Below, piece by piece: positions 1 through 59,304 of a DNA stretch of 59,304 nucleotides (positions within the stretch are counted from its first letter, which is position 1; each line of letters begins with the position of its first letter). The DNA is from Opitutia bacterium. GTDB taxonomy: Bacteria > Verrucomicrobiota > Verrucomicrobiia > Opitutales > Seribacteraceae. The notes beneath the pieces were generated by a model. It did not search any database, was not told the origin of the DNA, and worked only from the letters and a program-made list of their open reading frames with translations. Location: assembly GCA_002686835.1 (NCBI GenBank), contig NYYP01000041.1, forward strand, positions 1 through 59,304, written 5' to 3'. The position numbers and the translations under genes were made by a program.

Positions 1-1
1 T

Positions 2-121
2 GATGCAATTATTGAAGGGAAAGATGGATTCAAACCCTATGTGGTCATTCTTGGTCTTATCATTGCCCTTGGACTCATTCACAAGGGAATTAATTGGGTA
101 TTTATGCAAGGCAATCGCTAA
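2..121 (+). CDS. C-terminal end of a membrane protein (partial)
   Basis: An open frame enters from the left edge and stops at TAA (119-121), giving 39 residues. It contains one hydrophobic stretch of about 15 residues (VVILGLIIALGLI) followed by a short polar tail ending QGNR. This looks like the last membrane helix and short tail of an integral or anchored membrane protein. Too little is present to name a family. The frame is open from the first complete codon, so the gene starts outside the window. Confidence 0.5.
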   Translation, partial: DAIIEGKDGFKPYVVILGLIIALGLIHKGINWVFMQGNR

Positions 122-241
122 GTTGCCCAAAGACAGACTATAAACTTAGACGATAATCTTAGATCCTATGGGATCAAAGTTACATCTGTGCATTACAAGA
201 CGGCAAAAATCTTAAATTTCTCGGCCGCAATATTTGTTTAA

Positions 242-610
242 TTACCCGTCCTTTTTTGTCTCCTTTTCTTCCAATGGAAAAGATTCACTTATTGCCTGGA
301 GCACAAGAATGTTTGCCTTTTTGTAGCGCAAATTTGGGTTGTCGATCAGAAATTTGTAAACGGTAGCCACTAAACGAGTTGGTTTTACATCTGCCGGGAT
401 AGTGAAATTTTCCCGGTGGGAATCGAAAATAGCACTGATATATCCATAAGCCATTCCAGCGTTTAAGAGTTCTTTGTCCGTCATTCCTTTCTCGATGTAA
501 TAATCTTCCAATTGACTGAATAAATCATGGCCCGAAGTTTCAAAGGCATAACTGGGCGTTGCCAAAAGACTGCAGAGCAAAGCGAGTGGAGCGAGGATCT
601 TCATTTCCAT
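242..610 (-). CDS. Rap1a/Tai-like secreted immunity-family protein
   Basis: The product has 122 residues with an N-terminal signal peptide (hydrophobic core LAPLALLCSLLATP, likely cleavage after SYA). The mature part carries a central GYISAIFDSH segment, then KPTRLVATVYKFLIDNPNLR and a C-terminal helix ending ISESFP. This layout is typical of the Rap1a/Tai family, periplasmic proteins that neutralise peptidoglycan amidase effectors of type VI secretion. No type VI or effector gene is visible nearby, so it is an orphan and may have another periplasmic role. The start is an ATG, with a second in-frame ATG two codons later; no clear ribosome site separates them. The family call rests on sequence pattern only. 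Confidence 0.6.
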   Translation of the reverse strand: MEMKILAPLALLCSLLATPSYAFETSGHDLFSQLEDYYIEKGMTDKELLNAGMAYGYISAIFDSHRENFTIPADVKPTRLVATVYKFLIDNPNLRYKKANILVLQAISESFPLEEKETKKDG

Positions 611-715
611 ACCAATTGGGACAATTCAAACAGTTGTCAATGTTCTCGCCGGTGCAATTTTTAATTATTTGCCAAAAAATTTGATTTTGCTCTTCAATTA
701 TTATTTAGTATAAAT

Positions 716-850
716 ATGCAAGTATACTTTATTTTAATTATTTGTTCTTTTTTTTTGTCAGGTTGTTTTGCCAAGAAATGGAAGCAGCGACCCGAACAGG
801 TAAATCAACAGGTAACCATGGAGGAATCCAAAAATGAAAAAAATTGTTAG
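716..850 (+). CDS. Small lipoprotein, 44 residues
   Basis: An ATG at 716 opens 44 codons ending at TAG (848-850). The N-terminus has a hydrophobic core followed by FFLSGC, a good lipobox with the modified cysteine at residue 17. The mature peptide is only 28 residues, basic then rich in Gln and Glu. Its last 17 bases overlap the start of the next gene (834), which suggests translational coupling. Membrane or outer-membrane lipid anchoring is inferred. No family is recognised. The entericidin-like size is only a superficial resemblance. The lipobox and the overlap are the main reasons to accept it as real. Confidence 0.45.
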   Translation: MQVYFILIICSFFLSGCFAKKWKQRPEQVNQQVTMEESKNEKNC

Positions 851-1355
851 GAAAATACGTGCAGGAAGGGGAGGTGTGGGCAACCCCGTAACCTGTCTAC
901 TGTTAGCCTTGTGTTTTCTGCCACTTGGGGAGGTCGACGCACGACAATTTTTTGGATTAAAGGTACATGGAGATTTCAGGACTTTGGAGCCCATTGTTTC
1001 AGATATTCCCTCGAACCGATCAGGAGTGACCAAGGAAGATGTGCTTAACAGGGTCCGTCAAAAACTCTGGGAATCTGGAATCAGACCGGATCGTCCACGA
1101 TATAACTCCCACTACCTGGAGGTTGATTTAATCATTCATTCCAAGGGCACCAATTTTAGTGTTGATGTATCCTTAAAAAAGATGGCCCAGGCCTATGGGT
1201 ATGATCCACGCAAGGTTGGTACGGTGATCGAACTACCCCAAGGGAAGTATGGAGTTTTTGGCAATGCGCATAGAGACAAAGGTTATGTCCTGGATGCGGT
1301 GGAAGAGGTCCTGGAAGAATTTATTGCCGATTATAAGGAATCGAACCTCTTCTAA
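834..1355 (+). CDS. Secreted protein of unknown function
   Basis: The product has 173 residues. A basic N-terminus (KKIVRKIRAGR) precedes a hydrophobic segment and a likely signal-peptidase site near VDA-R, so the mature protein would be periplasmic or exported. The mature part has mixed alpha/beta character, with no cysteines, repeats or catalytic motif that I recognise. It overlaps the tiny lipoprotein gene upstream by 17 bases, so the two are probably expressed together. It converges with the permease gene on the minus strand, ending 18 bases before it. Confidence 0.6.
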   Translation: MKKIVRKIRAGRGGVGNPVTCLLLALCFLPLGEVDARQFFGLKVHGDFRTLEPIVSDIPSNRSGVTKEDVLNRVRQKLWESGIRPDRPRYNSHYLEVDLIIHSKGTNFSVDVSLKKMAQAYGYDPRKVGTVIELPQGKYGVFGNAHRDKGYVLDAVEEVLEEFIADYKESNLF

Positions 1356-1373
1356 AAAAATGAATTGGTAAGT

Positions 1374-2177
1374 TTACTTAGGGGTGCCCTCCAGTTTATC
1401 GCGAATGGATTTCCGGATTTTTTCACCGGCAAAATCGAGAACTGTCACAATGACCAGAATACAAAGAAGAACGAGGGAGAACTTGTTCCAACTATCCGCA
1501 GATTCCGCATAGAGTTTTAAGTGTAAGCCAATCCCGCCTGCCCCAACATATCCGATAATACTGGCTGATCGCACATTGTATTCGAGCATCCATAAGCAAT
1601 GGCTCCAGATAATAGGCCGGGCATTGGGCCAGAGTCCGTACTGGAAGGCCTGCAATGGACTGGCCCGCAGGGATTTAAGGGCGTTTTGTGAACTTAGGTC
1701 AGTTGATTCAAAAGTTTCACTGAAGAATTTGGCCAGGTATCCAACACTGTAAAGAGTAAGGGCGATCACACCGGCCAGTGAATTGGAACCAACAATCACC
1801 ACCGCCAGAAGGGCCCAAAGCAAACTGGGAATGGTGCGGATAATATTGAGAAGCATACGGGTGGGCCAAAGCACCCAGCCCGGTGCAACATTGCGGGATG
1901 CACCCAGGGAAATAAGGAAGGAAAGAATAACGGCGAGCAGGGTGGAGACCAGGGCAATTTGAATGGTCTCAAGCAGACCATACATTGTTCTCTCAAAAAT
2001 CGACCAGTCTGGGGGAAAAAAACGGGCGACAAAATGGGAAAGATTACCCCAGTAATCAAGGTCGCGTCCGGACCCCTGGATGGACGGAAGAGCGCCCAAG
2101 GAAGCGGCCAGGAAGAGCAGAAAGGTGACCCCGAGCAGGTCAAATCGGCTATGCCATGGTAAATCCTGTTTATTCAT
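1374..2177 (-). CDS. phnE: ABC transporter permease, PhnE type
   Basis: The product is a 267-residue integral membrane protein with several hydrophobic helices. Its cytoplasmic loop, around the SLRASPLQAFQYGLWP segment, matches the permease signature that contacts the ATPase (EAA-type loop). The sequence resembles phosphonate/phosphite permeases (PhnE/PtxC). The longest frame starts at 2228 inside the ATPase gene; the ATG at 2175-2177 is preferred because it overlaps the ATPase stop as ATGA, the usual coupling in such operons. It is the last gene of a binding protein, ATPase, permease operon. The substrate is not certain. Confidence 0.8.
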   Translation of the reverse strand: MNKQDLPWHSRFDLLGVTFLLFLAASLGALPSIQGSGRDLDYWGNLSHFVARFFPPDWSIFERTMYGLLETIQIALVSTLLAVILSFLISLGASRNVAPGWVLWPTRMLLNIIRTIPSLLWALLAVVIVGSNSLAGVIALTLYSVGYLAKFFSETFESTDLSSQNALKSLRASPLQAFQYGLWPNARPIIWSHCLWMLEYNVRSASIIGYVGAGGIGLHLKLYAESADSWNKFSLVLLCILVIVTVLDFAGEKIRKSIRDKLEGTPK

Positions 2178-2857
2178 CCATCTGAGCGGGAGATTTTTTC
2201 CCAAGTCCATTGAGTGGGGCTTTCCCAATCTAAACGGAGGGCAAAGTCAGCAAATTGCTGAACCTGGCCCTCATCATGTAAGGAGCAGACCAAGCTTCCA
2301 CCCCTTTCTTTCTGCGAGTATTTAAGAATATCAAGGGTACGATTTGCCCAGTCAGAGTCCAGGCTGGCCACCGGTTCATCGGCCAGAAGGAGAGTGGGGG
2401 AGGAGAGCATGCTTCGACATATTGCCAGGCGTTGGCGCTCTCCCCTGGATAAGGTGGAAGCCCATTGGCGGGCTTTATTTTCCAGTCCAAATTTAGTTAG
2501 CCATTCCATGGCCTTTGCTTTCTCATGCACAGGAAATCCCCAAAGGGTTCTGAGCGAGGAATGCCGGGCGAGGCAACCACCCAGGGCATTGGTAAGGCTG
2601 CTGGCCCCATTGGCTAGTTGCAGGTCCTGAAAGATCATCGAGGTGTGTTGCCCATGGTGTAGGCAGGAATTAATACTCCCTTCGGTGGCAGAAAGTTCTC
2701 TGGCTAAAATACGGATTAAGCTGGTTTTTCCAACACCCGATGGTCCGCTTATGGCAACAAAGGAGGAGGGAGGAATGGACAGGGTAAGATTACGAAAGAG
2801 CCAGCGCCCAGACAGGCAAAGTCCGAGGTTTTGGGTTTCCAGTAGGGGGGGAGGCAT
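2174..2857 (-). CDS. phnC: ABC transporter ATP-binding protein, PhnC type
   Basis: The product has 227 residues with all ABC ATPase elements in order: Walker A GPSGVGKTS (about 38-46), Q-loop MIFQD, signature LSRGERQR, Walker B LLLADEP with its catalytic glutamate, and the switch histidine in CSLHDE. It would energise import by the adjacent permease. It is closest in pattern to PhnC-type ATPases. It lies 37 bases after the binding-protein gene, and its stop overlaps the permease start. The product is slightly short for the family (about 250 residues), mainly at the C-terminus. Confidence 0.85.
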   Translation of the reverse strand: MPPPLLETQNLGLCLSGRWLFRNLTLSIPPSSFVAISGPSGVGKTSLIRILARELSATEGSINSCLHHGQHTSMIFQDLQLANGASSLTNALGGCLARHSSLRTLWGFPVHEKAKAMEWLTKFGLENKARQWASTLSRGERQRLAICRSMLSSPTLLLADEPVASLDSDWANRTLDILKYSQKERGGSLVCSLHDEGQVQQFADFALRLDWESPTQWTWEKISRSDG

Positions 2858-2894
2858 TCTTACACAATCGGTTGATTAAAGAGCGAAGGAAACC

Positions 2895-3836
2895 CTAGGG
2901 CTTGAGCGTTTTTTGCAGATCGATGGCCTCGCGAGTGACTTGCAGGTGTTTGTCCTGGTCGACTACAATCAGTTCGCCGTTGAAGACTTGGTCACGTAAT
3001 TTGGGGTTTTCTTGATTCATGGCCAACAGTGCTTCCTGAAGAATGGCCCGGTCAGATTGGGATAGGGTGGTCCTCGCACAAATAGTATGGGAAGGAACCG
3101 GGCCTTGTTGTTGAATGATTCGCAGGCGGGATTTTTGATGATCGTTCAAGTATTTGTTGTCCCCGGTCAAAACATAATCACTAACTGCGGCAGCCTCTAC
3201 CTCACCACTGAGTACTTTTTCCACCGCTGATACATATCCGGTGCCGTAAATGGTGAGGGAGAAAAAATCGGTAAGCGAAGTATCAGGCCCGACCAGACCG
3301 CGTTTCCAAAGATCCCAAACCGGTATCAAGTAGCCCGATGTGCTTGAGCGGCTGGCAAAGGCGACGGGTAGGTCTTTGAGTTCATCGATTGATTGGTACT
3401 TTTTGTTTTTGAGGCTGAGCCAAATGCTCTGGTAACTGGGGAGGCCATTTTTTAAATGAATCAAAAGAATGGATGCGGTTTCCTGATCGAGATTACGGGC
3501 AGCATCGGTGGAGCTAAGGTACCCCAAGTCCAGCGTTCCGTTACGGAAAGATTCCACCACCACGGAGGAGTCCGTGGGGATCAGGACTTCCACCTCACGG
3601 GCTAACTTTGCTGAGAGATACTGCTCAATCGCTTCTTTTTCTGCCAACATTTTTTCGGGATTTTTATTTGCTTTAAGAGCAATAACCACCTTTTGGAGCG
3701 AGAGTTCTGAGCTCTTTTCTACCTTTGGATCAGCAGCCTTCTCTTCCTGTTGGTTCGAACAGGAGAGTGTAGTCAATAATGCAAGGGCGTGAAACAAGGC
3801 CAGGACGAATCGGAAATGCTTATTTTCTGGGTTCAT
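2895..3836 (-). CDS. phnD: Periplasmic binding lipoprotein, PhnD type
   Basis: The product has 313 residues. The N-terminus is hydrophobic and ends LTTLSC, a non-ideal lipobox, so a lipoprotein is likely. The mature part has the two-lobed PhnD pattern: the first lobe ends with GTLDLGYLSSTDAARN, and RSSTSGYLIP provides the helix-start hydroxyls that in PhnD hold a phosphonate-like oxyanion. A later AAAVSDYV segment carries the aspartate seen in relatives. This is the first gene of the importer operon and is preceded by a Fur-like palindrome. The ligand may be phosphonate, phosphite or another oxyanion. No C-P lyase or phosphite dehydrogenase is present in the window. Confidence 0.75.
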   Translation of the reverse strand: MNPENKHFRFVLALFHALALLTTLSCSNQQEEKAADPKVEKSSELSLQKVVIALKANKNPEKMLAEKEAIEQYLSAKLAREVEVLIPTDSSVVVESFRNGTLDLGYLSSTDAARNLDQETASILLIHLKNGLPSYQSIWLSLKNKKYQSIDELKDLPVAFASRSSTSGYLIPVWDLWKRGLVGPDTSLTDFFSLTIYGTGYVSAVEKVLSGEVEAAAVSDYVLTGDNKYLNDHQKSRLRIIQQQGPVPSHTICARTTLSQSDRAILQEALLAMNQENPKLRDQVFNGELIVVDQDKHLQVTREAIDLQKTLKP

Positions 3837-3852
3837 GAAGAAGTGGCAATTA

Positions 3853-3871
3853 ATTGAGACTGAGTCTCAAT
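3853..3871 (-). promoter_or_regulatory. Fur-box-like 19-bp perfect palindrome
   Basis: ATTGAGACTGAGTCTCAAT is a perfect 9-1-9 inverted repeat (read on plus; the centre base is 3862). It ends 16 bases upstream of the binding-protein ATG. Fur boxes have the same 19-bp 9-1-9 design, and its inner part, TGAGACT-G-AGTCTCA, fits the 7-1-7 view of Fur sites. A site over the start of transcription would repress the importer when metal is plentiful. The regulator is inferred from site shape only. Another dimeric repressor is possible. Confidence 0.55.
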
Positions 3872-3872
3872 A

Positions 3873-3900
3873 GCAATATCATTTCGAGCATGCAAGTCAA
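3873..3900 (-). promoter_or_regulatory. Candidate promoter of the PhnDCE-type operon
   Basis: On the minus strand, TTGACT (3900-3895) matches five of six bases of the -35 consensus. TATTGC (3878-3873), 16 bases further on, is a weak -10. The Fur-like palindrome follows immediately and would cover the transcription start, the normal place for a repressor. The -10 match is poor, so the exact position is tentative. Confidence 0.3.
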
Positions 3901-3923
3901 CGAGCTTAAATCAGTCGGACTTT

Positions 3924-5252
3924 CTATGCGGAAGAGGAAAGAAGAGAGTAGATTTTCTCGATCGTTAGCTCGGACGGGGAACCTTGTGAGTCAATCCACT
4001 GCCGGGCTTGAAAGCACAACTGTTTTCTTTCTTCTGGATTCTGGGCAAGGTTAATTAAGGCCTGTTTTGCACCCTCTGCAGATTCGGTAGTGCGGATGGC
4101 ATCATGAACGAGTAAATCTCCGCAGGTTTGAAAAAAGTTCTGGAAATTCGGGCCCAAAACAAGGGCAATACCCTGGGCAATAGGTTCAATTGGGTTTTGT
4201 CCGCCCTGGTTGGGAGGCAATGTCTTTCCTCCAAGTGCTAAATCCGCACACTGAATTAAGGTGCCAAGCTCTCCAGTGGTGTCGGCAAGGTATACCAGGG
4301 TGCCTTGCGGGGCCTGCCTGGCATGGGTGCGTAGATGATGAGTTACTCCTTTTTGCTCGAGCATGGAAGCAATCTTTTTTCGCCTTTCTGCATGCCGGGG
4401 AATGAGAAGTATTCGAGCATCAATTTGCTCACCTCTTACTAACTCCATGGTTTCAATCAGTAATTCCTCTTCGCCTGGCCAGGTTGATATACCGGCAATG
4501 ATTAGAGAATCCTGAGCAAATCCAAACTCACTTCTCAATTGTTTTGGGCAAACATCACTGGGTACAGAGGAAGATACCGCATCCACTTTGAGGTTGCCCA
4601 CTACCTGAACATGTGACTGGTCAATGCCAATTTCAATCCAGCGGGAAGACTGTCTTTCAGAGGTGGTTAAAATCTCCAAACCTTTGGGTAAGAGCAGTTT
4701 TCTTGCCGTGGATGAGCGGCATAACCGGTCGAAAGTCCGGTCAGAAAGACGGGCATTGATGATCAGAGCGGGCACCCCATGCTGGCTGGCCTGATAAAAG
4801 TGCTCCGGCCAAAGCTCGCTGTCCACTGTGATGATGAGATCTGGTTGAATTCTCCACCATGCCATACGGCTAAAGACCCACCAGTCCATGGGGAAAGGAC
4901 CGTGGGCAAGAATACGGCTGTGATATTTTTGAGAGGCCATGAGCAAGCCGGTACTGGTGGTGCCAGTTAGTACAATCTCGATATTGGAATCCTTGAGCAG
5001 ACTTTCCATTATTTTCGCAATCGACGAAAGTTCGCCCACACTGACTGCCTGGATCCAGATTCTTTTCGCTCCCCTTTTTTTTCTTTGAAGTTTGGGGAAT
5101 AAACCGAGTCGGTAATAAAGCTTAAATCCGTATCCTCCCCGTCTTAGCATGCGGTAGAGAAAATAGGGAGATGCCAGCAGTGCTAGTACTGGGAAGGCCA
5201 ATCGGTACAGAAGAATCACCGTAATAAACAAGTTGTTTACCGTTGCCAGCAA
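3924..5252 (-). CDS. waaA: 3-deoxy-D-manno-octulosonic acid (Kdo) transferase
   Basis: The product has 442 residues and adds Kdo from CMP-Kdo to lipid A precursor at the inner face of the cytoplasmic membrane. It has an N-terminal membrane anchor (about 8-32) and then a GT30 N-domain with QAVSVGELSS, where Glu74 is the expected catalytic base. The C-terminal nucleotide-sugar domain includes ISTWPGEE and GGQNPIEP. The last motif is usually GGHNPLEP, so the histidine is a glutamine here. The frame opens at TTG (5250-5252); a start slightly downstream (GTG within ITVILLY) is possible. It is divergent from trpA, with about 36 bases between them. Its presence implies a lipopolysaccharide outer membrane. 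Confidence 0.88.
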   Translation of the reverse strand: MLATVNNLFITVILLYRLAFPVLALLASPYFLYRMLRRGGYGFKLYYRLGLFPKLQRKKRGAKRIWIQAVSVGELSSIAKIMESLLKDSNIEIVLTGTTSTGLLMASQKYHSRILAHGPFPMDWWVFSRMAWWRIQPDLIITVDSELWPEHFYQASQHGVPALIINARLSDRTFDRLCRSSTARKLLLPKGLEILTTSERQSSRWIEIGIDQSHVQVVGNLKVDAVSSSVPSDVCPKQLRSEFGFAQDSLIIAGISTWPGEEELLIETMELVRGEQIDARILLIPRHAERRKKIASMLEQKGVTHHLRTHARQAPQGTLVYLADTTGELGTLIQCADLALGGKTLPPNQGGQNPIEPIAQGIALVLGPNFQNFFQTCGDLLVHDAIRTTESAEGAKQALINLAQNPEERKQLCFQARQWIDSQGSPSELTIEKIYSLLSSSA

Positions 5253-5288
5253 TGGTTGGATAGGAAATTATTCAAGGCTCTTTTCCTT

Positions 5289-6101
5289 ATGAAGACTTCT
5301 GACCGAATCGCGAAACTTTTTTCTGATTGCAAGGCTGAGAAACGGGCAGCCTTTGTTGCCTATGTCTGTGCATGTGATCCCGATTTTAACCAATCTCTTG
5401 AGGTGTGCAAAACATTGATTGATCAAGGAATCGATATAATTGAATTAGGGGTGCCTTTCTCCGACCCTTTGGCAGATGGTTTGACCAATCAACTGGCAGC
5501 CCAGCGTGCCTTGGAATCGGGATGCACACAGGAAGATGTCTTTCGGTTAGTTCGGGAAATCCGTAAGTTTTCTGAGATTCCCATTGTATTTTACACCTAC
5601 TACAACCTGATTTTTTCTCAGGGTGTGGCAGAATATGTACAAAAGTCAAAAGCTGCTGGAGTGGATGGTTTGTTGACCCTGGACCTTCCCCCGGAAGAGG
5701 CGGATGAACTGATTGAGGCGTGTCAAGATTTGGAGGTAGCAAACATTTTCATTATTGCACCGACCACACCGGAGGAAAGAATCTCTAAAATTGCCAAGCG
5801 TGCTTCCGGTTTTCTCTACTATGTTTCAAGGGAGGGGGTAACTGGAGAGCGCGATGATCTGGCCCTGGATCTGGCTGAGCGGGTGGCTGCAATAAGACAG
5901 AGGATCAATATTCCACTTGTTGTTGGGTTTGGGATTTCCACAGCCCAGCAGGTGCACCAGGTTGCCAGGGTAGCCGATGGTGTGGTGGTCGGGAGTGCTT
6001 TGGTAAATTGCATTCCCCAAAATTTGGATAATCCCGAGCGTATGCTTGCCTCAATCAGAGAAAAATCCAAAGCATTGGTGGGTGGTTTAACCGCTGCCTG
6101 A
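5289..6101 (+). CDS. trpA: Tryptophan synthase alpha chain
   Basis: The product has 270 residues and cleaves indole-3-glycerol phosphate to indole and glyceraldehyde 3-phosphate. The TIM-barrel motif IELGVPFSDPLADG contains both catalytic residues (the Glu49 and Asp60 equivalents). GVTGERDDL and VVGFGISTAQQ form the phosphate-binding end. The motif continues LTNQ where PTIQ is usual, a small departure near the active-site loop. The frame is open from TTG at 5256, but the ATG at 5289 fits family length and leaves room for the divergent waaA start. trpB and other trp genes are absent here, so the gene stands apart from its partners. Confidence 0.92.
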   Translation: MKTSDRIAKLFSDCKAEKRAAFVAYVCACDPDFNQSLEVCKTLIDQGIDIIELGVPFSDPLADGLTNQLAAQRALESGCTQEDVFRLVREIRKFSEIPIVFYTYYNLIFSQGVAEYVQKSKAAGVDGLLTLDLPPEEADELIEACQDLEVANIFIIAPTTPEERISKIAKRASGFLYYVSREGVTGERDDLALDLAERVAAIRQRINIPLVVGFGISTAQQVHQVARVADGVVVGSALVNCIPQNLDNPERMLASIREKSKALVGGLTAA

Positions 6102-6129
6102 AAAATTAGACGAAAAAGTAGGTAGTTCC

Positions 6130-7071
6130 GTGGCATACAAAGTCGAGGAACTATGGATCTTAGCGGGGGTAACCGCGGCCGGTAAAACTGAGCTTTCTTT
6201 GGAGTGGGCCGAAAGGAATGATGCCGAAATTATTTCCTGCGATTCTGTCTCTTTTTACCGTGGGTTAGACATTGGTTCAGCCAAACCAGGTTTAAAAGAC
6301 CAAAAAAGGGTGGTTCATCACGGGCTTGACCTTGCCGATGTGTCCGAAGTTTTTGATGTCGGTCAATTCCATGCTTATGCAAATGAAGTCATTGAAGATA
6401 TGGTTTCGAGAGGAAAAAAAGTTTTGGTGGTCGGTGGAAGTGGTTTTTTTCTGCAAGGCTTTTTACAACCGGTTGTAGATGCTTTGGAGGTATCAGATGA
6501 AGTGCGCAACCATGTTAATACAACCTATGAAAAATATGGACTTGATACCACACTTGCCCAGTTGGGAAAGCTCAACCCCAAAGGTTTGGGCAATCTGGAT
6601 ACCCGAAACCCTCTCCGGGTCATTCGGGCACTGGAGAGGTGTTTGCAGTCTGAGCGTTCCCTGATTGATCTCCAGAAAGATTTCGAAAAATTACCGATTC
6701 CATATGCCCAGTTTACAAAGAGAATGGTATGGTTGGACCGGAAGAATGATGAGATTATGGATCGAATCAATCTGCGAACGCAAAGTATGATTGATGGAGG
6801 AATGATCGAAGAGGCCGAACAAGCAATTCGTGCTGGTATCCTGCGTCATCCAAGTCTTTCCCAGTCGGTGGGGTACCGAGAAATTATTAAGTTTATCAAG
6901 GAAGGTGGGCCCCGAAAAGATCTGGTTTCTTCGATTGTTCAATCCACCCGCCAACTGGTATCAAAACAAAGAAAGTGGTTTCGTAAACATTTCCCCACTG
7001 GTTCCTGCTTGCAGGTAAGTACGGAAAAACCTCTAAGTGTGGATCAAATTCCATGGGTTGCGGGCACTTGA
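6130..7071 (+). CDS. miaA: tRNA dimethylallyltransferase
   Basis: The product has 313 residues and transfers a dimethylallyl group to A37 of tRNAs reading UNN codons. The P-loop is GVTAAGKTE (about 13-21), followed by SCDSVSFYRGLDIGSAKP (usually DSMQVYRGMDIGTAKP). GGSGFFLQGF and the RNPLRVIRALE segment are typical of the family. QSVGYREI, the IVQSTRQLVSKQRKWFR helix and the C-terminal region complete the fold. The start is GTG (6130), with no nearby ATG giving a full N-terminus. It lies 28 bases after trpA on the same strand, in a run that continues into nadK. Confidence 0.92.
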   Translation: MAYKVEELWILAGVTAAGKTELSLEWAERNDAEIISCDSVSFYRGLDIGSAKPGLKDQKRVVHHGLDLADVSEVFDVGQFHAYANEVIEDMVSRGKKVLVVGGSGFFLQGFLQPVVDALEVSDEVRNHVNTTYEKYGLDTTLAQLGKLNPKGLGNLDTRNPLRVIRALERCLQSERSLIDLQKDFEKLPIPYAQFTKRMVWLDRKNDEIMDRINLRTQSMIDGGMIEEAEQAIRAGILRHPSLSQSVGYREIIKFIKEGGPRKDLVSSIVQSTRQLVSKQRKWFRKHFPTGSCLQVSTEKPLSVDQIPWVAGT

Positions 7072-7115
7072 CCGATTCGACCAAAGGACTTACCTTATTT
7101 TTTGTGTTTGTGTAG

Positions 7116-7934
7116 ATGAATCCGCTTAAAAATATTGCGATTGTTTCCAACCTGTCCAAAACGGGGGCCAGAGATGTGGCTCATTCACTGGAAAAAATAT
7201 GTGATGATTATGGGGTGAAATCACGTTTGACTGAGGAGTTTCCCTGCCCCCCAAATTTTCTTAAAGACATGGATGCATGTTTTTCCGTGGGGGGGGATGG
7301 TACCCTCTTGAATTTATTGGACCAAGCCATCGAATATGAGGTCCCGGTGGCAGGAGTCGGGTTGGGCAAACTTGGATTTTTAGCAACTCTTTACCCTGAC
7401 GATTTGGCCCGTTCCTTACCCCCTGTACTGAGGGGTGAATTTCAAATAAGAAGAAGAAGCCTCATTGGATACCGTGAAAATCAGGGCAACGAGAAATTGG
7501 CCCTCAATGACTTGGTGGTAAAAAGTGGGGCGACTGGTCGGTTGGGCCGGTTTTCAGTTTTTTGTGGAAATGAACGAGTGGCGGACTATGCATCCGATGG
7601 TATCGTTTTTTCGACCCCCACCGGATCGACTGCTTATAATTTAGCTGCCGGTGGTCCCATTGCTCATCCTGAAGCGGAAGTAATCCTGATGACTCCCATC
7701 TCAGCTCACAGTCTCACGAGTCGACCTTTGGTCTTTCCGGCAGGAATAAGTTTGCAGATCGAATGCGAGGACGACTCAGTCAGTGCTGATGTCTCAACCG
7801 ATGGACGGGAGGCCTTTACCACCACCCCTCAATTTCCTTTGGAAATTTTTGTTTCCCGTAAGAGTTTTCCCCTCATGGAAACAATTGGACACTCTCACTT
7901 CCGAGTGCTCCGAAATAAACTTAAGTGGGGATAA
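7116..7934 (+). CDS. nadK: NAD kinase
   Basis: The product has 272 residues and phosphorylates NAD to NADP in the cytoplasm. It shows the NAD kinase signature GGDGTLLNLL (about 59-68), the LALNDLVV segment in place of the usual NE motif, and DGIVFSTPTGSTAYNLAAGG, the second conserved block, followed by PISAHSLTSRP. The start is ATG (7116). It is 44 bases after miaA and 23 bases before the pseudokinase gene, so co-transcription with both is likely. Confidence 0.93.
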   Translation: MNPLKNIAIVSNLSKTGARDVAHSLEKICDDYGVKSRLTEEFPCPPNFLKDMDACFSVGGDGTLLNLLDQAIEYEVPVAGVGLGKLGFLATLYPDDLARSLPPVLRGEFQIRRRSLIGYRENQGNEKLALNDLVVKSGATGRLGRFSVFCGNERVADYASDGIVFSTPTGSTAYNLAAGGPIAHPEAEVILMTPISAHSLTSRPLVFPAGISLQIECEDDSVSADVSTDGREAFTTTPQFPLEIFVSRKSFPLMETIGHSHFRVLRNKLKWG

Positions 7935-7957
7935 ATAGGGTGAAATAATTTCTTTCA

Positions 7958-9586
7958 ATGTTATCTTCAGGCACACGGATCGGTCCTTTTCATGTAGATA
8001 GTTGGATAAAAGAAGGTTCGTGTGGTCAGAGTTATAAAGGGGAGGGAAGTGCCGGAGAAGAAAAGGGAAAAGTCAGCTATTTAAAACTGTTTCAGCGTGA
8101 TCTTTCTGAAAAGGAAGGGTTTTCTGATTATTTTAGCCAGGAATGTCGGGCAATCGAACAAATTGAAGGAAGAGGGATCTGGCCCATGCTTAGCTATGGA
8201 AAAATGAAATGGAAACATTGGATAGCTTATGATTGGTTTGAAGGGGCAACAGAGCAAATTCCGACTGAAGAGGAAAAAAACAGGGAAATAAATCTTAAGT
8301 CACTGAAGGATTGGATGGAGTTTTTTCCCGGTCGTATCGGGCCGGATCAGTTGAAGGATATAATGATCGATTTGCATTGCGGGCTAAACCTGGCACACGA
8401 CTCGGGGGTGATCCATGGCAATCTTAAGCCCGATAACATTTTAATCAGTCAAAAAAATGATGGGACTTTTGAGGCTTGGGCCACTGAGTTTGCATTGTCC
8501 AAAATGGTCAGTTTTCGACCATTAAATGAAGACCCCAGTGATGGAACAGTATTTCTTTCGCAAAGTATGCAATTTCAGGAATCCCTAAAGGAGAGCCAGG
8601 CGTATCGTCCAGTTGCTGCCGGAGCAGGAGATCTTGCTGAAGAACAATGGGATATTAATGCACTTGGTGGATTGGTAAGATATGTGACTCAAAAAAGCCA
8701 GAATGCACAGGGAGATTGGGTACATTGGCAAAAATGGTCTGAAAAAGCACTGGGTTATACTTTTGCAACTATTCCCCAATCATTGGAAGCAGTCCCTGGG
8801 GTTACGGACTTGGCTGCCTATGGCATCCGGAGTGAAAATTCCCAGCAGGGATCGGGCTTGAGCGATGATGAAATTCGAAGGAAAAGAGAGATCGAATGGG
8901 AGAGAGACCAGAAAATTGCCACGGCGAATTTCCGCCGAAATATTACGGGACTGATCGGGTGCCTTTGTTTATTTACCTTTTTATTTTCCAAAATTTATTT
9001 GTTTTTCAATCCCTCTCCCTGGATGGAATATTCGGTTGAGGGTGCAGCGGACAAATACCAGTTGGGGTTTGGAGTTTGGTCAGGAAAGGCATGGGGTATT
9101 TTACCGGCTTCCTATGACAAGGATGGTGATGGTGGGCAGGATGTTGCCGGAGAGTGGGAGCGAGTGGATGGCATGTTCCGGTTGAAGTTCCGAAAGTTTA
9201 AAAAAGCAAATGAGGAAGAATCAGGAAAAAAACTTTGGCAGTTTATTGGCAAAGGATCCACCACTGAGGATGATTATTATATATGGTCGGATTATTTGAG
9301 TTATAACCGAATGGAAAATTGTTTGGAGTTGATTAAGCGTGTGGATGAAAGGGAAGTTTTCCTGCCTGGACAAAGGGGGAGCGATAGCCCCCATCTATTT
9401 CCAGAGGTGCGAATTCATCGAAGTGGTGGACTAATTAAGAAAGCCCGGCTGTTATTTAAGCAAACACAGGCAGATGGGCCCAGTTGGTCAGTCTTTATCG
9501 GACTTGGGTTTCTTTTGGCCAGTGTAATGTATCATAGAATAATTCTCCGTGTTTCTGAACCAGTTGTAAGTACGGTAAATGATTGA
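7958..9586 (+). CDS. Membrane-anchored protein kinase-like protein, probable pseudokinase
   Basis: The product has 542 residues. Residues 7-300 follow a Ser/Thr kinase fold: a glycine-rich loop (IKEGSCGQSYKG), a lysine at 43 (YLKLF), a glutamate at 62 and a catalytic loop HGNLKPDN (153-160). That loop has Asn in place of the essential Asp of HRDLKPxN, and the metal-binding DFG is TEF (176-178). The activation end is SQAYRP instead of a clear APE. Phosphotransfer is therefore doubtful. A membrane helix spans about 329-350, an outside domain of about 160 residues follows (rich in W, Y, D and G), and a second helix lies at about 511-528. Its stop overlaps the next lipoprotein gene by 8 bases. 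A role in sensing or scaffolding is inferred. Confidence 0.75.
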   Translation: MLSSGTRIGPFHVDSWIKEGSCGQSYKGEGSAGEEKGKVSYLKLFQRDLSEKEGFSDYFSQECRAIEQIEGRGIWPMLSYGKMKWKHWIAYDWFEGATEQIPTEEEKNREINLKSLKDWMEFFPGRIGPDQLKDIMIDLHCGLNLAHDSGVIHGNLKPDNILISQKNDGTFEAWATEFALSKMVSFRPLNEDPSDGTVFLSQSMQFQESLKESQAYRPVAAGAGDLAEEQWDINALGGLVRYVTQKSQNAQGDWVHWQKWSEKALGYTFATIPQSLEAVPGVTDLAAYGIRSENSQQGSGLSDDEIRRKREIEWERDQKIATANFRRNITGLIGCLCLFTFLFSKIYLFFNPSPWMEYSVEGAADKYQLGFGVWSGKAWGILPASYDKDGDGGQDVAGEWERVDGMFRLKFRKFKKANEEESGKKLWQFIGKGSTTEDDYYIWSDYLSYNRMENCLELIKRVDEREVFLPGQRGSDSPHLFPEVRIHRSGGLIKKARLLFKQTQADGPSWSVFIGLGFLLASVMYHRIILRVSEPVVSTVND

Positions 9587-10385
9587 GTTTTCTGGCAGTT
9601 TTTTCAAAACTACTAATCCGATGACCCACTCTGTAATTAAGATATTTTACCTCAATTTCTCTGTGGGAATTCTGTTTTTTTGCTCCTGCACATCACAAGA
9701 CCCGGAAGGTAAGTATGTGGGGGAGGTAAAGGATTGGGTGCATGAAGTCTTCGAAGGAAATTTAGTTGCAGGGGGGAAAGAGTGCAGGGTGGAGTTGTCT
9801 CTATCCCAAGGTCCAGAAACAATGCAGGCAAGGTTGTTTTTTGAGCACCCTGAAATGAGGCCTGTTCAACGCTCCGGGGTTTGGGAAATCGGGGATGGTG
9901 AAAGAGTTGTCCGGTTTGATGATGATAAAAAGCCCTCCGAATATTATTTGATTAAAAGGGGGGTGCGTCATGCGTTTCAATCAAAGGAAGGCCTGACCAA
10001 TGATGATGGTTCACCCCTTCTGCTGGTAAGGAATGTTGGTAAATCAAGAAAAGCTTCCTATCCCATAGAAATTATTTTTGGACCGAGAGGCGGAGCTGTT
10101 GTGGAGGGTGCCGGAATTTCAGAAGCACGCTCCGGAGAATGGAGTCGCGTGGGGGATCGAGTAACCGTGACCATCAAGTTGCCCACCGTGAGGATGGAAA
10201 AGGGAGAGGATATGCCCGAAGAAAATTACAAATATTTTATGAGTTGGTCATCGGAGAAAGAAGAGGCTCTGGTTCTTGAAAAAATGGTGGTGATGAGACC
10301 CTTTGTCCGTGAGGATGGATCGAAGAGACAGAGCTGGATGAGTTCCTTAATCTTTTCGGATCGGCCTGAGCTTGTTGCCAAATAG
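9579..10385 (+). CDS. Lipoprotein of unknown function with NlpE-like beta repeats
   Basis: The product has 268 residues. It starts at ATG overlapping the pseudokinase stop by 8 bases; a second ATG at 9621 would give a cleaner signal sequence. The hydrophobic segment ends ILFFCSC, so lipid modification is likely. The mature part repeats a pattern of the type RSGVWEIGDGERVVRF and RSGEWSRVGDRVTVTI, beta-strand pairs reminiscent of NlpE/META-type envelope domains. Similar strands (AGEWERVDGMFRLKF) occur in the outside domain of the upstream pseudokinase. This suggests that the two proteins act together at the membrane surface. No enzyme motif is seen. Confidence 0.6.
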   Translation: MIEFSGSFFKTTNPMTHSVIKIFYLNFSVGILFFCSCTSQDPEGKYVGEVKDWVHEVFEGNLVAGGKECRVELSLSQGPETMQARLFFEHPEMRPVQRSGVWEIGDGERVVRFDDDKKPSEYYLIKRGVRHAFQSKEGLTNDDGSPLLLVRNVGKSRKASYPIEIIFGPRGGAVVEGAGISEARSGEWSRVGDRVTVTIKLPTVRMEKGEDMPEENYKYFMSWSSEKEEALVLEKMVVMRPFVREDGSKRQSWMSSLIFSDRPELVAK

Positions 10386-10469
10386 TAAGAACGGAAAACA
10401 CTTGCAAAGATTTGACGTTCCCAGACCTGTCTTCATCATGGTTGGCTTTTTAATATTATTGATAGTCCT

Positions 10470-12860
10470 ATGATAACCGCACTCCAGCACTTCATATCAA
10501 AAAAGGGAAAATTTGTTTTTGTCCTGCTTCTTTTATTGGTCATTGTCTCCTTTGTTTTGTACCTGTCTCAAGGTTCATCCGTATTTGACTTAATGTCAGA
10601 CGGCGGGCGGGAAAAGAAAGAATTCTTTGGCTATGATTGGAACAATCCGGACCAAAGACGCTTTTTAAATGTTACAACACGGGCAGCTGGTGCTCTAGGG
10701 GTTTTGATCAGTCCGACTCAGCAGACAGTGGAGAAAGCGGATAATGCTTACATCCAGGGTTTGCAGCAACAAATACAGGCGGCCTTTCGTGCCAATCCCG
10801 AAGAAGTGGACCAGGAAGCCATGCAAAGACTGTTCCAATATATGCAGGCCTGGCCCAACTTTTCGAGGGATTTTAAAGTTCGCGAAATTGCCCGTTCTGG
10901 TGCATACGATGCGGACTTTTTAGACCAATCGATTAAAACCCGGGTGGTTTTGAGCGGTCAGGCGGATGCCTGGAATTTCCTGCCTAGCAATATCAATCAT
11001 CCTGCGATCAACTCCGAGTTTATCAAATTTTTAACAAGTATTGATCCATCCCTGGAATCGGAAGATAATCGATCAAATGCTCTCTCGATGGTCGGGGGCA
11101 GGTTTGGAATGACAGGCAATGAACTTGAGTCAGTTTTGTATACTGCTTTTCGGAACATGCTGGTGGACCGTGTTTACACGCACCGTGGATTCGCCCTTGC
11201 CGGCGAGGTGGATATACTTAGCCAACAAAATGCGTTTGCATGGGATGGAGAAGTTGCGGTGGTCTCAGCAGATGATCTTGCTGAGCTCAAAATTATATGG
11301 GGTGAAATAAAGATTAGCGAGACTCCCAAAGCGGGTGATCAATTGGTGTTTTCCTATGACGGACGAAAAATAAAATTTGAATTTGGAAACCCACCCGATG
11401 ATAGGAATGGATCAGTTATTGTCATTCCCACCGGCAAGAATACCAAACAGTCTGCCCAGCGTTTGAAGAATGCAATTAATGACACTGATTTTGGAATCCA
11501 GGCATTTATTGACAAAGGCAGCGATATCCGACTGGAACTCAAGAAGGACAAATTGCCCCAAGCCGCCCCTGAATTTACAACTTCCACTAAAGTGGTCCAG
11601 TTTCAGGATCATTTATCCCCCAAGCTGACCGAATTTTATGAGCAGAACAATGACCTGAAAGCATTTATGGAGGCACCCCGCACATTTGCCACTGCGATGG
11701 TTTTTCCCAGTAAAAACTACCTTGTCTCCCCACCGCCCGTTGATGATGCCAGGCTGAGGTCATATTTTGAGAGGAATCGTTTGGACTTTATGCCCGATCT
11801 CAAAGATGGGGAAGGTAATGAACAGAATGAAACATCCCTGCCTGAAGTGAAATTTGAGGATGTTGTCGATGATGTCAGAGAAAAGGTGGCAACCCAAGAT
11901 CTTGCAGATGCCAACAGGGAAGCCGGACGTCTGGCCCAGGATGCAGCTCTTGATTTTCTTGATGAATTAAACCTTTTTTCGGATCGGTTGAGGAAGAGCT
12001 ATCCTGACTTTATGACTATGAGAAACTCTTCCGAACTGAAAAACTTTTTGAAGGAGTCCGGTGGGCAACAGCGGAAAATTTCATTTTCATCAAGGGATAT
12101 GAATGTTCAGGCCATGGTCCTGGGCTTGGAGCGACGGGCGAGTGAGCAACGCTCGAATCGAGAACCCTTGGAGGAGGTCGAAGCTTTGAGCGAAAGCAAG
12201 TTTTTTACCCGTTCGGTACGAAAGGCAAGAAGTGGATATTTGGTCTTTCTGCTCGATCGTAAGACTGAGGAAAGTAAAGCAGAATTTGGAAGTATTCCCT
12301 TTTCCAGCATTTGCCAAGAATACATCAGGGAAATCAAAAATACTCAATTTGTCCAAAAGGTAGATGAAATTAAAGATAAGTTGTTGTCCGACCCCAATGC
12401 CAAAGATTCTTTTCTGTCAAAGTATAGGTTTGAGGTCAAAAACCAGAGCATTGCCCGAGCCTCGTTTGACTCGAGGCAAAGATCGTTAAGATCCAAGCTA
12501 GACAAGCTGGAAAATACTCAATCAGCAGGTGAGGACGAAAAAAAGCCAAGCAATGCTCAAGCGGATGAAGAAATAAACATTTTACGGGACCAACTTGCCC
12601 AACTTGAAAATGAAAGAACTGCAGTAAATAAGGTCCTCGATGGTGCTGAATCCTTAGAGGTTGGGCAAAAGTGGGTCGAATTGGAAAGAAATGAGGAAAG
12701 TGCAATTTTTGGTTTACTGGGTAAGGTTTACTCCATTCGCGGAAAGAAACTCGAAGAAGACCAAAAAAATTCCATGGACTCGAACCTGGAACTGTCTAGG
12801 GGCATGCTTTCCCGGGATGAAGCAATCAATGAATTGCTGTCGGTAAACCTTTCCGAGTAG
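10470..12860 (+). CDS. PpiD/SurA-like membrane-anchored periplasmic protein
   Basis: The product has 796 residues. A single N-terminal membrane helix (about 14-32) is followed by a long periplasmic part. Residues 85-245 are helical. Residues 278-358 form a beta domain (GDQLVFSYDGRKIKFEF, then a QRLKNAIND helix) resembling the hook-IN-like modules of bacterial surface proteins. Residues 400-600 have the SurA/PpiD chaperone pattern (PVDDARLRSYFERNRLDF, then a long helix). The C-terminus is a coiled coil (about 660-730). No parvulin isomerase motif is apparent, so it is likely a chaperone-like protein without isomerase activity. It is 84 bases after the lipoprotein gene. Confidence 0.6.
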   Translation: MITALQHFISKKGKFVFVLLLLLVIVSFVLYLSQGSSVFDLMSDGGREKKEFFGYDWNNPDQRRFLNVTTRAAGALGVLISPTQQTVEKADNAYIQGLQQQIQAAFRANPEEVDQEAMQRLFQYMQAWPNFSRDFKVREIARSGAYDADFLDQSIKTRVVLSGQADAWNFLPSNINHPAINSEFIKFLTSIDPSLESEDNRSNALSMVGGRFGMTGNELESVLYTAFRNMLVDRVYTHRGFALAGEVDILSQQNAFAWDGEVAVVSADDLAELKIIWGEIKISETPKAGDQLVFSYDGRKIKFEFGNPPDDRNGSVIVIPTGKNTKQSAQRLKNAINDTDFGIQAFIDKGSDIRLELKKDKLPQAAPEFTTSTKVVQFQDHLSPKLTEFYEQNNDLKAFMEAPRTFATAMVFPSKNYLVSPPPVDDARLRSYFERNRLDFMPDLKDGEGNEQNETSLPEVKFEDVVDDVREKVATQDLADANREAGRLAQDAALDFLDELNLFSDRLRKSYPDFMTMRNSSELKNFLKESGGQQRKISFSSRDMNVQAMVLGLERRASEQRSNREPLEEVEALSESKFFTRSVRKARSGYLVFLLDRKTEESKAEFGSIPFSSICQEYIREIKNTQFVQKVDEIKDKLLSDPNAKDSFLSKYRFEVKNQSIARASFDSRQRSLRSKLDKLENTQSAGEDEKKPSNAQADEEINILRDQLAQLENERTAVNKVLDGAESLEVGQKWVELERNEESAIFGLLGKVYSIRGKKLEEDQKNSMDSNLELSRGMLSRDEAINELLSVNLSE

Positions 12861-12885
12861 GTGTTTTGTCTGGTTTGATTGTTTT

Positions 12886-13635
12886 TTAAAGAGACTTTTG
12901 CCAGCCCAAGAAAAATTCTTTGTTCCCATCATTACCAGATGGATGTGCCAATATTTCAATAAGAAGGGTGCAGCCAGCCAGTTCCTCGCGGGCAAACTGC
13001 TTGATCTCATTTAGTACCCTTTGGTGGATGTCTGCATCCCTGATTATGCCGCGGCCCATATCGGCTTCTTCTTTTTTACATTCAAACTGAGGTTTTACCA
13101 AAGCGGCAAGACGGCCCTGGTTCTCAAGGAATCCCCAAGCTTGTCTGAGGACTTTTCGCAATGAGATGAAAGATAAGTCCATCACCAATAAAGGATAGTG
13201 GGGGTAGGGCAGGTCGTCCTGTGTCAAGGATTTTAGGTTCATTTTTTCCAGATTTGTCACCCGCTGATCGACTCTTAACTTGTAGTGCAACTGCCCCCGG
13301 CCAACATCCACGCAAGTGGCTGACTTGGCTCCCCTTTGTAACAGACAATCGGTAAACCCTCCGGTTGACGCACCAAGGTCCAGGAAATCGACACCTTTGA
13401 CCGGCCAATTTGCCTCCAGAAGAAAATTTTCCATTTTCAGACCACCTCTGCCAACATAAGGCATTTGGTTTTCAAGGGATAGTTCTGCATCAATGGGTAG
13501 CATCTGGCTGGATTTTTGAATTTTTGCTTCCTTCCACTTCACTTGACCCGCCAAGATGTAGGCCTGTGCCTTAGTCCTGCTTTCGGTGAGTCCCGAGGTA
13601 ACCATCAATTCATCTGCCCGAACTTTTTTACTCAT
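12886..13635 (-). CDS. tlyA: TlyA-family rRNA 2'-O-methyltransferase (S4 plus FtsJ-like domains)
   Basis: The product has 249 residues. An N-terminal S4 RNA-binding domain (RADELMVTSGLTESRTKAQA) is followed by VGRGGLKM, the linker that marks TlyA proteins. The Rossmann methyltransferase part has DLGASTGGFTDCLLQRGA for AdoMet binding, CVDVGRGQL, MDLSFISL and VKPQFE. TlyA enzymes methylate ribose positions of 16S and 23S rRNA and were once called hemolysins. The start is ATG at 13633-13635. It is divergent from mraZ across 155 bases and converges with the PpiD-like gene. Confidence 0.88.
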   Translation of the reverse strand: MSKKVRADELMVTSGLTESRTKAQAYILAGQVKWKEAKIQKSSQMLPIDAELSLENQMPYVGRGGLKMENFLLEANWPVKGVDFLDLGASTGGFTDCLLQRGAKSATCVDVGRGQLHYKLRVDQRVTNLEKMNLKSLTQDDLPYPHYPLLVMDLSFISLRKVLRQAWGFLENQGRLAALVKPQFECKKEEADMGRGIIRDADIHQRVLNEIKQFAREELAGCTLLIEILAHPSGNDGNKEFFLGWQKSL

Positions 13636-13730
13636 AAATCAAAGGGTGTGGATGAGTGTAAATCAATCAATTACCGAATTCGGTTTTTCTTCGATAAAAT
13701 TTATTTTTTTGGAAAAAAACTTGACCGTGG

Positions 13731-13764
13731 TGGGTTAAAGTGGCAAAGAATGGAGAAGAGTGGT
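13731..13764 (+). promoter_or_regulatory. MraZ-box-like tandem operator upstream of mraZ
   Basis: Four TGG boxes occur at exact 10-base spacing: TGGG (13731), TGGC (13741), TGGA (13751) and TGGT (13761). The spacers are purine-rich (TTAAAG, AAAGAA, GAAGAG). MraZ binds direct TGGGN repeats with a 10-base period next to its own promoter and represses the dcw cluster. The array ends 27 bases before the mraZ ATG, the expected location. A TTGACC at 13721-13726 could be a -35, but no good -10 follows it. Confidence 0.65.
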
Positions 13765-13790
13765 AATAATTGTATGGTTAAGCGAAGGTA

Positions 13791-14237
13791 ATGGAAACAA
13801 GCACGACAACCTTCTTTGTGGGGGAGTTTACCCATGCTTTGGACAGCAAGGGCCGCGTGACAATACCCTCGAAATGGAGAATACCAGGGGGCGAAAATAC
13901 TTACCTCGCTTTGCCAAACCCAGGCGGATACATTACGGTTTACCCACCGAAAATGGTAAGCCGCCTGGAGGAAAAGGTGGCAACTGCAAGCCTGAGCGAT
14001 GTAAGGGCTCAGGCCCTAATGATGGAATTGTTTTCCAAAGCTCATTCGTTTGGGTGCGACAAACAGGGGCGGATAAATTTGAACGACAAACTGTTGGCTC
14101 ATGCAGGAATTAATGGCAAAGCGGTCTTGGTTGGGAATTTCTCGGCCTTTGCAATCTGGTCTGTTGATCGTTACACCAAGCGGCCAGCTGAGGATGAGCG
14201 AAATATTTTCGATGCGATGAGGGAGTTGGGGTTATGA
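13791..14237 (+). CDS. mraZ: Transcriptional regulator MraZ
   Basis: The product has 148 residues, made of two SpoVT/AbrB-type half domains. The signature DxxxR motif occurs twice, as DSKGR (about 18-22) and DKQGR. MraZ forms a ring-shaped oligomer that binds tandem boxes ahead of its own gene and represses the division and cell-wall cluster. It is the first gene of the cluster, as in most bacteria. Matching boxes are present upstream at 13731-13764. Confidence 0.93.
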   Translation: METSTTTFFVGEFTHALDSKGRVTIPSKWRIPGGENTYLALPNPGGYITVYPPKMVSRLEEKVATASLSDVRAQALMMELFSKAHSFGCDKQGRINLNDKLLAHAGINGKAVLVGNFSAFAIWSVDRYTKRPAEDERNIFDAMRELGL

Positions 14238-14294
14238 TGCTTGGTTACAAGTTTTGGATGACTTTTAGGGTGGTCGTCCTAAGAAGGGGATTTG

Positions 14295-15332
14295 ATGCCA
14301 AGCAACCCCTGCTCTCTCGCGCCTCTTTTTCTTACAAATGTGACCTCGGGGGGGGTGGGAATGTATTGTGGTGCGGTTGAGTTTGTTTGTTCTCCATCTA
14401 CGGTGAGGCATATTCCTGTTCTGCTTGATGAGTGTATGGCTTGCTTGAAGCCGGAGCAGGGAGGTACATTTGCTGATTTGACCTTTGGGGGAGGTGGGCA
14501 TAGCCGGGCTATTCTGGAGGCATCGGAAGAAAGTACCTTGCTGGCTATGGATTGCGATCCGGATGCAAAGGAGCGATCTATCGATCTGGAGAAAGAATTT
14601 GGGGATAGGTTTAGCTTTTTTGATTCTTCATTCAAAGACCTTGATCAGGTATCTTCTCCCGCAGAACTTGATGGGGTATTGATGGATCTTGGGATTTCAT
14701 CTTTTCAGCTGATGGAGCCAGAAAAAGGCTTTTCATTCCGCTTGGATGCCCCGATTGATATGCGGTTGAATCCTCGTGAGGGTATCAGTGCTGCCGAGTT
14801 TTTGGAGACGGCTTCGTATGAAAGCTTGGTGCGGGCTGTTCGGGAGTATGGTGAGGAGAGGAGATGGAGGCGTGTTGTAGACGCTATTATAAAAGCCCGG
14901 GGTACAGGTGTTCTTCTGCGTACGATGAGTGCAGCAGAACTTGTGTGTGATGCCGTGGGTGGGCGGAGTTTTCGCCAGCGTATTCATCCTGCCACGAAAA
15001 CTTTTCAGGGAATAAGGATCGCGATTAATGGGGAATTGGAAGCACTTGCGGTGACGCTACCCAAATCATTCCGAGCCCTGAAGGAGGGCGGAGTACTTGC
15101 GGTTATTTCATTTCATTCGCTGGAGGATCGAATCGTAAAGAGATTTATGAGAAAAATGGCGGGTCGACCAGTGAGTAAATTTGATAGCAGGCCACAGCAG
15201 GAAAGAACTGTTTATGCGGAATTGAATGGATCAAAGGCAATATTTCCGACCAAAGAGGAAGTCGAGGCAAACCCCAAAAGTAGGTCTGCTCGTCTGAGAT
15301 TTTTAACTAAAGTTAAGCAACCAGAACTGTAA
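14295..15332 (+). CDS. rsmH: 16S rRNA m4C1402 methyltransferase
   Basis: RsmH methylates the base of C1402 in 16S rRNA. Conserved blocks are RHIPVLLDE, FADLTFGGGGHS (AdoMet site), LMDLGISSFQL and VISFHSLEDRIVKRFM. The ATG at 14295 gives 345 residues and has an AGAAGG-like sequence 7 bases before it. The ATG at 14361 would give 323 residues, closer to the family start (family members usually begin about ten residues before HIPVLL), and follows a run of G. Both starts are possible, and the first 22 residues lack family similarity. It is the second gene of the dcw cluster. Confidence 0.92.
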   Translation: MPSNPCSLAPLFLTNVTSGGVGMYCGAVEFVCSPSTVRHIPVLLDECMACLKPEQGGTFADLTFGGGGHSRAILEASEESTLLAMDCDPDAKERSIDLEKEFGDRFSFFDSSFKDLDQVSSPAELDGVLMDLGISSFQLMEPEKGFSFRLDAPIDMRLNPREGISAAEFLETASYESLVRAVREYGEERRWRRVVDAIIKARGTGVLLRTMSAAELVCDAVGGRSFRQRIHPATKTFQGIRIAINGELEALAVTLPKSFRALKEGGVLAVISFHSLEDRIVKRFMRKMAGRPVSKFDSRPQQERTVYAELNGSKAIFPTKEEVEANPKSRSARLRFLTKVKQPEL

Positions 15333-15337
15333 GACTG

Positions 15338-15682
15338 ATGAATCGGGTGTGGTGGATGTTTGTAATTCTTGCAGTTTCTTTATTCGGAAGCGGGGCAATC
15401 TCCATCGTTTGGTTACGTATGGAGATTTCCGCTACCGCTAAGAATTGTGGAAACCTAGAAGATCAAAGAGAGATGGTGGCACGCGAATTACGGGAACTGA
15501 GAGGGAGAAAATCGAGAATGCTCAGGCCTTCGATGCTGGCACAACTTGTCGAGGGAAGGTTGCGGGTGCCCTCCGTGCGGAGGACAGTTCATGTGACTGA
15601 AAGGGAAATGGATTCCTATTTGCATTCCGAAATTGCAAGAAGTAATAATTTAGACAGGAGGGCTATCTTAACCCGACAATAG
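15338..15682 (+). CDS. ftsL: FtsL-like bitopic division protein
   Basis: The product has 114 residues. One N-terminal membrane helix (about 5-26) is followed by a charged helical segment (about 33-60) suited to a coiled coil, then a short tail. Sequence identity to FtsL is too low to see by eye. The call rests on topology, size and position between rsmH and ftsI, where ftsL lies in most bacteria. FtsL would bridge FtsQ, FtsB and FtsW/FtsI at the septum. It is 5 bases after rsmH and one base before ftsI. No separate ftsB candidate is seen. Confidence 0.6.
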   Translation: MNRVWWMFVILAVSLFGSGAISIVWLRMEISATAKNCGNLEDQREMVARELRELRGRKSRMLRPSMLAQLVEGRLRVPSVRRTVHVTEREMDSYLHSEIARSNNLDRRAILTRQ

Positions 15683-15683
15683 G

Positions 15684-17468
15684 ATGAAAAATGTTTTTAT
15701 TTCTTCCTATCGTTTCTACCTTACTTTTTTTGCTGTACTCCTAACCTTTTGCACCCTCGGGGGGCGACTCCTGCATCTGCAGGTTTGGCAATCAGATAAA
15801 TACAGTGAACTTGCGGCTAATGCCCGTAAAAATTTCATCCAGGAACGGGCGAGAAGAGGTGACATTGTTGACCGAAAAGGCAGTTTGCTGGCGACCACAA
15901 AATCAGTCGTGGTGGTGGGGGTGGACCCTCATGCATTTAATCAGGATGATCAGGGCAAACTTCACCAGCTTGCTCAACTGCTCAAGCTGGATTATCAAAC
16001 TGTTTACGATTCTGTAACGAAAAAATTTACCACCAAGGGGGAGCAAAAACTAAGCCCTGTCAGGTGGGTGAAGCTGCAGGAGGGAATTGACGAATCTACT
16101 TACAAGCAGGTTAAGCAACTCCAGGTTGGCGGCGTTTATGGGAATTATCAACATTCACGCTTTTACCCCAACCAACAATTAGGGGCACATGTCTTGGGGT
16201 ATGTGAACAAAGAGGGAAAGGCCTGCATGGGGATTGAGTTGATGGCGGACTACTACCTGAAGGGTCAGGATGGATGGATTGAGAGTGAGCGTGATGGCAG
16301 AAGAAGGGAGATGCCCCAGTTTAGGTCGGTGGAATTTTTGGCGAAAGATGGTCTTAATGTACAATTATCGATTGACCGGGTCATACAAGACTCAGTGGAA
16401 GAGGAGATATCGAACCTTTTTGAGAAATACTCACCATTAAGTGTGTCGATCATTGTTAGCCAGCCTGCCACAGGAGAGATTTTAGCGATGGCTAACGGAC
16501 CGACCTTTGACCCAAATTTATTCAATGATTTCCCTCTGGAAAACCAAAGGAACCGGATTCTTACAGATTTGTATGAACCGGGCTCGACATACAAAATCAT
16601 TCCAGTAGGAGGTGCACTAAACGAAGGTATTATCCGACCAGACGATATTGTTGATTGTTCGGTATCAAGATATGAAGTTGGAAAAAAATCATTACGATTA
16701 CCCAAGGACCATCATCCACTGGGCAAAATATCTTTGCATCAAGTAGTTCAGAAATCAAGTAACCGTGGGGCCGCACAAGTGGGTTTGAAGTTGGGTGCAG
16801 ACAGACTCTATAATTATTCCAGGTTGTTTGGGTTTGGTCAAAAAACTAACCTGGGGTTGACTGGGGAAAGATCGGGTGTTTTGCACAAACCAAAAAACTG
16901 GGATGGCCTTACCATCACCCGTTTGCCGATGGGTCATGCAGTTTCTGTGACTCCGATGCAGGTGCACTGTGCCATGAGTGTAATTGCCAATGATGGAATT
17001 ATGATGAAACCAACTTTGATTCGTAAAGTATTTGATCAAAGCGGAAAAACGGTGGTTCCCTTTCCTCCAAGACCGGTTAGGCGGGTTGTTGATGAAGAAG
17101 TGTCCAGGGAAATGACGGATATGCTGGTCAGTGTAGTAGGGAATGAAGGGACCGCCCGTTCTGCAATGATTCCTGGTTTTGATGTGGCAGGGAAAACTGG
17201 AACAACTCAAAAAATTATAGACGGAAAATATTCGAGTAATCACCATGTTGCATCTTTTTCAGGATTTTTCCCTGCTGATAATCCCAAGGCAGTTATCACT
17301 GTTGTGGTTGATGAACCTAAGATGAAAAGGGGCAGGTTGGGGTATGGGGGAAGTGTAGCGGGGCCATCATTTCGAAAAATTGCGAATCGGTTGATCAGTT
17401 ATTTTGGCATTCAACCCCATCCTAAAGAAATAAGTTATCTAAGCGGTCTAAAGTTGGAAAACAAGTAG
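15684..17468 (+). CDS. ftsI: Septal peptidoglycan transpeptidase (penicillin-binding protein 3)
   Basis: The product has 594 residues: an N-terminal membrane helix (about 10-30), the class B dimerisation domain (ERARRGDIVDRKGSLLATT) and the transpeptidase domain. The three active-site motifs are present: SxxK as GSTYK near residue 300, SxN as SSN near 357, and KTGT near 503. Additional family motifs are HSRFYPNQQLGAHVLGY and PMGHAVSVTPMQ. There is no PASTA domain. It cross-links septal peptidoglycan with FtsW. It is followed 2 bases later by murE. Confidence 0.92.
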   Translation: MKNVFISSYRFYLTFFAVLLTFCTLGGRLLHLQVWQSDKYSELAANARKNFIQERARRGDIVDRKGSLLATTKSVVVVGVDPHAFNQDDQGKLHQLAQLLKLDYQTVYDSVTKKFTTKGEQKLSPVRWVKLQEGIDESTYKQVKQLQVGGVYGNYQHSRFYPNQQLGAHVLGYVNKEGKACMGIELMADYYLKGQDGWIESERDGRRREMPQFRSVEFLAKDGLNVQLSIDRVIQDSVEEEISNLFEKYSPLSVSIIVSQPATGEILAMANGPTFDPNLFNDFPLENQRNRILTDLYEPGSTYKIIPVGGALNEGIIRPDDIVDCSVSRYEVGKKSLRLPKDHHPLGKISLHQVVQKSSNRGAAQVGLKLGADRLYNYSRLFGFGQKTNLGLTGERSGVLHKPKNWDGLTITRLPMGHAVSVTPMQVHCAMSVIANDGIMMKPTLIRKVFDQSGKTVVPFPPRPVRRVVDEEVSREMTDMLVSVVGNEGTARSAMIPGFDVAGKTGTTQKIIDGKYSSNHHVASFSGFFPADNPKAVITVVVDEPKMKRGRLGYGGSVAGPSFRKIANRLISYFGIQPHPKEISYLSGLKLENK

Positions 17469-17470
17469 TT

Positions 17471-19009
17471 ATGAAAAATAACCTCCAGGAAGTAATAAGT
17501 GTAGAAAGCGTAAAGTCCCGGGTGACGCCCAACCGGATATTGCGAGAAGTTATGGACCAAGAATCCATTCCTCAGAAAGGATCACTCAGTCACACAATCA
17601 AAGCGATTTGTTCAGATAGCAGAAGAGTTGTGCCTGGATCTGCATTTTTTGCAATTCCTGGAAGCAGAACCAACGGTGAGTTACACCTAAAAGAGGCATT
17701 AGACAGGGGGGCAAAAGTGGTTGTTTCTGAATCACCGGATCTCGACTTGCCACATGGTGTAACCAATATCACGGTGGATAATGCACGCAGATCATTAGCA
17801 CGGTTTTCAAAGAAGTTCTATGATTCTCCTGACGAATCGATGAGTTTAGTGGGAATAACTGGAACCAATGGAAAAACAACAGTGAGTACATTGACTAGAC
17901 ACTTATTGGAGGAACCCGGACGACCGGTGGGACTAATCGGAACTGTACAGTATAATTTGGGTGATCGTGATGTCCCTTCTTTCCGAACGACTCCGGAAGC
18001 AATCGACCTGTATCCTATGTTAAAAAGCATGTTGGCAGCAGGTTGCAGAAGCGCAGTGATGGAAGTGAGTTCGCATGGGATTCATCAGGCACGGGTAAGT
18101 GGTATCAATCTGGAAATAGCGACCTTTATGAATCTGACCCGTGACCATTTGGATTATCATGGAAGTATGGAGGAATACTACAGAGAGAAAAGAAAGCTGT
18201 TTAATGGCTTGAATGGACCCTTACCCAAGATGGCCGTAATTAATGGAGATTGTCCATATGGAAGACGTTTGGTTGAGGAATTACCTCCCCAGGTTCGGGT
18301 TCTCACATTTGGTCTGGAAGAGGGAAATCACTTCCGGGCAAAAAATCTTACTTTAGACTCTGAAGGTTCAAAATTTATCCTTGAAAGCCCATTGGGGAAC
18401 AGTGTGGTGGTAAGCCCATTAATTGGACGATACAATGTTTCAAATGTATTAGCCTCATTTGCAATTATGCATGCCATGGGTGAGGATGTTTTAAAATCAA
18501 TCCAAAAGCTTAGAAAATTTCATGGAGTAAGCGGTCGGATGGAGCTTGTGGATAAAGGACAACCCTATCGGGTGGTAGTGGATTATGCCCATACTCCCGA
18601 TGCCTTGCGCAATGCACTTGAAATGCTCCAGGAATGTACAAAGGGCAAAGTCAGGGTGGTTTTTGGATGCGGAGGAGACCGAGACAAGGGGAAGAGATTG
18701 GAAATGACCCGCGTTGCCTGTGCTGCGGCAGACCAGATATGGGCAACTTCTGATAACCCAAGAACCGAAAATATCGAGTCCATCTTTGGCGATATGAAAA
18801 AAGGGGTTTGCAAGGGAGCTGAGATCTATTTTGTGGAAGATAGAAGGCGTGCAATCGATTTAGCTTTGGAGTCTGCTGATGAAGGCGACTGTGTATTGAT
18901 TGCAGGAAAGGGGCATGAGTCTTTTCAGGAGGTTCAATATACGGCAATCCCCTTTGATGATCGTATCATTGCAGGTGATTTATTGAGTGCAAAACTTTAT
19001 GGGGGGTAA
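17471..19009 (+). CDS. murE: UDP-MurNAc-tripeptide synthetase (meso-diaminopimelate adding)
   Basis: The product has 512 residues and adds the third amino acid to UDP-MurNAc-L-Ala-D-Glu. Residues SSHGIHQAR and MNLTRDHLDYHGSMEEYY bind substrate and carbamylated lysine. The ATP loop is GITGTNGKTTVS (about 127-138). The C-terminal DNPR motif (about 428-431) is the residue pattern of enzymes that select meso-diaminopimelate and not lysine, so this organism probably has Gram-negative-type peptidoglycan. Its stop overlaps the murF ATG as TAATG. Confidence 0.94.
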   Translation: MKNNLQEVISVESVKSRVTPNRILREVMDQESIPQKGSLSHTIKAICSDSRRVVPGSAFFAIPGSRTNGELHLKEALDRGAKVVVSESPDLDLPHGVTNITVDNARRSLARFSKKFYDSPDESMSLVGITGTNGKTTVSTLTRHLLEEPGRPVGLIGTVQYNLGDRDVPSFRTTPEAIDLYPMLKSMLAAGCRSAVMEVSSHGIHQARVSGINLEIATFMNLTRDHLDYHGSMEEYYREKRKLFNGLNGPLPKMAVINGDCPYGRRLVEELPPQVRVLTFGLEEGNHFRAKNLTLDSEGSKFILESPLGNSVVVSPLIGRYNVSNVLASFAIMHAMGEDVLKSIQKLRKFHGVSGRMELVDKGQPYRVVVDYAHTPDALRNALEMLQECTKGKVRVVFGCGGDRDKGKRLEMTRVACAAADQIWATSDNPRTENIESIFGDMKKGVCKGAEIYFVEDRRRAIDLALESADEGDCVLIAGKGHESFQEVQYTAIPFDDRIIAGDLLSAKLYGG

Positions 19010-20421
19010 TGGCGTCTTTTAATCCAGTTGACCTAAGCAGTTGGAGTGGAGGCGAATGGACCAGGCGGCCTGATTCTTTACTCAAAGGTTTTTGTATTGA
19101 TTCGAGAAAAGCTGCCTTGGGCGAATTATTTGTAGCACTTAGGGCACAAAGAGACGGTCATCAATATTTGCAAAAGGCAGTTTCCTCCGGAGTAGTGGGA
19201 GCACTTGTCGACCACCATGTAGAAAGCGTGGATTGCCCGCAATTAGTTGTGCCAAATACCCTGGTCGCATTTCAGCAAATTGCCCAAAAACACAGGGATA
19301 ATTTTGGGGGTAAGGTAGTGGGAGTAACGGGTAGTTGTGGAAAAACCTCCACCAAGGAAATTTTAAGATTATTGCTTAGTGGTGCTCATTGTACCGAAGG
19401 GAATTTCAATAATCATCTCGGTGTTCCAATAACTTTGAGTAGGTTGTCATTAACCAACCATCGCCATGCGGTGATTGAGGCAGGGATCAATCAAACCGGG
19501 GAAATGGATGACCTAACCAGGATGATTAATCCGGATGTTTGTATCATTACATCCATCGATCATTCTCATTTAGCGGGCTTAGGAACAATTCAAACCGTGG
19601 CAAATGAAAAAATAAAACTTTGGTTACAGGCAAAGAAATCATGCATTGGAGTATTTCCGGAGGAATTGCTCCAATTCGATGCCTTTTCCGAAGCGAAGAG
19701 AGACCGATCCTTTGTGGTGGTAAAAAAGAAAAAGATTTCCAGTTCAGAAGAGGACGGAAATGAAGTACTTTATGAAATTTCGACTGAAACAAACGAGCGT
19801 GGGCACTCACTTAACTTATTGATTAAGCGTTGTGGGTGTCCACCTCTGGTTATCCCTGTGGAACACACATCTGAGGGCATGATACGAAATATGGTGCTTG
19901 CATGCGTGGTTGCATGGAAATTGGGAGTTTCAGATCAAGAAATTTGCGAACGCCTACCCCAATATAGGCCCTCTGGTCTACGAGGTTCATGCCTCGTAGG
20001 CCGAGGTTGTTCCTATGTTTTAGACTGTTACAATGCAAATCCTTCGTCGATGTTGGACTCCATACAATTCTTTTTTGAAAAATACCGCAAGCAAGCGAAG
20101 TTGCTGGTTTTGGGAGGAATGAATGAATTGGGTGATTTGAGCCAGGAATTGCACATTCAAACTGGACGCTCCATAAATTTAGCACCCACAGATCAGGCCA
20201 TTATAATCGGTGAGTATGCGAAGGAATTGGCTGATGGGATGATAGAAAATGGGGCCAGTAATGAACAGATCTCAATCTTAAATGATACTGAATCTGCAAG
20301 GCCGTTAATTGAGGATTTTAAAGGTGTTGTTTTGCTAAAAGGAAGCCGGTCCTATCAACTTGAAGAATTGATTCCCGCATGGGCGGTGGAAGAACGGGAA
20401 CCTCTTAAAATCGCATGCTAA
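19009..20421 (+). CDS. murF: UDP-MurNAc-tripeptide--D-Ala-D-Ala ligase
   Basis: The product has 470 residues and completes the stem peptide by adding D-Ala-D-Ala. It has an N-terminal uridine domain with FCIDSRKAALGELFVAL, the ATP loop GVTGSCGKTSTKE (about 105-117), the FNNHLGVPITLSRL block and IEAGINQTGEMD. The central SIDHSHLAGLG and the C-terminal DCYNANPSSM are typical of MurF. It starts inside the murE stop and overlaps mraY by 7 bases, indicating translational coupling. Confidence 0.94.
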   Translation: MASFNPVDLSSWSGGEWTRRPDSLLKGFCIDSRKAALGELFVALRAQRDGHQYLQKAVSSGVVGALVDHHVESVDCPQLVVPNTLVAFQQIAQKHRDNFGGKVVGVTGSCGKTSTKEILRLLLSGAHCTEGNFNNHLGVPITLSRLSLTNHRHAVIEAGINQTGEMDDLTRMINPDVCIITSIDHSHLAGLGTIQTVANEKIKLWLQAKKSCIGVFPEELLQFDAFSEAKRDRSFVVVKKKKISSSEEDGNEVLYEISTETNERGHSLNLLIKRCGCPPLVIPVEHTSEGMIRNMVLACVVAWKLGVSDQEICERLPQYRPSGLRGSCLVGRGCSYVLDCYNANPSSMLDSIQFFFEKYRKQAKLLVLGGMNELGDLSQELHIQTGRSINLAPTDQAIIIGEYAKELADGMIENGASNEQISILNDTESARPLIEDFKGVVLLKGSRSYQLEELIPAWAVEEREPLKIAC

Positions 20422-21560
20422 GTTGGTTACAGTTTGGAGAGGAATTTTGGGGGCCGCTTAGGCTTTTTCAATATATCTCAGTTCGGGCACTGGGTGCTGG
20501 CATAACTGCATTGGTGTTAGGCTTTTGGATCGGACCATCTTTGATTCGTCTTCTTCAAAAGATTGGTGCCAGGCAGGCATTTAGAGACAAGGAGGAGGTG
20601 GGGGAGTTAGCGGAGTTGCACATGGATAAGACCCATACTCCCACTATGGGGGGTATGTTAATTTTTATTTCCGTGTTTTTTAGCGTTATCCTATGGGCAG
20701 AACCAAATGTTTATGTTTGCACCGCATTGGTCACTTACATGCTTCTTACCGGAGTTGGGTTTGCGGATGACTTTTTGAAAGTTTCCAAAAAGAACAGCAA
20801 GGGGTTAGCAGGTAGGTATAAGTTGCTGGGTCAGTTGGGTGCGACTGGAGTTGCTCTTTTTCTGTTGCTGGGTCCGTGGGCAAGTATGTTAAACGGAGCA
20901 GGGCAGGAATCCTTGGGGAGTGCCCATAAAATGAGGGAGTTTTGGGTTCCATTCATTAGTTATCCAGACTCGTCCAGTATTCCAATTCTTTCGCTTGGTG
21001 CTTTATCACTTTTGTATTTGGTCACACTGACCGGTACTAGTAACGCAATCAATCTTACCGATGGTTTGGATGGTTTGGCCATAGGCTGTACGGTCACCGT
21101 AGCTTTAACTTATGCAATAATGGCTTACGCATCAGGCAATTTTCTAATCGCTGAATATCTAAAAATTAGTTGGGTGCCAGGAACCGGAGAGCTTGCCATA
21201 GTTTGTATTGCATTACTGGGGGGGAGTTTGGCGTTTTTATGGTACAATGCTCACCCTGCAGAGGTGTTCATGGGAGATACCGGCTCACTTGCTATAGGAG
21301 GACTGATTGGAATAATTGCATTAATGATCCATCAACCTTTAACTCTGATTCTGGTGGGTGGAATCTTTGTGATGGAGGCAACATCGGTAATTTTGCAGGT
21401 GGCCTCCTTTAAAATGCGTGGAAAAAGAATTTTTCTTATGTCGCCCATTCATCATCATTTTGAATTGAAGGGGTGGAAAGAAACAAAGGTGGTGATAAGG
21501 TTTTGGATTTTATCCCTCCTTTTTGCATTAATTGGACTGGCCACACTAAAGCTGAGGTAA
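20415..21560 (+). CDS. mraY: Phospho-MurNAc-pentapeptide transferase
   Basis: The product is a 381-residue polytopic membrane enzyme that makes lipid I from UDP-MurNAc-pentapeptide and undecaprenyl phosphate. Characteristic motifs are KTHTPTMGGML, GFADDFLKVSKKNSKGL, NAINLTDGLDGLAIG, EVFMGDTGSLAIGG and SPIHHHFELKGW. The aspartates in ADDF and LTDGLDGLA form the active site. The gene is longer at the N-terminus than E. coli MraY by about 20 residues. The stop overlaps the murD ATG (TAATG). Confidence 0.95.
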   Translation: MLSWLQFGEEFWGPLRLFQYISVRALGAGITALVLGFWIGPSLIRLLQKIGARQAFRDKEEVGELAELHMDKTHTPTMGGMLIFISVFFSVILWAEPNVYVCTALVTYMLLTGVGFADDFLKVSKKNSKGLAGRYKLLGQLGATGVALFLLLGPWASMLNGAGQESLGSAHKMREFWVPFISYPDSSSIPILSLGALSLLYLVTLTGTSNAINLTDGLDGLAIGCTVTVALTYAIMAYASGNFLIAEYLKISWVPGTGELAIVCIALLGGSLAFLWYNAHPAEVFMGDTGSLAIGGLIGIIALMIHQPLTLILVGGIFVMEATSVILQVASFKMRGKRIFLMSPIHHHFELKGWKETKVVIRFWILSLLFALIGLATLKLR

Positions 21561-22882
21561 TGAAACGGAATTTGCACAACGATTCACTCGCCAGTTTAGA
21601 TGGCCCAGTGGCTATTTTGGGCGACGGAATTAGCGGTCGTGCTGCTCAAAAATTACTCCATGCAAAAGGCAGGGTTGCTGATCTGTTTGATGAAAAGAAT
21701 CGTATCTTTACCGAATCGCACGCTCAGCACTATTCTTTCATTGTACAAAGTCCAGGCTTTAGACCTGATCATGCCTGGCTAAAATTGGCGGTTGATCAAA
21801 ATATACCTGTATTCTCGGAAGTTGATCTGGGACTAAGTTATTCAGATCACTTGGAGGTGGTTGCGATTACGGGGACTAATGGGAAAACTTCGCTCACCAG
21901 TATTTTGGGCCATATTACGAAGCGATTGAATATGGACTCGATTGTGCTAGGAAATATTGGTGTTCCTATATCGGATGGGGTTGCCGGCGATTCAGTGAGG
22001 AAAAAAATTATATTTCATGAAACCAGTTCATTCCAGTCGCTGACTTCACGTTCCTTTTATCCGGATGCTGTACTGTGGACGAATTTCTCTTCCGATCATC
22101 TTGATTATCATCGTTCGGACAGGGAGTATTTTATGGCCAAATTAAAGCTGGCGGATAATTGTGCGCATCCAGAAAATGTTATGATTGGGTCATCCGTTTG
22201 GGCTGTTGCCCGGAAGTTTGGCATAAAATTGAATCCGAAGTTTCAAGTAATTGAAGCGCTTACATGTCGAGACTTGCCAGGAAATGTTGCCAGCTTTCAC
22301 AAGAGTATTCCCCAGTTAGAGAATTTAGCTTTTGCCGTCCACTGGGCTAAGCAGCAGGGAATTGCAAAAGCAGAATTTTTCGAAGCTTTGCAGGGATATC
22401 AGCCTCATCCTCACCGATTGCACAAAGTGACTACTATTAACGGAGTAAGTTTTTGGAATGATTCAAAATCGACCAATTTTGCTTCTGCACTTGCTGCGTG
22501 TAAGACATTTTCAAATCCTGTAATTTGGATAGGGGGAGGAAAAAGTAAGGGGGAGGAGACTGAGAAGTTTTGTGCACATCTACATCCATTTTTGCAAAGT
22601 GCGTTTCTCATTGGAGAGACTGCAGAAGAACTGGCCGCAAAACTGGCACTTAGAGGAATAAAGGCAGAGGTTTTTGATAATCTTAAAGGTGCAGTTCTTA
22701 GAGCATACAAATTCGCCAAGGGATATGTTGATGTACTATTCAGTCCTGGATTTGCCAGTTTTGATATGTTTTCAAATTATATCGAACGAGGAAATTCCTA
22801 TGAATCCCTCGTTTTCGATTTGAAGAGTGCTTGCCAAGTCACTACGAAATTACCTGTTAATAATTTGCACGCTAGCTACTAA
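21560..22882 (+). CDS. murD: UDP-MurNAc-L-Ala--D-Glu ligase
   Basis: The product has 440 residues and adds D-glutamate to UDP-MurNAc-L-alanine. The N-terminal Rossmann-like part begins AILGDGISGRAAQKLL. The ATP loop is ITGTNGKTSLTSILG. Downstream blocks are LGNIGVPI, ETSSFQ, NFSSDHLDYH, HRLHKVTTINGVSFWNDSKS and WIGGGKSKG, all usual for MurD. An upstream in-frame TTG or GTG lies inside mraY, but the ATG at 21560 overlaps the mraY stop and fits family length. The LysM gene follows after 5 bases. Confidence 0.93.
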   Translation: MKRNLHNDSLASLDGPVAILGDGISGRAAQKLLHAKGRVADLFDEKNRIFTESHAQHYSFIVQSPGFRPDHAWLKLAVDQNIPVFSEVDLGLSYSDHLEVVAITGTNGKTSLTSILGHITKRLNMDSIVLGNIGVPISDGVAGDSVRKKIIFHETSSFQSLTSRSFYPDAVLWTNFSSDHLDYHRSDREYFMAKLKLADNCAHPENVMIGSSVWAVARKFGIKLNPKFQVIEALTCRDLPGNVASFHKSIPQLENLAFAVHWAKQQGIAKAEFFEALQGYQPHPHRLHKVTTINGVSFWNDSKSTNFASALAACKTFSNPVIWIGGGKSKGEETEKFCAHLHPFLQSAFLIGETAEELAAKLALRGIKAEVFDNLKGAVLRAYKFAKGYVDVLFSPGFASFDMFSNYIERGNSYESLVFDLKSACQVTTKLPVNNLHASY

Positions 22883-22887
22883 GAAAA

Positions 22888-23967
22888 ATGAAACTATCAA
22901 AAGTATTCGGTATTGTTCTATCCCTTCATGTTGGGGTTATTCTTCTCGTCATGTTTCAACCAAGTTGCCAGACAACTGGTGGAACAGCAAAGGTCCCGGA
23001 GTCGGAGCAAAGTGCTGTCTCCAGTGAACCAAGTGAGCAATCCTTCAACCAGGCAATTGAGGGTGTTGATCAACCCTTGGGGGAAACCAAGGCGGAGGAA
23101 ACTAAAACCGAGGAGTTTGCTGCACCAAAGAGACCCTCACCGGGTGAACTCATTGTTCCTCAGGAACCCGCATCCACTCCCCCCAGTCCTTCCATTATTG
23201 TTCCGAGCGAAGAGATTGCACCACTGCCGATTGACCTTAAACCATCAGATCTTGCCATTTACAAAGTTGTGAGGGGAGACACTCTTTGGGGCATTGCTCG
23301 CAAAAATGGGGTATCATTGGCCAATTTGCTCAATGCCAACCCCAATCTTGATAAAAGCGGACGGTTGTCCATCGGTCAGGAAATTATGATCCCCGGTATG
23401 ACTGAATCCACTCAAACCAATCTATCCACTGAGGTTGTTGAAAACACTCCGTCTCCGTCACTGGATGGAAGATCATACACCGTAAAAAAAGGAGATACCT
23501 TATCGCGCATTGCCAGAAACCTGAAGGTGAGGCTGTCCGAATTGCTCAAAGCAAATGGAATGTCCATGTCCTCGATTATCAGACCAGGGCAAGTTTTAGT
23601 GGTGCCCGGTAATGGAAGTGGTCAACCAGTTGAAAGTGTTCAGGCAGTTGAGAATTCTCCGAGGGTTGTTCCATCAGGTGCCACCACTCACATTGTTAAG
23701 AAAGGGGAAAATTTATCACGAATTTCTTCGATATATGGAGTTTCAATGGCTCAGATCATGGAATGGAATGGTTTGTCCAACCCCAGTCTGATCCGAGCAG
23801 GGCAGCCACTGGTCGTATCCCAGGGCGAGGGCATAGGAAGCAATGATAATGCCACCCCCGCTTTGAAAAATGAGAGTGCAATAGTCCCTGTCGAAGAGGG
23901 AGGGAGTTTACAGGATTTCTTCAATGATTCTTCCAGTGAGGATAGACCGATTATTGATGCGCCTTAA
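22888..23967 (+). CDS. Envelope protein with three LysM domains, inside the dcw cluster
   Basis: The product has 359 residues. An N-terminal hydrophobic segment (about 7-23) is followed by Cys27 in FQPSC. This could be an anchor or an unusual lipobox. A proline- and glutamate-rich linker follows (about 35-120). Three LysM modules lie at about 124-169, 197-240 and 267-310, each with the GDTLxxIA or GENLSRIS pattern and a final IxPGQ or IRAGQ segment. LysM binds N-acetylglucosamine chains of peptidoglycan. No LytM peptidase or amidase domain follows. The position between murD and ftsW suggests a role at septal peptidoglycan, perhaps NlpD-like (inference). Confidence 0.75.
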   Translation: MKLSKVFGIVLSLHVGVILLVMFQPSCQTTGGTAKVPESEQSAVSSEPSEQSFNQAIEGVDQPLGETKAEETKTEEFAAPKRPSPGELIVPQEPASTPPSPSIIVPSEEIAPLPIDLKPSDLAIYKVVRGDTLWGIARKNGVSLANLLNANPNLDKSGRLSIGQEIMIPGMTESTQTNLSTEVVENTPSPSLDGRSYTVKKGDTLSRIARNLKVRLSELLKANGMSMSSIIRPGQVLVVPGNGSGQPVESVQAVENSPRVVPSGATTHIVKKGENLSRISSIYGVSMAQIMEWNGLSNPSLIRAGQPLVVSQGEGIGSNDNATPALKNESAIVPVEEGGSLQDFFNDSSSEDRPIIDAP

Positions 23968-24008
23968 TAAAAGATGAGCGAACGGTGTGGTGAGAAAGGG
24001 AGGTTCTA

Positions 24009-25136
24009 TTGGCAGTTACAGGAACGGTAAATAGGACAGCAAACTGGGTAACAGCATATATTCTTGTTGCCTCGATTGGATTGACCATGGTCGGTCTGGT
24101 TATGCTCTTTAGTGCCGGTGCCGTTCGTGGTGCTCAGGATCTGCTATTGAAGCAGGTCGTTTGGGTAGTCATCTCCTTGCTCGCCGGTTTGTATGCGTCG
24201 ATGGTTAACTTGGAGTGGCTGAGAAATCGTTCGGTGATTATTTTTGCCCTGTGCATGCTTGGGCTTCTTTTAACGCTGGTGCCGGGAGTTGGGGTTAAGG
24301 TAAATGGTGCTCAACGTTGGATCGGACTTGGAGCGTTACGAATACAACCGTCAGAATTCGCTAAAATTGGCATCGTTTTAATTCTGGCGAAATATTTTGC
24401 AGATCAACAACGGGCAATTGGTACCCTTGTGAAGGGTTTTATCCTGCCTTCATTACTAATTGGCAGTGCCTGTGGTTTGATTATTTTACAACCGGATTTT
24501 GGCACCTGTTTTTTATGTGGAGCTGTAGGGGCGACATTGATGTTTCAGGCTGGAGTTGGCCTTCGTTGGTTATTGCCTGTTGCCGGACTTGCCGTTTCTG
24601 CATTTTCAATTCTGGTCTATTTCGATCCCGTCCGTATTCGGCGAGTAACCTCCTTTTTGGATGTGGAGGCAAATGCCAATGATAGTGCCTATCAATTATG
24701 GCAGGGTATGCTTGCTTTTGGAGTGGGTGGATTGGAAGGTGTTGGTCTTGGGATGGGGCGTCAGCAGATGTATTTCCTGCCAGAGGCACACACGGACTTT
24801 ATTTTTCCGGTGATTGGAGAAGAGCTCGGTTTAATTGCCACATTCACCATCTTGGTGGCATTTTTGATCATGTTTTTTACTGTGGGCATGAAGTTGCGCC
24901 AAATCTCGAGAATGAATGATTATCTGCTGGCGATGGGTGCTCTTCTTTTTATTGTTCTTCAGGCGATCATCAACATGGGTGTGGTTACGGGATGCCTTCC
25001 TACCAAAGGCATGTCACTTCCCTTTATCAGCTACGGTGGGTCTAACTTGGTTGTGACATTTATTTTTGTTGGGTTGGTGATCAATGTCATGAGGAGGAAA
25101 GACAATCCTTCCCCCATTCAAGCCAGGGAATTATGA
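24009..25136 (+). CDS. ftsW: Septal peptidoglycan polymerase FtsW
   Basis: The product is a 375-residue SEDS-family membrane protein with about ten helices. It polymerises lipid II together with FtsI. Recognisable blocks are MLFSAGAVRG, GAQRWIGLGALRIQPSEFAKIG, ILQPDFGT, LPEAHTDFIFPVIGEELG and LPFISYGGSN. The QPSEFAK and EAHTDFIF segments contain family catalytic-site residues. The start is TTG (24009), supported by a strong GGGAGG ribosome site 7 bases upstream, which is unusual for this window. It overlaps the murG start by 4 bases (ATGA). Confidence 0.93.
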   Translation: MAVTGTVNRTANWVTAYILVASIGLTMVGLVMLFSAGAVRGAQDLLLKQVVWVVISLLAGLYASMVNLEWLRNRSVIIFALCMLGLLLTLVPGVGVKVNGAQRWIGLGALRIQPSEFAKIGIVLILAKYFADQQRAIGTLVKGFILPSLLIGSACGLIILQPDFGTCFLCGAVGATLMFQAGVGLRWLLPVAGLAVSAFSILVYFDPVRIRRVTSFLDVEANANDSAYQLWQGMLAFGVGGLEGVGLGMGRQQMYFLPEAHTDFIFPVIGEELGLIATFTILVAFLIMFFTVGMKLRQISRMNDYLLAMGALLFIVLQAIINMGVVTGCLPTKGMSLPFISYGGSNLVVTFIFVGLVINVMRRKDNPSPIQAREL

Positions 25137-26269
25137 AAAATATTGTGATTGCTTGTGGAGGAACAGGGGGGCATTTGACTCCTGGGATTGCCCTTGCCCA
25201 AAGTTTGGAAGTGTTAGGCTGTCCGACTTGGCTCTTTATCAGTCAGAAACAAGTGGATTCACGACTGGCATCAAAATATCCGGAACTCACCTTTGTTGCG
25301 ATGCCAGGAGTTCCTTTGATCAAAACTCCCTGGGGTTTATTAAAATTTTTTAAAGGCTTTATTCTTTCATTTGTTCGTTCCCGTATCTTCTTCAGGAAAA
25401 TTGATGCGGATGTGTTGGTCGGGTTTGGAGGTTTTTCCACTGCTGGACCTGCTCTTGCTGCTCGAACCATTGGTATTCCTTTCCATGTGCATGAAGCAAA
25501 CCGAGTCATCGGCAAAGCGGTTCGTTTTTTGGCCAGTCGTGCCAGTCGAGTCTATCTTCCACGCGGAGTGACCCTGCCAAGTATTTCCGCGGAAAAAATT
25601 TCCCATATTGGGTATCCATTAAGGTCAGACTTCAGAAGAATACCCATGGAGCGAGCCCGTAAATGCATGGGAGTTTCGATGACCGATAAATTGTTATTGG
25701 TGCTGGGTGGAAGTCAGGGGGCTTCCTCCCTGAATAAGTGGGTGAAAAATAACTTGGCCCAATTGGCAGAGGATGGGATTTCAGTCTATTGCTTGACTGG
25801 ATTGCGGGAACAGAATTCAGGGACGGTTCAACTTGAAGGAATAGGTGGGGAAACAATCACCAGTCGGTTTGTCTCATTTAGCGACCAGATGCATATTCTG
25901 ATGTCGGCGGCAAATTTAGTGATTTCTCGGGCAGGAGCAGGTTCCATTGCTGAAATAATAAAGTGCCGGGTTCCATCCATTCTTATTCCTTATCCGTACG
26001 CGGCGGACGGGCATCAACACGCCAATGCAAATTATTTGGAAGCCAAGGGGGGCGGTTTGGTTTGTCTGGAAGAAAATATCAACGACAAATTGCTCCTCGA
26101 AGTAAGGGAAGTCATGTTTAACGAGGAATTCAGGGCCGTGCTTAGAAGGAATCTATATGCATTGGATCATGATGATGTATCTTCCCTTTTGGCAAAAGAC
26201 CTTTTGAAAGACCTGAGAGTTAATAAAAGATCAAAAGTTTCCGCAGAACTTTTGGAGTCGAGAGTATGA
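25133..26269 (+). CDS. murG: Lipid II-forming N-acetylglucosaminyltransferase MurG
   Basis: The product has 378 residues and adds GlcNAc to lipid I on the inner face of the membrane. The N-terminal glycine-rich loop GGTGGHLTPGIALA (about 9-22) and the second glycine loop GFGGFSTAGPALAA are the family hallmarks, with HVHEANRVIGKA following. The C-terminal UDP-GlcNAc half has LGGSQGASSLN, VISRAGAGSIAEI and PYPYAADGHQHANA. It overlaps ftsW and murC-murB by ATGA junctions at both ends. Confidence 0.94.
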   Translation: MKNIVIACGGTGGHLTPGIALAQSLEVLGCPTWLFISQKQVDSRLASKYPELTFVAMPGVPLIKTPWGLLKFFKGFILSFVRSRIFFRKIDADVLVGFGGFSTAGPALAARTIGIPFHVHEANRVIGKAVRFLASRASRVYLPRGVTLPSISAEKISHIGYPLRSDFRRIPMERARKCMGVSMTDKLLLVLGGSQGASSLNKWVKNNLAQLAEDGISVYCLTGLREQNSGTVQLEGIGGETITSRFVSFSDQMHILMSAANLVISRAGAGSIAEIIKCRVPSILIPYPYAADGHQHANANYLEAKGGGLVCLEENINDKLLLEVREVMFNEEFRAVLRRNLYALDHDDVSSLLAKDLLKDLRVNKRSKVSAELLESRV

Positions 26270-28470
26270 AACGTCCCAAGAAAGTTTTATTACTTGGTGC
26301 CGGCGGGATGGGCATGGCACCCTTGGCTCTCTACCTAAAAGGTGCAGGTGTAAGGGTTGAAGCCTATGACGATTGCTTTTGCGAGCCGAACCGTGGTCAC
26401 CTGATCAAGTGTGGGGTAAAGGTTCTTGACGAACTTAATCCCACTAAAAAACCGGACTGCATTGTACATTCCTCTGCGATTAAGCACGATGATCCACGGC
26501 TCAAAAAATTTAAGAATTTGGAAATTCCCTTTTATCGACGTGGTGAATTTTTGGCCAATTTATTTGCCCGTCATAAGGTTATTGCCGTGGTGGGTAGTCA
26601 TGGAAAAACCAGTGTTTCCGGAAGGTTAGCATGGGCACTGAAAGAATGTGGGTTTGAGTCTTCCCATCTCGTTGGTGCCCAGTTTAAAAACTTTTTGTTG
26701 CCAGCAGGGCATTATTCCAAGTCAAGATGGGTGGTTTTGGAAGTGGATGAAAGTGATGGCTCGATCGATTCCTTTTCGCCTTGGATTACAGTTTGCCTGA
26801 ATTGTGATTGGGACCATGTTGATCAATACAGCGATCGATCGTCCTTTGCTAAAACTTTGAGAAGACTGTTTTCGCGCACCAAGGATACCATTATCCATAG
26901 TGACGCAAAACCATTGCCTGAGATTATCGAAGGAATAGATGGGAAATCGATTCATTCATTTGCTAGTCCTAAAGATCCTGCCCGCTTTTTGGAGGCCAAT
27001 AATAATGCTGTTTTGCAAACTGGGTATGTACTCGGATTAGATTTTACGGGGATCAATTTTGGCACATTTCCAGGTATGGAAAGAAGGCAAAGCACTCTGT
27101 ATGAATCGAGAGAACGGATCGTGGTTGAGGACTATGCGCATCATCCCTCGGAGATTGCCAGTTTATTAAAACTCAGGAGTCAGCTATTACCAGATCATGA
27201 ATTAAAGGTAGTTTTCCAGCCCCATCGATATTCCCGTACCAAAGCATTGGCATCTTCCTTTGCCGAAGAGTTGTCGATTGCGGATGAACTTCACTTGCTT
27301 CCTACCTACGGGGCATTCGAGAAATTTGATTTATCAGGTGCGGTGGAGTCGTTAACAGGATATTTGCCACCCCGCCTGCGCGATGCCGCAAAAATATTTC
27401 ATAATTTTTATGATCTGAGAATGTCCTTGGGGAGCAAAAAGAAAGAAACGAGTGATCAAGTTATCTTTCTCGGAGCAGGGAGTATAACCAAGTGGGCACA
27501 TGCTTTTTCGGCCTGGGAGAAGACCGGGGGTGTAAAGCATGACGCCTTTGGTTGTTTTCTCGAGGGACGCATCTCGAACCAATCGAAAATGGTGCGGGAC
27601 ATGCCCCTTGGTTCCATGACAACCATGGGGGTAGGGGGGGCTGCCAAATGGTATGCCGAACCAGCCAATATCGAAGATCTGAGTACCCTTGTCGAAGCAT
27701 GTAATTTTTTCGATATTCAACGGGCAATGATTGGACGCGGATCGAACCTTATCGTGCCTGACCAGGGTTTTGCCGGGTTGGTTATTCGTTTAAGAGGAGA
27801 GTTTTGGCGGTCAATTGACCTTCGGACAAATGATACCATCATCGTCGGTGCAGGAGCCAAACTCAAAGAAATATGTAAATTTGCCTGTGCCAAAAATCTT
27901 AGCGGATTTGAATTTTTGGAAGGAATACCAGGCACACTTGGAGGTGCCCTGAGGATGAATGCCGGAGCTATGGGTTGGGAGATTTTTGATTTGGTCGAGT
28001 GGGTTAAGTTCCTGATGCCAAATGGTGAAATTAAACAAATTTCGGGGGACGAATTGGAAGTGGGCTACCGCTACTGTCGTGAAGCATATGATGGCATTGC
28101 CCTGAGGGCAAAGCTTAGAGCAGAGGGACGAGCTCAACATTTGGAAATTCGCAAAGTGATTGAAAAAATGTCCCGTAAACGAAGAAAGAACCAACCAAAG
28201 CTTGCCAGTTCTGGTTGTGTGTTCCGTAACCCGGACTCCCATCCCGCAGGGTGGTTAATTGAGCAGGCCGGTCTAAAGGGCGAGAAAGTTGGCGGAGCGG
28301 TCGTTTCTGATGTTCATGGTAACTTTATCGTAAATGAGGGAGAAGCTACCACTGAGCAAGTGATCCAACTAATTCAAAAAGTAAAGAAAAGGGTAAAAGA
28401 AACCCACGGAGTAATTCTTGAGCCTGAGGTTAATTTACTGGGGCATTCATGGAAGGAATTCCTCTCCTGA
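26266..28470 (+). CDS. murC-murB: MurC-MurB fusion protein (L-alanine ligase and enolpyruvyl reductase)
   Basis: The product has 734 residues. Residues 1-425 are MurC, which adds L-Ala to UDP-MurNAc: LLLGAGGMGMAPLA, the ATP loop VVGSHGKTSVS, EVDESDGSID, WDHVDQY, VEDYAHHPSEI and QPHRYSRT. Residues 440-734 are MurB, which reduces UDP-GlcNAc-enolpyruvate to UDP-MurNAc with FAD and NADPH: MGVGGAAKWYAEP, IGRGSNLIV, GIPGTLGGALRMNAGAMG, SSGCVFRNP and GWLIEQAGLKG. In the SSGCVF motif a cysteine sits at the position of the proton-donating serine of E. coli MurB. The two enzymes catalyse successive steps. No stop or frameshift separates the halves. Confidence 0.93.
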   Translation: MKRPKKVLLLGAGGMGMAPLALYLKGAGVRVEAYDDCFCEPNRGHLIKCGVKVLDELNPTKKPDCIVHSSAIKHDDPRLKKFKNLEIPFYRRGEFLANLFARHKVIAVVGSHGKTSVSGRLAWALKECGFESSHLVGAQFKNFLLPAGHYSKSRWVVLEVDESDGSIDSFSPWITVCLNCDWDHVDQYSDRSSFAKTLRRLFSRTKDTIIHSDAKPLPEIIEGIDGKSIHSFASPKDPARFLEANNNAVLQTGYVLGLDFTGINFGTFPGMERRQSTLYESRERIVVEDYAHHPSEIASLLKLRSQLLPDHELKVVFQPHRYSRTKALASSFAEELSIADELHLLPTYGAFEKFDLSGAVESLTGYLPPRLRDAAKIFHNFYDLRMSLGSKKKETSDQVIFLGAGSITKWAHAFSAWEKTGGVKHDAFGCFLEGRISNQSKMVRDMPLGSMTTMGVGGAAKWYAEPANIEDLSTLVEACNFFDIQRAMIGRGSNLIVPDQGFAGLVIRLRGEFWRSIDLRTNDTIIVGAGAKLKEICKFACAKNLSGFEFLEGIPGTLGGALRMNAGAMGWEIFDLVEWVKFLMPNGEIKQISGDELEVGYRYCREAYDGIALRAKLRAEGRAQHLEIRKVIEKMSRKRRKNQPKLASSGCVFRNPDSHPAGWLIEQAGLKGEKVGGAVVSDVHGNFIVNEGEATTEQVIQLIQKVKKRVKETHGVILEPEVNLLGHSWKEFLS

Positions 28471-28484
28471 ATACATAGGGCAAA

Positions 28485-29435
28485 ATGAAGACCGAACCAA
28501 ATATAATCATACTGGCTGGAGGCGTTGGTGCTGAGCGGGATATATCATTGTTATCCGGAAGAGCTTTGTTCGAATCCTTGTCCCCTCACTTCACCACAAA
28601 ATTGATCGATTTAACAAAACGGGAGCTGCCATCAGGAATCAGTGCAAACAGTGATATCATCTTTCCTATTATCCACGGGGAATTTGGGGAGGATGGAGAA
28701 CTGCAGGCACTTTTGGACACTGAAGGTATCGAATACTGTGGAAGCGGTTCGGATGCAAGTCGTCTATGTATGCACAAATTTAAGGCCAAAAAAAGAGTGT
28801 CCGGGAATGGAGTTCGAGTGCCGGGCGGGATAGAATTTCACAACCCTTCCGAGTTAATTACTTCTGAAATTATCTCAGGATTGGGCAATGATTTAATCAT
28901 CAAGCCAACAGATCAGGGAAGCAGTGTGTCATTGTTTTTGGTATCCGGGGAAGATGAACTTACTCAAACCTTAAGCCAGTTAAGACCTGGGAGTTGGCTA
29001 TTGGAGGAAAGAGTTTTTGGGCGTGAGGTAACCATTGGCATACTGGAGGAACATCCATTGGGAATTGTGGAAGTGATTCCTGTGGGAGGTGTGTATGATT
29101 ATAAAAGAAAGTATACTCCAGGGTCTACCGAATATCGGTTTCCTGCTGTCATTGATTCAGAAACCGAGGCTGAAATCAAAGAGTTTGCCCTGAACGCATA
29201 CCGAAGTTGCGGTTGCAGAGATTTTGCCCGTGTTGACTTCATGATTTGTGAAGATGGTCATGCTTATTTTTTGGAAATCAATACTCTTCCTGGACTCACC
29301 ACCACCAGTTTACTCCCCAAAAGTGCTAGTTCTTGCGGTTATAATTTTGACCAACTGACAAAAAAATTGGTTACTCCTGCCCGTAATCGCTTTTTAGGAA
29401 TTTCAATGGATGGGCAAACCCCGCCCGCCGCCTGA
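28485..29435 (+). CDS. ddl: D-alanine--D-alanine ligase
   Basis: The product is a 316-residue ATP-grasp enzyme that joins two D-alanines for the MurF step. The N-terminal GGVGAERDISLLSG holds the usual substrate-binding glutamate. Later blocks are PIIHGEFGEDGELQALLD, YCGSGSDASRLCMHKFKAK, IIKPTDQGSS, EERVFGREVTIGIL and FARVDFMICEDGHAYFLEINTLPG, with the magnesium ligands at the end. The start is ATG, 14 bases after murC-murB. Its C-terminus overlaps the longest ftsQ frame by 26 bases. Confidence 0.93.
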   Translation: MKTEPNIIILAGGVGAERDISLLSGRALFESLSPHFTTKLIDLTKRELPSGISANSDIIFPIIHGEFGEDGELQALLDTEGIEYCGSGSDASRLCMHKFKAKKRVSGNGVRVPGGIEFHNPSELITSEIISGLGNDLIIKPTDQGSSVSLFLVSGEDELTQTLSQLRPGSWLLEERVFGREVTIGILEEHPLGIVEVIPVGGVYDYKRKYTPGSTEYRFPAVIDSETEAEIKEFALNAYRSCGCRDFARVDFMICEDGHAYFLEINTLPGLTTTSLLPKSASSCGYNFDQLTKKLVTPARNRFLGISMDGQTPPAA

Positions 29436-29439
29436 ATTT

Positions 29440-30351
29440 ATGAGCAAAAGAAAAAAGAACGATCTCGCAATGCCAGTCAGTTGGCGCAGCCTTAAGCCCA
29501 GTTCTTCGCGAAAATCAAGTTCTCGCATTGCAGTTCGCAAAAGATTGATCATGGCCAGTCGGTTATTTATTGGCAGCGTCATATTATTACTTGGCGGATT
29601 CTTTTTAAGTTTCCAGATAAACGAGACAAGTGTGCATGCGGTTGGACAGAGTGATTATACGGGACCTTCGCAACCGATTGACCGGGTGGTGTTTCGTTCC
29701 GATGGAGCATTGAACCATAAATGGTTTCTTAACTGGATGGGGCCACTGAGGGGCCTTTCTCTGGCCGAGATTAATCTCAAGAAGTTGCAGCTCAATTTAC
29801 TGGAGGAGGATCAAATATTATCGGTTAAAGTTAAAAGGAAATTTCCAACAACTTTGGAAATTTCCATTCAGGAGCGGGAACCTCTATTAGTGCTCAGATT
29901 GCGGGATAGTAAAGTTAAGTTTAAAGACTGGTTAGTTTCAGCGGATGGTTGTTTGTATGAGGGGGCAGAGTATTCGCCTTCGATGTTGAGATTATTGCCT
30001 TCCCTAAAGATTCCTCCAGCAATAATTGAAAGAAATGCTGATGACCAGGGGTATAAAAAGCTTAAGGATATACCAGTTGTCGCTCCACTTTTAGAACTGG
30101 CAAGGTCGGAATACCCAGAAATCTTCCGGGACTGGACAGTGGTCTCCTACCATCGTCCCAGTGACAAGGATCCGGGTGCTAACATTACCGTTAATTCGAA
30201 AAGGGTGGGAAAGATACGCTTTCATCCATCCAATTATGCTTCTCAATTAAGAAGACTTCGCTACCTGTTGGATGAGCCCAAGTTTTCACAAGCTCACTTT
30301 ATCCGTTCAATTGATCTGTCCCATGGTCGATCAGTTTTTGCAAAGATTTAA
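29440..30351 (+). CDS. ftsQ: Division protein FtsQ (POTRA domain)
   Basis: The product has 303 residues from the ATG at 29440. A basic cytoplasmic tail of about 40 residues precedes one membrane helix (about 45-65). A POTRA-type segment follows (PIDRVVFRSDG, LRGLSLAEINLKKLQ, ILSVKVKRKFPTTLEISIQEREPL), then the FtsQ beta domain. FtsQ recruits FtsL and FtsB and links early and late division proteins. A frame open from ATG 29410 would overlap ddl by 26 bases; 29440 follows the ddl stop by four bases and is preferred. The identification uses the POTRA pattern plus position before ftsA. Confidence 0.82.
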   Translation: MSKRKKNDLAMPVSWRSLKPSSSRKSSSRIAVRKRLIMASRLFIGSVILLLGGFFLSFQINETSVHAVGQSDYTGPSQPIDRVVFRSDGALNHKWFLNWMGPLRGLSLAEINLKKLQLNLLEEDQILSVKVKRKFPTTLEISIQEREPLLVLRLRDSKVKFKDWLVSADGCLYEGAEYSPSMLRLLPSLKIPPAIIERNADDQGYKKLKDIPVVAPLLELARSEYPEIFRDWTVVSYHRPSDKDPGANITVNSKRVGKIRFHPSNYASQLRRLRYLLDEPKFSQAHFIRSIDLSHGRSVFAKI

Positions 30352-30383
30352 GCAAGATTACAAAAATTATAACTTCCATAGAA

Positions 30384-31589
30384 ATGAGTAAAATAATAGG
30401 TGCGGTAGAAATTGGTACTTCATTTGCAAAAGTTTTGATTGGCGAGCTTTCGGAGGATAAAAGTCTGAATATTGTCGGGAAATCGTTCCGAAAAAATGAG
30501 GGACTACGAAAAGGGGAAATAATTGATTTCCGAAAAACCGCGTCCAGTGTACATGCGGCCATCGATGAGGCCGAAAAAATGTCCGGTACCACGGTCGATT
30601 CAATTTATTTGGCCCAAACGGGGTCACACCTAAGAGGGGCTCTTCTAAAAGGCAGTGCCAATGTGGCGTCACCAGATGGAAGAGTGACACCTGCCGATCT
30701 CAAGCGTGCCGCAGAGGAGGCCAAACGCAAACAGCCTGCGATGGGAAGGTCTTATGTTCATCATGTTAGTATGCCCATTCAACTGGATGGAAGGCCCGTT
30801 GATGATCCAGTTGGAATGAGGGGGCAAAATGTGGAGTTAGCATTTTGGTCAATTGATGGAGATGAATCTGCGATTAGAATGAATCTTGATATTGCCCATC
30901 AATACAGCTTGGAGGTGGACGATTTAATCCTCTCATCGATTGCATCCGCCACCCTAGTGGCCGGGCCCGATTTGAGAAGGGCCGGAGTTTTGGTCGTGGA
31001 TATTGGTGCCGGAGTTACTGATATCGCACTTTACCGGGGCGGGAATATTGCTTTTACCGGAGTAATTCCTGTGGGAGGGGATCATCTGACTGGAGATCTA
31101 GCCATGGGGTTACGGGTGTTGGAGCCCTATGCAGAGGAACTCAAATTGGAGTATGGCAAAGCACAGTCCGACCCATCCGACTCCGAACAAGATCTTTGGA
31201 TAATAGGGAATAAAACCATCGGGGATCGAACTATTTCAAGAAAAGCAATTGCTGATATTATTCATGTTCGCACCGTTGAATTATTTGAAATTATTAGTAA
31301 GGAACTTGGTGAATTGCTGAATCCAAATGATTTGGGGTCGGGAGTTTTATTGACTGGCGGAGCATCGAGGCTGCCTGGCATTGAGCAACTTGGAGCAAAA
31401 GTGCTTGGTGTGCCTGTGTCCAAGGCAAATTTTCCATCTGGACTGGGAAATGATCTTTCCCAGGCAGAAAATTCAACCGTGCTTGGTCTGCTTCACTATG
31501 GGTTGGAGGATCACCGTCTGCCCGGAGAGAAGTATACCAATGAAGACGCTGGCTTCTTCAGAAAGGTAGGAACTTTTTTAGGCATTTAA
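30384..31589 (+). CDS. ftsA: Division protein FtsA
   Basis: The product has 401 residues of the actin fold. It anchors FtsZ filaments to the membrane. The N-terminal IGAVEIGTSFAKVLIGE is the phosphate-1 loop. VLVVDIGAGVTDIALYRGG is phosphate-2, and VLLTGGASRLPGIEQL is the adenosine motif. The 1C subdomain lies between. The extreme C-terminus GFFRKVGTFLGI fits the amphipathic membrane-targeting helix. No clear ribosome site precedes the ATG. It is 32 bases after ftsQ. Confidence 0.94.
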   Translation: MSKIIGAVEIGTSFAKVLIGELSEDKSLNIVGKSFRKNEGLRKGEIIDFRKTASSVHAAIDEAEKMSGTTVDSIYLAQTGSHLRGALLKGSANVASPDGRVTPADLKRAAEEAKRKQPAMGRSYVHHVSMPIQLDGRPVDDPVGMRGQNVELAFWSIDGDESAIRMNLDIAHQYSLEVDDLILSSIASATLVAGPDLRRAGVLVVDIGAGVTDIALYRGGNIAFTGVIPVGGDHLTGDLAMGLRVLEPYAEELKLEYGKAQSDPSDSEQDLWIIGNKTIGDRTISRKAIADIIHVRTVELFEIISKELGELLNPNDLGSGVLLTGGASRLPGIEQLGAKVLGVPVSKANFPSGLGNDLSQAENSTVLGLLHYGLEDHRLPGEKYTNEDAGFFRKVGTFLGI

Positions 31590-31650
31590 ATGATTTCCTT
31601 AGGCCTGCCCCAAAACCAACGATTACCAACCTCAAACACCCCACCTTGTC

Positions 31651-32940
31651 ATGAATCAAGATATCTTATTTGAAGAAGAAAACCTGCAATGTTCGAGTGA
31701 AAATTCCTATGGAATAAGGGCCAAGGTTATTGGGGTGGGGGGAGCTGGTATATCTTTGGTCGACGGACTGAGATTCGATAACTTTGATTCCGTTGATAAT
31801 TTGGTGATTGATGTGGATATGAAAGCCGTATCTGAATCGCTTGCTTCTGAAAAATTCTGTTTTTCAAAAAGGCATACCCGAGGAATGGGAACCGGGGGAG
31901 ATATTGCCCTGGGTAAACGATTAGCCGAAGAAGAAAAAGATAAGATTCGCAAGCAATTGGACGGTGTGGATCTGGTCTTTCTCCTTGCGGGTCTTGGAGG
32001 AGGAGTCGGAGGTGGAGTTGCTCCAGTTGTGGCCAGGCTTGCCCGCGAGCACGGTGCCTTAGTTTTTGCATTCGCTCCTCTGCCTTTTAGTTGGGAGAAA
32101 TCTCGGCATTCACAGGCGGAGGATTGCCTTTCCGAACTCCGCAAATATGCCAATGCGGTGGTGCCCCTGCCCAACGATTCCCTCCTTCAAATTGGTGGGG
32201 AAGATGCCACCGCACTGGAGTGTTTTGCCGAGGCTGGTCGCAATGTAAGCAGGGGGATTAGTGCCATTTGCAACTTGGTTTTTAAGCGGGGTATGATCGA
32301 TGTAGACTTTTCATACCTGCGAAAAGTCTTTTCCGCCCGGGCAGGGCGCACTCTTTTCGGATATGGCAAAGGAAATGGTAAAGATGCGTTGAGGGAATCT
32401 TTGCGCGATTTAATGCTCTGTCCCATGTTGCACATGCCAGATGTATCGAAGGCTGCGGACGTATTATTGATTTTTATTCAAGGTGGTACTTCCCTAAGTA
32501 TGAGTGGACTACAGGCGGTATCGAAAGAGATTAGGGATTCTTTTAAAGCTGGGGAAGAAGTTGTTTTCGGTGCTCATGTTGATGAGAATCTTGGCGACGA
32601 AGTTAAGATTACCGTATTGGGGGCTACGGCTCTTGAGCCCTTAATTAAATCAGCGGATGTGGCTCCTGTTGCCCAACAGGTCATGGAACTGGCATCGCCC
32701 CCAAAACAGTCACATCGCTCGAAGTTGGAAAACCAAAAGAATAAATCGCAAAATGTAAAACCGGGTGCCAATAGTAAAAGCAGCAACAAGCAATCCAAGT
32801 TAGAACAAAATACATTTTCATTTATGGAGGAGAAAAACCAAAGAGGTATCTTTGATGACCTTACCCAAAGGAATATGTATGAGGGAGAGGATTTGGATGT
32901 ACCTGCATACCTCAGAAGGGGAGTCAAGATTGCCCTCTAG
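31651..32940 (+). CDS. ftsZ: Cell division GTPase FtsZ, divergent
   Basis: The product has 429 residues. The tubulin-like GTPase core is present: KVIGVGGAG, the G-box AGLGGGVGGGVAP (113-125), LPFSWEKSRH and the C-terminal VPAYLRR peptide that binds FtsA. Several key positions are altered. The tubulin signature GGGTGTG is GGGVGGG, so the threonine is a valine (119). The T7 loop NVDFADV is DVDFSYL (217-223), where the second catalytic aspartate is a tyrosine (222). The nucleotide asparagine in NTDAQ is an aspartate (DVDMK). GTP hydrolysis may therefore be slow or use other residues. It is still the only ftsZ in the cluster. The leader is C-rich, without a ribosome site. Confidence 0.92.
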   Translation: MNQDILFEEENLQCSSENSYGIRAKVIGVGGAGISLVDGLRFDNFDSVDNLVIDVDMKAVSESLASEKFCFSKRHTRGMGTGGDIALGKRLAEEEKDKIRKQLDGVDLVFLLAGLGGGVGGGVAPVVARLAREHGALVFAFAPLPFSWEKSRHSQAEDCLSELRKYANAVVPLPNDSLLQIGGEDATALECFAEAGRNVSRGISAICNLVFKRGMIDVDFSYLRKVFSARAGRTLFGYGKGNGKDALRESLRDLMLCPMLHMPDVSKAADVLLIFIQGGTSLSMSGLQAVSKEIRDSFKAGEEVVFGAHVDENLGDEVKITVLGATALEPLIKSADVAPVAQQVMELASPPKQSHRSKLENQKNKSQNVKPGANSKSSNKQSKLEQNTFSFMEEKNQRGIFDDLTQRNMYEGEDLDVPAYLRRGVKIAL

Positions 32941-33023
32941 GGGCCGGCTACATTCATTGCTCTGAAAAATTAAGCTATTTTGATTGTTTGACCTGCACGA
33001 GATTTTATCTTTGAACAACAAAG

Positions 33024-33956
33024 ATGAAGTTTTGCACTATTGTATGTATAATTCTGACATTAGGAATTAATTATGTTTCCGGTAAAATTTCACATCTCTT
33101 GGTATCTAGTGTAGGGGAGGGGGTCATGCTGTTGGACGGCAACCAAGAAGAGCAGCCAATTACCAGTTCTTCCTTTTTGCCAAATGACATAAAACTTTCT
33201 GTTCGTCCAAAGAGTGGGATTGAGACTCTGGCGGCAGGCTACCTTTTCCGCTTTGGTTCCTCGACGATATTTAAATGCAGTACCGAATCTATCAAAATGT
33301 TTTACGGTTCTCTTTTCATCCGTTCGAGAAATTTTAAAAATGTAATTTCTATTTCCGGACCCGAAACATCCTTAAAAATATCAGGGGCAGGTTCATGCTT
33401 ACTCGAAGTGGAAACTAATGGCGGTTTCAAATGTGTGGGTGTGTTGGGCACATTGCGCCTTGTGACTCAAAATAATGATTCCCTTTCCTTGCTCCCCGGG
33501 GAATTAGTGATTACCGAATCAAGCAGTAATACATTAAGTGATAAGTTAACCGTAGATCTGGGTAATTTATTTGAGACTTCTTTCCTTATTTCAGGATTTT
33601 CCAACAGTTCCAGTTTTGATGATGCTCTCAAAAGTGTGGCCTCTTCCCAAAAGCTGGTTATCGGAAAGTCATACAATGCCAACGAAGTTAAGTCCAAAGA
33701 GGGCGATAATTTTGAAAGAGTCACAAATCAGAACCATCTCAATCCCTCAGTCAGTTCTTCTGATGCTGAAAACACAGGGAAATTCCAAACAAATTACCAA
33801 TTACCCAACAACTCACCCTTACAGGAATTGCTCGGTCGTTCGCCAAAACGTTTTAAAAGTCCGGCTGTCCCGCAAAGCCTCCCATCCGAGACTGGCTCCT
33901 CTTCGGTTTCCCCGCCTGCAAGACCCTTCCCCAGTCGACTACTTCGAGGCAACTAA
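33024..33956 (+). CDS. Secreted FecR-like protein
   Basis: The product has 310 residues with an N-terminal signal peptide (CTIVCIILTLGINYVSG). The beta-rich central part resembles FecR-type domains: KSGIETLAAGYLFRFG and FKCSTESIKMFYGSLFIRSRNF, followed by ISGPETSLKISG. FecR domains in cell-surface proteins bind ligands or receive signals. The C-terminal third is low-complexity, rich in Ser, Asn and Pro, and probably disordered. The gene follows ftsZ by 83 bases. A short inverted repeat covers its start codon. The match to FecR is by pattern only, and no sigma factor gene is nearby. Confidence 0.55.
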   Translation: MKFCTIVCIILTLGINYVSGKISHLLVSSVGEGVMLLDGNQEEQPITSSSFLPNDIKLSVRPKSGIETLAAGYLFRFGSSTIFKCSTESIKMFYGSLFIRSRNFKNVISISGPETSLKISGAGSCLLEVETNGGFKCVGVLGTLRLVTQNNDSLSLLPGELVITESSSNTLSDKLTVDLGNLFETSFLISGFSNSSSFDDALKSVASSQKLVIGKSYNANEVKSKEGDNFERVTNQNHLNPSVSSSDAENTGKFQTNYQLPNNSPLQELLGRSPKRFKSPAVPQSLPSETGSSSVSPPARPFPSRLLRGN

Positions 33957-33978
33957 TTTTTAATCCCTCCATTATTCT

Positions 33979-36900
33979 ATGACAACTTCAAGCCTTATTC
34001 CAATGCTGGCATCTTCTGGTGACAGTGGATATCTTTACGGTCTTTTCTTTCTCATTGTTGCACTCATTATTGGAGCGGCAACGAGACACTTTCTCCAGCG
34101 GATTCCCCTTCCTTTTACCGTGCTTTTATTGCTGATCGGGTTAGCAATGGGAGGTCTTAACCGGGCGTATGGTCCTCACGGGGGACATGCTCAGGATAAT
34201 GCCCATGCAACGGAGCATTCGTTTGGATTATGGGACAAATTTGTCGATACATTAAGTGGGGCTATTTCTTGGGGAGGTAACTTGGACGGTCATCTCATTT
34301 TGTATGTATTTCTGCCCATCCTTATTTTTGAGGCTGGTTTTGCCCTCGATGTCCACACTTTCAAAAAATCCTTCCTTAATGCTTTTTACATGGCTGGTCC
34401 TGGCATTGTTACTGCCACCGTCATGAGTGGGCTTGCTTTCATGGGATTGATTCTAGCCTTTGGTGGTTCGGGAGGAGTCCTGGAAGATTGGAATGTGGAT
34501 TCTGGAGCTTTTATCGTTTTGGCATCAATGTTGTTTGGTGCGGTGGTTAGTGCTACCGACCCAGTAGCCGTGGTTGCCCTGCTCAAAGAGTTGGGTGCAA
34601 GCAAAAAACTGGGAACACTGATCGAGGGTGAATCTCTGCTCAATGACGGAACTGCAATTGTCGCATTTGTTTTGTTAATTGGAGTGGTTACCGGAGCAGA
34701 ACAGTTTCTTGGTACCGGAAGTTTCATTGGAAGTGCTGCGGTCGGATTTGGTAAAATTGGGGCGGCCGGAGGTTTGGTCGGCGTGCTCATTGGGTTGATT
34801 GCGATCTTGTGGGTAAGAAAGGTTTTTAATGATCCTTTGATTGAAATTACTGTCGTCTTAGTTACCGCCTATGCCGTTTTCTTTGTTTGCGAACATTTCT
34901 TCCATGTTTCCGGGGTGTTGGGTTTGGTGGCATTGGGGATCGTTATGGCTGGGGTCGGACGGACCCGGATAAGCCCAGAAGTTGAGCACTTCATGCACGA
35001 ATTTTGGGAATTTACTGCATTTGCTGCGAATGTGATTATTTTCATTGTTGTCGGGGTGGTAATTGCTCAAAAAGCACACCCCACAGGTATGGATTTCCTC
35101 ATTCTCTTCTTTGTTTATATTGGCATACATTTGGTCAGGGCGATCAATATGGGAATTTTTTATCCCTTCATGAAAAAGGCAGGGTATGGATTGCCCGGAA
35201 AAGATGCGGTGGTGGTATGGTGGGGTGCTTTGCGGGGAGCCATTGGGTTGGCCTTGGCTCTAGTGGTATACACCGAGAATTTTAGATACGAGTTTGAAAT
35301 TTCAGAGGGTGGTAAAGGATATTCTTCAAAGACCACATCTGTATTTGTGGTGGATGCCAATGAAGCCCAGATCCATGCAAAACCAAATCCAAATCTTAAT
35401 CTTTATGGAATGGCGGCCAACTCGTTTGCCCAGGCTGACATTATTAACGGCAGGATAGTGGGTATCTCACAGTCCAGCGAAATTGCGAATCAAACCCTGG
35501 GCAAAGAGACTTCAAAATCGGCCGCACTTCTCCGTGAACAATTAGCAAGCGGTAAGAAAAAAGTGGTGATTTTTGGTGAGGGTTCAGGGGCGATTGCACA
35601 AGCTTCCCTAGTCGGAATATCAGCCAGAGTCAGAGACCAGTTTCTCTTTTTGATTTCCGGAATCGTTCTGCTTACCTTGCTGGTCAATGCGACCACCGTG
35701 AAAGTTTTGGTTAATAAACTCGGGTTGACTGAACTACCTGCTGTCAAAAAGTTGATGTTTTCCAATGCCACCGGAAATATTTCCAATGTTTGCGAGCAAG
35801 AAATGGATTTACTCAAGGACGACCGTTTTCTCAGTGGTGCCAATTGGGGCTTAGTCAGGAATTATTTGCCTGATCCAGTGAGCTACCCGTTAACTGCCAG
35901 TGAACTTGAGTCAATGGACACCCTAGCCGAGGCGAGGAGGAGACTGCTGGAGAAGGAAAGAAGTAGTTACTGGGCTCAGTTCCGGTCTGGGTTGCTTTCG
36001 GCTCGTGCGGTAGCCCAATTGGATAATAATCTCAGCGAGTTCCTTGATTTTCAGGGAAAAGTTCCGATGACAGAAAGAACTTATCTGGATGATATCTGTA
36101 CGGTCAGTAAACTAAGTGAAGCCCTCAAGGATTTACCTTTCCTGAAAAGATATTTTTCCGATAAAATCACAGTTGGATATGATGCATCCAAAGCCTTTGT
36201 GATTGCTCAGCAAGCAATGGCCAAAATGGTGGACTCCTTTGTTCGTGAACTGGACGATTCCGGTGATGCCGACAAGCAGCAAAAGACTGCCCGCTTATTA
36301 AAAGATGAAATTCGGCAGAACCGATTGCGCGGACTTCAATACATTCGTAATATGCACGAGAACTATCCCGAAGTCACTGTCGGGATTGAGACAAAGGATG
36401 CGATACGCTCGGTATTGAACCATGAGCGTGCTACGATAAGGAAGATGCGAGGAGAGGGAATGCTGGAGGCCGATGAGGCAACCCGTATGATAACTGCGGT
36501 GGAGGAGAGGATGAAAAATGTGATGGAAAGTCCTCTTGAATTGAGGCTTCCTGAACCTGAGGAAGTACTCCGTGAAGTAACCTGGCTTAAGGGAATGAGT
36601 GACGATGTCATTGGCAAAATTTTGAATGCTTCTGAAACCCGCGTTTATAATTCGGGTGATGCCCTTATGAAACAGGGGGATTCCGGCGATGGATTGATTG
36701 TGATAACCCGGGGAAGCGTGAAGGTTTCAATTGGGGATGTGGTTGTGGACATTATGGGTCGAGGGGCGGTTATTGGAGAAATGGCAGTCCTGGCTGGTGT
36801 TCCCAGAACCGCCACTGTCATTGCGGATTCGACCGTCAATGCACTATGGTTGACCACCGAGGTGATGCAAAAAATCATGGGAGAATCCCCGCAACTTTCT

Positions 36901-37188
36901 GGCAGTCTTTGGAAAACTGCTGCGATGCGATTTGCAGAAAACTTATTGGGGGCGAAAGAGCCTTACAATGGATGGAGTCAAATACAGTTGCGTAGGTGGT
37001 TAAATGATGGAGAGGTTTTGGCACCTGCAGATGGAGAATCAACCAATTTGTATGGGAAAATTGCGGTTTTGGTATCAGGACAAGCTATTGCTCCAGGTTC
37101 GCCCGATCCAATTGTCGCCCCAGCGAGTTTAGATCTGGCCGAAGCAAGTTTTAACGGTAGTGCCAAAATATTTGTCCGTAACGCATAG
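33979..37188 (+). CDS. Na+/H+ antiporter of the CPA1 family with cyclic-nucleotide-binding domain
   Basis: The product has 1069 residues. Residues 18-585 form the antiporter. The conserved ion-binding helix SATDPVAVVALLKELG (191-206) is followed by EGESLLNDGTAIV (216-228) and ALRGAIGLALAL (417-428). A non-family insertion of about 120 residues (about 431-548), mostly polar, separates this helix from the last membrane helix (LFLISGIVLLTLLVN). A cytoplasmic helical part (about 590-860) resembles plant SOS1-like linkers. A cNMP-binding domain (about 870-985) includes GDALMKQGDSGDG and VIGEMAVLAGVPRTATV, the phosphate-binding cassette with its arginine. It exchanges sodium for protons, probably under cyclic-nucleotide control (inference). 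Confidence 0.85.
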   Translation: MTTSSLIPMLASSGDSGYLYGLFFLIVALIIGAATRHFLQRIPLPFTVLLLLIGLAMGGLNRAYGPHGGHAQDNAHATEHSFGLWDKFVDTLSGAISWGGNLDGHLILYVFLPILIFEAGFALDVHTFKKSFLNAFYMAGPGIVTATVMSGLAFMGLILAFGGSGGVLEDWNVDSGAFIVLASMLFGAVVSATDPVAVVALLKELGASKKLGTLIEGESLLNDGTAIVAFVLLIGVVTGAEQFLGTGSFIGSAAVGFGKIGAAGGLVGVLIGLIAILWVRKVFNDPLIEITVVLVTAYAVFFVCEHFFHVSGVLGLVALGIVMAGVGRTRISPEVEHFMHEFWEFTAFAANVIIFIVVGVVIAQKAHPTGMDFLILFFVYIGIHLVRAINMGIFYPFMKKAGYGLPGKDAVVVWWGALRGAIGLALALVVYTENFRYEFEISEGGKGYSSKTTSVFVVDANEAQIHAKPNPNLNLYGMAANSFAQADIINGRIVGISQSSEIANQTLGKETSKSAALLREQLASGKKKVVIFGEGSGAIAQASLVGISARVRDQFLFLISGIVLLTLLVNATTVKVLVNKLGLTELPAVKKLMFSNATGNISNVCEQEMDLLKDDRFLSGANWGLVRNYLPDPVSYPLTASELESMDTLAEARRRLLEKERSSYWAQFRSGLLSARAVAQLDNNLSEFLDFQGKVPMTERTYLDDICTVSKLSEALKDLPFLKRYFSDKITVGYDASKAFVIAQQAMAKMVDSFVRELDDSGDADKQQKTARLLKDEIRQNRLRGLQYIRNMHENYPEVTVGIETKDAIRSVLNHERATIRKMRGEGMLEADEATRMITAVEERMKNVMESPLELRLPEPEEVLREVTWLKGMSDDVIGKILNASETRVYNSGDALMKQGDSGDGLIVITRGSVKVSIGDVVVDIMGRGAVIGEMAVLAGVPRTATVIADSTVNALWLTTEVMQKIMGESPQLSGSLWKTAAMRFAENLLGAKEPYNGWSQIQLRRWLNDGEVLAPADGESTNLYGKIAVLVSGQAIAPGSPDPIVAPASLDLAEASFNGSAKIFVRNA

Positions 37189-37206
37189 TACGGAAAATTT
37201 AATGAA

Positions 37207-37294
<88 letters not shown>

Positions 37295-37400
37295 AAGGCA
37301 CCGAAAATAGACTAAACTGTATGGACCAGGATTCTTCCCCCGTCAATGTTCAAAACAATCAGGCTTACTTATAATAATTAGCAAAGTTTCAGAATGCTTA

Positions 37401-37431
37401 TTGAATCGTTTTCTGGTTTGCTTGTTAGAAT
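37401..37431 (+). promoter_or_regulatory. Candidate promoter of the nuo operon
   Basis: TTGAAT (37401-37406) could be a -35. TAGAAT (37426-37431) preceded by TG with one base between (TGTTAGAAT) is an extended -10. The spacing is 19 bases, longer than ideal, but an extended -10 can work without a good -35. Transcription would start near 37438, about 15 bases ahead of the nuoB ATG. The 155-base gap between tRNA-Ser and nuoB holds no gene. Confidence 0.4.
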
Positions 37432-37452
37432 AATTCATCTAGAAAAGATTCC

Positions 37453-37977
37453 ATGGTATCAAACGAAGTTGGTTACAACAGTAAGGTCGAGGGAGAGGTC
37501 ATAGTCACCCGTGCCGATGCAGTTGTGAATTGGATCCGCAAGCATTCTGTTTGGCCTATGCCCATGGGGCTAGCCTGTTGTGCCATTGAATTAATGGCTT
37601 CTGCTGCTTCGCGTTATGATATCTCACGCTTTGGGATGGAAGTCATGCGATTCTCTCCCCGCCAGTCCGATTGTATGATCGTTGCGGGTACGGTAACTTA
37701 CAAGATGGCCGAAGTTGTGCGTCGTATTTACGACCAAATGGGTGATCCAAAGTGGGTCGTAGCGATGGGTGCCTGTGCCTCCACTGGTGGTATGTACCGA
37801 TCCTATGCAGTTATGCAAGGTGTTGATAATGTCGTGCCTGTTGATGTCTATGTGAGTGGATGTCCGCCGCGTCCCGAAGCTTTACTGGATGCGATGATGA
37901 AATTACAGGACAAAATCGGGAAGGAACCGGCAGTAAGAAATCTGTCCAAGACGCCCGAAACCGCCAGCCTTTCCTGA
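37453..37977 (+). CDS. nuoB: NADH-quinone oxidoreductase subunit B
   Basis: The product has 174 residues and carries iron-sulfur cluster N2 next to the quinone site. The four cysteine ligands are seen as the pair in GLACCAIE, one in MGACASTGG and one in SGCPPRPE. It is the first gene of the operon; nuoA, usually before nuoB, is absent. The start is ATG 37453. The N-terminus is short, as in many bacteria. Confidence 0.95.
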
Positions 37978-37981
37978 CTTC

Positions 37982-38599
37982 ATGATTGACGAAGATTTCG
38001 TCAGGTCCCTCCTTTCCGGGCGTGAATATCTTACGGTATTGCACCAAAAAGATTGTCTGACCCTTGCCTGTGAACCAGGCTCGCTGGTAGAGTTGTGTAC
38101 CCACCTTCGGGATGAGGAAACATTTGACCTATTAGTTGATGTCACTGCTATCGATCACGGCAACGATGCAGATGTTCGTTTCTCGGTTGTGTTGCATCTA
38201 TATTCATTAATCCACAAGAACTACCTACGCGTTCATGTGGACTGTTCAGATAATAATACCCCCGTTGTTCCATCGGTAAGTTCAGTATTCCCTGCCGCCA
38301 ATTGGCATGAACGCGAAACTTTTGATATGTTTGGAATTCAATTTTCGGACCATCCAAACCTCAAAAGAATTTTAATGTGGGATGATTATCCTTATTACCC
38401 CTTGCGTAAGGAGTTTCCCTTGGCTGGCATTGATGTTCCTTTGCCTGCTGCAGATGTATCTGAGGTAACCGGAGCAGATGTCGAGCCTGCACCAATGATG
38501 GGTGGCCCATTCGTCTCTGCTGGTGGAGGAAGAATGAGTGAGACCGAGCCCCGTGCCAAAGACGAAAGCTGGACGGAAGATATGGAAAAACCGATATGA
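37982..38599 (+). CDS. nuoC: NADH-quinone oxidoreductase subunit C
   Basis: The product has 205 residues of the complex I 30 kDa subunit in the peripheral arm. Family marks are the FPAANWHERETFDMFGI block and HPNLKRILMWDDYPYYPLRKEFPL. It is a separate protein, not fused to NuoD as it is in E. coli. The acidic C-terminal tail (about 165-205) is specific to this protein. It starts 4 bases after nuoB and overlaps nuoD by ATGA. Confidence 0.94.
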   Translation: MIDEDFVRSLLSGREYLTVLHQKDCLTLACEPGSLVELCTHLRDEETFDLLVDVTAIDHGNDADVRFSVVLHLYSLIHKNYLRVHVDCSDNNTPVVPSVSSVFPAANWHERETFDMFGIQFSDHPNLKRILMWDDYPYYPLRKEFPLAGIDVPLPAADVSEVTGADVEPAPMMGGPFVSAGGGRMSETEPRAKDESWTEDMEKPI

Positions 38600-39828
38600 G
38601 CACGACGATCAAAGAAGTTCAGGTTGGTGATATTGGAGCACAAGCCGCTTCCCATTTGGATGGGGATAGAATGGCATTGAATGTCGGGCCGTCTCATCCA
38701 ACCACACACGGTGTACTTCGTTTGATGATGGAATTGGATGGTGACTCGATTACCAAGTGCGAACCGGTCTTGGGATATTTGCACCGTGGAGATGAAAAAA
38801 TAGCTGAAAATATGACTTACAACCAGTTTGTTCCTTACACCGACAGGCTGGATTATTTAGCCCCTTTGGCCAACAATGTAGCCTATGCAATTACGGTGGA
38901 GAAACTTGCCGGTGTGGAACTGCCTGAAAGATGTGAGGCTATCAGGGTTTTAATTTGTGAAATGGCCCGCATTTCAAGTCACCTTTTGGGAATGGGGGTA
39001 TTTGGCATGGATGCAGGTGCCTGGACACCATTTATGTATACTTTCACTGAGCGGGAAAAACTTTACACTCTCTTTGAGGAACTAACCGGCGCCCGTTTTA
39101 CCACCAGTTACACCCGAATTGGAGGTGTTGCCCGTGATCTTCCTGATGGTTGGTTGACCAAGGTGGAGAAATTTGTTGATGAACTCCCTAAAGCGGTTGA
39201 TGAGGTAGAAAAGTTGCTTACCCGCAACCGGATTTTCCTGGATCGTACTGAGGGAATTGGCACCATCTCCAAGGAGGATGCAATTGCCTTTGGTATAACT
39301 GGTCCCAACCTGCGTGCCTGCGGGGTGGACCTGGATTTGCGTAAAGACAAACCGTACAGTGGTTACGAAAAGTATGAATTTGATGTCCCTATCGGAACAA
39401 AAGGAGACTGCTACGACAGATACTTAGTACGAATTGAAGAAGTCAGGCAAAGCATCCTGATTATCAAACAAGTCATTGCATCAATGCCAGGCGGACTGTG
39501 GTATGCTGAAGATGCACGGAAGATTTTCGCTCCGCCCAAGGATAAAGTTATGACCAGTATGGAAGAACTTATCCAAAATTTCATGATTGTTACCGAAGGA
39601 CCTCAGGTCCCTCCAGGAGAGGTTTATTTTGAGGCAGAAAATCCAAAAGGCGCACTTGGGTTTTACCTGGTGTCCAAAGGAGGTGGGGTACCTTATCGTT
39701 TGAAGATCAGGGCTCCTAGTTTTTGTAATCTTTCCATTCTTGAGAAACTGGTTCCTGGGCACATGCTCAGCGATATTACCGTTATTCTTGGCAGTCTCGA
39801 TTTCGTAATGGGGGAGTGTGATCGGTAA
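38596..39828 (+). CDS. nuoD: NADH-quinone oxidoreductase subunit D
   Basis: The product has 410 residues of the 49 kDa subunit at the quinone-binding site. Conserved blocks are VGPSHPTTHGVLRL (with the histidines lining the quinone cavity), PVLGYLHRGDEKIAE, TYNQFVPYTDRLDY and FYLVSKGGGVPYRLKIRAPSF. The terminal DFVMGECDR is the usual family ending. It overlaps nuoC at the start. nuoE follows one base after its stop. Confidence 0.96.
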   Translation: MSTTIKEVQVGDIGAQAASHLDGDRMALNVGPSHPTTHGVLRLMMELDGDSITKCEPVLGYLHRGDEKIAENMTYNQFVPYTDRLDYLAPLANNVAYAITVEKLAGVELPERCEAIRVLICEMARISSHLLGMGVFGMDAGAWTPFMYTFTEREKLYTLFEELTGARFTTSYTRIGGVARDLPDGWLTKVEKFVDELPKAVDEVEKLLTRNRIFLDRTEGIGTISKEDAIAFGITGPNLRACGVDLDLRKDKPYSGYEKYEFDVPIGTKGDCYDRYLVRIEEVRQSILIIKQVIASMPGGLWYAEDARKIFAPPKDKVMTSMEELIQNFMIVTEGPQVPPGEVYFEAENPKGALGFYLVSKGGGVPYRLKIRAPSFCNLSILEKLVPGHMLSDITVILGSLDFVMGECDR

Positions 39829-39829
39829 A

Positions 39830-40372
39830 ATGGATAATTCTCTTAATTTATCCGAGCAAACTTTATCAAAAATTGATGAGGTCGTGCCCAAGTACCCGGA
39901 AAAACGGAGTGCTGCTCTTATGGTTATACATCTGGTACAGGATGAACTGGGTGCAGTGAATGACAAAGCCTGTGAATGGATTGCTCAGCGCCTTGAACTT
40001 CAACCTATAAATATCAAAGAGCTGATCACATTTTATCCCATGCTTCGCGACAAGCCTTGGGGCAGGAAGCATGTCCGGGTTTGTCGTACATTACCCTGTG
40101 CCTTGCGGGGTTCCTATGCGACCTGCAAAACCTTTGAGAAAAAACTTGGGGTAAAGGAGGGACAGGTTCGTGAAGATGGAGAGTATTCCTTGGAGTTCAT
40201 GGAATGTTTGGCAGATTGTGGACAGGGGCCTGTTGTCATTGTAGATGAGCAAACTTACGAAAACATCGAGGGTGAAAGTGCCGAAAAATTTGCTGAACTT
40301 CTCTTGGATGGAAAATTAGAGGGTGGTGAAGAATTCAAAAGCTATGAAGAATCCCTTAACCAAGGATCTTAA
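39830..40372 (+). CDS. nuoE: NADH-quinone oxidoreductase subunit E
   Basis: The product has 180 residues of the 24 kDa thioredoxin-like subunit holding a [2Fe-2S] cluster. The ligands are CRTLPC and CLADC (C-x4-C and C-x3-C). The ITFYPMLRDKPWGRKHVRVC stretch is typical. The frame is open from GTG 39818 inside nuoD, but the ATG at 39830 comes directly after the nuoD stop and is preferred. A C-terminal acidic tail (EGGEEFKSYEE) is present. It passes electrons between NuoF and NuoG, or stores them. Confidence 0.94.
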   Translation: MDNSLNLSEQTLSKIDEVVPKYPEKRSAALMVIHLVQDELGAVNDKACEWIAQRLELQPINIKELITFYPMLRDKPWGRKHVRVCRTLPCALRGSYATCKTFEKKLGVKEGQVREDGEYSLEFMECLADCGQGPVVIVDEQTYENIEGESAEKFAELLLDGKLEGGEEFKSYEESLNQGS

Positions 40373-40393
40373 AAACTGTAAGATGAATTTCGT

Positions 40394-41752
40394 ATGAGCG
40401 AGCAATCTCCCAAAGAAAGACGGATTATTCTTAAACACACGGATGATCCTGCCTATTCTAACCGAATCAGTTCTTACTTAGGTGTGGGGGGGTATGAAAA
40501 CCTCAAAAAAGCCTTTGGGATGAAGCCCGAGGAGGTGGCCGAGGAGGTGCTCAAGTCAGGGGTTAGGGGGCGTGGAGGTGCTGGATTTCCCGCCGGTATG
40601 AAGTGGAAATTTCTTGACCGGAAATCTGGCAAACCAATTTATCTTATTTGCAATGCGGATGAGTCAGAACCCGGTACCTTTAAGGACAGGCAAATTATGT
40701 ACAAGGACCCGCACCAACTGATCGAAGGCATGATGATTGCTGCCTATGCAATTGGTGCAAAACAGGCCTTTATTTACATTCGTGCAGAATTTCATGAGGG
40801 GGCACGCATTTTGAACCGTGCAATCGATGAAGCCAAGGCCGGTGGATATTGTGGGGAAAATATTTTGGGTTCTGAGTATTCATGCGACCTGGTAGTGCAC
40901 CGGGGTGCTGGTGCATACATTTGTGGAGAAGAAACCGGCTTGATTGAATCGCTTGAAGGTAAGCGTCCCAATCCTCGAATTAAACCGCCCTATTTCCCTG
41001 CAGTCCTTGGGCTTTATCAGTGTCCGACAATCGTCAATAATGTGGAAACGCTTTGCAATGTCCGTCATATTGTAGAAATGGGAGGGGAAGAATTTTCCAA
41101 GATTGGAAAACCCAATAATACGGGCACCAGGATATGGTGTGTTTCTGGACAGGTGATGAAGCCTGGTTACTATGAATTTGAGTGTGGGGCCCTTACTTTG
41201 GGACAGATGATCTTTGATGTATGTGGCGGATTGCGTCCGGGTCGCACCTTAAAAGCGGTCATACCGGGTGGTTCTTCTGCCAAAGTCTTACGGGCAGACG
41301 AAAGATTCTCCGGTAGCTTAAAAGATGGTACTGCTTTCGATTGGGGACTGGAAGATATCCCCCTTGATTTCGATGGCCCCATGGCGGCGGGAAGTATGTC
41401 TGGATCGGGTGGTATTATCGTGATGGATGACACAGTTGATATCGTTGAAGCAATGGCCAATATCAATGCCTTTTATGCCCATGAATCTTGTGGGCAATGC
41501 ACCCCATGCCGTGAGGGTTCATTGTGGATGCGTAAAATCACTCAGCGTATGTGTTCGGGCGGTGCTCGGGAAGAGGATGCAGACCTGCTCCTCTCGGTGG
41601 CTAATCAAATTGAAGGTCGTACAATCTGTGCATTTGGAGAGGCTGCAGCATGGCCAACCCAAAGCTTTGTCACCAAGTTCAAGGATGATTTTATCAAAAA
41701 GGCAACCGATTCTCAGGAGGAGAGAAATCCTAAATCACTCCAATTAATTTAG
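40394..41752 (+). CDS. nuoF: NADH-quinone oxidoreductase subunit F
   Basis: The product has 452 residues of the 51 kDa NADH-binding subunit. GRGGAGFPAGMKWKF binds NADH and FMN. GAGAYICGEETGLIESLEGKR supports flavin binding. SCGQCTPCREG plus the cysteine in GRTICAFGEA bind the N3 [4Fe-4S] cluster. It is the entry point of electrons into complex I. It follows nuoE by 21 bases. Confidence 0.96.
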   Translation: MSEQSPKERRIILKHTDDPAYSNRISSYLGVGGYENLKKAFGMKPEEVAEEVLKSGVRGRGGAGFPAGMKWKFLDRKSGKPIYLICNADESEPGTFKDRQIMYKDPHQLIEGMMIAAYAIGAKQAFIYIRAEFHEGARILNRAIDEAKAGGYCGENILGSEYSCDLVVHRGAGAYICGEETGLIESLEGKRPNPRIKPPYFPAVLGLYQCPTIVNNVETLCNVRHIVEMGGEEFSKIGKPNNTGTRIWCVSGQVMKPGYYEFECGALTLGQMIFDVCGGLRPGRTLKAVIPGGSSAKVLRADERFSGSLKDGTAFDWGLEDIPLDFDGPMAAGSMSGSGGIIVMDDTVDIVEAMANINAFYAHESCGQCTPCREGSLWMRKITQRMCSGGAREEDADLLLSVANQIEGRTICAFGEAAAWPTQSFVTKFKDDFIKKATDSQEERNPKSLQLI

Positions 41753-41763
41753 GCTTGGTACTT

Positions 41764-43461
41764 ATGATATCCCCTTCCAAAGACGAGTTGGTGACCATTA
41801 CCCTGAATGGGGTGGAGGTTGAGGTGCCTAATGGGATCAATGCAGTTGAAGCTGCTGCTCTTCACGGGCATGAAGTGCCTCACTACTGTTATCACCCCAA
41901 ATTAAGCGTGGCTGGAAATTGCAGAATGTGCCTGGTTGAAATGGGCACACCTATGCGGGATCGGGCTACTGGTGAGGCAATCCTTGAAGAGGACGGTCGT
42001 GCCAAGATCGGTTGGGTGCCCAAGCCGGTAATTGGTTGTGCCACCAATGTATCTGAGGGCATGCACTTACGTACTGAGTCGGACTTGGTCAACGAGTGTA
42101 GGGAAGGAATTATGGAATTTCTTCTGGTTAACCATCCCTTGGACTGTCCCATTTGTGACCAGGCTGGGGAGTGCCGCCTGCAGGAGTTTGCCACCGATTA
42201 TGGCCGTGGGTACAGCCGGTATGTAGAGCGAAAGAATGTTAAGCCCAAAAGGACTCGCCTGGGGCCAAGGGTTACCCTTGATGATGAAAGGTGCATATTA
42301 TGCTCTCGTTGCATCCGTTTTTCCCAGGAGGTGGCCAAGGATGATGTTCTAGGTTTTGTAGACCGGGGAAGTTTCTCGACCTTAACCTGCTTTCCCGGGA
42401 AAGAATTATCCAATAATTATTCTCTTAATACTGTGGATATTTGTCCCGTCGGGGCATTAACCAGCACCGATTTTAGGTTTAAAATGCGGGTATGGTTTCT
42501 AAAGGAGACAAACAGCATATGTTCTGAAAGCAGTGCGGGTTGTAATACTACTGTGTCTAGCAGGGAAGGCATAATTCAGCGCATTACGCCCCGTCGGAAT
42601 GATTTGGTTAACGATACATGGATGACAGACAGTGGTCGTGAATTATACAAATCTGTCCGTGCTGAAAACCGAATTTTGCGGCCATCGGCCGGAGGGAAGG
42701 ATTTGCCTCTCAAAGACGCCATTTCCCAGGTGGTTGACTCCTTAAGTGGGAAAAGAATCGCGGTGGTTGCAAGTTGCCACTCTACTGTGGAGGAGCAAGT
42801 TTTGACCAAACGATTAATTGATTCGACCAATGCGCGAACTTTTCTTCGTGGACATTTTGGAGAGGATGATGGAATCCTGCTTTCTGCTGATCGTAGTCCC
42901 AATTTGCGTGGGGCACTTGTCACAGGATTGATTGACCAGTATCCGGAAGATAATCTCAATTCATTAAACGATGCTTTATCCCGTGGAGAATTTGATGCGG
43001 TGTTTGTTATGAATGAGGATTTGGTTGCCTCCGGGATCAATGAAGAAAACCTGCAAAATGTTACGGTGGTCTATCTGGGAACTCACTCCAACTCCTCATC
43101 AAAACATGCTGATGTAATTCTTCCCGGGTTATCGGTCTTCGAGAAAGGCGGGTCCTTTATCAACCGATCCTTTATCATCCAGGCTTTTGATAAGTCCGTA
43201 CCCGGACCTGCTGGTCTGCAAAGCCAAGTAACAGTACTTGCTGAAATTATAAAACACCTGTCTGAGGAAGACGGCACTCCATCGGAACTCGATGACATAT
43301 GGGGACTGGTCAATAACCTTGAGGGTTCTGTTCTTTCCAGTCTCTTATATTCAGAAGTGAAAAAAGCGGTGGTTCAATTGGATGGATCCGCCTGGTCGCA
43401 TCTTAATTTTGTTGAACAATCCGCACTGCATTACCCACCTGCCATGCTTGCAGCAAAATGA
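41764..43461 (+). CDS. nuoG: NADH-quinone oxidoreductase subunit G (short form)
   Basis: The product has 565 residues from the ATG at 41764 (the frame opens at TTG 41755). N-terminal ferredoxin ligands are HYCYHP with CRMC. HPLDCPICDQAGEC gives the N5 cluster, including its histidine. CILCSRC and CPVGAL give the N4 type cluster. The molybdopterin-like domain (about 220-565) is much shorter than in E. coli NuoG (about 900 residues), a compact form found in many bacteria. Its ADVILPG motif remains. It overlaps nuoH by 4 bases. Confidence 0.94.
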   Translation: MISPSKDELVTITLNGVEVEVPNGINAVEAAALHGHEVPHYCYHPKLSVAGNCRMCLVEMGTPMRDRATGEAILEEDGRAKIGWVPKPVIGCATNVSEGMHLRTESDLVNECREGIMEFLLVNHPLDCPICDQAGECRLQEFATDYGRGYSRYVERKNVKPKRTRLGPRVTLDDERCILCSRCIRFSQEVAKDDVLGFVDRGSFSTLTCFPGKELSNNYSLNTVDICPVGALTSTDFRFKMRVWFLKETNSICSESSAGCNTTVSSREGIIQRITPRRNDLVNDTWMTDSGRELYKSVRAENRILRPSAGGKDLPLKDAISQVVDSLSGKRIAVVASCHSTVEEQVLTKRLIDSTNARTFLRGHFGEDDGILLSADRSPNLRGALVTGLIDQYPEDNLNSLNDALSRGEFDAVFVMNEDLVASGINEENLQNVTVVYLGTHSNSSSKHADVILPGLSVFEKGGSFINRSFIIQAFDKSVPGPAGLQSQVTVLAEIIKHLSEEDGTPSELDDIWGLVNNLEGSVLSSLLYSEVKKAVVQLDGSAWSHLNFVEQSALHYPPAMLAAK

Positions 43462-44591
43462 TGGACTGGTTGCCTGAAAATATCTGGTTTTCTGTCGGTT
43501 TGAAGGTTTTCTTTGCACTGATGATGGTAGGGGCGGTGATGACAATGGCGGGATATTCTGTGCTTGCTGAACGTAAGGTTAGTGCATGGATGCAGGGTAG
43601 AGTTGGCCCTAACCGGACGGTTTTACCTTTGGTTGATTACATCCCGGTAATCGGACCTTTGCTCAAAAAATTAGGAATTTTCCAGCCCCTTGCCGACGGG
43701 TTGAAGTTTCTTTTCAAGGAGGAAATAGTACCCGGGCATGTAAACAAGTTCTATTATTATTTAGCACCGCTTATTGCACTTGTTCCTGCTCTGACTACAA
43801 TGACCGTGCTTCCATTCGGTCAGATGTACTGGCCTGACGGATCGGTTACCACTTTAGCCCTTGCTGATCTGGAAGTGGGAATTCTTTTCGTTTTTGCGGT
43901 TTCTTCTCTGGGAGTTTATGGCATTGCCCTGGCAGGCTGGTCATCCAACAATAAGTATTCTTTTCTTGGAGGGATAAGATCATCGGCCCAGATGATTTCA
44001 TACGAATTAGCGATGGGTCTCTCTTTGCTTCCAGTTTTTTTATGGGTTTCTGTGCCGGGAGCCCAAACTTCCGGCTTAAGCATTTCTGGGATTGCCAATT
44101 TTCAGGAGGGTAGTGCCTGGCTCTTTCTTGTTCAGCCCCTTTCCGCACTCATTTTTTTAATTGCTTTGTTTGCGGAAACCAACCGGCTTCCCTTTGATAT
44201 GCCTGAATCTGAGACTGATCTTGTGGGCGGTTTTCACACAGAATACGGGAGTTTTAAATTCGGTATCTTTTTTGTTGCTGAGTATGCCCATATCGTCATT
44301 GGTTCGGCGATCTTCACCCTTCTCTTTCTGGGAGGGTGGCACTTTCTTCCCTTTATGTCAGACCCTTGGCCTCCCAACTGGATAGGGACCTTGCTTGGGG
44401 TTGGATGGTTTCTTGCCAAAACAATCTTTCTTATTTTCTTTTTCATTTGGATTCGCTGGACTTTGCCCCGTTTTCGTTATGATCAGGTTATGCACCTTGG
44501 ATGGACTAAATTGTTGCCATTAGCGTTGGCGAATTTGATCATTTATGTTTTGATCGTCACTTTGATTGATCAGCCTTCTTCCCTTTTTTGA
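43458..44591 (+). CDS. nuoH: NADH-quinone oxidoreductase subunit H
   Basis: The product is a 377-residue membrane subunit that forms the quinone chamber with NuoB and NuoD. YSVLAERKVSAWMQGRVGPNR is the defining motif. FQPLADGLKFLFKEEIVP follows, and the acidic loop AETNRLPFDMPESETDLVGGFHTEY is present. About eight helices are visible. The first codon pair is ATGATG; the first overlaps the nuoG stop. Confidence 0.95.
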   Translation: MMDWLPENIWFSVGLKVFFALMMVGAVMTMAGYSVLAERKVSAWMQGRVGPNRTVLPLVDYIPVIGPLLKKLGIFQPLADGLKFLFKEEIVPGHVNKFYYYLAPLIALVPALTTMTVLPFGQMYWPDGSVTTLALADLEVGILFVFAVSSLGVYGIALAGWSSNNKYSFLGGIRSSAQMISYELAMGLSLLPVFLWVSVPGAQTSGLSISGIANFQEGSAWLFLVQPLSALIFLIALFAETNRLPFDMPESETDLVGGFHTEYGSFKFGIFFVAEYAHIVIGSAIFTLLFLGGWHFLPFMSDPWPPNWIGTLLGVGWFLAKTIFLIFFFIWIRWTLPRFRYDQVMHLGWTKLLPLALANLIIYVLIVTLIDQPSSLF

Positions 44592-44597
44592 TCTATT

Positions 44598-45143
44598 ATG
44601 GCCAAGACAGTTGTACTGGAGCGCAAACCATTATCTCTTTCTGAAAGGACTTACCTTCCTCAGATTGTTACTGGTTTGAAGACAACTTTCAGCAATATGT
44701 TCAAACCCAAAGTCACCTTGCAGTATCCAGAGGAAAGACCTGTCATACCCAATGATTACCGGGGCGTTCCAACACTGGTTAAAGATCCAAATGGTCGGGA
44801 AAAATGTGTTTCCTGCCAATTATGTGAATTTGTTTGTCCCCCTAAGGCGATCCGTATAACTCCTGGTAGTGTGCCTGAAGATCAGGAAGATCGTGAGCAT
44901 GTGGAAAAGGCCCCTCAGGAATTCGAAATTAATATGCTTCGTTGTATATACTGTGGTTATTGCCAAGAGGTTTGTCCGGAGGAAGCAATTTTTCTTCAGG
45001 AGCAGTATTCTTCTTCAGGGTACAGTCGGGAAGAAATGATTAATAATAAGCAAAAGCTCTACGAACTGGGCGGAACTCTGCCCGATCGTCATTACAAATG
45101 GGACAGGAAAAAACAGGCTGAGCTTGATGGCAATGCACATTGA
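44598..45143 (+). CDS. nuoI: NADH-quinone oxidoreductase subunit I
   Basis: The product has 181 residues with two ferredoxin-type clusters (N6a, N6b): CVSCQLCEFVCPPKAI and CIYCGYCQEVCPEEAI. It passes electrons from NuoG towards the N2 cluster in NuoB. The C-terminal part has the family RLGGTLPD-like segment (YELGGTLPDRHYKWD). It starts 6 bases after nuoH. Confidence 0.95.
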   Translation: MAKTVVLERKPLSLSERTYLPQIVTGLKTTFSNMFKPKVTLQYPEERPVIPNDYRGVPTLVKDPNGREKCVSCQLCEFVCPPKAIRITPGSVPEDQEDREHVEKAPQEFEINMLRCIYCGYCQEVCPEEAIFLQEQYSSSGYSREEMINNKQKLYELGGTLPDRHYKWDRKKQAELDGNAH

Positions 45144-45163
45144 GCTTTCTGGATTTATCAAGA

Positions 45164-45733
45164 ATGATGAGCACGGTTGACTTACTATTTTGGCTATTTG
45201 CCACCCTGTCAGTCGGAGGTGGGTTGAGCATGGTCTTTTCCAAGCACCCAGTATCTGCGGCAATGTTCATGATTGTATCCCTGGTTGGAGTCGCTGCCCT
45301 TTTTGTTTTATTGGAATCTTTCTTTTTGGCAGTTTTGCAAGTCTTGGTATATGCGGGTGCGGTAATGGTTTTGTTTTTGTTTATTATCATGCTGCTCGAT
45401 GTCGGTCCAGATGCAGCCAAGCAGAAGATCACAAACTGGAAAACCGGTATTTTTGGTTTTTTTACAGCCGCCTTGCTTGTTTATTTGTTGGTTTTCCTGG
45501 GCAATTCAAATGATTTTGTCAATGAGGGTACTTCAAGCTGGCCTGCATTGATTGAGGATTCTGCAACTTCCGGTCAATCCCTTCCTTTTTCAACAAATGT
45601 ATCCTCGTTTGGATACGGGTTGATGACTAAATACATGCTGCCGGTTCAAATTGCTGGTTTTATGCTGTTGGCCGCCATGATTGGAGTTATTATTCTTAGT
45701 AAAAAGGATGTTCAGCAGAAAAATGATGGGTAG
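45164..45733 (+). CDS. nuoJ: NADH-quinone oxidoreductase subunit J
   Basis: The product has about 189 residues and is a five-helix membrane subunit of the proton-pumping arm. Family marks are SKHPVSAAMFMIVSLVGVAALFVLL and LVYAGAVMVLFLFIIMLLD; the latter holds the pi-bulge helix. The frame is open from TTG at 45140, overlapping the nuoI stop. The first ATG is at 45164, and either could be used. nuoK follows after 21 bases. Confidence 0.93.
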   Translation: MMSTVDLLFWLFATLSVGGGLSMVFSKHPVSAAMFMIVSLVGVAALFVLLESFFLAVLQVLVYAGAVMVLFLFIIMLLDVGPDAAKQKITNWKTGIFGFFTAALLVYLLVFLGNSNDFVNEGTSSWPALIEDSATSGQSLPFSTNVSSFGYGLMTKYMLPVQIAGFMLLAAMIGVIILSKKDVQQKNDG

Positions 45734-45754
45734 TGATACCTTATTTTTATTAAA

Positions 45755-46063
45755 ATGCTCACCGTAACACCTCATCATTTTTTAATTCTTTCCTTTATTC
45801 TGGTAGGAATAGGATTTTTCGGTTTGTTGATCCGGAGGAATGTTTTGTTGATGCTTATGTCACTGGAATTAATGCTCAATGGGATCAATGTTGCACTCCT
45901 TACTTTCTCGCGGGTTGGAAATAATCTGGATGGAGGGATTTTTGTGTTTTTTATTATGACGGTGGCCGCTGCAGAAGTGGCGGTGGGATTGGCTTTGTTG
46001 GTTGCCTTATACAAGAAGCGAAGAAGCGTATTATCTGATGATATGGCTTTGCTGAAAAACTAA
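45755..46063 (+). CDS. nuoK: NADH-quinone oxidoreductase subunit K
   Basis: The product is a 102-residue three-helix membrane subunit. ILVGIGFFGLLIRRN and LMSLELMLNGINVAL contain the buried glutamate of the family, and FFIMTVAAAEVAVGLALLV contains the second. These glutamates lie on the proton path. The stop is 6 bases before the nuoL start. Confidence 0.95.
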   Translation: MLTVTPHHFLILSFILVGIGFFGLLIRRNVLLMLMSLELMLNGINVALLTFSRVGNNLDGGIFVFFIMTVAAAEVAVGLALLVALYKKRRSVLSDDMALLKN

Positions 46064-46069
46064 TTTGTG

Positions 46070-47905
46070 ATGATCAGCCTTGCTCTAAGTATGCTTTTCT
46101 TACCCTTGCTTTCGGCAGTGGTCACTCTGTTTTTTTTACGTAAATCTGGTAACATTGCGTCGTTATTGTCCGTATGCACAGCAGGTGGTATTCTTGTACT
46201 GGCTCTGGCCTTGATTTTTAATTTTGACGAGGATGTGATGGCCTGGGATACCACCTGGTTTACTATGGGCGGTTGGGAGTTGCGGTTCGGTGTTTTGATT
46301 GATGGGCCCGCCCGGCTTTTGCTTTTCGTGGTGGCTTTCGTTGGTTTCTTAATTCACATTTTCAGTCTAGGTTACATGGAAAACGATCCTGCCCGCCCGA
46401 GGTATTTCGGGGGACTTTCCATATTCATGTTTTCGATGCTTGGCATCACCCTGGCGGATAATCTCATTATGATTTTTGTTTTTTGGGAATTGGTCGGATT
46501 CAGTTCCTATTTATTAATTGCGCATTATTTCCACACTGAAGAAGCTTCTAAAGCCTCACGTAAGGCATTTATTGTTAACCGGGTGGGGGACTTTGGTTTT
46601 CTAATCGGGATAATTTTGACCTATTGGACATACGGAACAGTTAATTTGAGTGAACTTGCAGATTTGGCAGATTTTTCCCCCAACCTCGCCACCACTGTTT
46701 TGTGCCTGGCACTTGCCTGTGGATTTATTGGTAAATCTGCTCAGTTTCCTCTTCATGTCTGGCTGCCTGATGCCATGGCCGGACCGACTCCGGTTTCTGC
46801 ATTGATTCACGCAGCAACCATGGTAGCCGCTGGGGTATATCTGCTTTTACGGATTGATTTTCTTTTTACTGAGGAAGCACTTGGACTGATTGGCTTGCTT
46901 GGTGCAGTGATGGGCCTTTACGCAGGGTTTTGCGCACTTGCTCAAAGGGATATTAAGAAAATTCTGGCCTATTCAACTCTCTCCCAATTGGGATACATGG
47001 CCGCTGCTTTTGGTCTGGGTGCCCCGGGAGTGGCTTTATTTCATTTAACCACACATGCCTTTTTTAAAGCCCTGATGTTTCTAGGATCAGGGTCCGTCAT
47101 TCATGCATGTCACCATGAACAAGACATTTTTAAATATGGCGGTTTGCGAAAACGCATGCCAATTACTGCTTTTACATTTTTGATCGGAGTTCTGGCAATA
47201 TCTGGTGTTAACTTTTTGTCTGGTTACTTTAGTAAGGATGCGATTCTTCTCTGGGCCTATAATTTTAATATGCCAATTTTCGTCATCCTCTATGCTGGGG
47301 CGGTTCTTACCTCGCTGTACATGTTCAGGCTTTATTTCATCACCTTTGAAGGACAAGCCAGGTCAGATCATTCGAGTAAGGCGGTGGAGAATTCTTTTCT
47401 GATGACTGGACCACTGCTCATCCTTGCTCTGCTTTCCATAGTGGGTGGGTACTTCTCTTTATACCCTACACGTTTAGGGTCCTATCTTGGTCCCGACCTA
47501 GCTGTAGTCTCCAATTTGCCCCACCATATGTGGATGGTGGTCCTGGGCACTTCTGCCTGGATAATTGGTCTCTTGTTTGCCTCTGTATTTTACCGGAAAG
47601 TTGATCAGGACGACCCTCTAAGCATGCGATTTCCGGCCTTTTATGAGATTTGTAAAAGTAAGTTATTTTTTGATGAAATTTATCGCTTCTATGTCGATAA
47701 AATCCAAGACCCTTTTGCCCGGTTTTTAGAAGTGATGGAACTTCTCTTTATATCGGGTTTACTAGTTCGTGGCACTGCTGGAGTAACCGCTTTATTTTCG
47801 TTGCTGGCCAAGACATGTTATGTTGGAAGAATTCACGCCTATGCTTTTTGGTTCATGTTAGGAACCTTGGGCTTTCTCTTCTACGCCACGGGACTTTTTG
47901 ATTAA
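46070..47905 (+). CDS. nuoL: NADH-quinone oxidoreductase subunit L
   Basis: The product is a 611-residue antiporter-like proton-pumping subunit. FWELVGFSSYLLIAHYF carries the key glutamate, GFIGKSAQFPLHVWLPDAM the lysine and AMAGPTPVSALIHAATMVAAG the next block. KILAYSTLSQLGYM and HAFFKALMFLGSGSVIH complete the signature. The long amphipathic C-terminal helix is visible near the end. The start is ATG 46070, with a GTG one codon before it. Confidence 0.95.
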   Translation: MISLALSMLFLPLLSAVVTLFFLRKSGNIASLLSVCTAGGILVLALALIFNFDEDVMAWDTTWFTMGGWELRFGVLIDGPARLLLFVVAFVGFLIHIFSLGYMENDPARPRYFGGLSIFMFSMLGITLADNLIMIFVFWELVGFSSYLLIAHYFHTEEASKASRKAFIVNRVGDFGFLIGIILTYWTYGTVNLSELADLADFSPNLATTVLCLALACGFIGKSAQFPLHVWLPDAMAGPTPVSALIHAATMVAAGVYLLLRIDFLFTEEALGLIGLLGAVMGLYAGFCALAQRDIKKILAYSTLSQLGYMAAAFGLGAPGVALFHLTTHAFFKALMFLGSGSVIHACHHEQDIFKYGGLRKRMPITAFTFLIGVLAISGVNFLSGYFSKDAILLWAYNFNMPIFVILYAGAVLTSLYMFRLYFITFEGQARSDHSSKAVENSFLMTGPLLILALLSIVGGYFSLYPTRLGSYLGPDLAVVSNLPHHMWMVVLGTSAWIIGLLFASVFYRKVDQDDPLSMRFPAFYEICKSKLFFDEIYRFYVDKIQDPFARFLEVMELLFISGLLVRGTAGVTALFSLLAKTCYVGRIHAYAFWFMLGTLGFLFYATGLFD

Positions 47906-47915
47906 TCCGCAAGCT

Positions 47916-49496
47916 ATGAATTTAGAAACAACGCTTTTACTCGGATCAATCATTGTGCCCGCATTGGGTTCTCTGTTGTTTTTTTATGGTTTTCCAAAAG
48001 ACGGGGAGGCTCTGAAGAAACTGGGCTATATCATCTTTGGTTTTCCCTGCTTTGCAGGTATCGTACTTTTTTTGAAATTTGATTCAGCCGATGGGTACTG
48101 TTTTGAGTTTCTTTATGATCGTATGGGCTTGCAGGAGCTCGGTATCACTTTCCATTTGGCTCTCAATGGAGTTTCCAGTCCACTCTTTGCCATGGCGGGT
48201 ATTGTTGGTTTTGGTGCGGGGATAGCTGCGATTCATTCAGGAGCGGATCGATTACCCCTCTACCTGGCTTTACTTTCTTTGATGCTATCCGGCTTAATGG
48301 GATTATTTGCGAGTGTGGATATCTTTTTTTATTATCTCTTTCATGAATTTGCCCTCATTCCCACCTTTATCATGATTGGGCTATGGGGTGGGCGAGACCG
48401 TCGTAGTATTTCTTTGGAGATTACCATATATTTAACCCTTGGTGCACTTATTTCCCTTGGTGGATTGGTTGCCCTAAATGTTATGGTCGATGCACCAAAA
48501 TTCGATTTCCCACATCTATCTGCTGCTATTTCGCAGACATCACTTCTCGATTCCTCAGCTTACAAGATATTTGGACTTTTGCTTTTTGGATTTGGGATTT
48601 TGGTCGCCTTGTTCCCCTTTCATACCTGGGCTGCCCGGGGGTATGATGCTGCTCCTACTTCGGTATCGATGCTCCATGCTGGTGTATTGAAGAAATTTGG
48701 CTTGTATGGATTAATTCAGATTGCAGTTCCTTTGCTTCCGCAGGCTGCGGAATCTTGGAGCCCATGGCTCATGTGGTTAGCACTGGGCAATATTTTATTG
48801 GTGGGGATGGTGGCAGTTGCCCAGACGAGTTTTAAATCTATGATCTCATATGGATCGGTCATGCATATGGGTTACTGTTTTTTGGGAATTGGAGCCTGTA
48901 GTGCACTTGGAGCTGGTTCTGCAATTATGCTAATGTGTGCCCATGGATTGTCCGTGGCACTGATGTTTTTACTCGCCAGCTTTGTTCACAAAAGAACGAA
49001 TACCTTTGAAATGTCCGAGATGGGGGGACTGGCGGTCCAAACCCCTCTCCTTGCCTGTTTTTGCATCGCGGCGACCCTTGCGACCATCGGTTTGCCTGGG
49101 TTTGGAAATTTTTGGGGAGAATTTGGAATATTTTTATCACTTGGTGAATCACAGGATCACCTTTGGTTTCTTGTCATCGCTGCCCTGGGAATCATACTGT
49201 CTGCTGTGTTTGGTTTGCGGGCAGTGGCCCGGGTTTTCTTTGGTCGGCAAAGTGATGAGTTAAACGAGCAGACAAAAAAGAAACCAATTACAGATTTGAC
49301 CAAGGTTGAAATTCTGCCTGCCTCACTTATCCTTGGTTCCTTGTTGCTTATCGGATTATGGCCACTTTCGATTTCCCCGCGGATTGACAGGGAAATTCAT
49401 GGTAAGTACTCGCAACTGGATACACAAAATTCTCTTGCCAAGCCTGCTTGCTGCCCGGTGGATGGAGAAGCACCTTCACCTTCAACCGTTGAATAA
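47916..49496 (+). CDS. nuoM: NADH-quinone oxidoreductase subunit M
   Basis: The product has about 526 residues and is antiporter-like. FYYLFHEFALIPTFIMIGLWGG contains the conserved glutamate. LVALFPFHTWAARGYDAAPTSVSMLHAGVLKKFG replaces the usual HTWLPDAHVEAP, so the usual Asp/His/Glu segment is changed to a shorter variant. SMISYGSVMHMGYC corresponds to the SSISHMGF region. The frame opens at TTG 47898, but the ATG at 47916 fits better, after the nuoL stop at 47905. Confidence 0.92.
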   Translation: MNLETTLLLGSIIVPALGSLLFFYGFPKDGEALKKLGYIIFGFPCFAGIVLFLKFDSADGYCFEFLYDRMGLQELGITFHLALNGVSSPLFAMAGIVGFGAGIAAIHSGADRLPLYLALLSLMLSGLMGLFASVDIFFYYLFHEFALIPTFIMIGLWGGRDRRSISLEITIYLTLGALISLGGLVALNVMVDAPKFDFPHLSAAISQTSLLDSSAYKIFGLLLFGFGILVALFPFHTWAARGYDAAPTSVSMLHAGVLKKFGLYGLIQIAVPLLPQAAESWSPWLMWLALGNILLVGMVAVAQTSFKSMISYGSVMHMGYCFLGIGACSALGAGSAIMLMCAHGLSVALMFLLASFVHKRTNTFEMSEMGGLAVQTPLLACFCIAATLATIGLPGFGNFWGEFGIFLSLGESQDHLWFLVIAALGIILSAVFGLRAVARVFFGRQSDELNEQTKKKPITDLTKVEILPASLILGSLLLIGLWPLSISPRIDREIHGKYSQLDTQNSLAKPACCPVDGEAPSPSTVE

Positions 49497-49501
49497 TTGT
49501 C

Positions 49502-51046
49502 ATGGAAATGTACATAAAATTTGCAAACGACAATTTATGGGCTGAGCTATGGCCCGAGCTGTCGCTTGGACTTGGTGCCATGATTGTTCTTGGGATCAAT
49601 TTGTTTTCAAATTCCTCAAATGCTCAAAGGAATGCGGGTAATTTTGCGGTTCTTTTTCAATTCCTTCTACTTCTTATCCATCTCTTTGACTACCTTCTTA
49701 TCAGGCACACTTTTGACCGTGAAAGTTTTTCCGGAATGCTTCAGCATGGCATTCACCAGGACATCATGCGGAGTTTCTTTTTGTTCTCCTCCCTGCTTGT
49801 CTCGCTTCTTGGTCAAGGATTTCTAGTTTCCAGGCAATTACGCATTGGAGAATTTCATCACCTTGTAATGGTGGCAACAGCTGGCCTAATGGTGCTGTGT
49901 CAGTCCCAGAATTTTCTGGTATTTTTTGTTGCTTTGGAAACAGTTGCGTTGTGCTTTTATCCTCTTGTTGCATACCACAAGGACTCAGCCAAGAGTTTGG
50001 AGGCAGGTATCAAATATTTAATATTCGGTGCACTAAGTTCTGCATTGTTGTTGCTTGGGATTGTTTTACTTTATGGTGTGGGTGCTAATCCTGCGGCATG
50101 GGGAGCGACTCTACCAAGTGTCGGTTCCTCCGATTCTTTCTCCTTTAATAATTTGTATCATCTTCTAGCCCAAAACCCTGACCATTTGCTCTTACGATCT
50201 GGGGTTGTCCTTATTATTTCGGGGATTGCATTTAAAATTGGTGCTGCTCCTTTTCAGATATGGGTGCCTGATGTCTATCATGGTGCTCCTATGCCGGTGA
50301 CTGCCTTTCTTGCGGTGTCATCCAAAGCGGCGGGCTTTTTTGTGTTACTCACTCTGGTTAATGGCCCCTTCGCTGGAATGAGTGATTTTCTTCTGCCGCT
50401 CTTTGGATTTGTTGCAACCTTTACTATCTTTTTTGGTAACCTGGCAGCCTGTTCCCAAAGAAACCTCAAACGAATGCTTGGGCTATCGGGAGTTGCCCAT
50501 GCAGGATATTTGATGGTTGCTGTCATGGCATCTATGATTCTTCCCGGAAGTAGTGATCGGGCAGTTTGGATTTTGTTTTTCTACTTGTTCACCTATTTGT
50601 TGGCCTCGTTTGCCGTTTTTGGGGTGATGGGCATGGCAAAAGTTTCCGACGACGCAGCGCATGAATTTTCCGATTATGAAAACTTGGCCAAGAAAAAACC
50701 ATGGGCAGGTTTCACTTTGGTTGTCGGTATAGGTTCGCTGGCGGGAATTCCTCCTTTGGCCGGTTTTATAGGCAAATTACTTTTATTTAGCGTGGCTTTT
50801 GAGACCAAACTTTATTTTTCACTCGTGGCAATGGTAATTGGAGTGGTGATATCGATATACTATTATTTTGGCTGGATACGTGAAATTTGTTTTCAACCTC
50901 GCCCTGTTTTTGAGGATGATGAGCCCAGGCATGATCCTTGGGCAGGGAGGGAAGGATTTGCGTTACTTAAAGCCGTCATGCTTTCTCTTGTTTTTGCTTC
51001 TATTTTCCTAGGTCTATGGCAGGGGCCTTTGGGGGATGCGTTTTGA
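49502..51046 (+). CDS. nuoN: NADH-quinone oxidoreductase subunit N
   Basis: The product has 514 residues and is antiporter-like. FLVFFVALETVALCFYPLVAY holds the family glutamate. KYLIFGALSSALLLLGIVLLYG, FKIGAAPFQIWVPDVYHGAPMPVTAFLAVSSKAAGF and RNLKRMLGLSGVAHAGYL are all typical. GIPPLAGFIGKLLLF is near the end. It is the last gene of the nuo operon. tRNA-Leu begins 40 bases later, so read-through into it is possible. Confidence 0.95.
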   Translation: MEMYIKFANDNLWAELWPELSLGLGAMIVLGINLFSNSSNAQRNAGNFAVLFQFLLLLIHLFDYLLIRHTFDRESFSGMLQHGIHQDIMRSFFLFSSLLVSLLGQGFLVSRQLRIGEFHHLVMVATAGLMVLCQSQNFLVFFVALETVALCFYPLVAYHKDSAKSLEAGIKYLIFGALSSALLLLGIVLLYGVGANPAAWGATLPSVGSSDSFSFNNLYHLLAQNPDHLLLRSGVVLIISGIAFKIGAAPFQIWVPDVYHGAPMPVTAFLAVSSKAAGFFVLLTLVNGPFAGMSDFLLPLFGFVATFTIFFGNLAACSQRNLKRMLGLSGVAHAGYLMVAVMASMILPGSSDRAVWILFFYLFTYLLASFAVFGVMGMAKVSDDAAHEFSDYENLAKKKPWAGFTLVVGIGSLAGIPPLAGFIGKLLLFSVAFETKLYFSLVAMVIGVVISIYYYFGWIREICFQPRPVFEDDEPRHDPWAGREGFALLKAVMLSLVFASIFLGLWQGPLGDAF

Positions 51047-51085
51047 ATTTTCCTGTGAATCATTCATTTTAGATTTGTATAAAAT

Positions 51086-51167
51086 GCCCGGGTGGCGGAA
51101 TTGGTAGACGCGCTAGATTTAGGATCTAGTGTCGAAAGGCGTGGGGGTTCGAGTCCCCCCCCGGGCA
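51086..51167 (+). tRNA. tRNA-Leu (anticodon UAG)
   Basis: The acceptor GCCCGGG pairs with CCCGGGC, with discriminator A. CCA is not directly encoded (the next bases are CTCCA). The anticodon stem CTAGA/TCTAG encloses loop TTTAGGA, giving TAG (leucine, CUN codons). The long variable arm GTCGAAAGGC and the T-loop GTTCGAGTC fit a class II leucine tRNA. It lies 40 bases after nuoN. Confidence 0.97.
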
Positions 51168-51278
51168 CTCCATAGTTTACATAATATTTTGACCGAAAGT
51201 CTCTTATGGGGTTGCTGCTTGTATTACTAAGATAAATCAGGTCTTGCTTTGCCTCAAAGCTTTGCCATTGTGAACAAC

Positions 51279-54200
51279 ATGAGTAACTCTTGTCTTTCTT
51301 TATTTAAACAAGGCTGGTTTGGTTTACCATTATTTTTTCTGGGGTTGGGCTCACTTGCTTTTAGTCAACTTGAAGAGTCTGAGAATGTAAAAGAGTTGGA
51401 TGCTGATCAAATTGCCACTTCCATTGATTCGAAAATTTCCCAATCAGAGGCAATGCTTGATAATTTGCGCAGGGAATTGAAAACTTCTTTGGTCAACGAT
51501 TTTTCCTCCCTTGATAAGAAGATTTCCTCTGCTGAATTAGCAAAAGAAGACAAAGATGTTCTTCTTTCTCAACTCAATAAACTTAGAACCCGTCACCAAG
51601 AGCGTGAACTTTCGATGAAAGAATCGATCGCTGAGACGGAAGCTCGTGTAGCAGATTCAAAAGAGATTTTTTCCGATTTGAAAGACAACTTTGCGGGTCG
51701 GTTAGAAGAGACCCGTTCCGCTTTACTGGCCCTGCATGAAAACCTGCAAGGTTCTCAGGTTGAGCTCGAGGCAATTTCAACCATGGTAAGCGGTCTGAGC
51801 AAGGACTTCAGGTATGAAATCGCATCATTGAGTACGCAAGCGGATGAAAAGTTCGCTCAGACTCTTCCTGCACCACCCCAGCAAACTACTAAAGTGCAGC
51901 CCACCACATCATTGGGTAGAAAAATCTCCTCGGTCATTCAGGCTCGCGAAGCTCTTCCTCTCAGGCACTCCAAGAAAATTGGGAATAATGTAAATCAATC
52001 CACACCTAATCAATTTGGGAATTTATCACCCAGTTCCTACGCAGATGAGGATGGTGTCATCGCTCGGTTGAAAAAAGAGCTGGACGACTCCAAGAGCTTT
52101 CAGACCGAATTATCCGCTGACTCTGCGGAACTCAAATCTGATTTGCGTAAAGCATACCGAGAGATCGTCTCCCTGCAGACAAATCTCAAGGAGTCTCAAA
52201 TGATCATTGATGAATTGGATAACGCCAAGAAAAGTTTGTATAAAACCACAGATGGCGGCCCTGCTACCGCTCAAAGTGTAAGTAAGGAAATAAACCGTTT
52301 GGAAAGGGAACTGGAGCAAGCGAGGGAAGATTTACGCCAGTCAAGGCAAAGCCTGCTTCTTGAACAGCAACGATCGAACGCAATGATAAGTTCCATTACA
52401 ACTGAGCTTGAAAGGACAAGAAGGGAGCTGGATTACGCCCGACAAATGGCTCATGCGAGTGGAGCAAATTTCGAAAGACTTGCATATTTGGAGCGGGAAT
52501 TAGTACAAGCCAAAAGAGCGCTACAGAGTGCACAGGATCAACCTGTTGAGCCTGGCACTGAAGAATTTGTAAATTTGCAAGAGGAATTAAGAAAGTCGCT
52601 GGGTGAAATAGCACGGATGCAAATTGAAATGTCCGAAAAAGACAAGCTGCAGGAAGAATTGCTCCGATTAAAAAGCACGATGGAACAGATGGAAGACACA
52701 CCTTCGAGATCGGCCAGCCCTGCCTTTGTTAACAAACTACTGGTTGAATTAAACGCAGCAAACTCTGAGATTGAGCGTTTACAGAAGGGGAATTTAGCTG
52801 ATAGGGACGGGCTTTCTGCTGATGTGGTAGCTTTACAGGACCAGTTGCAGGCGACCCAGACTGAGTTGGACCAAGTTAGGCAAGAATTTGCCGCGACAAA
52901 AGAAGATATCGCCAAGCGTGAATTTGAATTTGCTACCACCATCAAAAAACTTGAAGAAGAAGCCCAGTTGGCTGAATCTGTTCTTCAACAAGCCTCGGAA
53001 GGGAAAATGCCGATGGTTCCATTTGTCACTGAAATGGAAGAGGATTTAGCCGCTTCAGAATCGAGAATTCGCCTTTTGTCGGACCAGTTTGCAAATGAGC
53101 AGAAACGAGCCTCAGAAGTGATTGAAGCATTATCTCAGGAACTTGAACTTGCCCAGGCAAGAAACAAGCAGTCTCTTGACCAATTGTCACGGCGCGAGCT
53201 TGAACTCACCAATAAAAGCCAGGAAGTTACCTCTCTTTCCCAGCAAAAGAAAGATTTGGAAGAAGAGTTGGAGGTTGTGAAAGTTATTGCCGGTCAACTG
53301 CAGGATTTAAACCAAGTCTTAGAAGATACCAAGGAGACTCAATCCGTTCAGACTCAAACAAGCGATCAAATTGTAGGTTCCCTGAGAGATGAATTAAACC
53401 GAGCTAAAATTGAATTGGTCGTCGCATTGGAAGAGAAAGAAAAAATGCAAGACGAGTTCTCCAACCGCCTGAACAATCTGGAAATGCAATTGGAAGATGC
53501 AAGGAATGAAATGTTCGAAGAGCAGGAAATCTTTCAGGAAACCACCAGTGAGTCTAAAATCCTTGTTTCCGAGCTGAAAACTGAGCTGGAAGCTGCCCGG
53601 GGGGAAATTGCTCAGATGAAAAAGAGTGGGATTTCTGAATCCGTCGAAACAAAGCAAGCAGTGGCACAGTTGGAGGAAGCTCTGGGTACAATCCGAATTT
53701 TGCAGGAAAGTTTGCAAGAGGCTGAAGCGGCTAATCTTGAGGTCGATAATTTGAGAAGCGAACTTGCCGATACCATGACAGGACAACTGGCGAAATTTGA
53801 GGAGGTGGAGAGTGAAAAAACAAACCTGCAAAACAAAATTCTAAATTTAGAGGCAGAAATTGCTCTTTTGCGTGAAACAAATAACGGATCTCAGGTCGCC
53901 CAACTTCGCACAAGTGCGGATTTACAAGCCAAGTTGAATTCTCAAAAGGCTGAGATTGGCAGGTTGCGAAACCAATTGTCACAATCTGAGGAAGTGGGAG
54001 TTGGCTCACTGGTGGAAATAGAAGATGAATTAGCAGCACTTAAAAATGAAAACGATGAGCTTAAGTCTGCACTACAATCCAATGTCGCAACCGATAAAGT
54101 AACGATCGAGGCATTGCAGAACGAATTAGCCTTGGCCAAAAGAGAGCTAAGAGATCTTGGAGTTGGTTCACTGGTGCAAATGGAGGATGAATTAGCAGCA

Positions 54201-56639
54201 CTTAAAAATGAGAATGATGACCTGAAATCATTGCTCCAATCCAATTCAGGTGCTGACCAAGAAGCAGTTGAGTCATTGCAGAGGGAATTAGCCTTGGCCC
54301 AATCCAAACTCAATCAACTTGAAAACCTAGAATTGCAGAACCAGGAACCTAGTCCAAAGGTTGCTCCACCCAAAGAATTGACCAGTGATCCATCGATGAT
54401 TCAAAAAGCAATGGATTTGGAAATGAAGCTAGAGATGGCATTGTCAAAAATTGAACAAATGGAAGGTCAAAAAGTGGCTCCAAATGATGCCAATTATGAT
54501 TTGTTGGAAGAACAACTTACCCAGGCCAATCTTACCATTAATGATTTAAATGAACAGATTGAGGGCATGATTTCCAAGCAGGCTGAAGCAGAGCTAGAAT
54601 TGGCTATGCTGGAAAATGCATCCATACCTGACGAAAAAGAAACTATTTCCAGCGAGGAGAAGGCTTTATTCATCGATGAAATAAACTCTCTTAAGCAGGA
54701 ACTTAAAGCAGCCAAAGATGATTTTGCCAAAACAACCGCACGCTCTCCGGAAATGTCTGCATTGCAAGAGGAATTAAGGCTCGCAGTTGCAGAGAGTTTT
54801 GAACTGCAAATGGAATTGGAGCAGACCAAACTTCGCCTAAACGAATTTGAAGAACTCGCCGCAATGGAGCCGAATACTGATAATATTGAAAGGATAACCC
54901 AACGGGCCAATGAGGCACAGGCCAAAGCACAGGCCCGCATTGACGAATTAACCAACGCCCTTAAAAATTCTGAGCTTCTTCGATCGGAAACGGAGGACTT
55001 GGTAACCGCATTGGAAAACCGTGCGAGCCAAAGCAGTGATATCTCAAATGATCCCAGGTTTATTGAGTTACAACAAGAGATGCTGGCTTTGCAAAGTGAC
55101 TTGATCAGTATTCAGGAAATGGCCGACCCAAGAGTACAGGAGTTAGAACAGAAGCTCAAAGACAGCAGGGATGAGGGAGTACGTCTAAATACTGAACTAC
55201 AAGGAGTGATGAATGAATTCTCAAACTTTAAGAGTGCTCTCACTACCTTGGAGGATGAAAATAGGCGATTACGGGATGTATCGCTTGCCAATGCCCGAAA
55301 CCAAGCGAATAAGGCAGGGGAGGGTATGCAACGCCAAATTAACAATCTTAACCGGGAGAATGCTAGTCTGGTGAATCAGGTGGAAGAAAAAGATCTTCGA
55401 ATTAATGGGTTAAGAGAAGAATTAGCACAGCTTTCATCCAAGGGCACAGACAGTACCGCCCGAAACCAAATTTTACAGTTACAATTGCAACTACAGGCTG
55501 CGGATGATGCCAGTAGCCAAGCGAAGTTGGAAACACAGAGAGTTCGGGATGAATTAGAATTCGCAAACAGAAGCCTGGCTTCTTTGCAATCAAGAATGAG
55601 AGATTTTGAAAACAGTGCCCCAAGTGCACAACCCGTTATAAGTCCCGCACAGCTCAGTGAAATCGAGGATTTGAAATCCCAAAATAATTTATTGAAGGAC
55701 CAGCTTGCGGCGATGAGTTCGGTTCCTGGACGAGATGATATGGAAAATAGAATAAAAGAACTTAACCAGAGGAATCTTGCCCTAACAGTGGAATTAGACC
55801 AGGAGCGCATAATTATTGATGATTTGAAGGATGAGTTATCCAACTCCCGCTCAATCAAACAGGAGGTTTTGGAGAGAGGTAAAGCTTCCAAGTTAAAAGC
55901 GGACCTCCTTAATGAAGAATTATCAGGCGCAAAAATTCGTATTCAATCTCTGGAAAAAGCATTGGTTGCAGCTCGTGAAGCAATTCGTGTTTTGCAGGGG
56001 GGAGGGAATCGAGGCTCGATGATTCAAGTTTCCAATCCAAGCAACTTTTCGACAAACCTTGGTACACAAAACACCCGGTCCCGTTCTTTTTCAGATTCGC
56101 CAACAAGAAGGTTTAGGAGCGATGGTTTGCCAGAATATTCGTCGGTCCGACCCAGGAATATTCTTCCCAGTGTGAGTAATCCTGCCACCATCAAAAATGA
56201 TGATGGAGGTAATGCTAACCTGCAAATACAAGCCAAGGTTCAATTTCTGGATAATAAAGTAAGACCTGCAGGTTTTACTGAGTTCTTTTTAGTGGACCGT
56301 GATTTATCAACCATCCTCAGTGAAGAAGGAATTAGACCTCCTACTCAAGAGGGTATTCAGTCACATGCTGAGTATTGGGCCCGTTCTGTTCAGCGCGGAT
56401 ATCAATTTCCCGGGATCGCCGCCAAAATCAGAAATGCATTGGCCCGTGCAAGTTTGAGAAGGATCAAGACAAACTCCTTAGGCGTTGGTAATGTGGATGA
56501 TCTTTCAGATGGAAATTATTTTGTTATTGGTGCTTCCACACTTGGGCAAGTCGGAGTGGTTTGGTCGAGGCCTGTAAGTCTTAATAATGGAGACAATATA
56601 ATTAGCCTCGATTTAAAAGACGCTGCTTGGGCACAGTAA
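51279..56639 (+). CDS. Giant secreted coiled-coil protein
   Basis: The product has about 1786 residues. A basic N-terminus leads to a hydrophobic segment (about 11-28) and AFSQ, fitting a signal peptide, so the protein is probably outside the cytoplasm. Residues 35-1560 are almost wholly heptad coiled coil, rich in Glu, Leu, Lys, Gln and Ala, broken by short Pro/Thr linkers. A 54-residue unit is tandemly repeated (see 54001-54324). A disordered Ser/Arg/Asn/Pro linker (about 1580-1640) leads to a globular C-terminal domain of about 140 residues (VQFLDNKVRPAGFTEFFLVD and DGNYFVIGASTLGQVGVVW) with beta character. No known family is recognised. A long rod or spacer in the envelope is inferred. 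TTG 51249 also opens the frame. The ATG at 51279 is preferred. Confidence 0.72.
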   Translation: MSNSCLSLFKQGWFGLPLFFLGLGSLAFSQLEESENVKELDADQIATSIDSKISQSEAMLDNLRRELKTSLVNDFSSLDKKISSAELAKEDKDVLLSQLNKLRTRHQERELSMKESIAETEARVADSKEIFSDLKDNFAGRLEETRSALLALHENLQGSQVELEAISTMVSGLSKDFRYEIASLSTQADEKFAQTLPAPPQQTTKVQPTTSLGRKISSVIQAREALPLRHSKKIGNNVNQSTPNQFGNLSPSSYADEDGVIARLKKELDDSKSFQTELSADSAELKSDLRKAYREIVSLQTNLKESQMIIDELDNAKKSLYKTTDGGPATAQSVSKEINRLERELEQAREDLRQSRQSLLLEQQRSNAMISSITTELERTRRELDYARQMAHASGANFERLAYLERELVQAKRALQSAQDQPVEPGTEEFVNLQEELRKSLGEIARMQIEMSEKDKLQEELLRLKSTMEQMEDTPSRSASPAFVNKLLVELNAANSEIERLQKGNLADRDGLSADVVALQDQLQATQTELDQVRQEFAATKEDIAKREFEFATTIKKLEEEAQLAESVLQQASEGKMPMVPFVTEMEEDLAASESRIRLLSDQFANEQKRASEVIEALSQELELAQARNKQSLDQLSRRELELTNKSQEVTSLSQQKKDLEEELEVVKVIAGQLQDLNQVLEDTKETQSVQTQTSDQIVGSLRDELNRAKIELVVALEEKEKMQDEFSNRLNNLEMQLEDARNEMFEEQEIFQETTSESKILVSELKTELEAARGEIAQMKKSGISESVETKQAVAQLEEALGTIRILQESLQEAEAANLEVDNLRSELADTMTGQLAKFEEVESEKTNLQNKILNLEAEIALLRETNNGSQVAQLRTSADLQAKLNSQKAEIGRLRNQLSQSEEVGVGSLVEIEDELAALKNENDELKSALQSNVATDKVTIEALQNELALAKRELRDLGVGSLVQMEDELAALKNENDDLKSLLQSNSGADQEAVESLQRELALAQSKLNQLENLELQNQEPSPKVAPPKELTSDPSMIQKAMDLEMKLEMALSKIEQMEGQKVAPNDANYDLLEEQLTQANLTINDLNEQIEGMISKQAEAELELAMLENASIPDEKETISSEEKALFIDEINSLKQELKAAKDDFAKTTARSPEMSALQEELRLAVAESFELQMELEQTKLRLNEFEELAAMEPNTDNIERITQRANEAQAKAQARIDELTNALKNSELLRSETEDLVTALENRASQSSDISNDPRFIELQQEMLALQSDLISIQEMADPRVQELEQKLKDSRDEGVRLNTELQGVMNEFSNFKSALTTLEDENRRLRDVSLANARNQANKAGEGMQRQINNLNRENASLVNQVEEKDLRINGLREELAQLSSKGTDSTARNQILQLQLQLQAADDASSQAKLETQRVRDELEFANRSLASLQSRMRDFENSAPSAQPVISPAQLSEIEDLKSQNNLLKDQLAAMSSVPGRDDMENRIKELNQRNLALTVELDQERIIIDDLKDELSNSRSIKQEVLERGKASKLKADLLNEELSGAKIRIQSLEKALVAAREAIRVLQGGGNRGSMIQVSNPSNFSTNLGTQNTRSRSFSDSPTRRFRSDGLPEYSSVRPRNILPSVSNPATIKNDDGGNANLQIQAKVQFLDNKVRPAGFTEFFLVDRDLSTILSEEGIRPPTQEGIQSHAEYWARSVQRGYQFPGIAAKIRNALARASLRRIKTNSLGVGNVDDLSDGNYFVIGASTLGQVGVVWSRPVSLNNGDNIISLDLKDAAWAQ
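54001..54324 (+). repeat. Two tandem copies of a 162-bp coding repeat
   Basis: Bases 54001-54162 and 54163-54324 are diverged direct copies with a period of exactly 162 bases (54 codons). Both contain ATGAATTAGCAGCACTTAAA and GAATTAGCCTTGGCC at the same offset. The shared protein pattern is DELAALKNEND near the start and ELALA near the end. The third part of each copy differs most. The period of 54 is not a multiple of seven, so the heptad phase would shift unless a stutter corrects it. This is an old duplication inside the giant coiled-coil gene. Confidence 0.85.
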
Positions 56640-56656
56640 GATTTTTTAATTTCTTT

Positions 56657-56704
56657 TAAACTTATCTTATAAAATACCTCCAAGGTTGAGATATTATAAG
56701 TTTA
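56657..56704 (+). other. Inverted repeat in the leader of the Lon-N-domain gene
   Basis: TAAACTTAT (56657-56665) and ATAAGTTTA (56696-56704) are perfect 9-base inverted arms separated by 30 bases. The segment lies between the coiled-coil gene and the Lon-N-domain gene. It is AT-rich and could be a weak hairpin, part of an operator or chance. A TATAAA-like sequence lies inside the left part. Confidence 0.3.
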
Positions 56705-56722
56705 TGGGTTAGGATATACCTG

Positions 56723-57382
56723 TTGAATATTCCTTCCCAAATTCCAGCCATGACTCTCAGAGGAGTTGTGTTGTTTCCCCACGCTATGTTACCTTTGCGA
56801 ATTTTTGAAGACAGGTACAAAAAAATGCTTTCGGATGTCCTTAAAAAGGACAGGATGTTTGCAGTCGTTGCTCAGCGTGAAAAATGTGATGATGAATCGT
56901 CGGAAGAACCACCTTTTGAAGTTGCCACCATAGGCCTCGTTAGGGTTTCCAAAAAAAATCCTGATGGTACTTCATTTGTGATGCTTCAAGGAGTTTCCCG
57001 AATCCGGATTAGGTCTATTATTCAGGAATCTCCTTACCGCGTTTTAGATGCCGAAGCCTTTGACACCATTGTCGAAAAAGAACAACCAACCATGCGCAGT
57101 AAAATTTACGATGCTCTTGTGCAAAACAGAAAACTAGGGGGTGAGGTTACTAATGAAACGCTGGAATACCTCAATGTTGTTGATGATGATGCAACCTTTA
57201 TCGACTTGGCGGCATTTACACTATGTAAAAATACCATTCGTAAGCAGGCTATGCTTGAGGTTCAACGATTGCATAAAAGGTCCGAAATGTTTTTTGACGA
57301 CCTTATGAAAGAAAACCTACAACTTGCTTTGCATAAAAATTTTACCAACGGGGGAGAATTTCCTGATCTAGACCGAAATTAG
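56723..57382 (+). CDS. Lon N-terminal (substrate-binding) domain protein
   Basis: The product has 219 residues. It matches the LON substrate-binding domain alone: PAMTLRGVVLFPHAMLPLRIFEDRYKKM, FEVATIGLVRVSKKNPDG and a helical C-terminal half. There is no AAA ATPase or serine-lysine protease domain, so it is not a Lon protease. Such stand-alone proteins occur widely in bacteria, and their job is not established. The frame starts at TTG 56723; the first ATG is at 56750, inside the conserved segment, so TTG is likely used. The GGTTAGGA sequence ahead of it is a weak ribosome site. Confidence 0.8.
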   Translation: MNIPSQIPAMTLRGVVLFPHAMLPLRIFEDRYKKMLSDVLKKDRMFAVVAQREKCDDESSEEPPFEVATIGLVRVSKKNPDGTSFVMLQGVSRIRIRSIIQESPYRVLDAEAFDTIVEKEQPTMRSKIYDALVQNRKLGGEVTNETLEYLNVVDDDATFIDLAAFTLCKNTIRKQAMLEVQRLHKRSEMFFDDLMKENLQLALHKNFTNGGEFPDLDRN

Positions 57383-57408
57383 TATTTCATTTAGATATTC
57401 TAAATTAA

Positions 57409-57648
57409 GTGAAACAATTTTCAGAAGAAGAAAAAACCAGACGAATCAACCATTTTAGGAAGGTTGTTTATTTCCGTTCTCTTTTTGGTTGGGTATTTGC
57501 TGTAGTTGGGATCTGCCTTTTCGGAGTTGGGCTAAAAAATGGGGGGAATCCATTGGTCTTAATCAATGGATTACTATTTTTCGGTTATGGACTTTTTATG
57601 GTTTGGCAAACGAGGAAAGCTAAAGCCAAACTGGATGGTAATGGATAG
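57409..57648 (+). CDS. Small two-helix membrane protein
   Basis: The product has 79 residues with two hydrophobic helices (about 26-42 and 48-64) and charged ends (EEEKTRR and RKAKAKLD). No family is recognised. The start is GTG at 57409; no ATG gives both helices. It lies 26 bases after the Lon-N-domain gene on the same strand and converges with the Cdd1-like gene, ending 9 bases before it. It could be a regulatory or assembly partner of an unknown complex. Codon use looks like that of its neighbours. Confidence 0.5.
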   Translation: MKQFSEEEKTRRINHFRKVVYFRSLFGWVFAVVGICLFGVGLKNGGNPLVLINGLLFFGYGLFMVWQTRKAKAKLDGNG

Positions 57649-57657
57649 ATAATTCGT

Positions 57658-58011
57658 CTAACCCGTCCAAAATTGGGGATGAAGCTTTTGGGCTTCAGGA
57701 TTTTCTTCTTCGCAGAAATATACGGCCATGCGAAGATACGCCAGTGTCCATTCTGGGGTATTTGGTTTCCTTTTTTTAACTTCCTCGAAAATTGACTCCG
57801 CTGCTCTTCCCCGTAGTTCGTAAAGTTCTCGAATTCCAATATCGAGTAGGTCTCTAACAACCCTGACATCCATTCTTGGTATTCGCATAATGGGAGATGC
57901 CATAGCCTCCCTATCTACCTTTTTCTTTTTCTTTGGATTTTCATGTAAGGGTTCTTCTTCTCCATGTTTGCCTAGGAGAATGTCTAGGGGGATGATATCC
58001 TCGATCGCCAT
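57658..58011 (-). CDS. Helix-hairpin-helix protein of the Cdd1 (pathogenicity locus) family
   Basis: The product has 117 residues. A charged lysine-rich stretch (PKKKKKVDRE) precedes the core: MDVRVVRDLLDIGIRELYELRGRAAESIFEEV is a helix-hairpin-helix pattern, and AYLRMAVYFCEE with a terminal PQFW completes the Cdd1 pattern. Family members are small and of unknown function; the hairpin suggests nucleic-acid or protein contact. The start is ATG at 58009-58011. The promoter would lie in the 330-base gap to its right. Confidence 0.6.
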   Translation of the reverse strand: MAIEDIIPLDILLGKHGEEEPLHENPKKKKKVDREAMASPIMRIPRMDVRVVRDLLDIGIRELYELRGRAAESIFEEVKKRKPNTPEWTLAYLRMAVYFCEEENPEAQKLHPQFWTG

Positions 58012-58343
58012 AAGTAAAAGACCGATTACCGAATAAATGTATTATCTATGGCAACTAAATTCGTAAAGTATTTGAGGAGATAAGAATTTTATCGAATTTA
58101 TCCCCAATAAACAATTTATACTTAGGCAGGGTTATATAACCTTTCCTCGGAAACATTAGTGCCTTTCTTGCTCAATTCAAGATATAAGAATCTAAATTGC
58201 TGGCATAGATTAGTTTCCAGTAATGCGGTTACTCGTCTTGCTTCCATCCGACCATTTAATTTCTGCTTCAAAAGTACATTTTTTGCTACTTAACTAGTTA
58301 TAGCCAAGATTTAACCTAAGATACTAATTGGCAAAGTTTTTGG
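58012..58343. other. Gene-free AT-rich stretch
   Basis: No open frame with a plausible start, and no RNA gene, was found between the Cdd1-like gene and tRNA-Phe. The stretch is AT-rich and carries a perfect 12-bp palindrome, GGTTATATAACC (58130-58141), that could be an operator. It may hold the promoters of the minus-strand Cdd1-like gene and others. A small RNA cannot be excluded by eye. Confidence 0.4.
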
Positions 58344-58419
<76 letters not shown>

Positions 58420-58491
58420 AGATCACCAAAAGTGGTGTTATGATAAATTTAGAACAGGTGGTCAATTATGAAACTTTTTTCTTGGAAGAAT

Positions 58492-59097
58492 CTAGTCTTC
58501 ACCGGAATAATCAACGAGTTGATTTTGCAGGGGTGATAGGGCCCTGATTGCTGGTTTGTGTTCGGAGTATCCATAAAAAATAAAACCCACGAATTTTTCA
58601 TCCTCAGGATTTTTTAAACCAGTAGTTTTTTTAAATTGAGGATGTTTCCAAACTGAAGCGGTACTCCATTTTGCAGATATTTTACTCGCTTCGAAAAGCA
58701 GGAGAAGATTTTGGATAATGCAGCAGGTGGTTGCATAATTTTCCTCGATCAAATTTTGGTTTTTACTAAATAGAACAGAGTTTGAATCGCTGAAGGATGT
58801 GACAAGAAGTAGGCCGGGTGCATTGCTCCATTCTTTTTCTTTTCTCAAGGCTCGTTCGACAAGGATGGGATCTTGTCCGTCCCCTTTGATCGTCTCTGCC
58901 ATTAGTTGAGCAACCTGTATAATTTTATCTCGGTTCAACAGATAAAACCTCGCTGGTTCGGTACGATGATGGTTGGGTGCATGACGGGCGGTGTTGATGA
59001 TTTGAGTAATGGTATCGCTCGGCACTCCCGCATGGAATGAAGCGGGCTTTCGGGTTCTTCTATTCAGAATTAATTCTGCAAGCTTTTCCTGATCCAT
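58492..59097 (-). CDS. Nitroreductase-family flavoprotein
   Basis: The product has 201 residues. The N-terminal NRRTRKPASF and IINTARHAPNHHRTEPARFYLL segments bind FMN in the nitroreductase fold, and the C-terminal part includes a GFIFYGYSEHKP-like strand. Substrates in this family vary widely (nitroaromatics, quinones, flavin), so a precise reaction cannot be given. The longest frame starts at TTG 59145, overlapping the upstream fabF-like gene. The ATG at 59097, 34 bases after that gene's stop, fits the family start and is preferred. It is co-directional with the fabF-like gene. Confidence 0.7.
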   Translation of the reverse strand: MDQEKLAELILNRRTRKPASFHAGVPSDTITQIINTARHAPNHHRTEPARFYLLNRDKIIQVAQLMAETIKGDGQDPILVERALRKEKEWSNAPGLLLVTSFSDSNSVLFSKNQNLIEENYATTCCIIQNLLLLFEASKISAKWSTASVWKHPQFKKTTGLKNPEDEKFVGFIFYGYSEHKPAIRALSPLQNQLVDYSGED

Positions 59098-59131
59098 AAA
59101 CAACTTAGAGTAGAGAGAAAAAAGAGGTGCT

Positions 59132-59304
59132 TTATACCTTTTCAAAAATTAAGCTGACATTAGCTCCACCAAATCCGCTACTATTGCTCATCACTGTCGA
59201 TGGTTGTTGAAATTGCGTTTTTCTTAAAAGGTTTAAATGTTCCAACTCCGGATCGGGATTGGTTACATTTGCAGAACCAGGAACAAACCCATCTTTGATT
59301 GCCA
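59132..59304 (-). CDS. Beta-ketoacyl-ACP synthase, C-terminal end (partial)
   Basis: A minus-strand frame enters from the right edge and ends at TAA (59132-59134), giving 56 residues. The sequence reads NPDPELEHLN, followed by VMSNSSGFGGANVSLIF. This is the C-terminal signature of FabF/FabB-type condensing enzymes, usually with SNSFGFGGxN. The catalytic Cys and first His lie outside the window. The fatty-acid or secondary-metabolite context cannot be told from here. The nitroreductase gene follows it on the same strand. Confidence 0.85.
   Translation of the reverse strand, partial: AIKDGFVPGSANVTNPDPELEHLNLLRKTQFQQPSTVMSNSSGFGGANVSLIFEKV

Follow-up and report, generated by a model that had tools for sequence, protein, structure and literature searches.

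Whether cell division needs GTP hydrolysis and treadmilling by FtsZ is a debated question, addressed mostly with alleles engineered in Escherichia coli and Bacillus subtilis. In the structures of Staphylococcus aureus FtsZ (SaFtsZ, numbered one above E. coli FtsZ), D210, the equivalent of E. coli D209, swings and places the catalytic water, D213 (D212) and G72 are fixed and shape the surroundings of this water, and R143, which reaches the gamma-phosphate via water, is required for efficient hydrolysis (PMC8936486). The same work describes N44 and D46 as holding Mg-bound waters and Q48 and N208 as taking part in the T2/T7 contact, reports that the D213N, N208L, and D46A substitutions abolish assembly, and holds the two catalytic aspartates of the T7 loop to be conserved across species (PMC8936486). 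In E. coli, T108A leaves a low GTPase activity and stops treadmilling (PMC8175707), D212A hydrolyzes GTP slowly (PMC4383033), and for D212G one assay gave a GTPase activity reduced about tenfold and another an activity below 1% (PMC7320174); D212G is reported to be functional in division despite its very low GTPase activity (PMC4383033, PMC7320174).

The protein described here shares its phylum with the FtsZ proteins of V. spinosum, Prosthecobacter, and Methylacidiphilum, and ftsZ is essential in V. spinosum (PMC12283558). A natural homolog with a degenerate signature (AGKAGSA) and a degenerate T7 loop is the thaumarchaeal Nmar_1262 of Nitrosopumilus maritimus, which is reported not to polymerize in yeast, the Cdv proteins being proposed for division (PMC3684127). 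Our search of the open-access literature found no description of an order-wide loss of a T7 aspartate or of the residue-level pattern presented below, and prior notice is possible.

The gene under study lies in a stretch of 59,304 nucleotides (the window) from a marine Verrucomicrobiota bacterium (Table 1). Its product scores above the cut-off with both FtsZ domains of Pfam, PF00091 (E value of 2.9e-33, 116.2 bits against a cut-off of 33) and the C-terminal PF12327 (45.7 bits against 27), and below the equivalog cut-off with TIGR00065 (E value of 3.5e-65, 220.6 bits against 295.2), and is thus a recognizable yet divergent FtsZ. A sequence search of the PDB returned 52 sequences, nearly all named FtsZ, and the identity to the solved FtsZs is about 30 to 33% over the core. 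An AlphaFold model computed from 26 family sequences had a low confidence (mean pLDDT of 53.5) and was dropped as a guide to the pocket and to the interface, the pLDDT being below 50 across T7 (residues 211 to 233); at the level of the fold, for which it was kept, its best Foldseek matches were all solved FtsZs, with a target-normalized TM score of about 0.8 to 0.87. Its common descent with FtsZ is secure, and the fold, the domain order, the place after ftsA, and the FtsA tail are those of the canonical proteins of E. coli, B. subtilis, and S. aureus.

Table 1. Position of ftsZ, its altered and retained motifs, and its cluster in the window (replacements give the E. coli residue first)
Feature	Position	Strand	Basis and remarks
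dcw cluster from mraW through ddl	14292..29435	+	ORFs; Pfam for part
ftsQ (POTRA domain)	29410..30351	+	PF08478
ftsA, 401 aa	30384..31589	+	PF14450 and TIGR01174 above cut-off
ftsZ, 429 aa	31651..32940	+	ORF; PF00091 and PF12327; sole FtsZ found in genome
T1 loop GAGISL (aa 31-36), N24 to S35	31741..31758	+	Alignment; S in 28/30 family members
T2 loop DVDMK (aa 54-58), NTDAQ in E. coli	31810..31824	+	Alignment
T4 signature GGGVGGG (aa 116-122), T108 to V119, T110 to G121	31996..32016	+	Alignment; V119 codon GTC
E149-K-S-R152, E138 and R142 retained, G139 deleted	32095..32106	+	Alignment
G196 in helix H7 (N186 to G196)	32236..32238	+	Alignment; canonical FtsZ has D or N here
T7 synergy loop DVDFSYL (aa 217-223)	32299..32319	+	Alignment; alignment-free motif check; Y222 codon TAC
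C-terminal FtsA-binding peptide (predicted) LDVPAYLRRGVKI (aa 415-427)	32893..32931	+	LDVP and YLR unchanged across 26 family members

The gene is the last of a complete dcw cluster (mraW-ftsI-murE-murF-mraY-murD-ftsW-murG-murCB-ddl-ftsQ-ftsA-ftsZ), directly after ftsQ-ftsA. An intact cluster had been claimed in the preliminary description of this DNA, and ORFs together with Pfam bear this out: mraW, ftsI, mraY, ftsW, murG, murCB, and ddl are backed by Pfam, and murE, murF, and murD are assigned by gene order and translation only. An ORF for a LysM protein lies between murD and ftsW. The murC and murB genes are fused into one reading frame of 734 amino acids (26266-28470), a fusion also known from V. 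spinosum (PMC12283558), where it is described as essential.

We mapped residues by multiple alignment with E. coli FtsZ, whose numbering is given first, and took as the canonical baseline the FtsZ proteins of E. coli, B. subtilis, and M. tuberculosis together with the published statement of conservation across species (PMC8936486). The window FtsZ retains the glycine-rich T4 loop, D45 (D56), G71 (G82), E138, R142, N165 (N175), D166 (D176), F182 (F192), and D209 (D219). It departs from canonical FtsZ in T108V, T110G, N24S, N43D, Q47K, N186G, N207D, D212Y, and the deletion of G139. The three motif changes originally singled out are all borne out by the alignment: the signature GGGTGTG reads GGGVGGG, with V119; the asparagine of NTDAQ is an aspartate (N43 to D54), in a loop that also carries T44 to V55 and Q47 to K58; and NVDFADV in T7 reads DVDFSYL (N207 to D217, D212 to Y222), as an alignment-free motif check confirmed as well. 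The changes N24 to S35, Q47 to K58, and N186 to G196 and the deletion of G139 come in addition to that list. Position 186, an N in E. coli, is occupied by D in the B. subtilis and M. tuberculosis proteins; N24 and this N or D are putative base contacts in the FtsZ pocket. In terms of SaFtsZ, the equivalents of D210, R143, G72, and D46 are retained and those of N44, Q48, N208, D213, and T109 are changed. The C-terminal tail LDVPAYLRRGVKI is the predicted FtsA-binding peptide; it had been noted as kept, and indeed its core residues, L415-P418 and Y420-R422, are invariant in the 26 family members aligned.

Domains, gene position, and tail therefore mark the protein as an FtsZ, but it fails two motif tests usually taken as defining, the GGGTGTG signature and the pair of T7 aspartates (NxDFxD), of which the first is present and the second is a tyrosine; most Verrucomicrobiota FtsZs also fail the test of the two aspartates. 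Within the genus, Y222 is found in seven of eight species, as is V or I at position 119, and since seven other species share the same or a sister state, the replacements in the window ftsZ are not sequencing or assembly errors. The E. coli alleles ftsZ(T108A) and ftsZ(D212A/G), which polymerize with low GTPase activity, are replaced at the same two positions (PMC8175707, PMC7320174, PMC4383033). Each of these alleles carries one engineered change in an otherwise canonical FtsZ, whereas the window FtsZ is a natural wild type with bulky residues at both positions and with further pocket changes alongside them. Unlike Nmar_1262, it belongs to an intact dcw cluster and retains D209, R142, D45, and the FtsA tail.

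To place these changes, we tabulated the pocket residues of 193 distinct verrucomicrobial FtsZ sequences, the T7 pair being scored in 192 and gapped in one. In the window family (n = 30), N43D is constant, as are D45, G71, E138, R142, N165, D166, and D209, and N24S, T110G, N186G, and N207D are present in 28 members, the exception being the basal genus g2; S35, G196, D217, and G121 are specific to the family minus g2. Position 212 is H in 17 members, Y in 7 (the window genus), and D in 6; at position 108, 18 members have T, 9 have V or I, and 3 have M. Among the 73 FtsZs of other Opitutales families, D212 is absent from 69, which mostly have T, S, or A instead, and D209 is retained in 63. Over the phylum (n = 192), 30 sequences have both T7 aspartates, 120 the first only, 31 the second only, and 11 neither. 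Since the T7 register is uncertain in the alignment of distant members, we rechecked the order-level claim with an alignment-free motif search, which found D at the second T7 position in 1 of 48 unambiguous sequences of the order and in 6 of the 30 family sequences. The loss of D212 is hence a trait of the order and the pairing of V/I119 with Y222 a trait of the genus, so that the alignment across Verrucomicrobiota proposed in the preliminary description shows the missing second T7 aspartate to be no peculiarity of the window FtsZ; N43 to D is likewise common across the phylum.

The Prosthecobacter- and Akkermansia-like families sampled differ from Opitutales in that D209, and not D212, is replaced (KLGLDDL). 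The families that we infer to be these, f33 and f29, combine D209 to G with a retained D212 (KLGLDD or similar), a mirror image of the Opitutales change; together with f31 (L194-L204, L111, and L112 for the three families), they have a T7 loop of the form xxGLDDL or IGFDDL, with D at 211 and 212. Family f30 (L144, L150, L153), possibly Methylacidiphilum, has a T4 loop reading GGAMGSAG or GGGMGSAG and C or H in place of G71; the alignment of its T7 loop is poor. Family f3 (L074, L125, and L126, from G038, G064, and G079, genomes of 3.5 to 4.9 Mb) is the extreme end of the trend of pocket degeneration in Opitutales, with GGGFSGG or GGFAGG in T4 and N165 lost; an intact FtsA lies beside ftsZ in G038 and G064. 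PF00091 and an order-wide FtsZ profile found no FtsZ in several Opitutales families with genomes of 0.8 to 1.0 Mb (f6, f25, f27, f28), nor in G112, a single-contig genome of 2.3 Mb; the genomes without a match are G041, G060, G063, G068, G077, G091, G093, G106, G112, G117, G118, and G127. Where such genomes have matches to the FtsA profile, these are mostly about 310 to 370 amino acids long, the size of MreB or PilM, and it is possible that ftsZ and ftsA were both lost within part of Opitutales.

Changes that slow or stop GTP hydrolysis by FtsZ in laboratory bacteria thus appear to have been fixed in nature. The window lineage has its sole FtsZ altered at the exact positions used for GTPase-defective mutants, and nearly the whole order lacks one catalytic aspartate, yet retains FtsA, FtsQ, FtsI, FtsW, and the wall-synthesis cluster. 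We tentatively propose, with rather less than even confidence, that nearly all of Opitutales and much of Verrucomicrobiota divide with an FtsZ that lacks one of the two T7 aspartates, that hydrolysis with two aspartates is unneeded, and that the window family adds a chemistry of its own at the interface, with V/I119 and Y222, and K/R58 and D217. The natural Y, H, D, and T variants at position 212 offer a direct test of how much hydrolysis division needs. Chlamydiota and Planctomycetota, which are related to Verrucomicrobiota, have lost FtsZ, and the pattern therefore offers intermediate states.

The window ftsZ is under strong purifying selection and is not decaying. Because dS is saturated in most pairs of the genus, dN/dS is based on three close, unsaturated pairs, for which it is about 0.02 to 0.03 (0.013/0.43, 0.0144/0.46, and 0.0043/0.187). 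Within the family, FtsZ and FtsA are equally conserved (85 versus 85% in L057). Elsewhere in Opitutales, FtsZ often shows the lower conservation of the two (23 versus 39% for FtsA in L125, 29 versus 45% in L143), which fits the accelerated evolution of verrucomicrobial ftsZ reported in 2007-2008, in Prosthecobacter and Methylacidiphilum (PMC2474590 and its reference 40).

Within a monomer, T108 and D212 are located on opposite sides, and they come into contact only across the filament interface. T108 was gained or lost three times on the family tree, each time on a branch that also carries a change at position 212 (T/H to V-I/Y, T/H to M/D, and I/D against T/H). A length-weighted draw puts the chance of this at about 0.003, the test being post hoc and the three events lying partly on the longest branches; of the variable columns, 212 matches 108 best. 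Because long branches are frequent in the order tree, we used only its shallow portion covering the family. This co-change is modest evidence of selection on the filament interface and thereby suggests that filaments form.

We give about even credence to the reading that the window FtsZ works in division and polymerizes, that its composite active site has been rebuilt, and that its GTP turnover is probably slow. The protein would still form head-to-tail filaments and still bind FtsA, with D219 and R152 left as the hydrolytic core, Y222 in the place of the second aspartate, V119 in that of the phosphate-contacting threonine, and the cross-interface contacts of T2 and T7 altered in charge (Q47 to K58, N43 to D54, N207 to D217). 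Assembly would depend on GTP and turnover would be slow, giving longer-lived filaments and slow treadmilling as in the T108A and D212A/G alleles, and compensating changes would make a state like that of these alleles viable as wild type. Since T108 and D212 mutants elsewhere slow or stop hydrolysis, slow or altered hydrolysis by the window FtsZ may soundly be expected; what we infer from the residues comprises GTP binding, polymerization, how fast GTP turns over, and what K58, D217, and Y222 do. The equivalents of D213 and N208 are both changed, so that the protein might not polymerize, and the loss of the putative base contacts N24 and N/D186 could result in weak or altered nucleotide binding instead of slow hydrolysis. 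We leave as speculation that K58 fills a K+ site beside T7, near which Q48 lies in SaFtsZ, because a D occupies the position of K58 in the sister genus g3.

The enzyme might instead turn GTP over at an ordinary rate, its replacements balancing one another overall, with D219, R152, K58, D217, Y222, or a different bound cation substituting for what was lost. The absence of D212 from nearly all sampled Opitutales families (69 of 73 sequences), the strong constraint on the window FtsZ, the D at 212 of L013, L014, L016, and L023, which are nested among H-bearing family members, and the retention of the equivalents of D210 and R143, the more active catalytic residues (PMC8936486), would all agree with such compensation. 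In the studies cited, however, removal of T108 or of D212 lowers hydrolysis (PMC8175707, PMC7320174, PMC4383033), and two further T7/T2 contacts, N207 and Q47, are altered as well, and we regard an ordinary rate as unlikely.

Similarly doubtful, in our estimation, is a pseudo-GTPase scaffold that would bind a nucleotide or none and assemble into static filaments or a layer attached to FtsA, with FtsZ turnover dispensable for septal synthesis in these bacteria. Contacts to the phosphate (T108), to the Mg-bound water (N43), putatively to the base (N24, N/D186), and within T7 (N207, D212) are all altered, the related family f3 goes further with its FtsA intact, and some Opitutales are without a detectable FtsZ; on the other hand, the family keeps the phosphate-loop glycines, D45, D209, R142, and N165 without exception, although a pocket no longer in use could afford to lose them.

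We consider it very unlikely that the pocket has lost its selectivity for guanine along with N24 and N/D186 and may use another nucleotide. S35 and G196 are present in 28 of the 30 family members, N165 being retained, and Asn25 and Asn166 are among the GTP contacts in a docking study of S. epidermidis FtsZ (PMC10020519). Against this, N165 and the stacking F192 (F182) are retained, and a role of position 186 in binding the base is general structural knowledge only.

A PF00091 search of the window genome (2.16 Mb, 89% complete) gave a single match, the window ftsZ, and one copy in each of six genomes of the same genus, so that the second, canonical ftsZ that would have made it a paralog was found in none of the seven; it does not stand beside a canonical FtsZ, as FtsZ-like proteins (FtsZl, CetZ, BtubA/B) do. 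Relatives with 60 to 85% identity are encoded by about 30 genomes (Opitutales, Opitutia, and Verrucomicrobia MAGs and isolates). The lone extra copy, on contig 107 of G024, is E. coli-like (its E value is 2.5e-119 with E. coli FtsZ and 1.2e-41 with the window protein) and is probably contamination. A paralog, contaminant, or assembly artifact with the true FtsZ elsewhere, for which the 89% completeness of the window genome would leave room, is scarcely credible and is refuted for the sampled genomes by the same protein recurring in about 30 relatives at one copy per genome.

Directly downstream of ftsZ lies an ORF of 310 amino acids (33024-33956) with no match in Pfam or NCBIfam. Two genes downstream of ftsZ, at 33979-37188, is a gene for a Na+/H+ exchanger-like protein of 1069 amino acids with a cyclic-nucleotide-binding domain (PF00999, PF00027).
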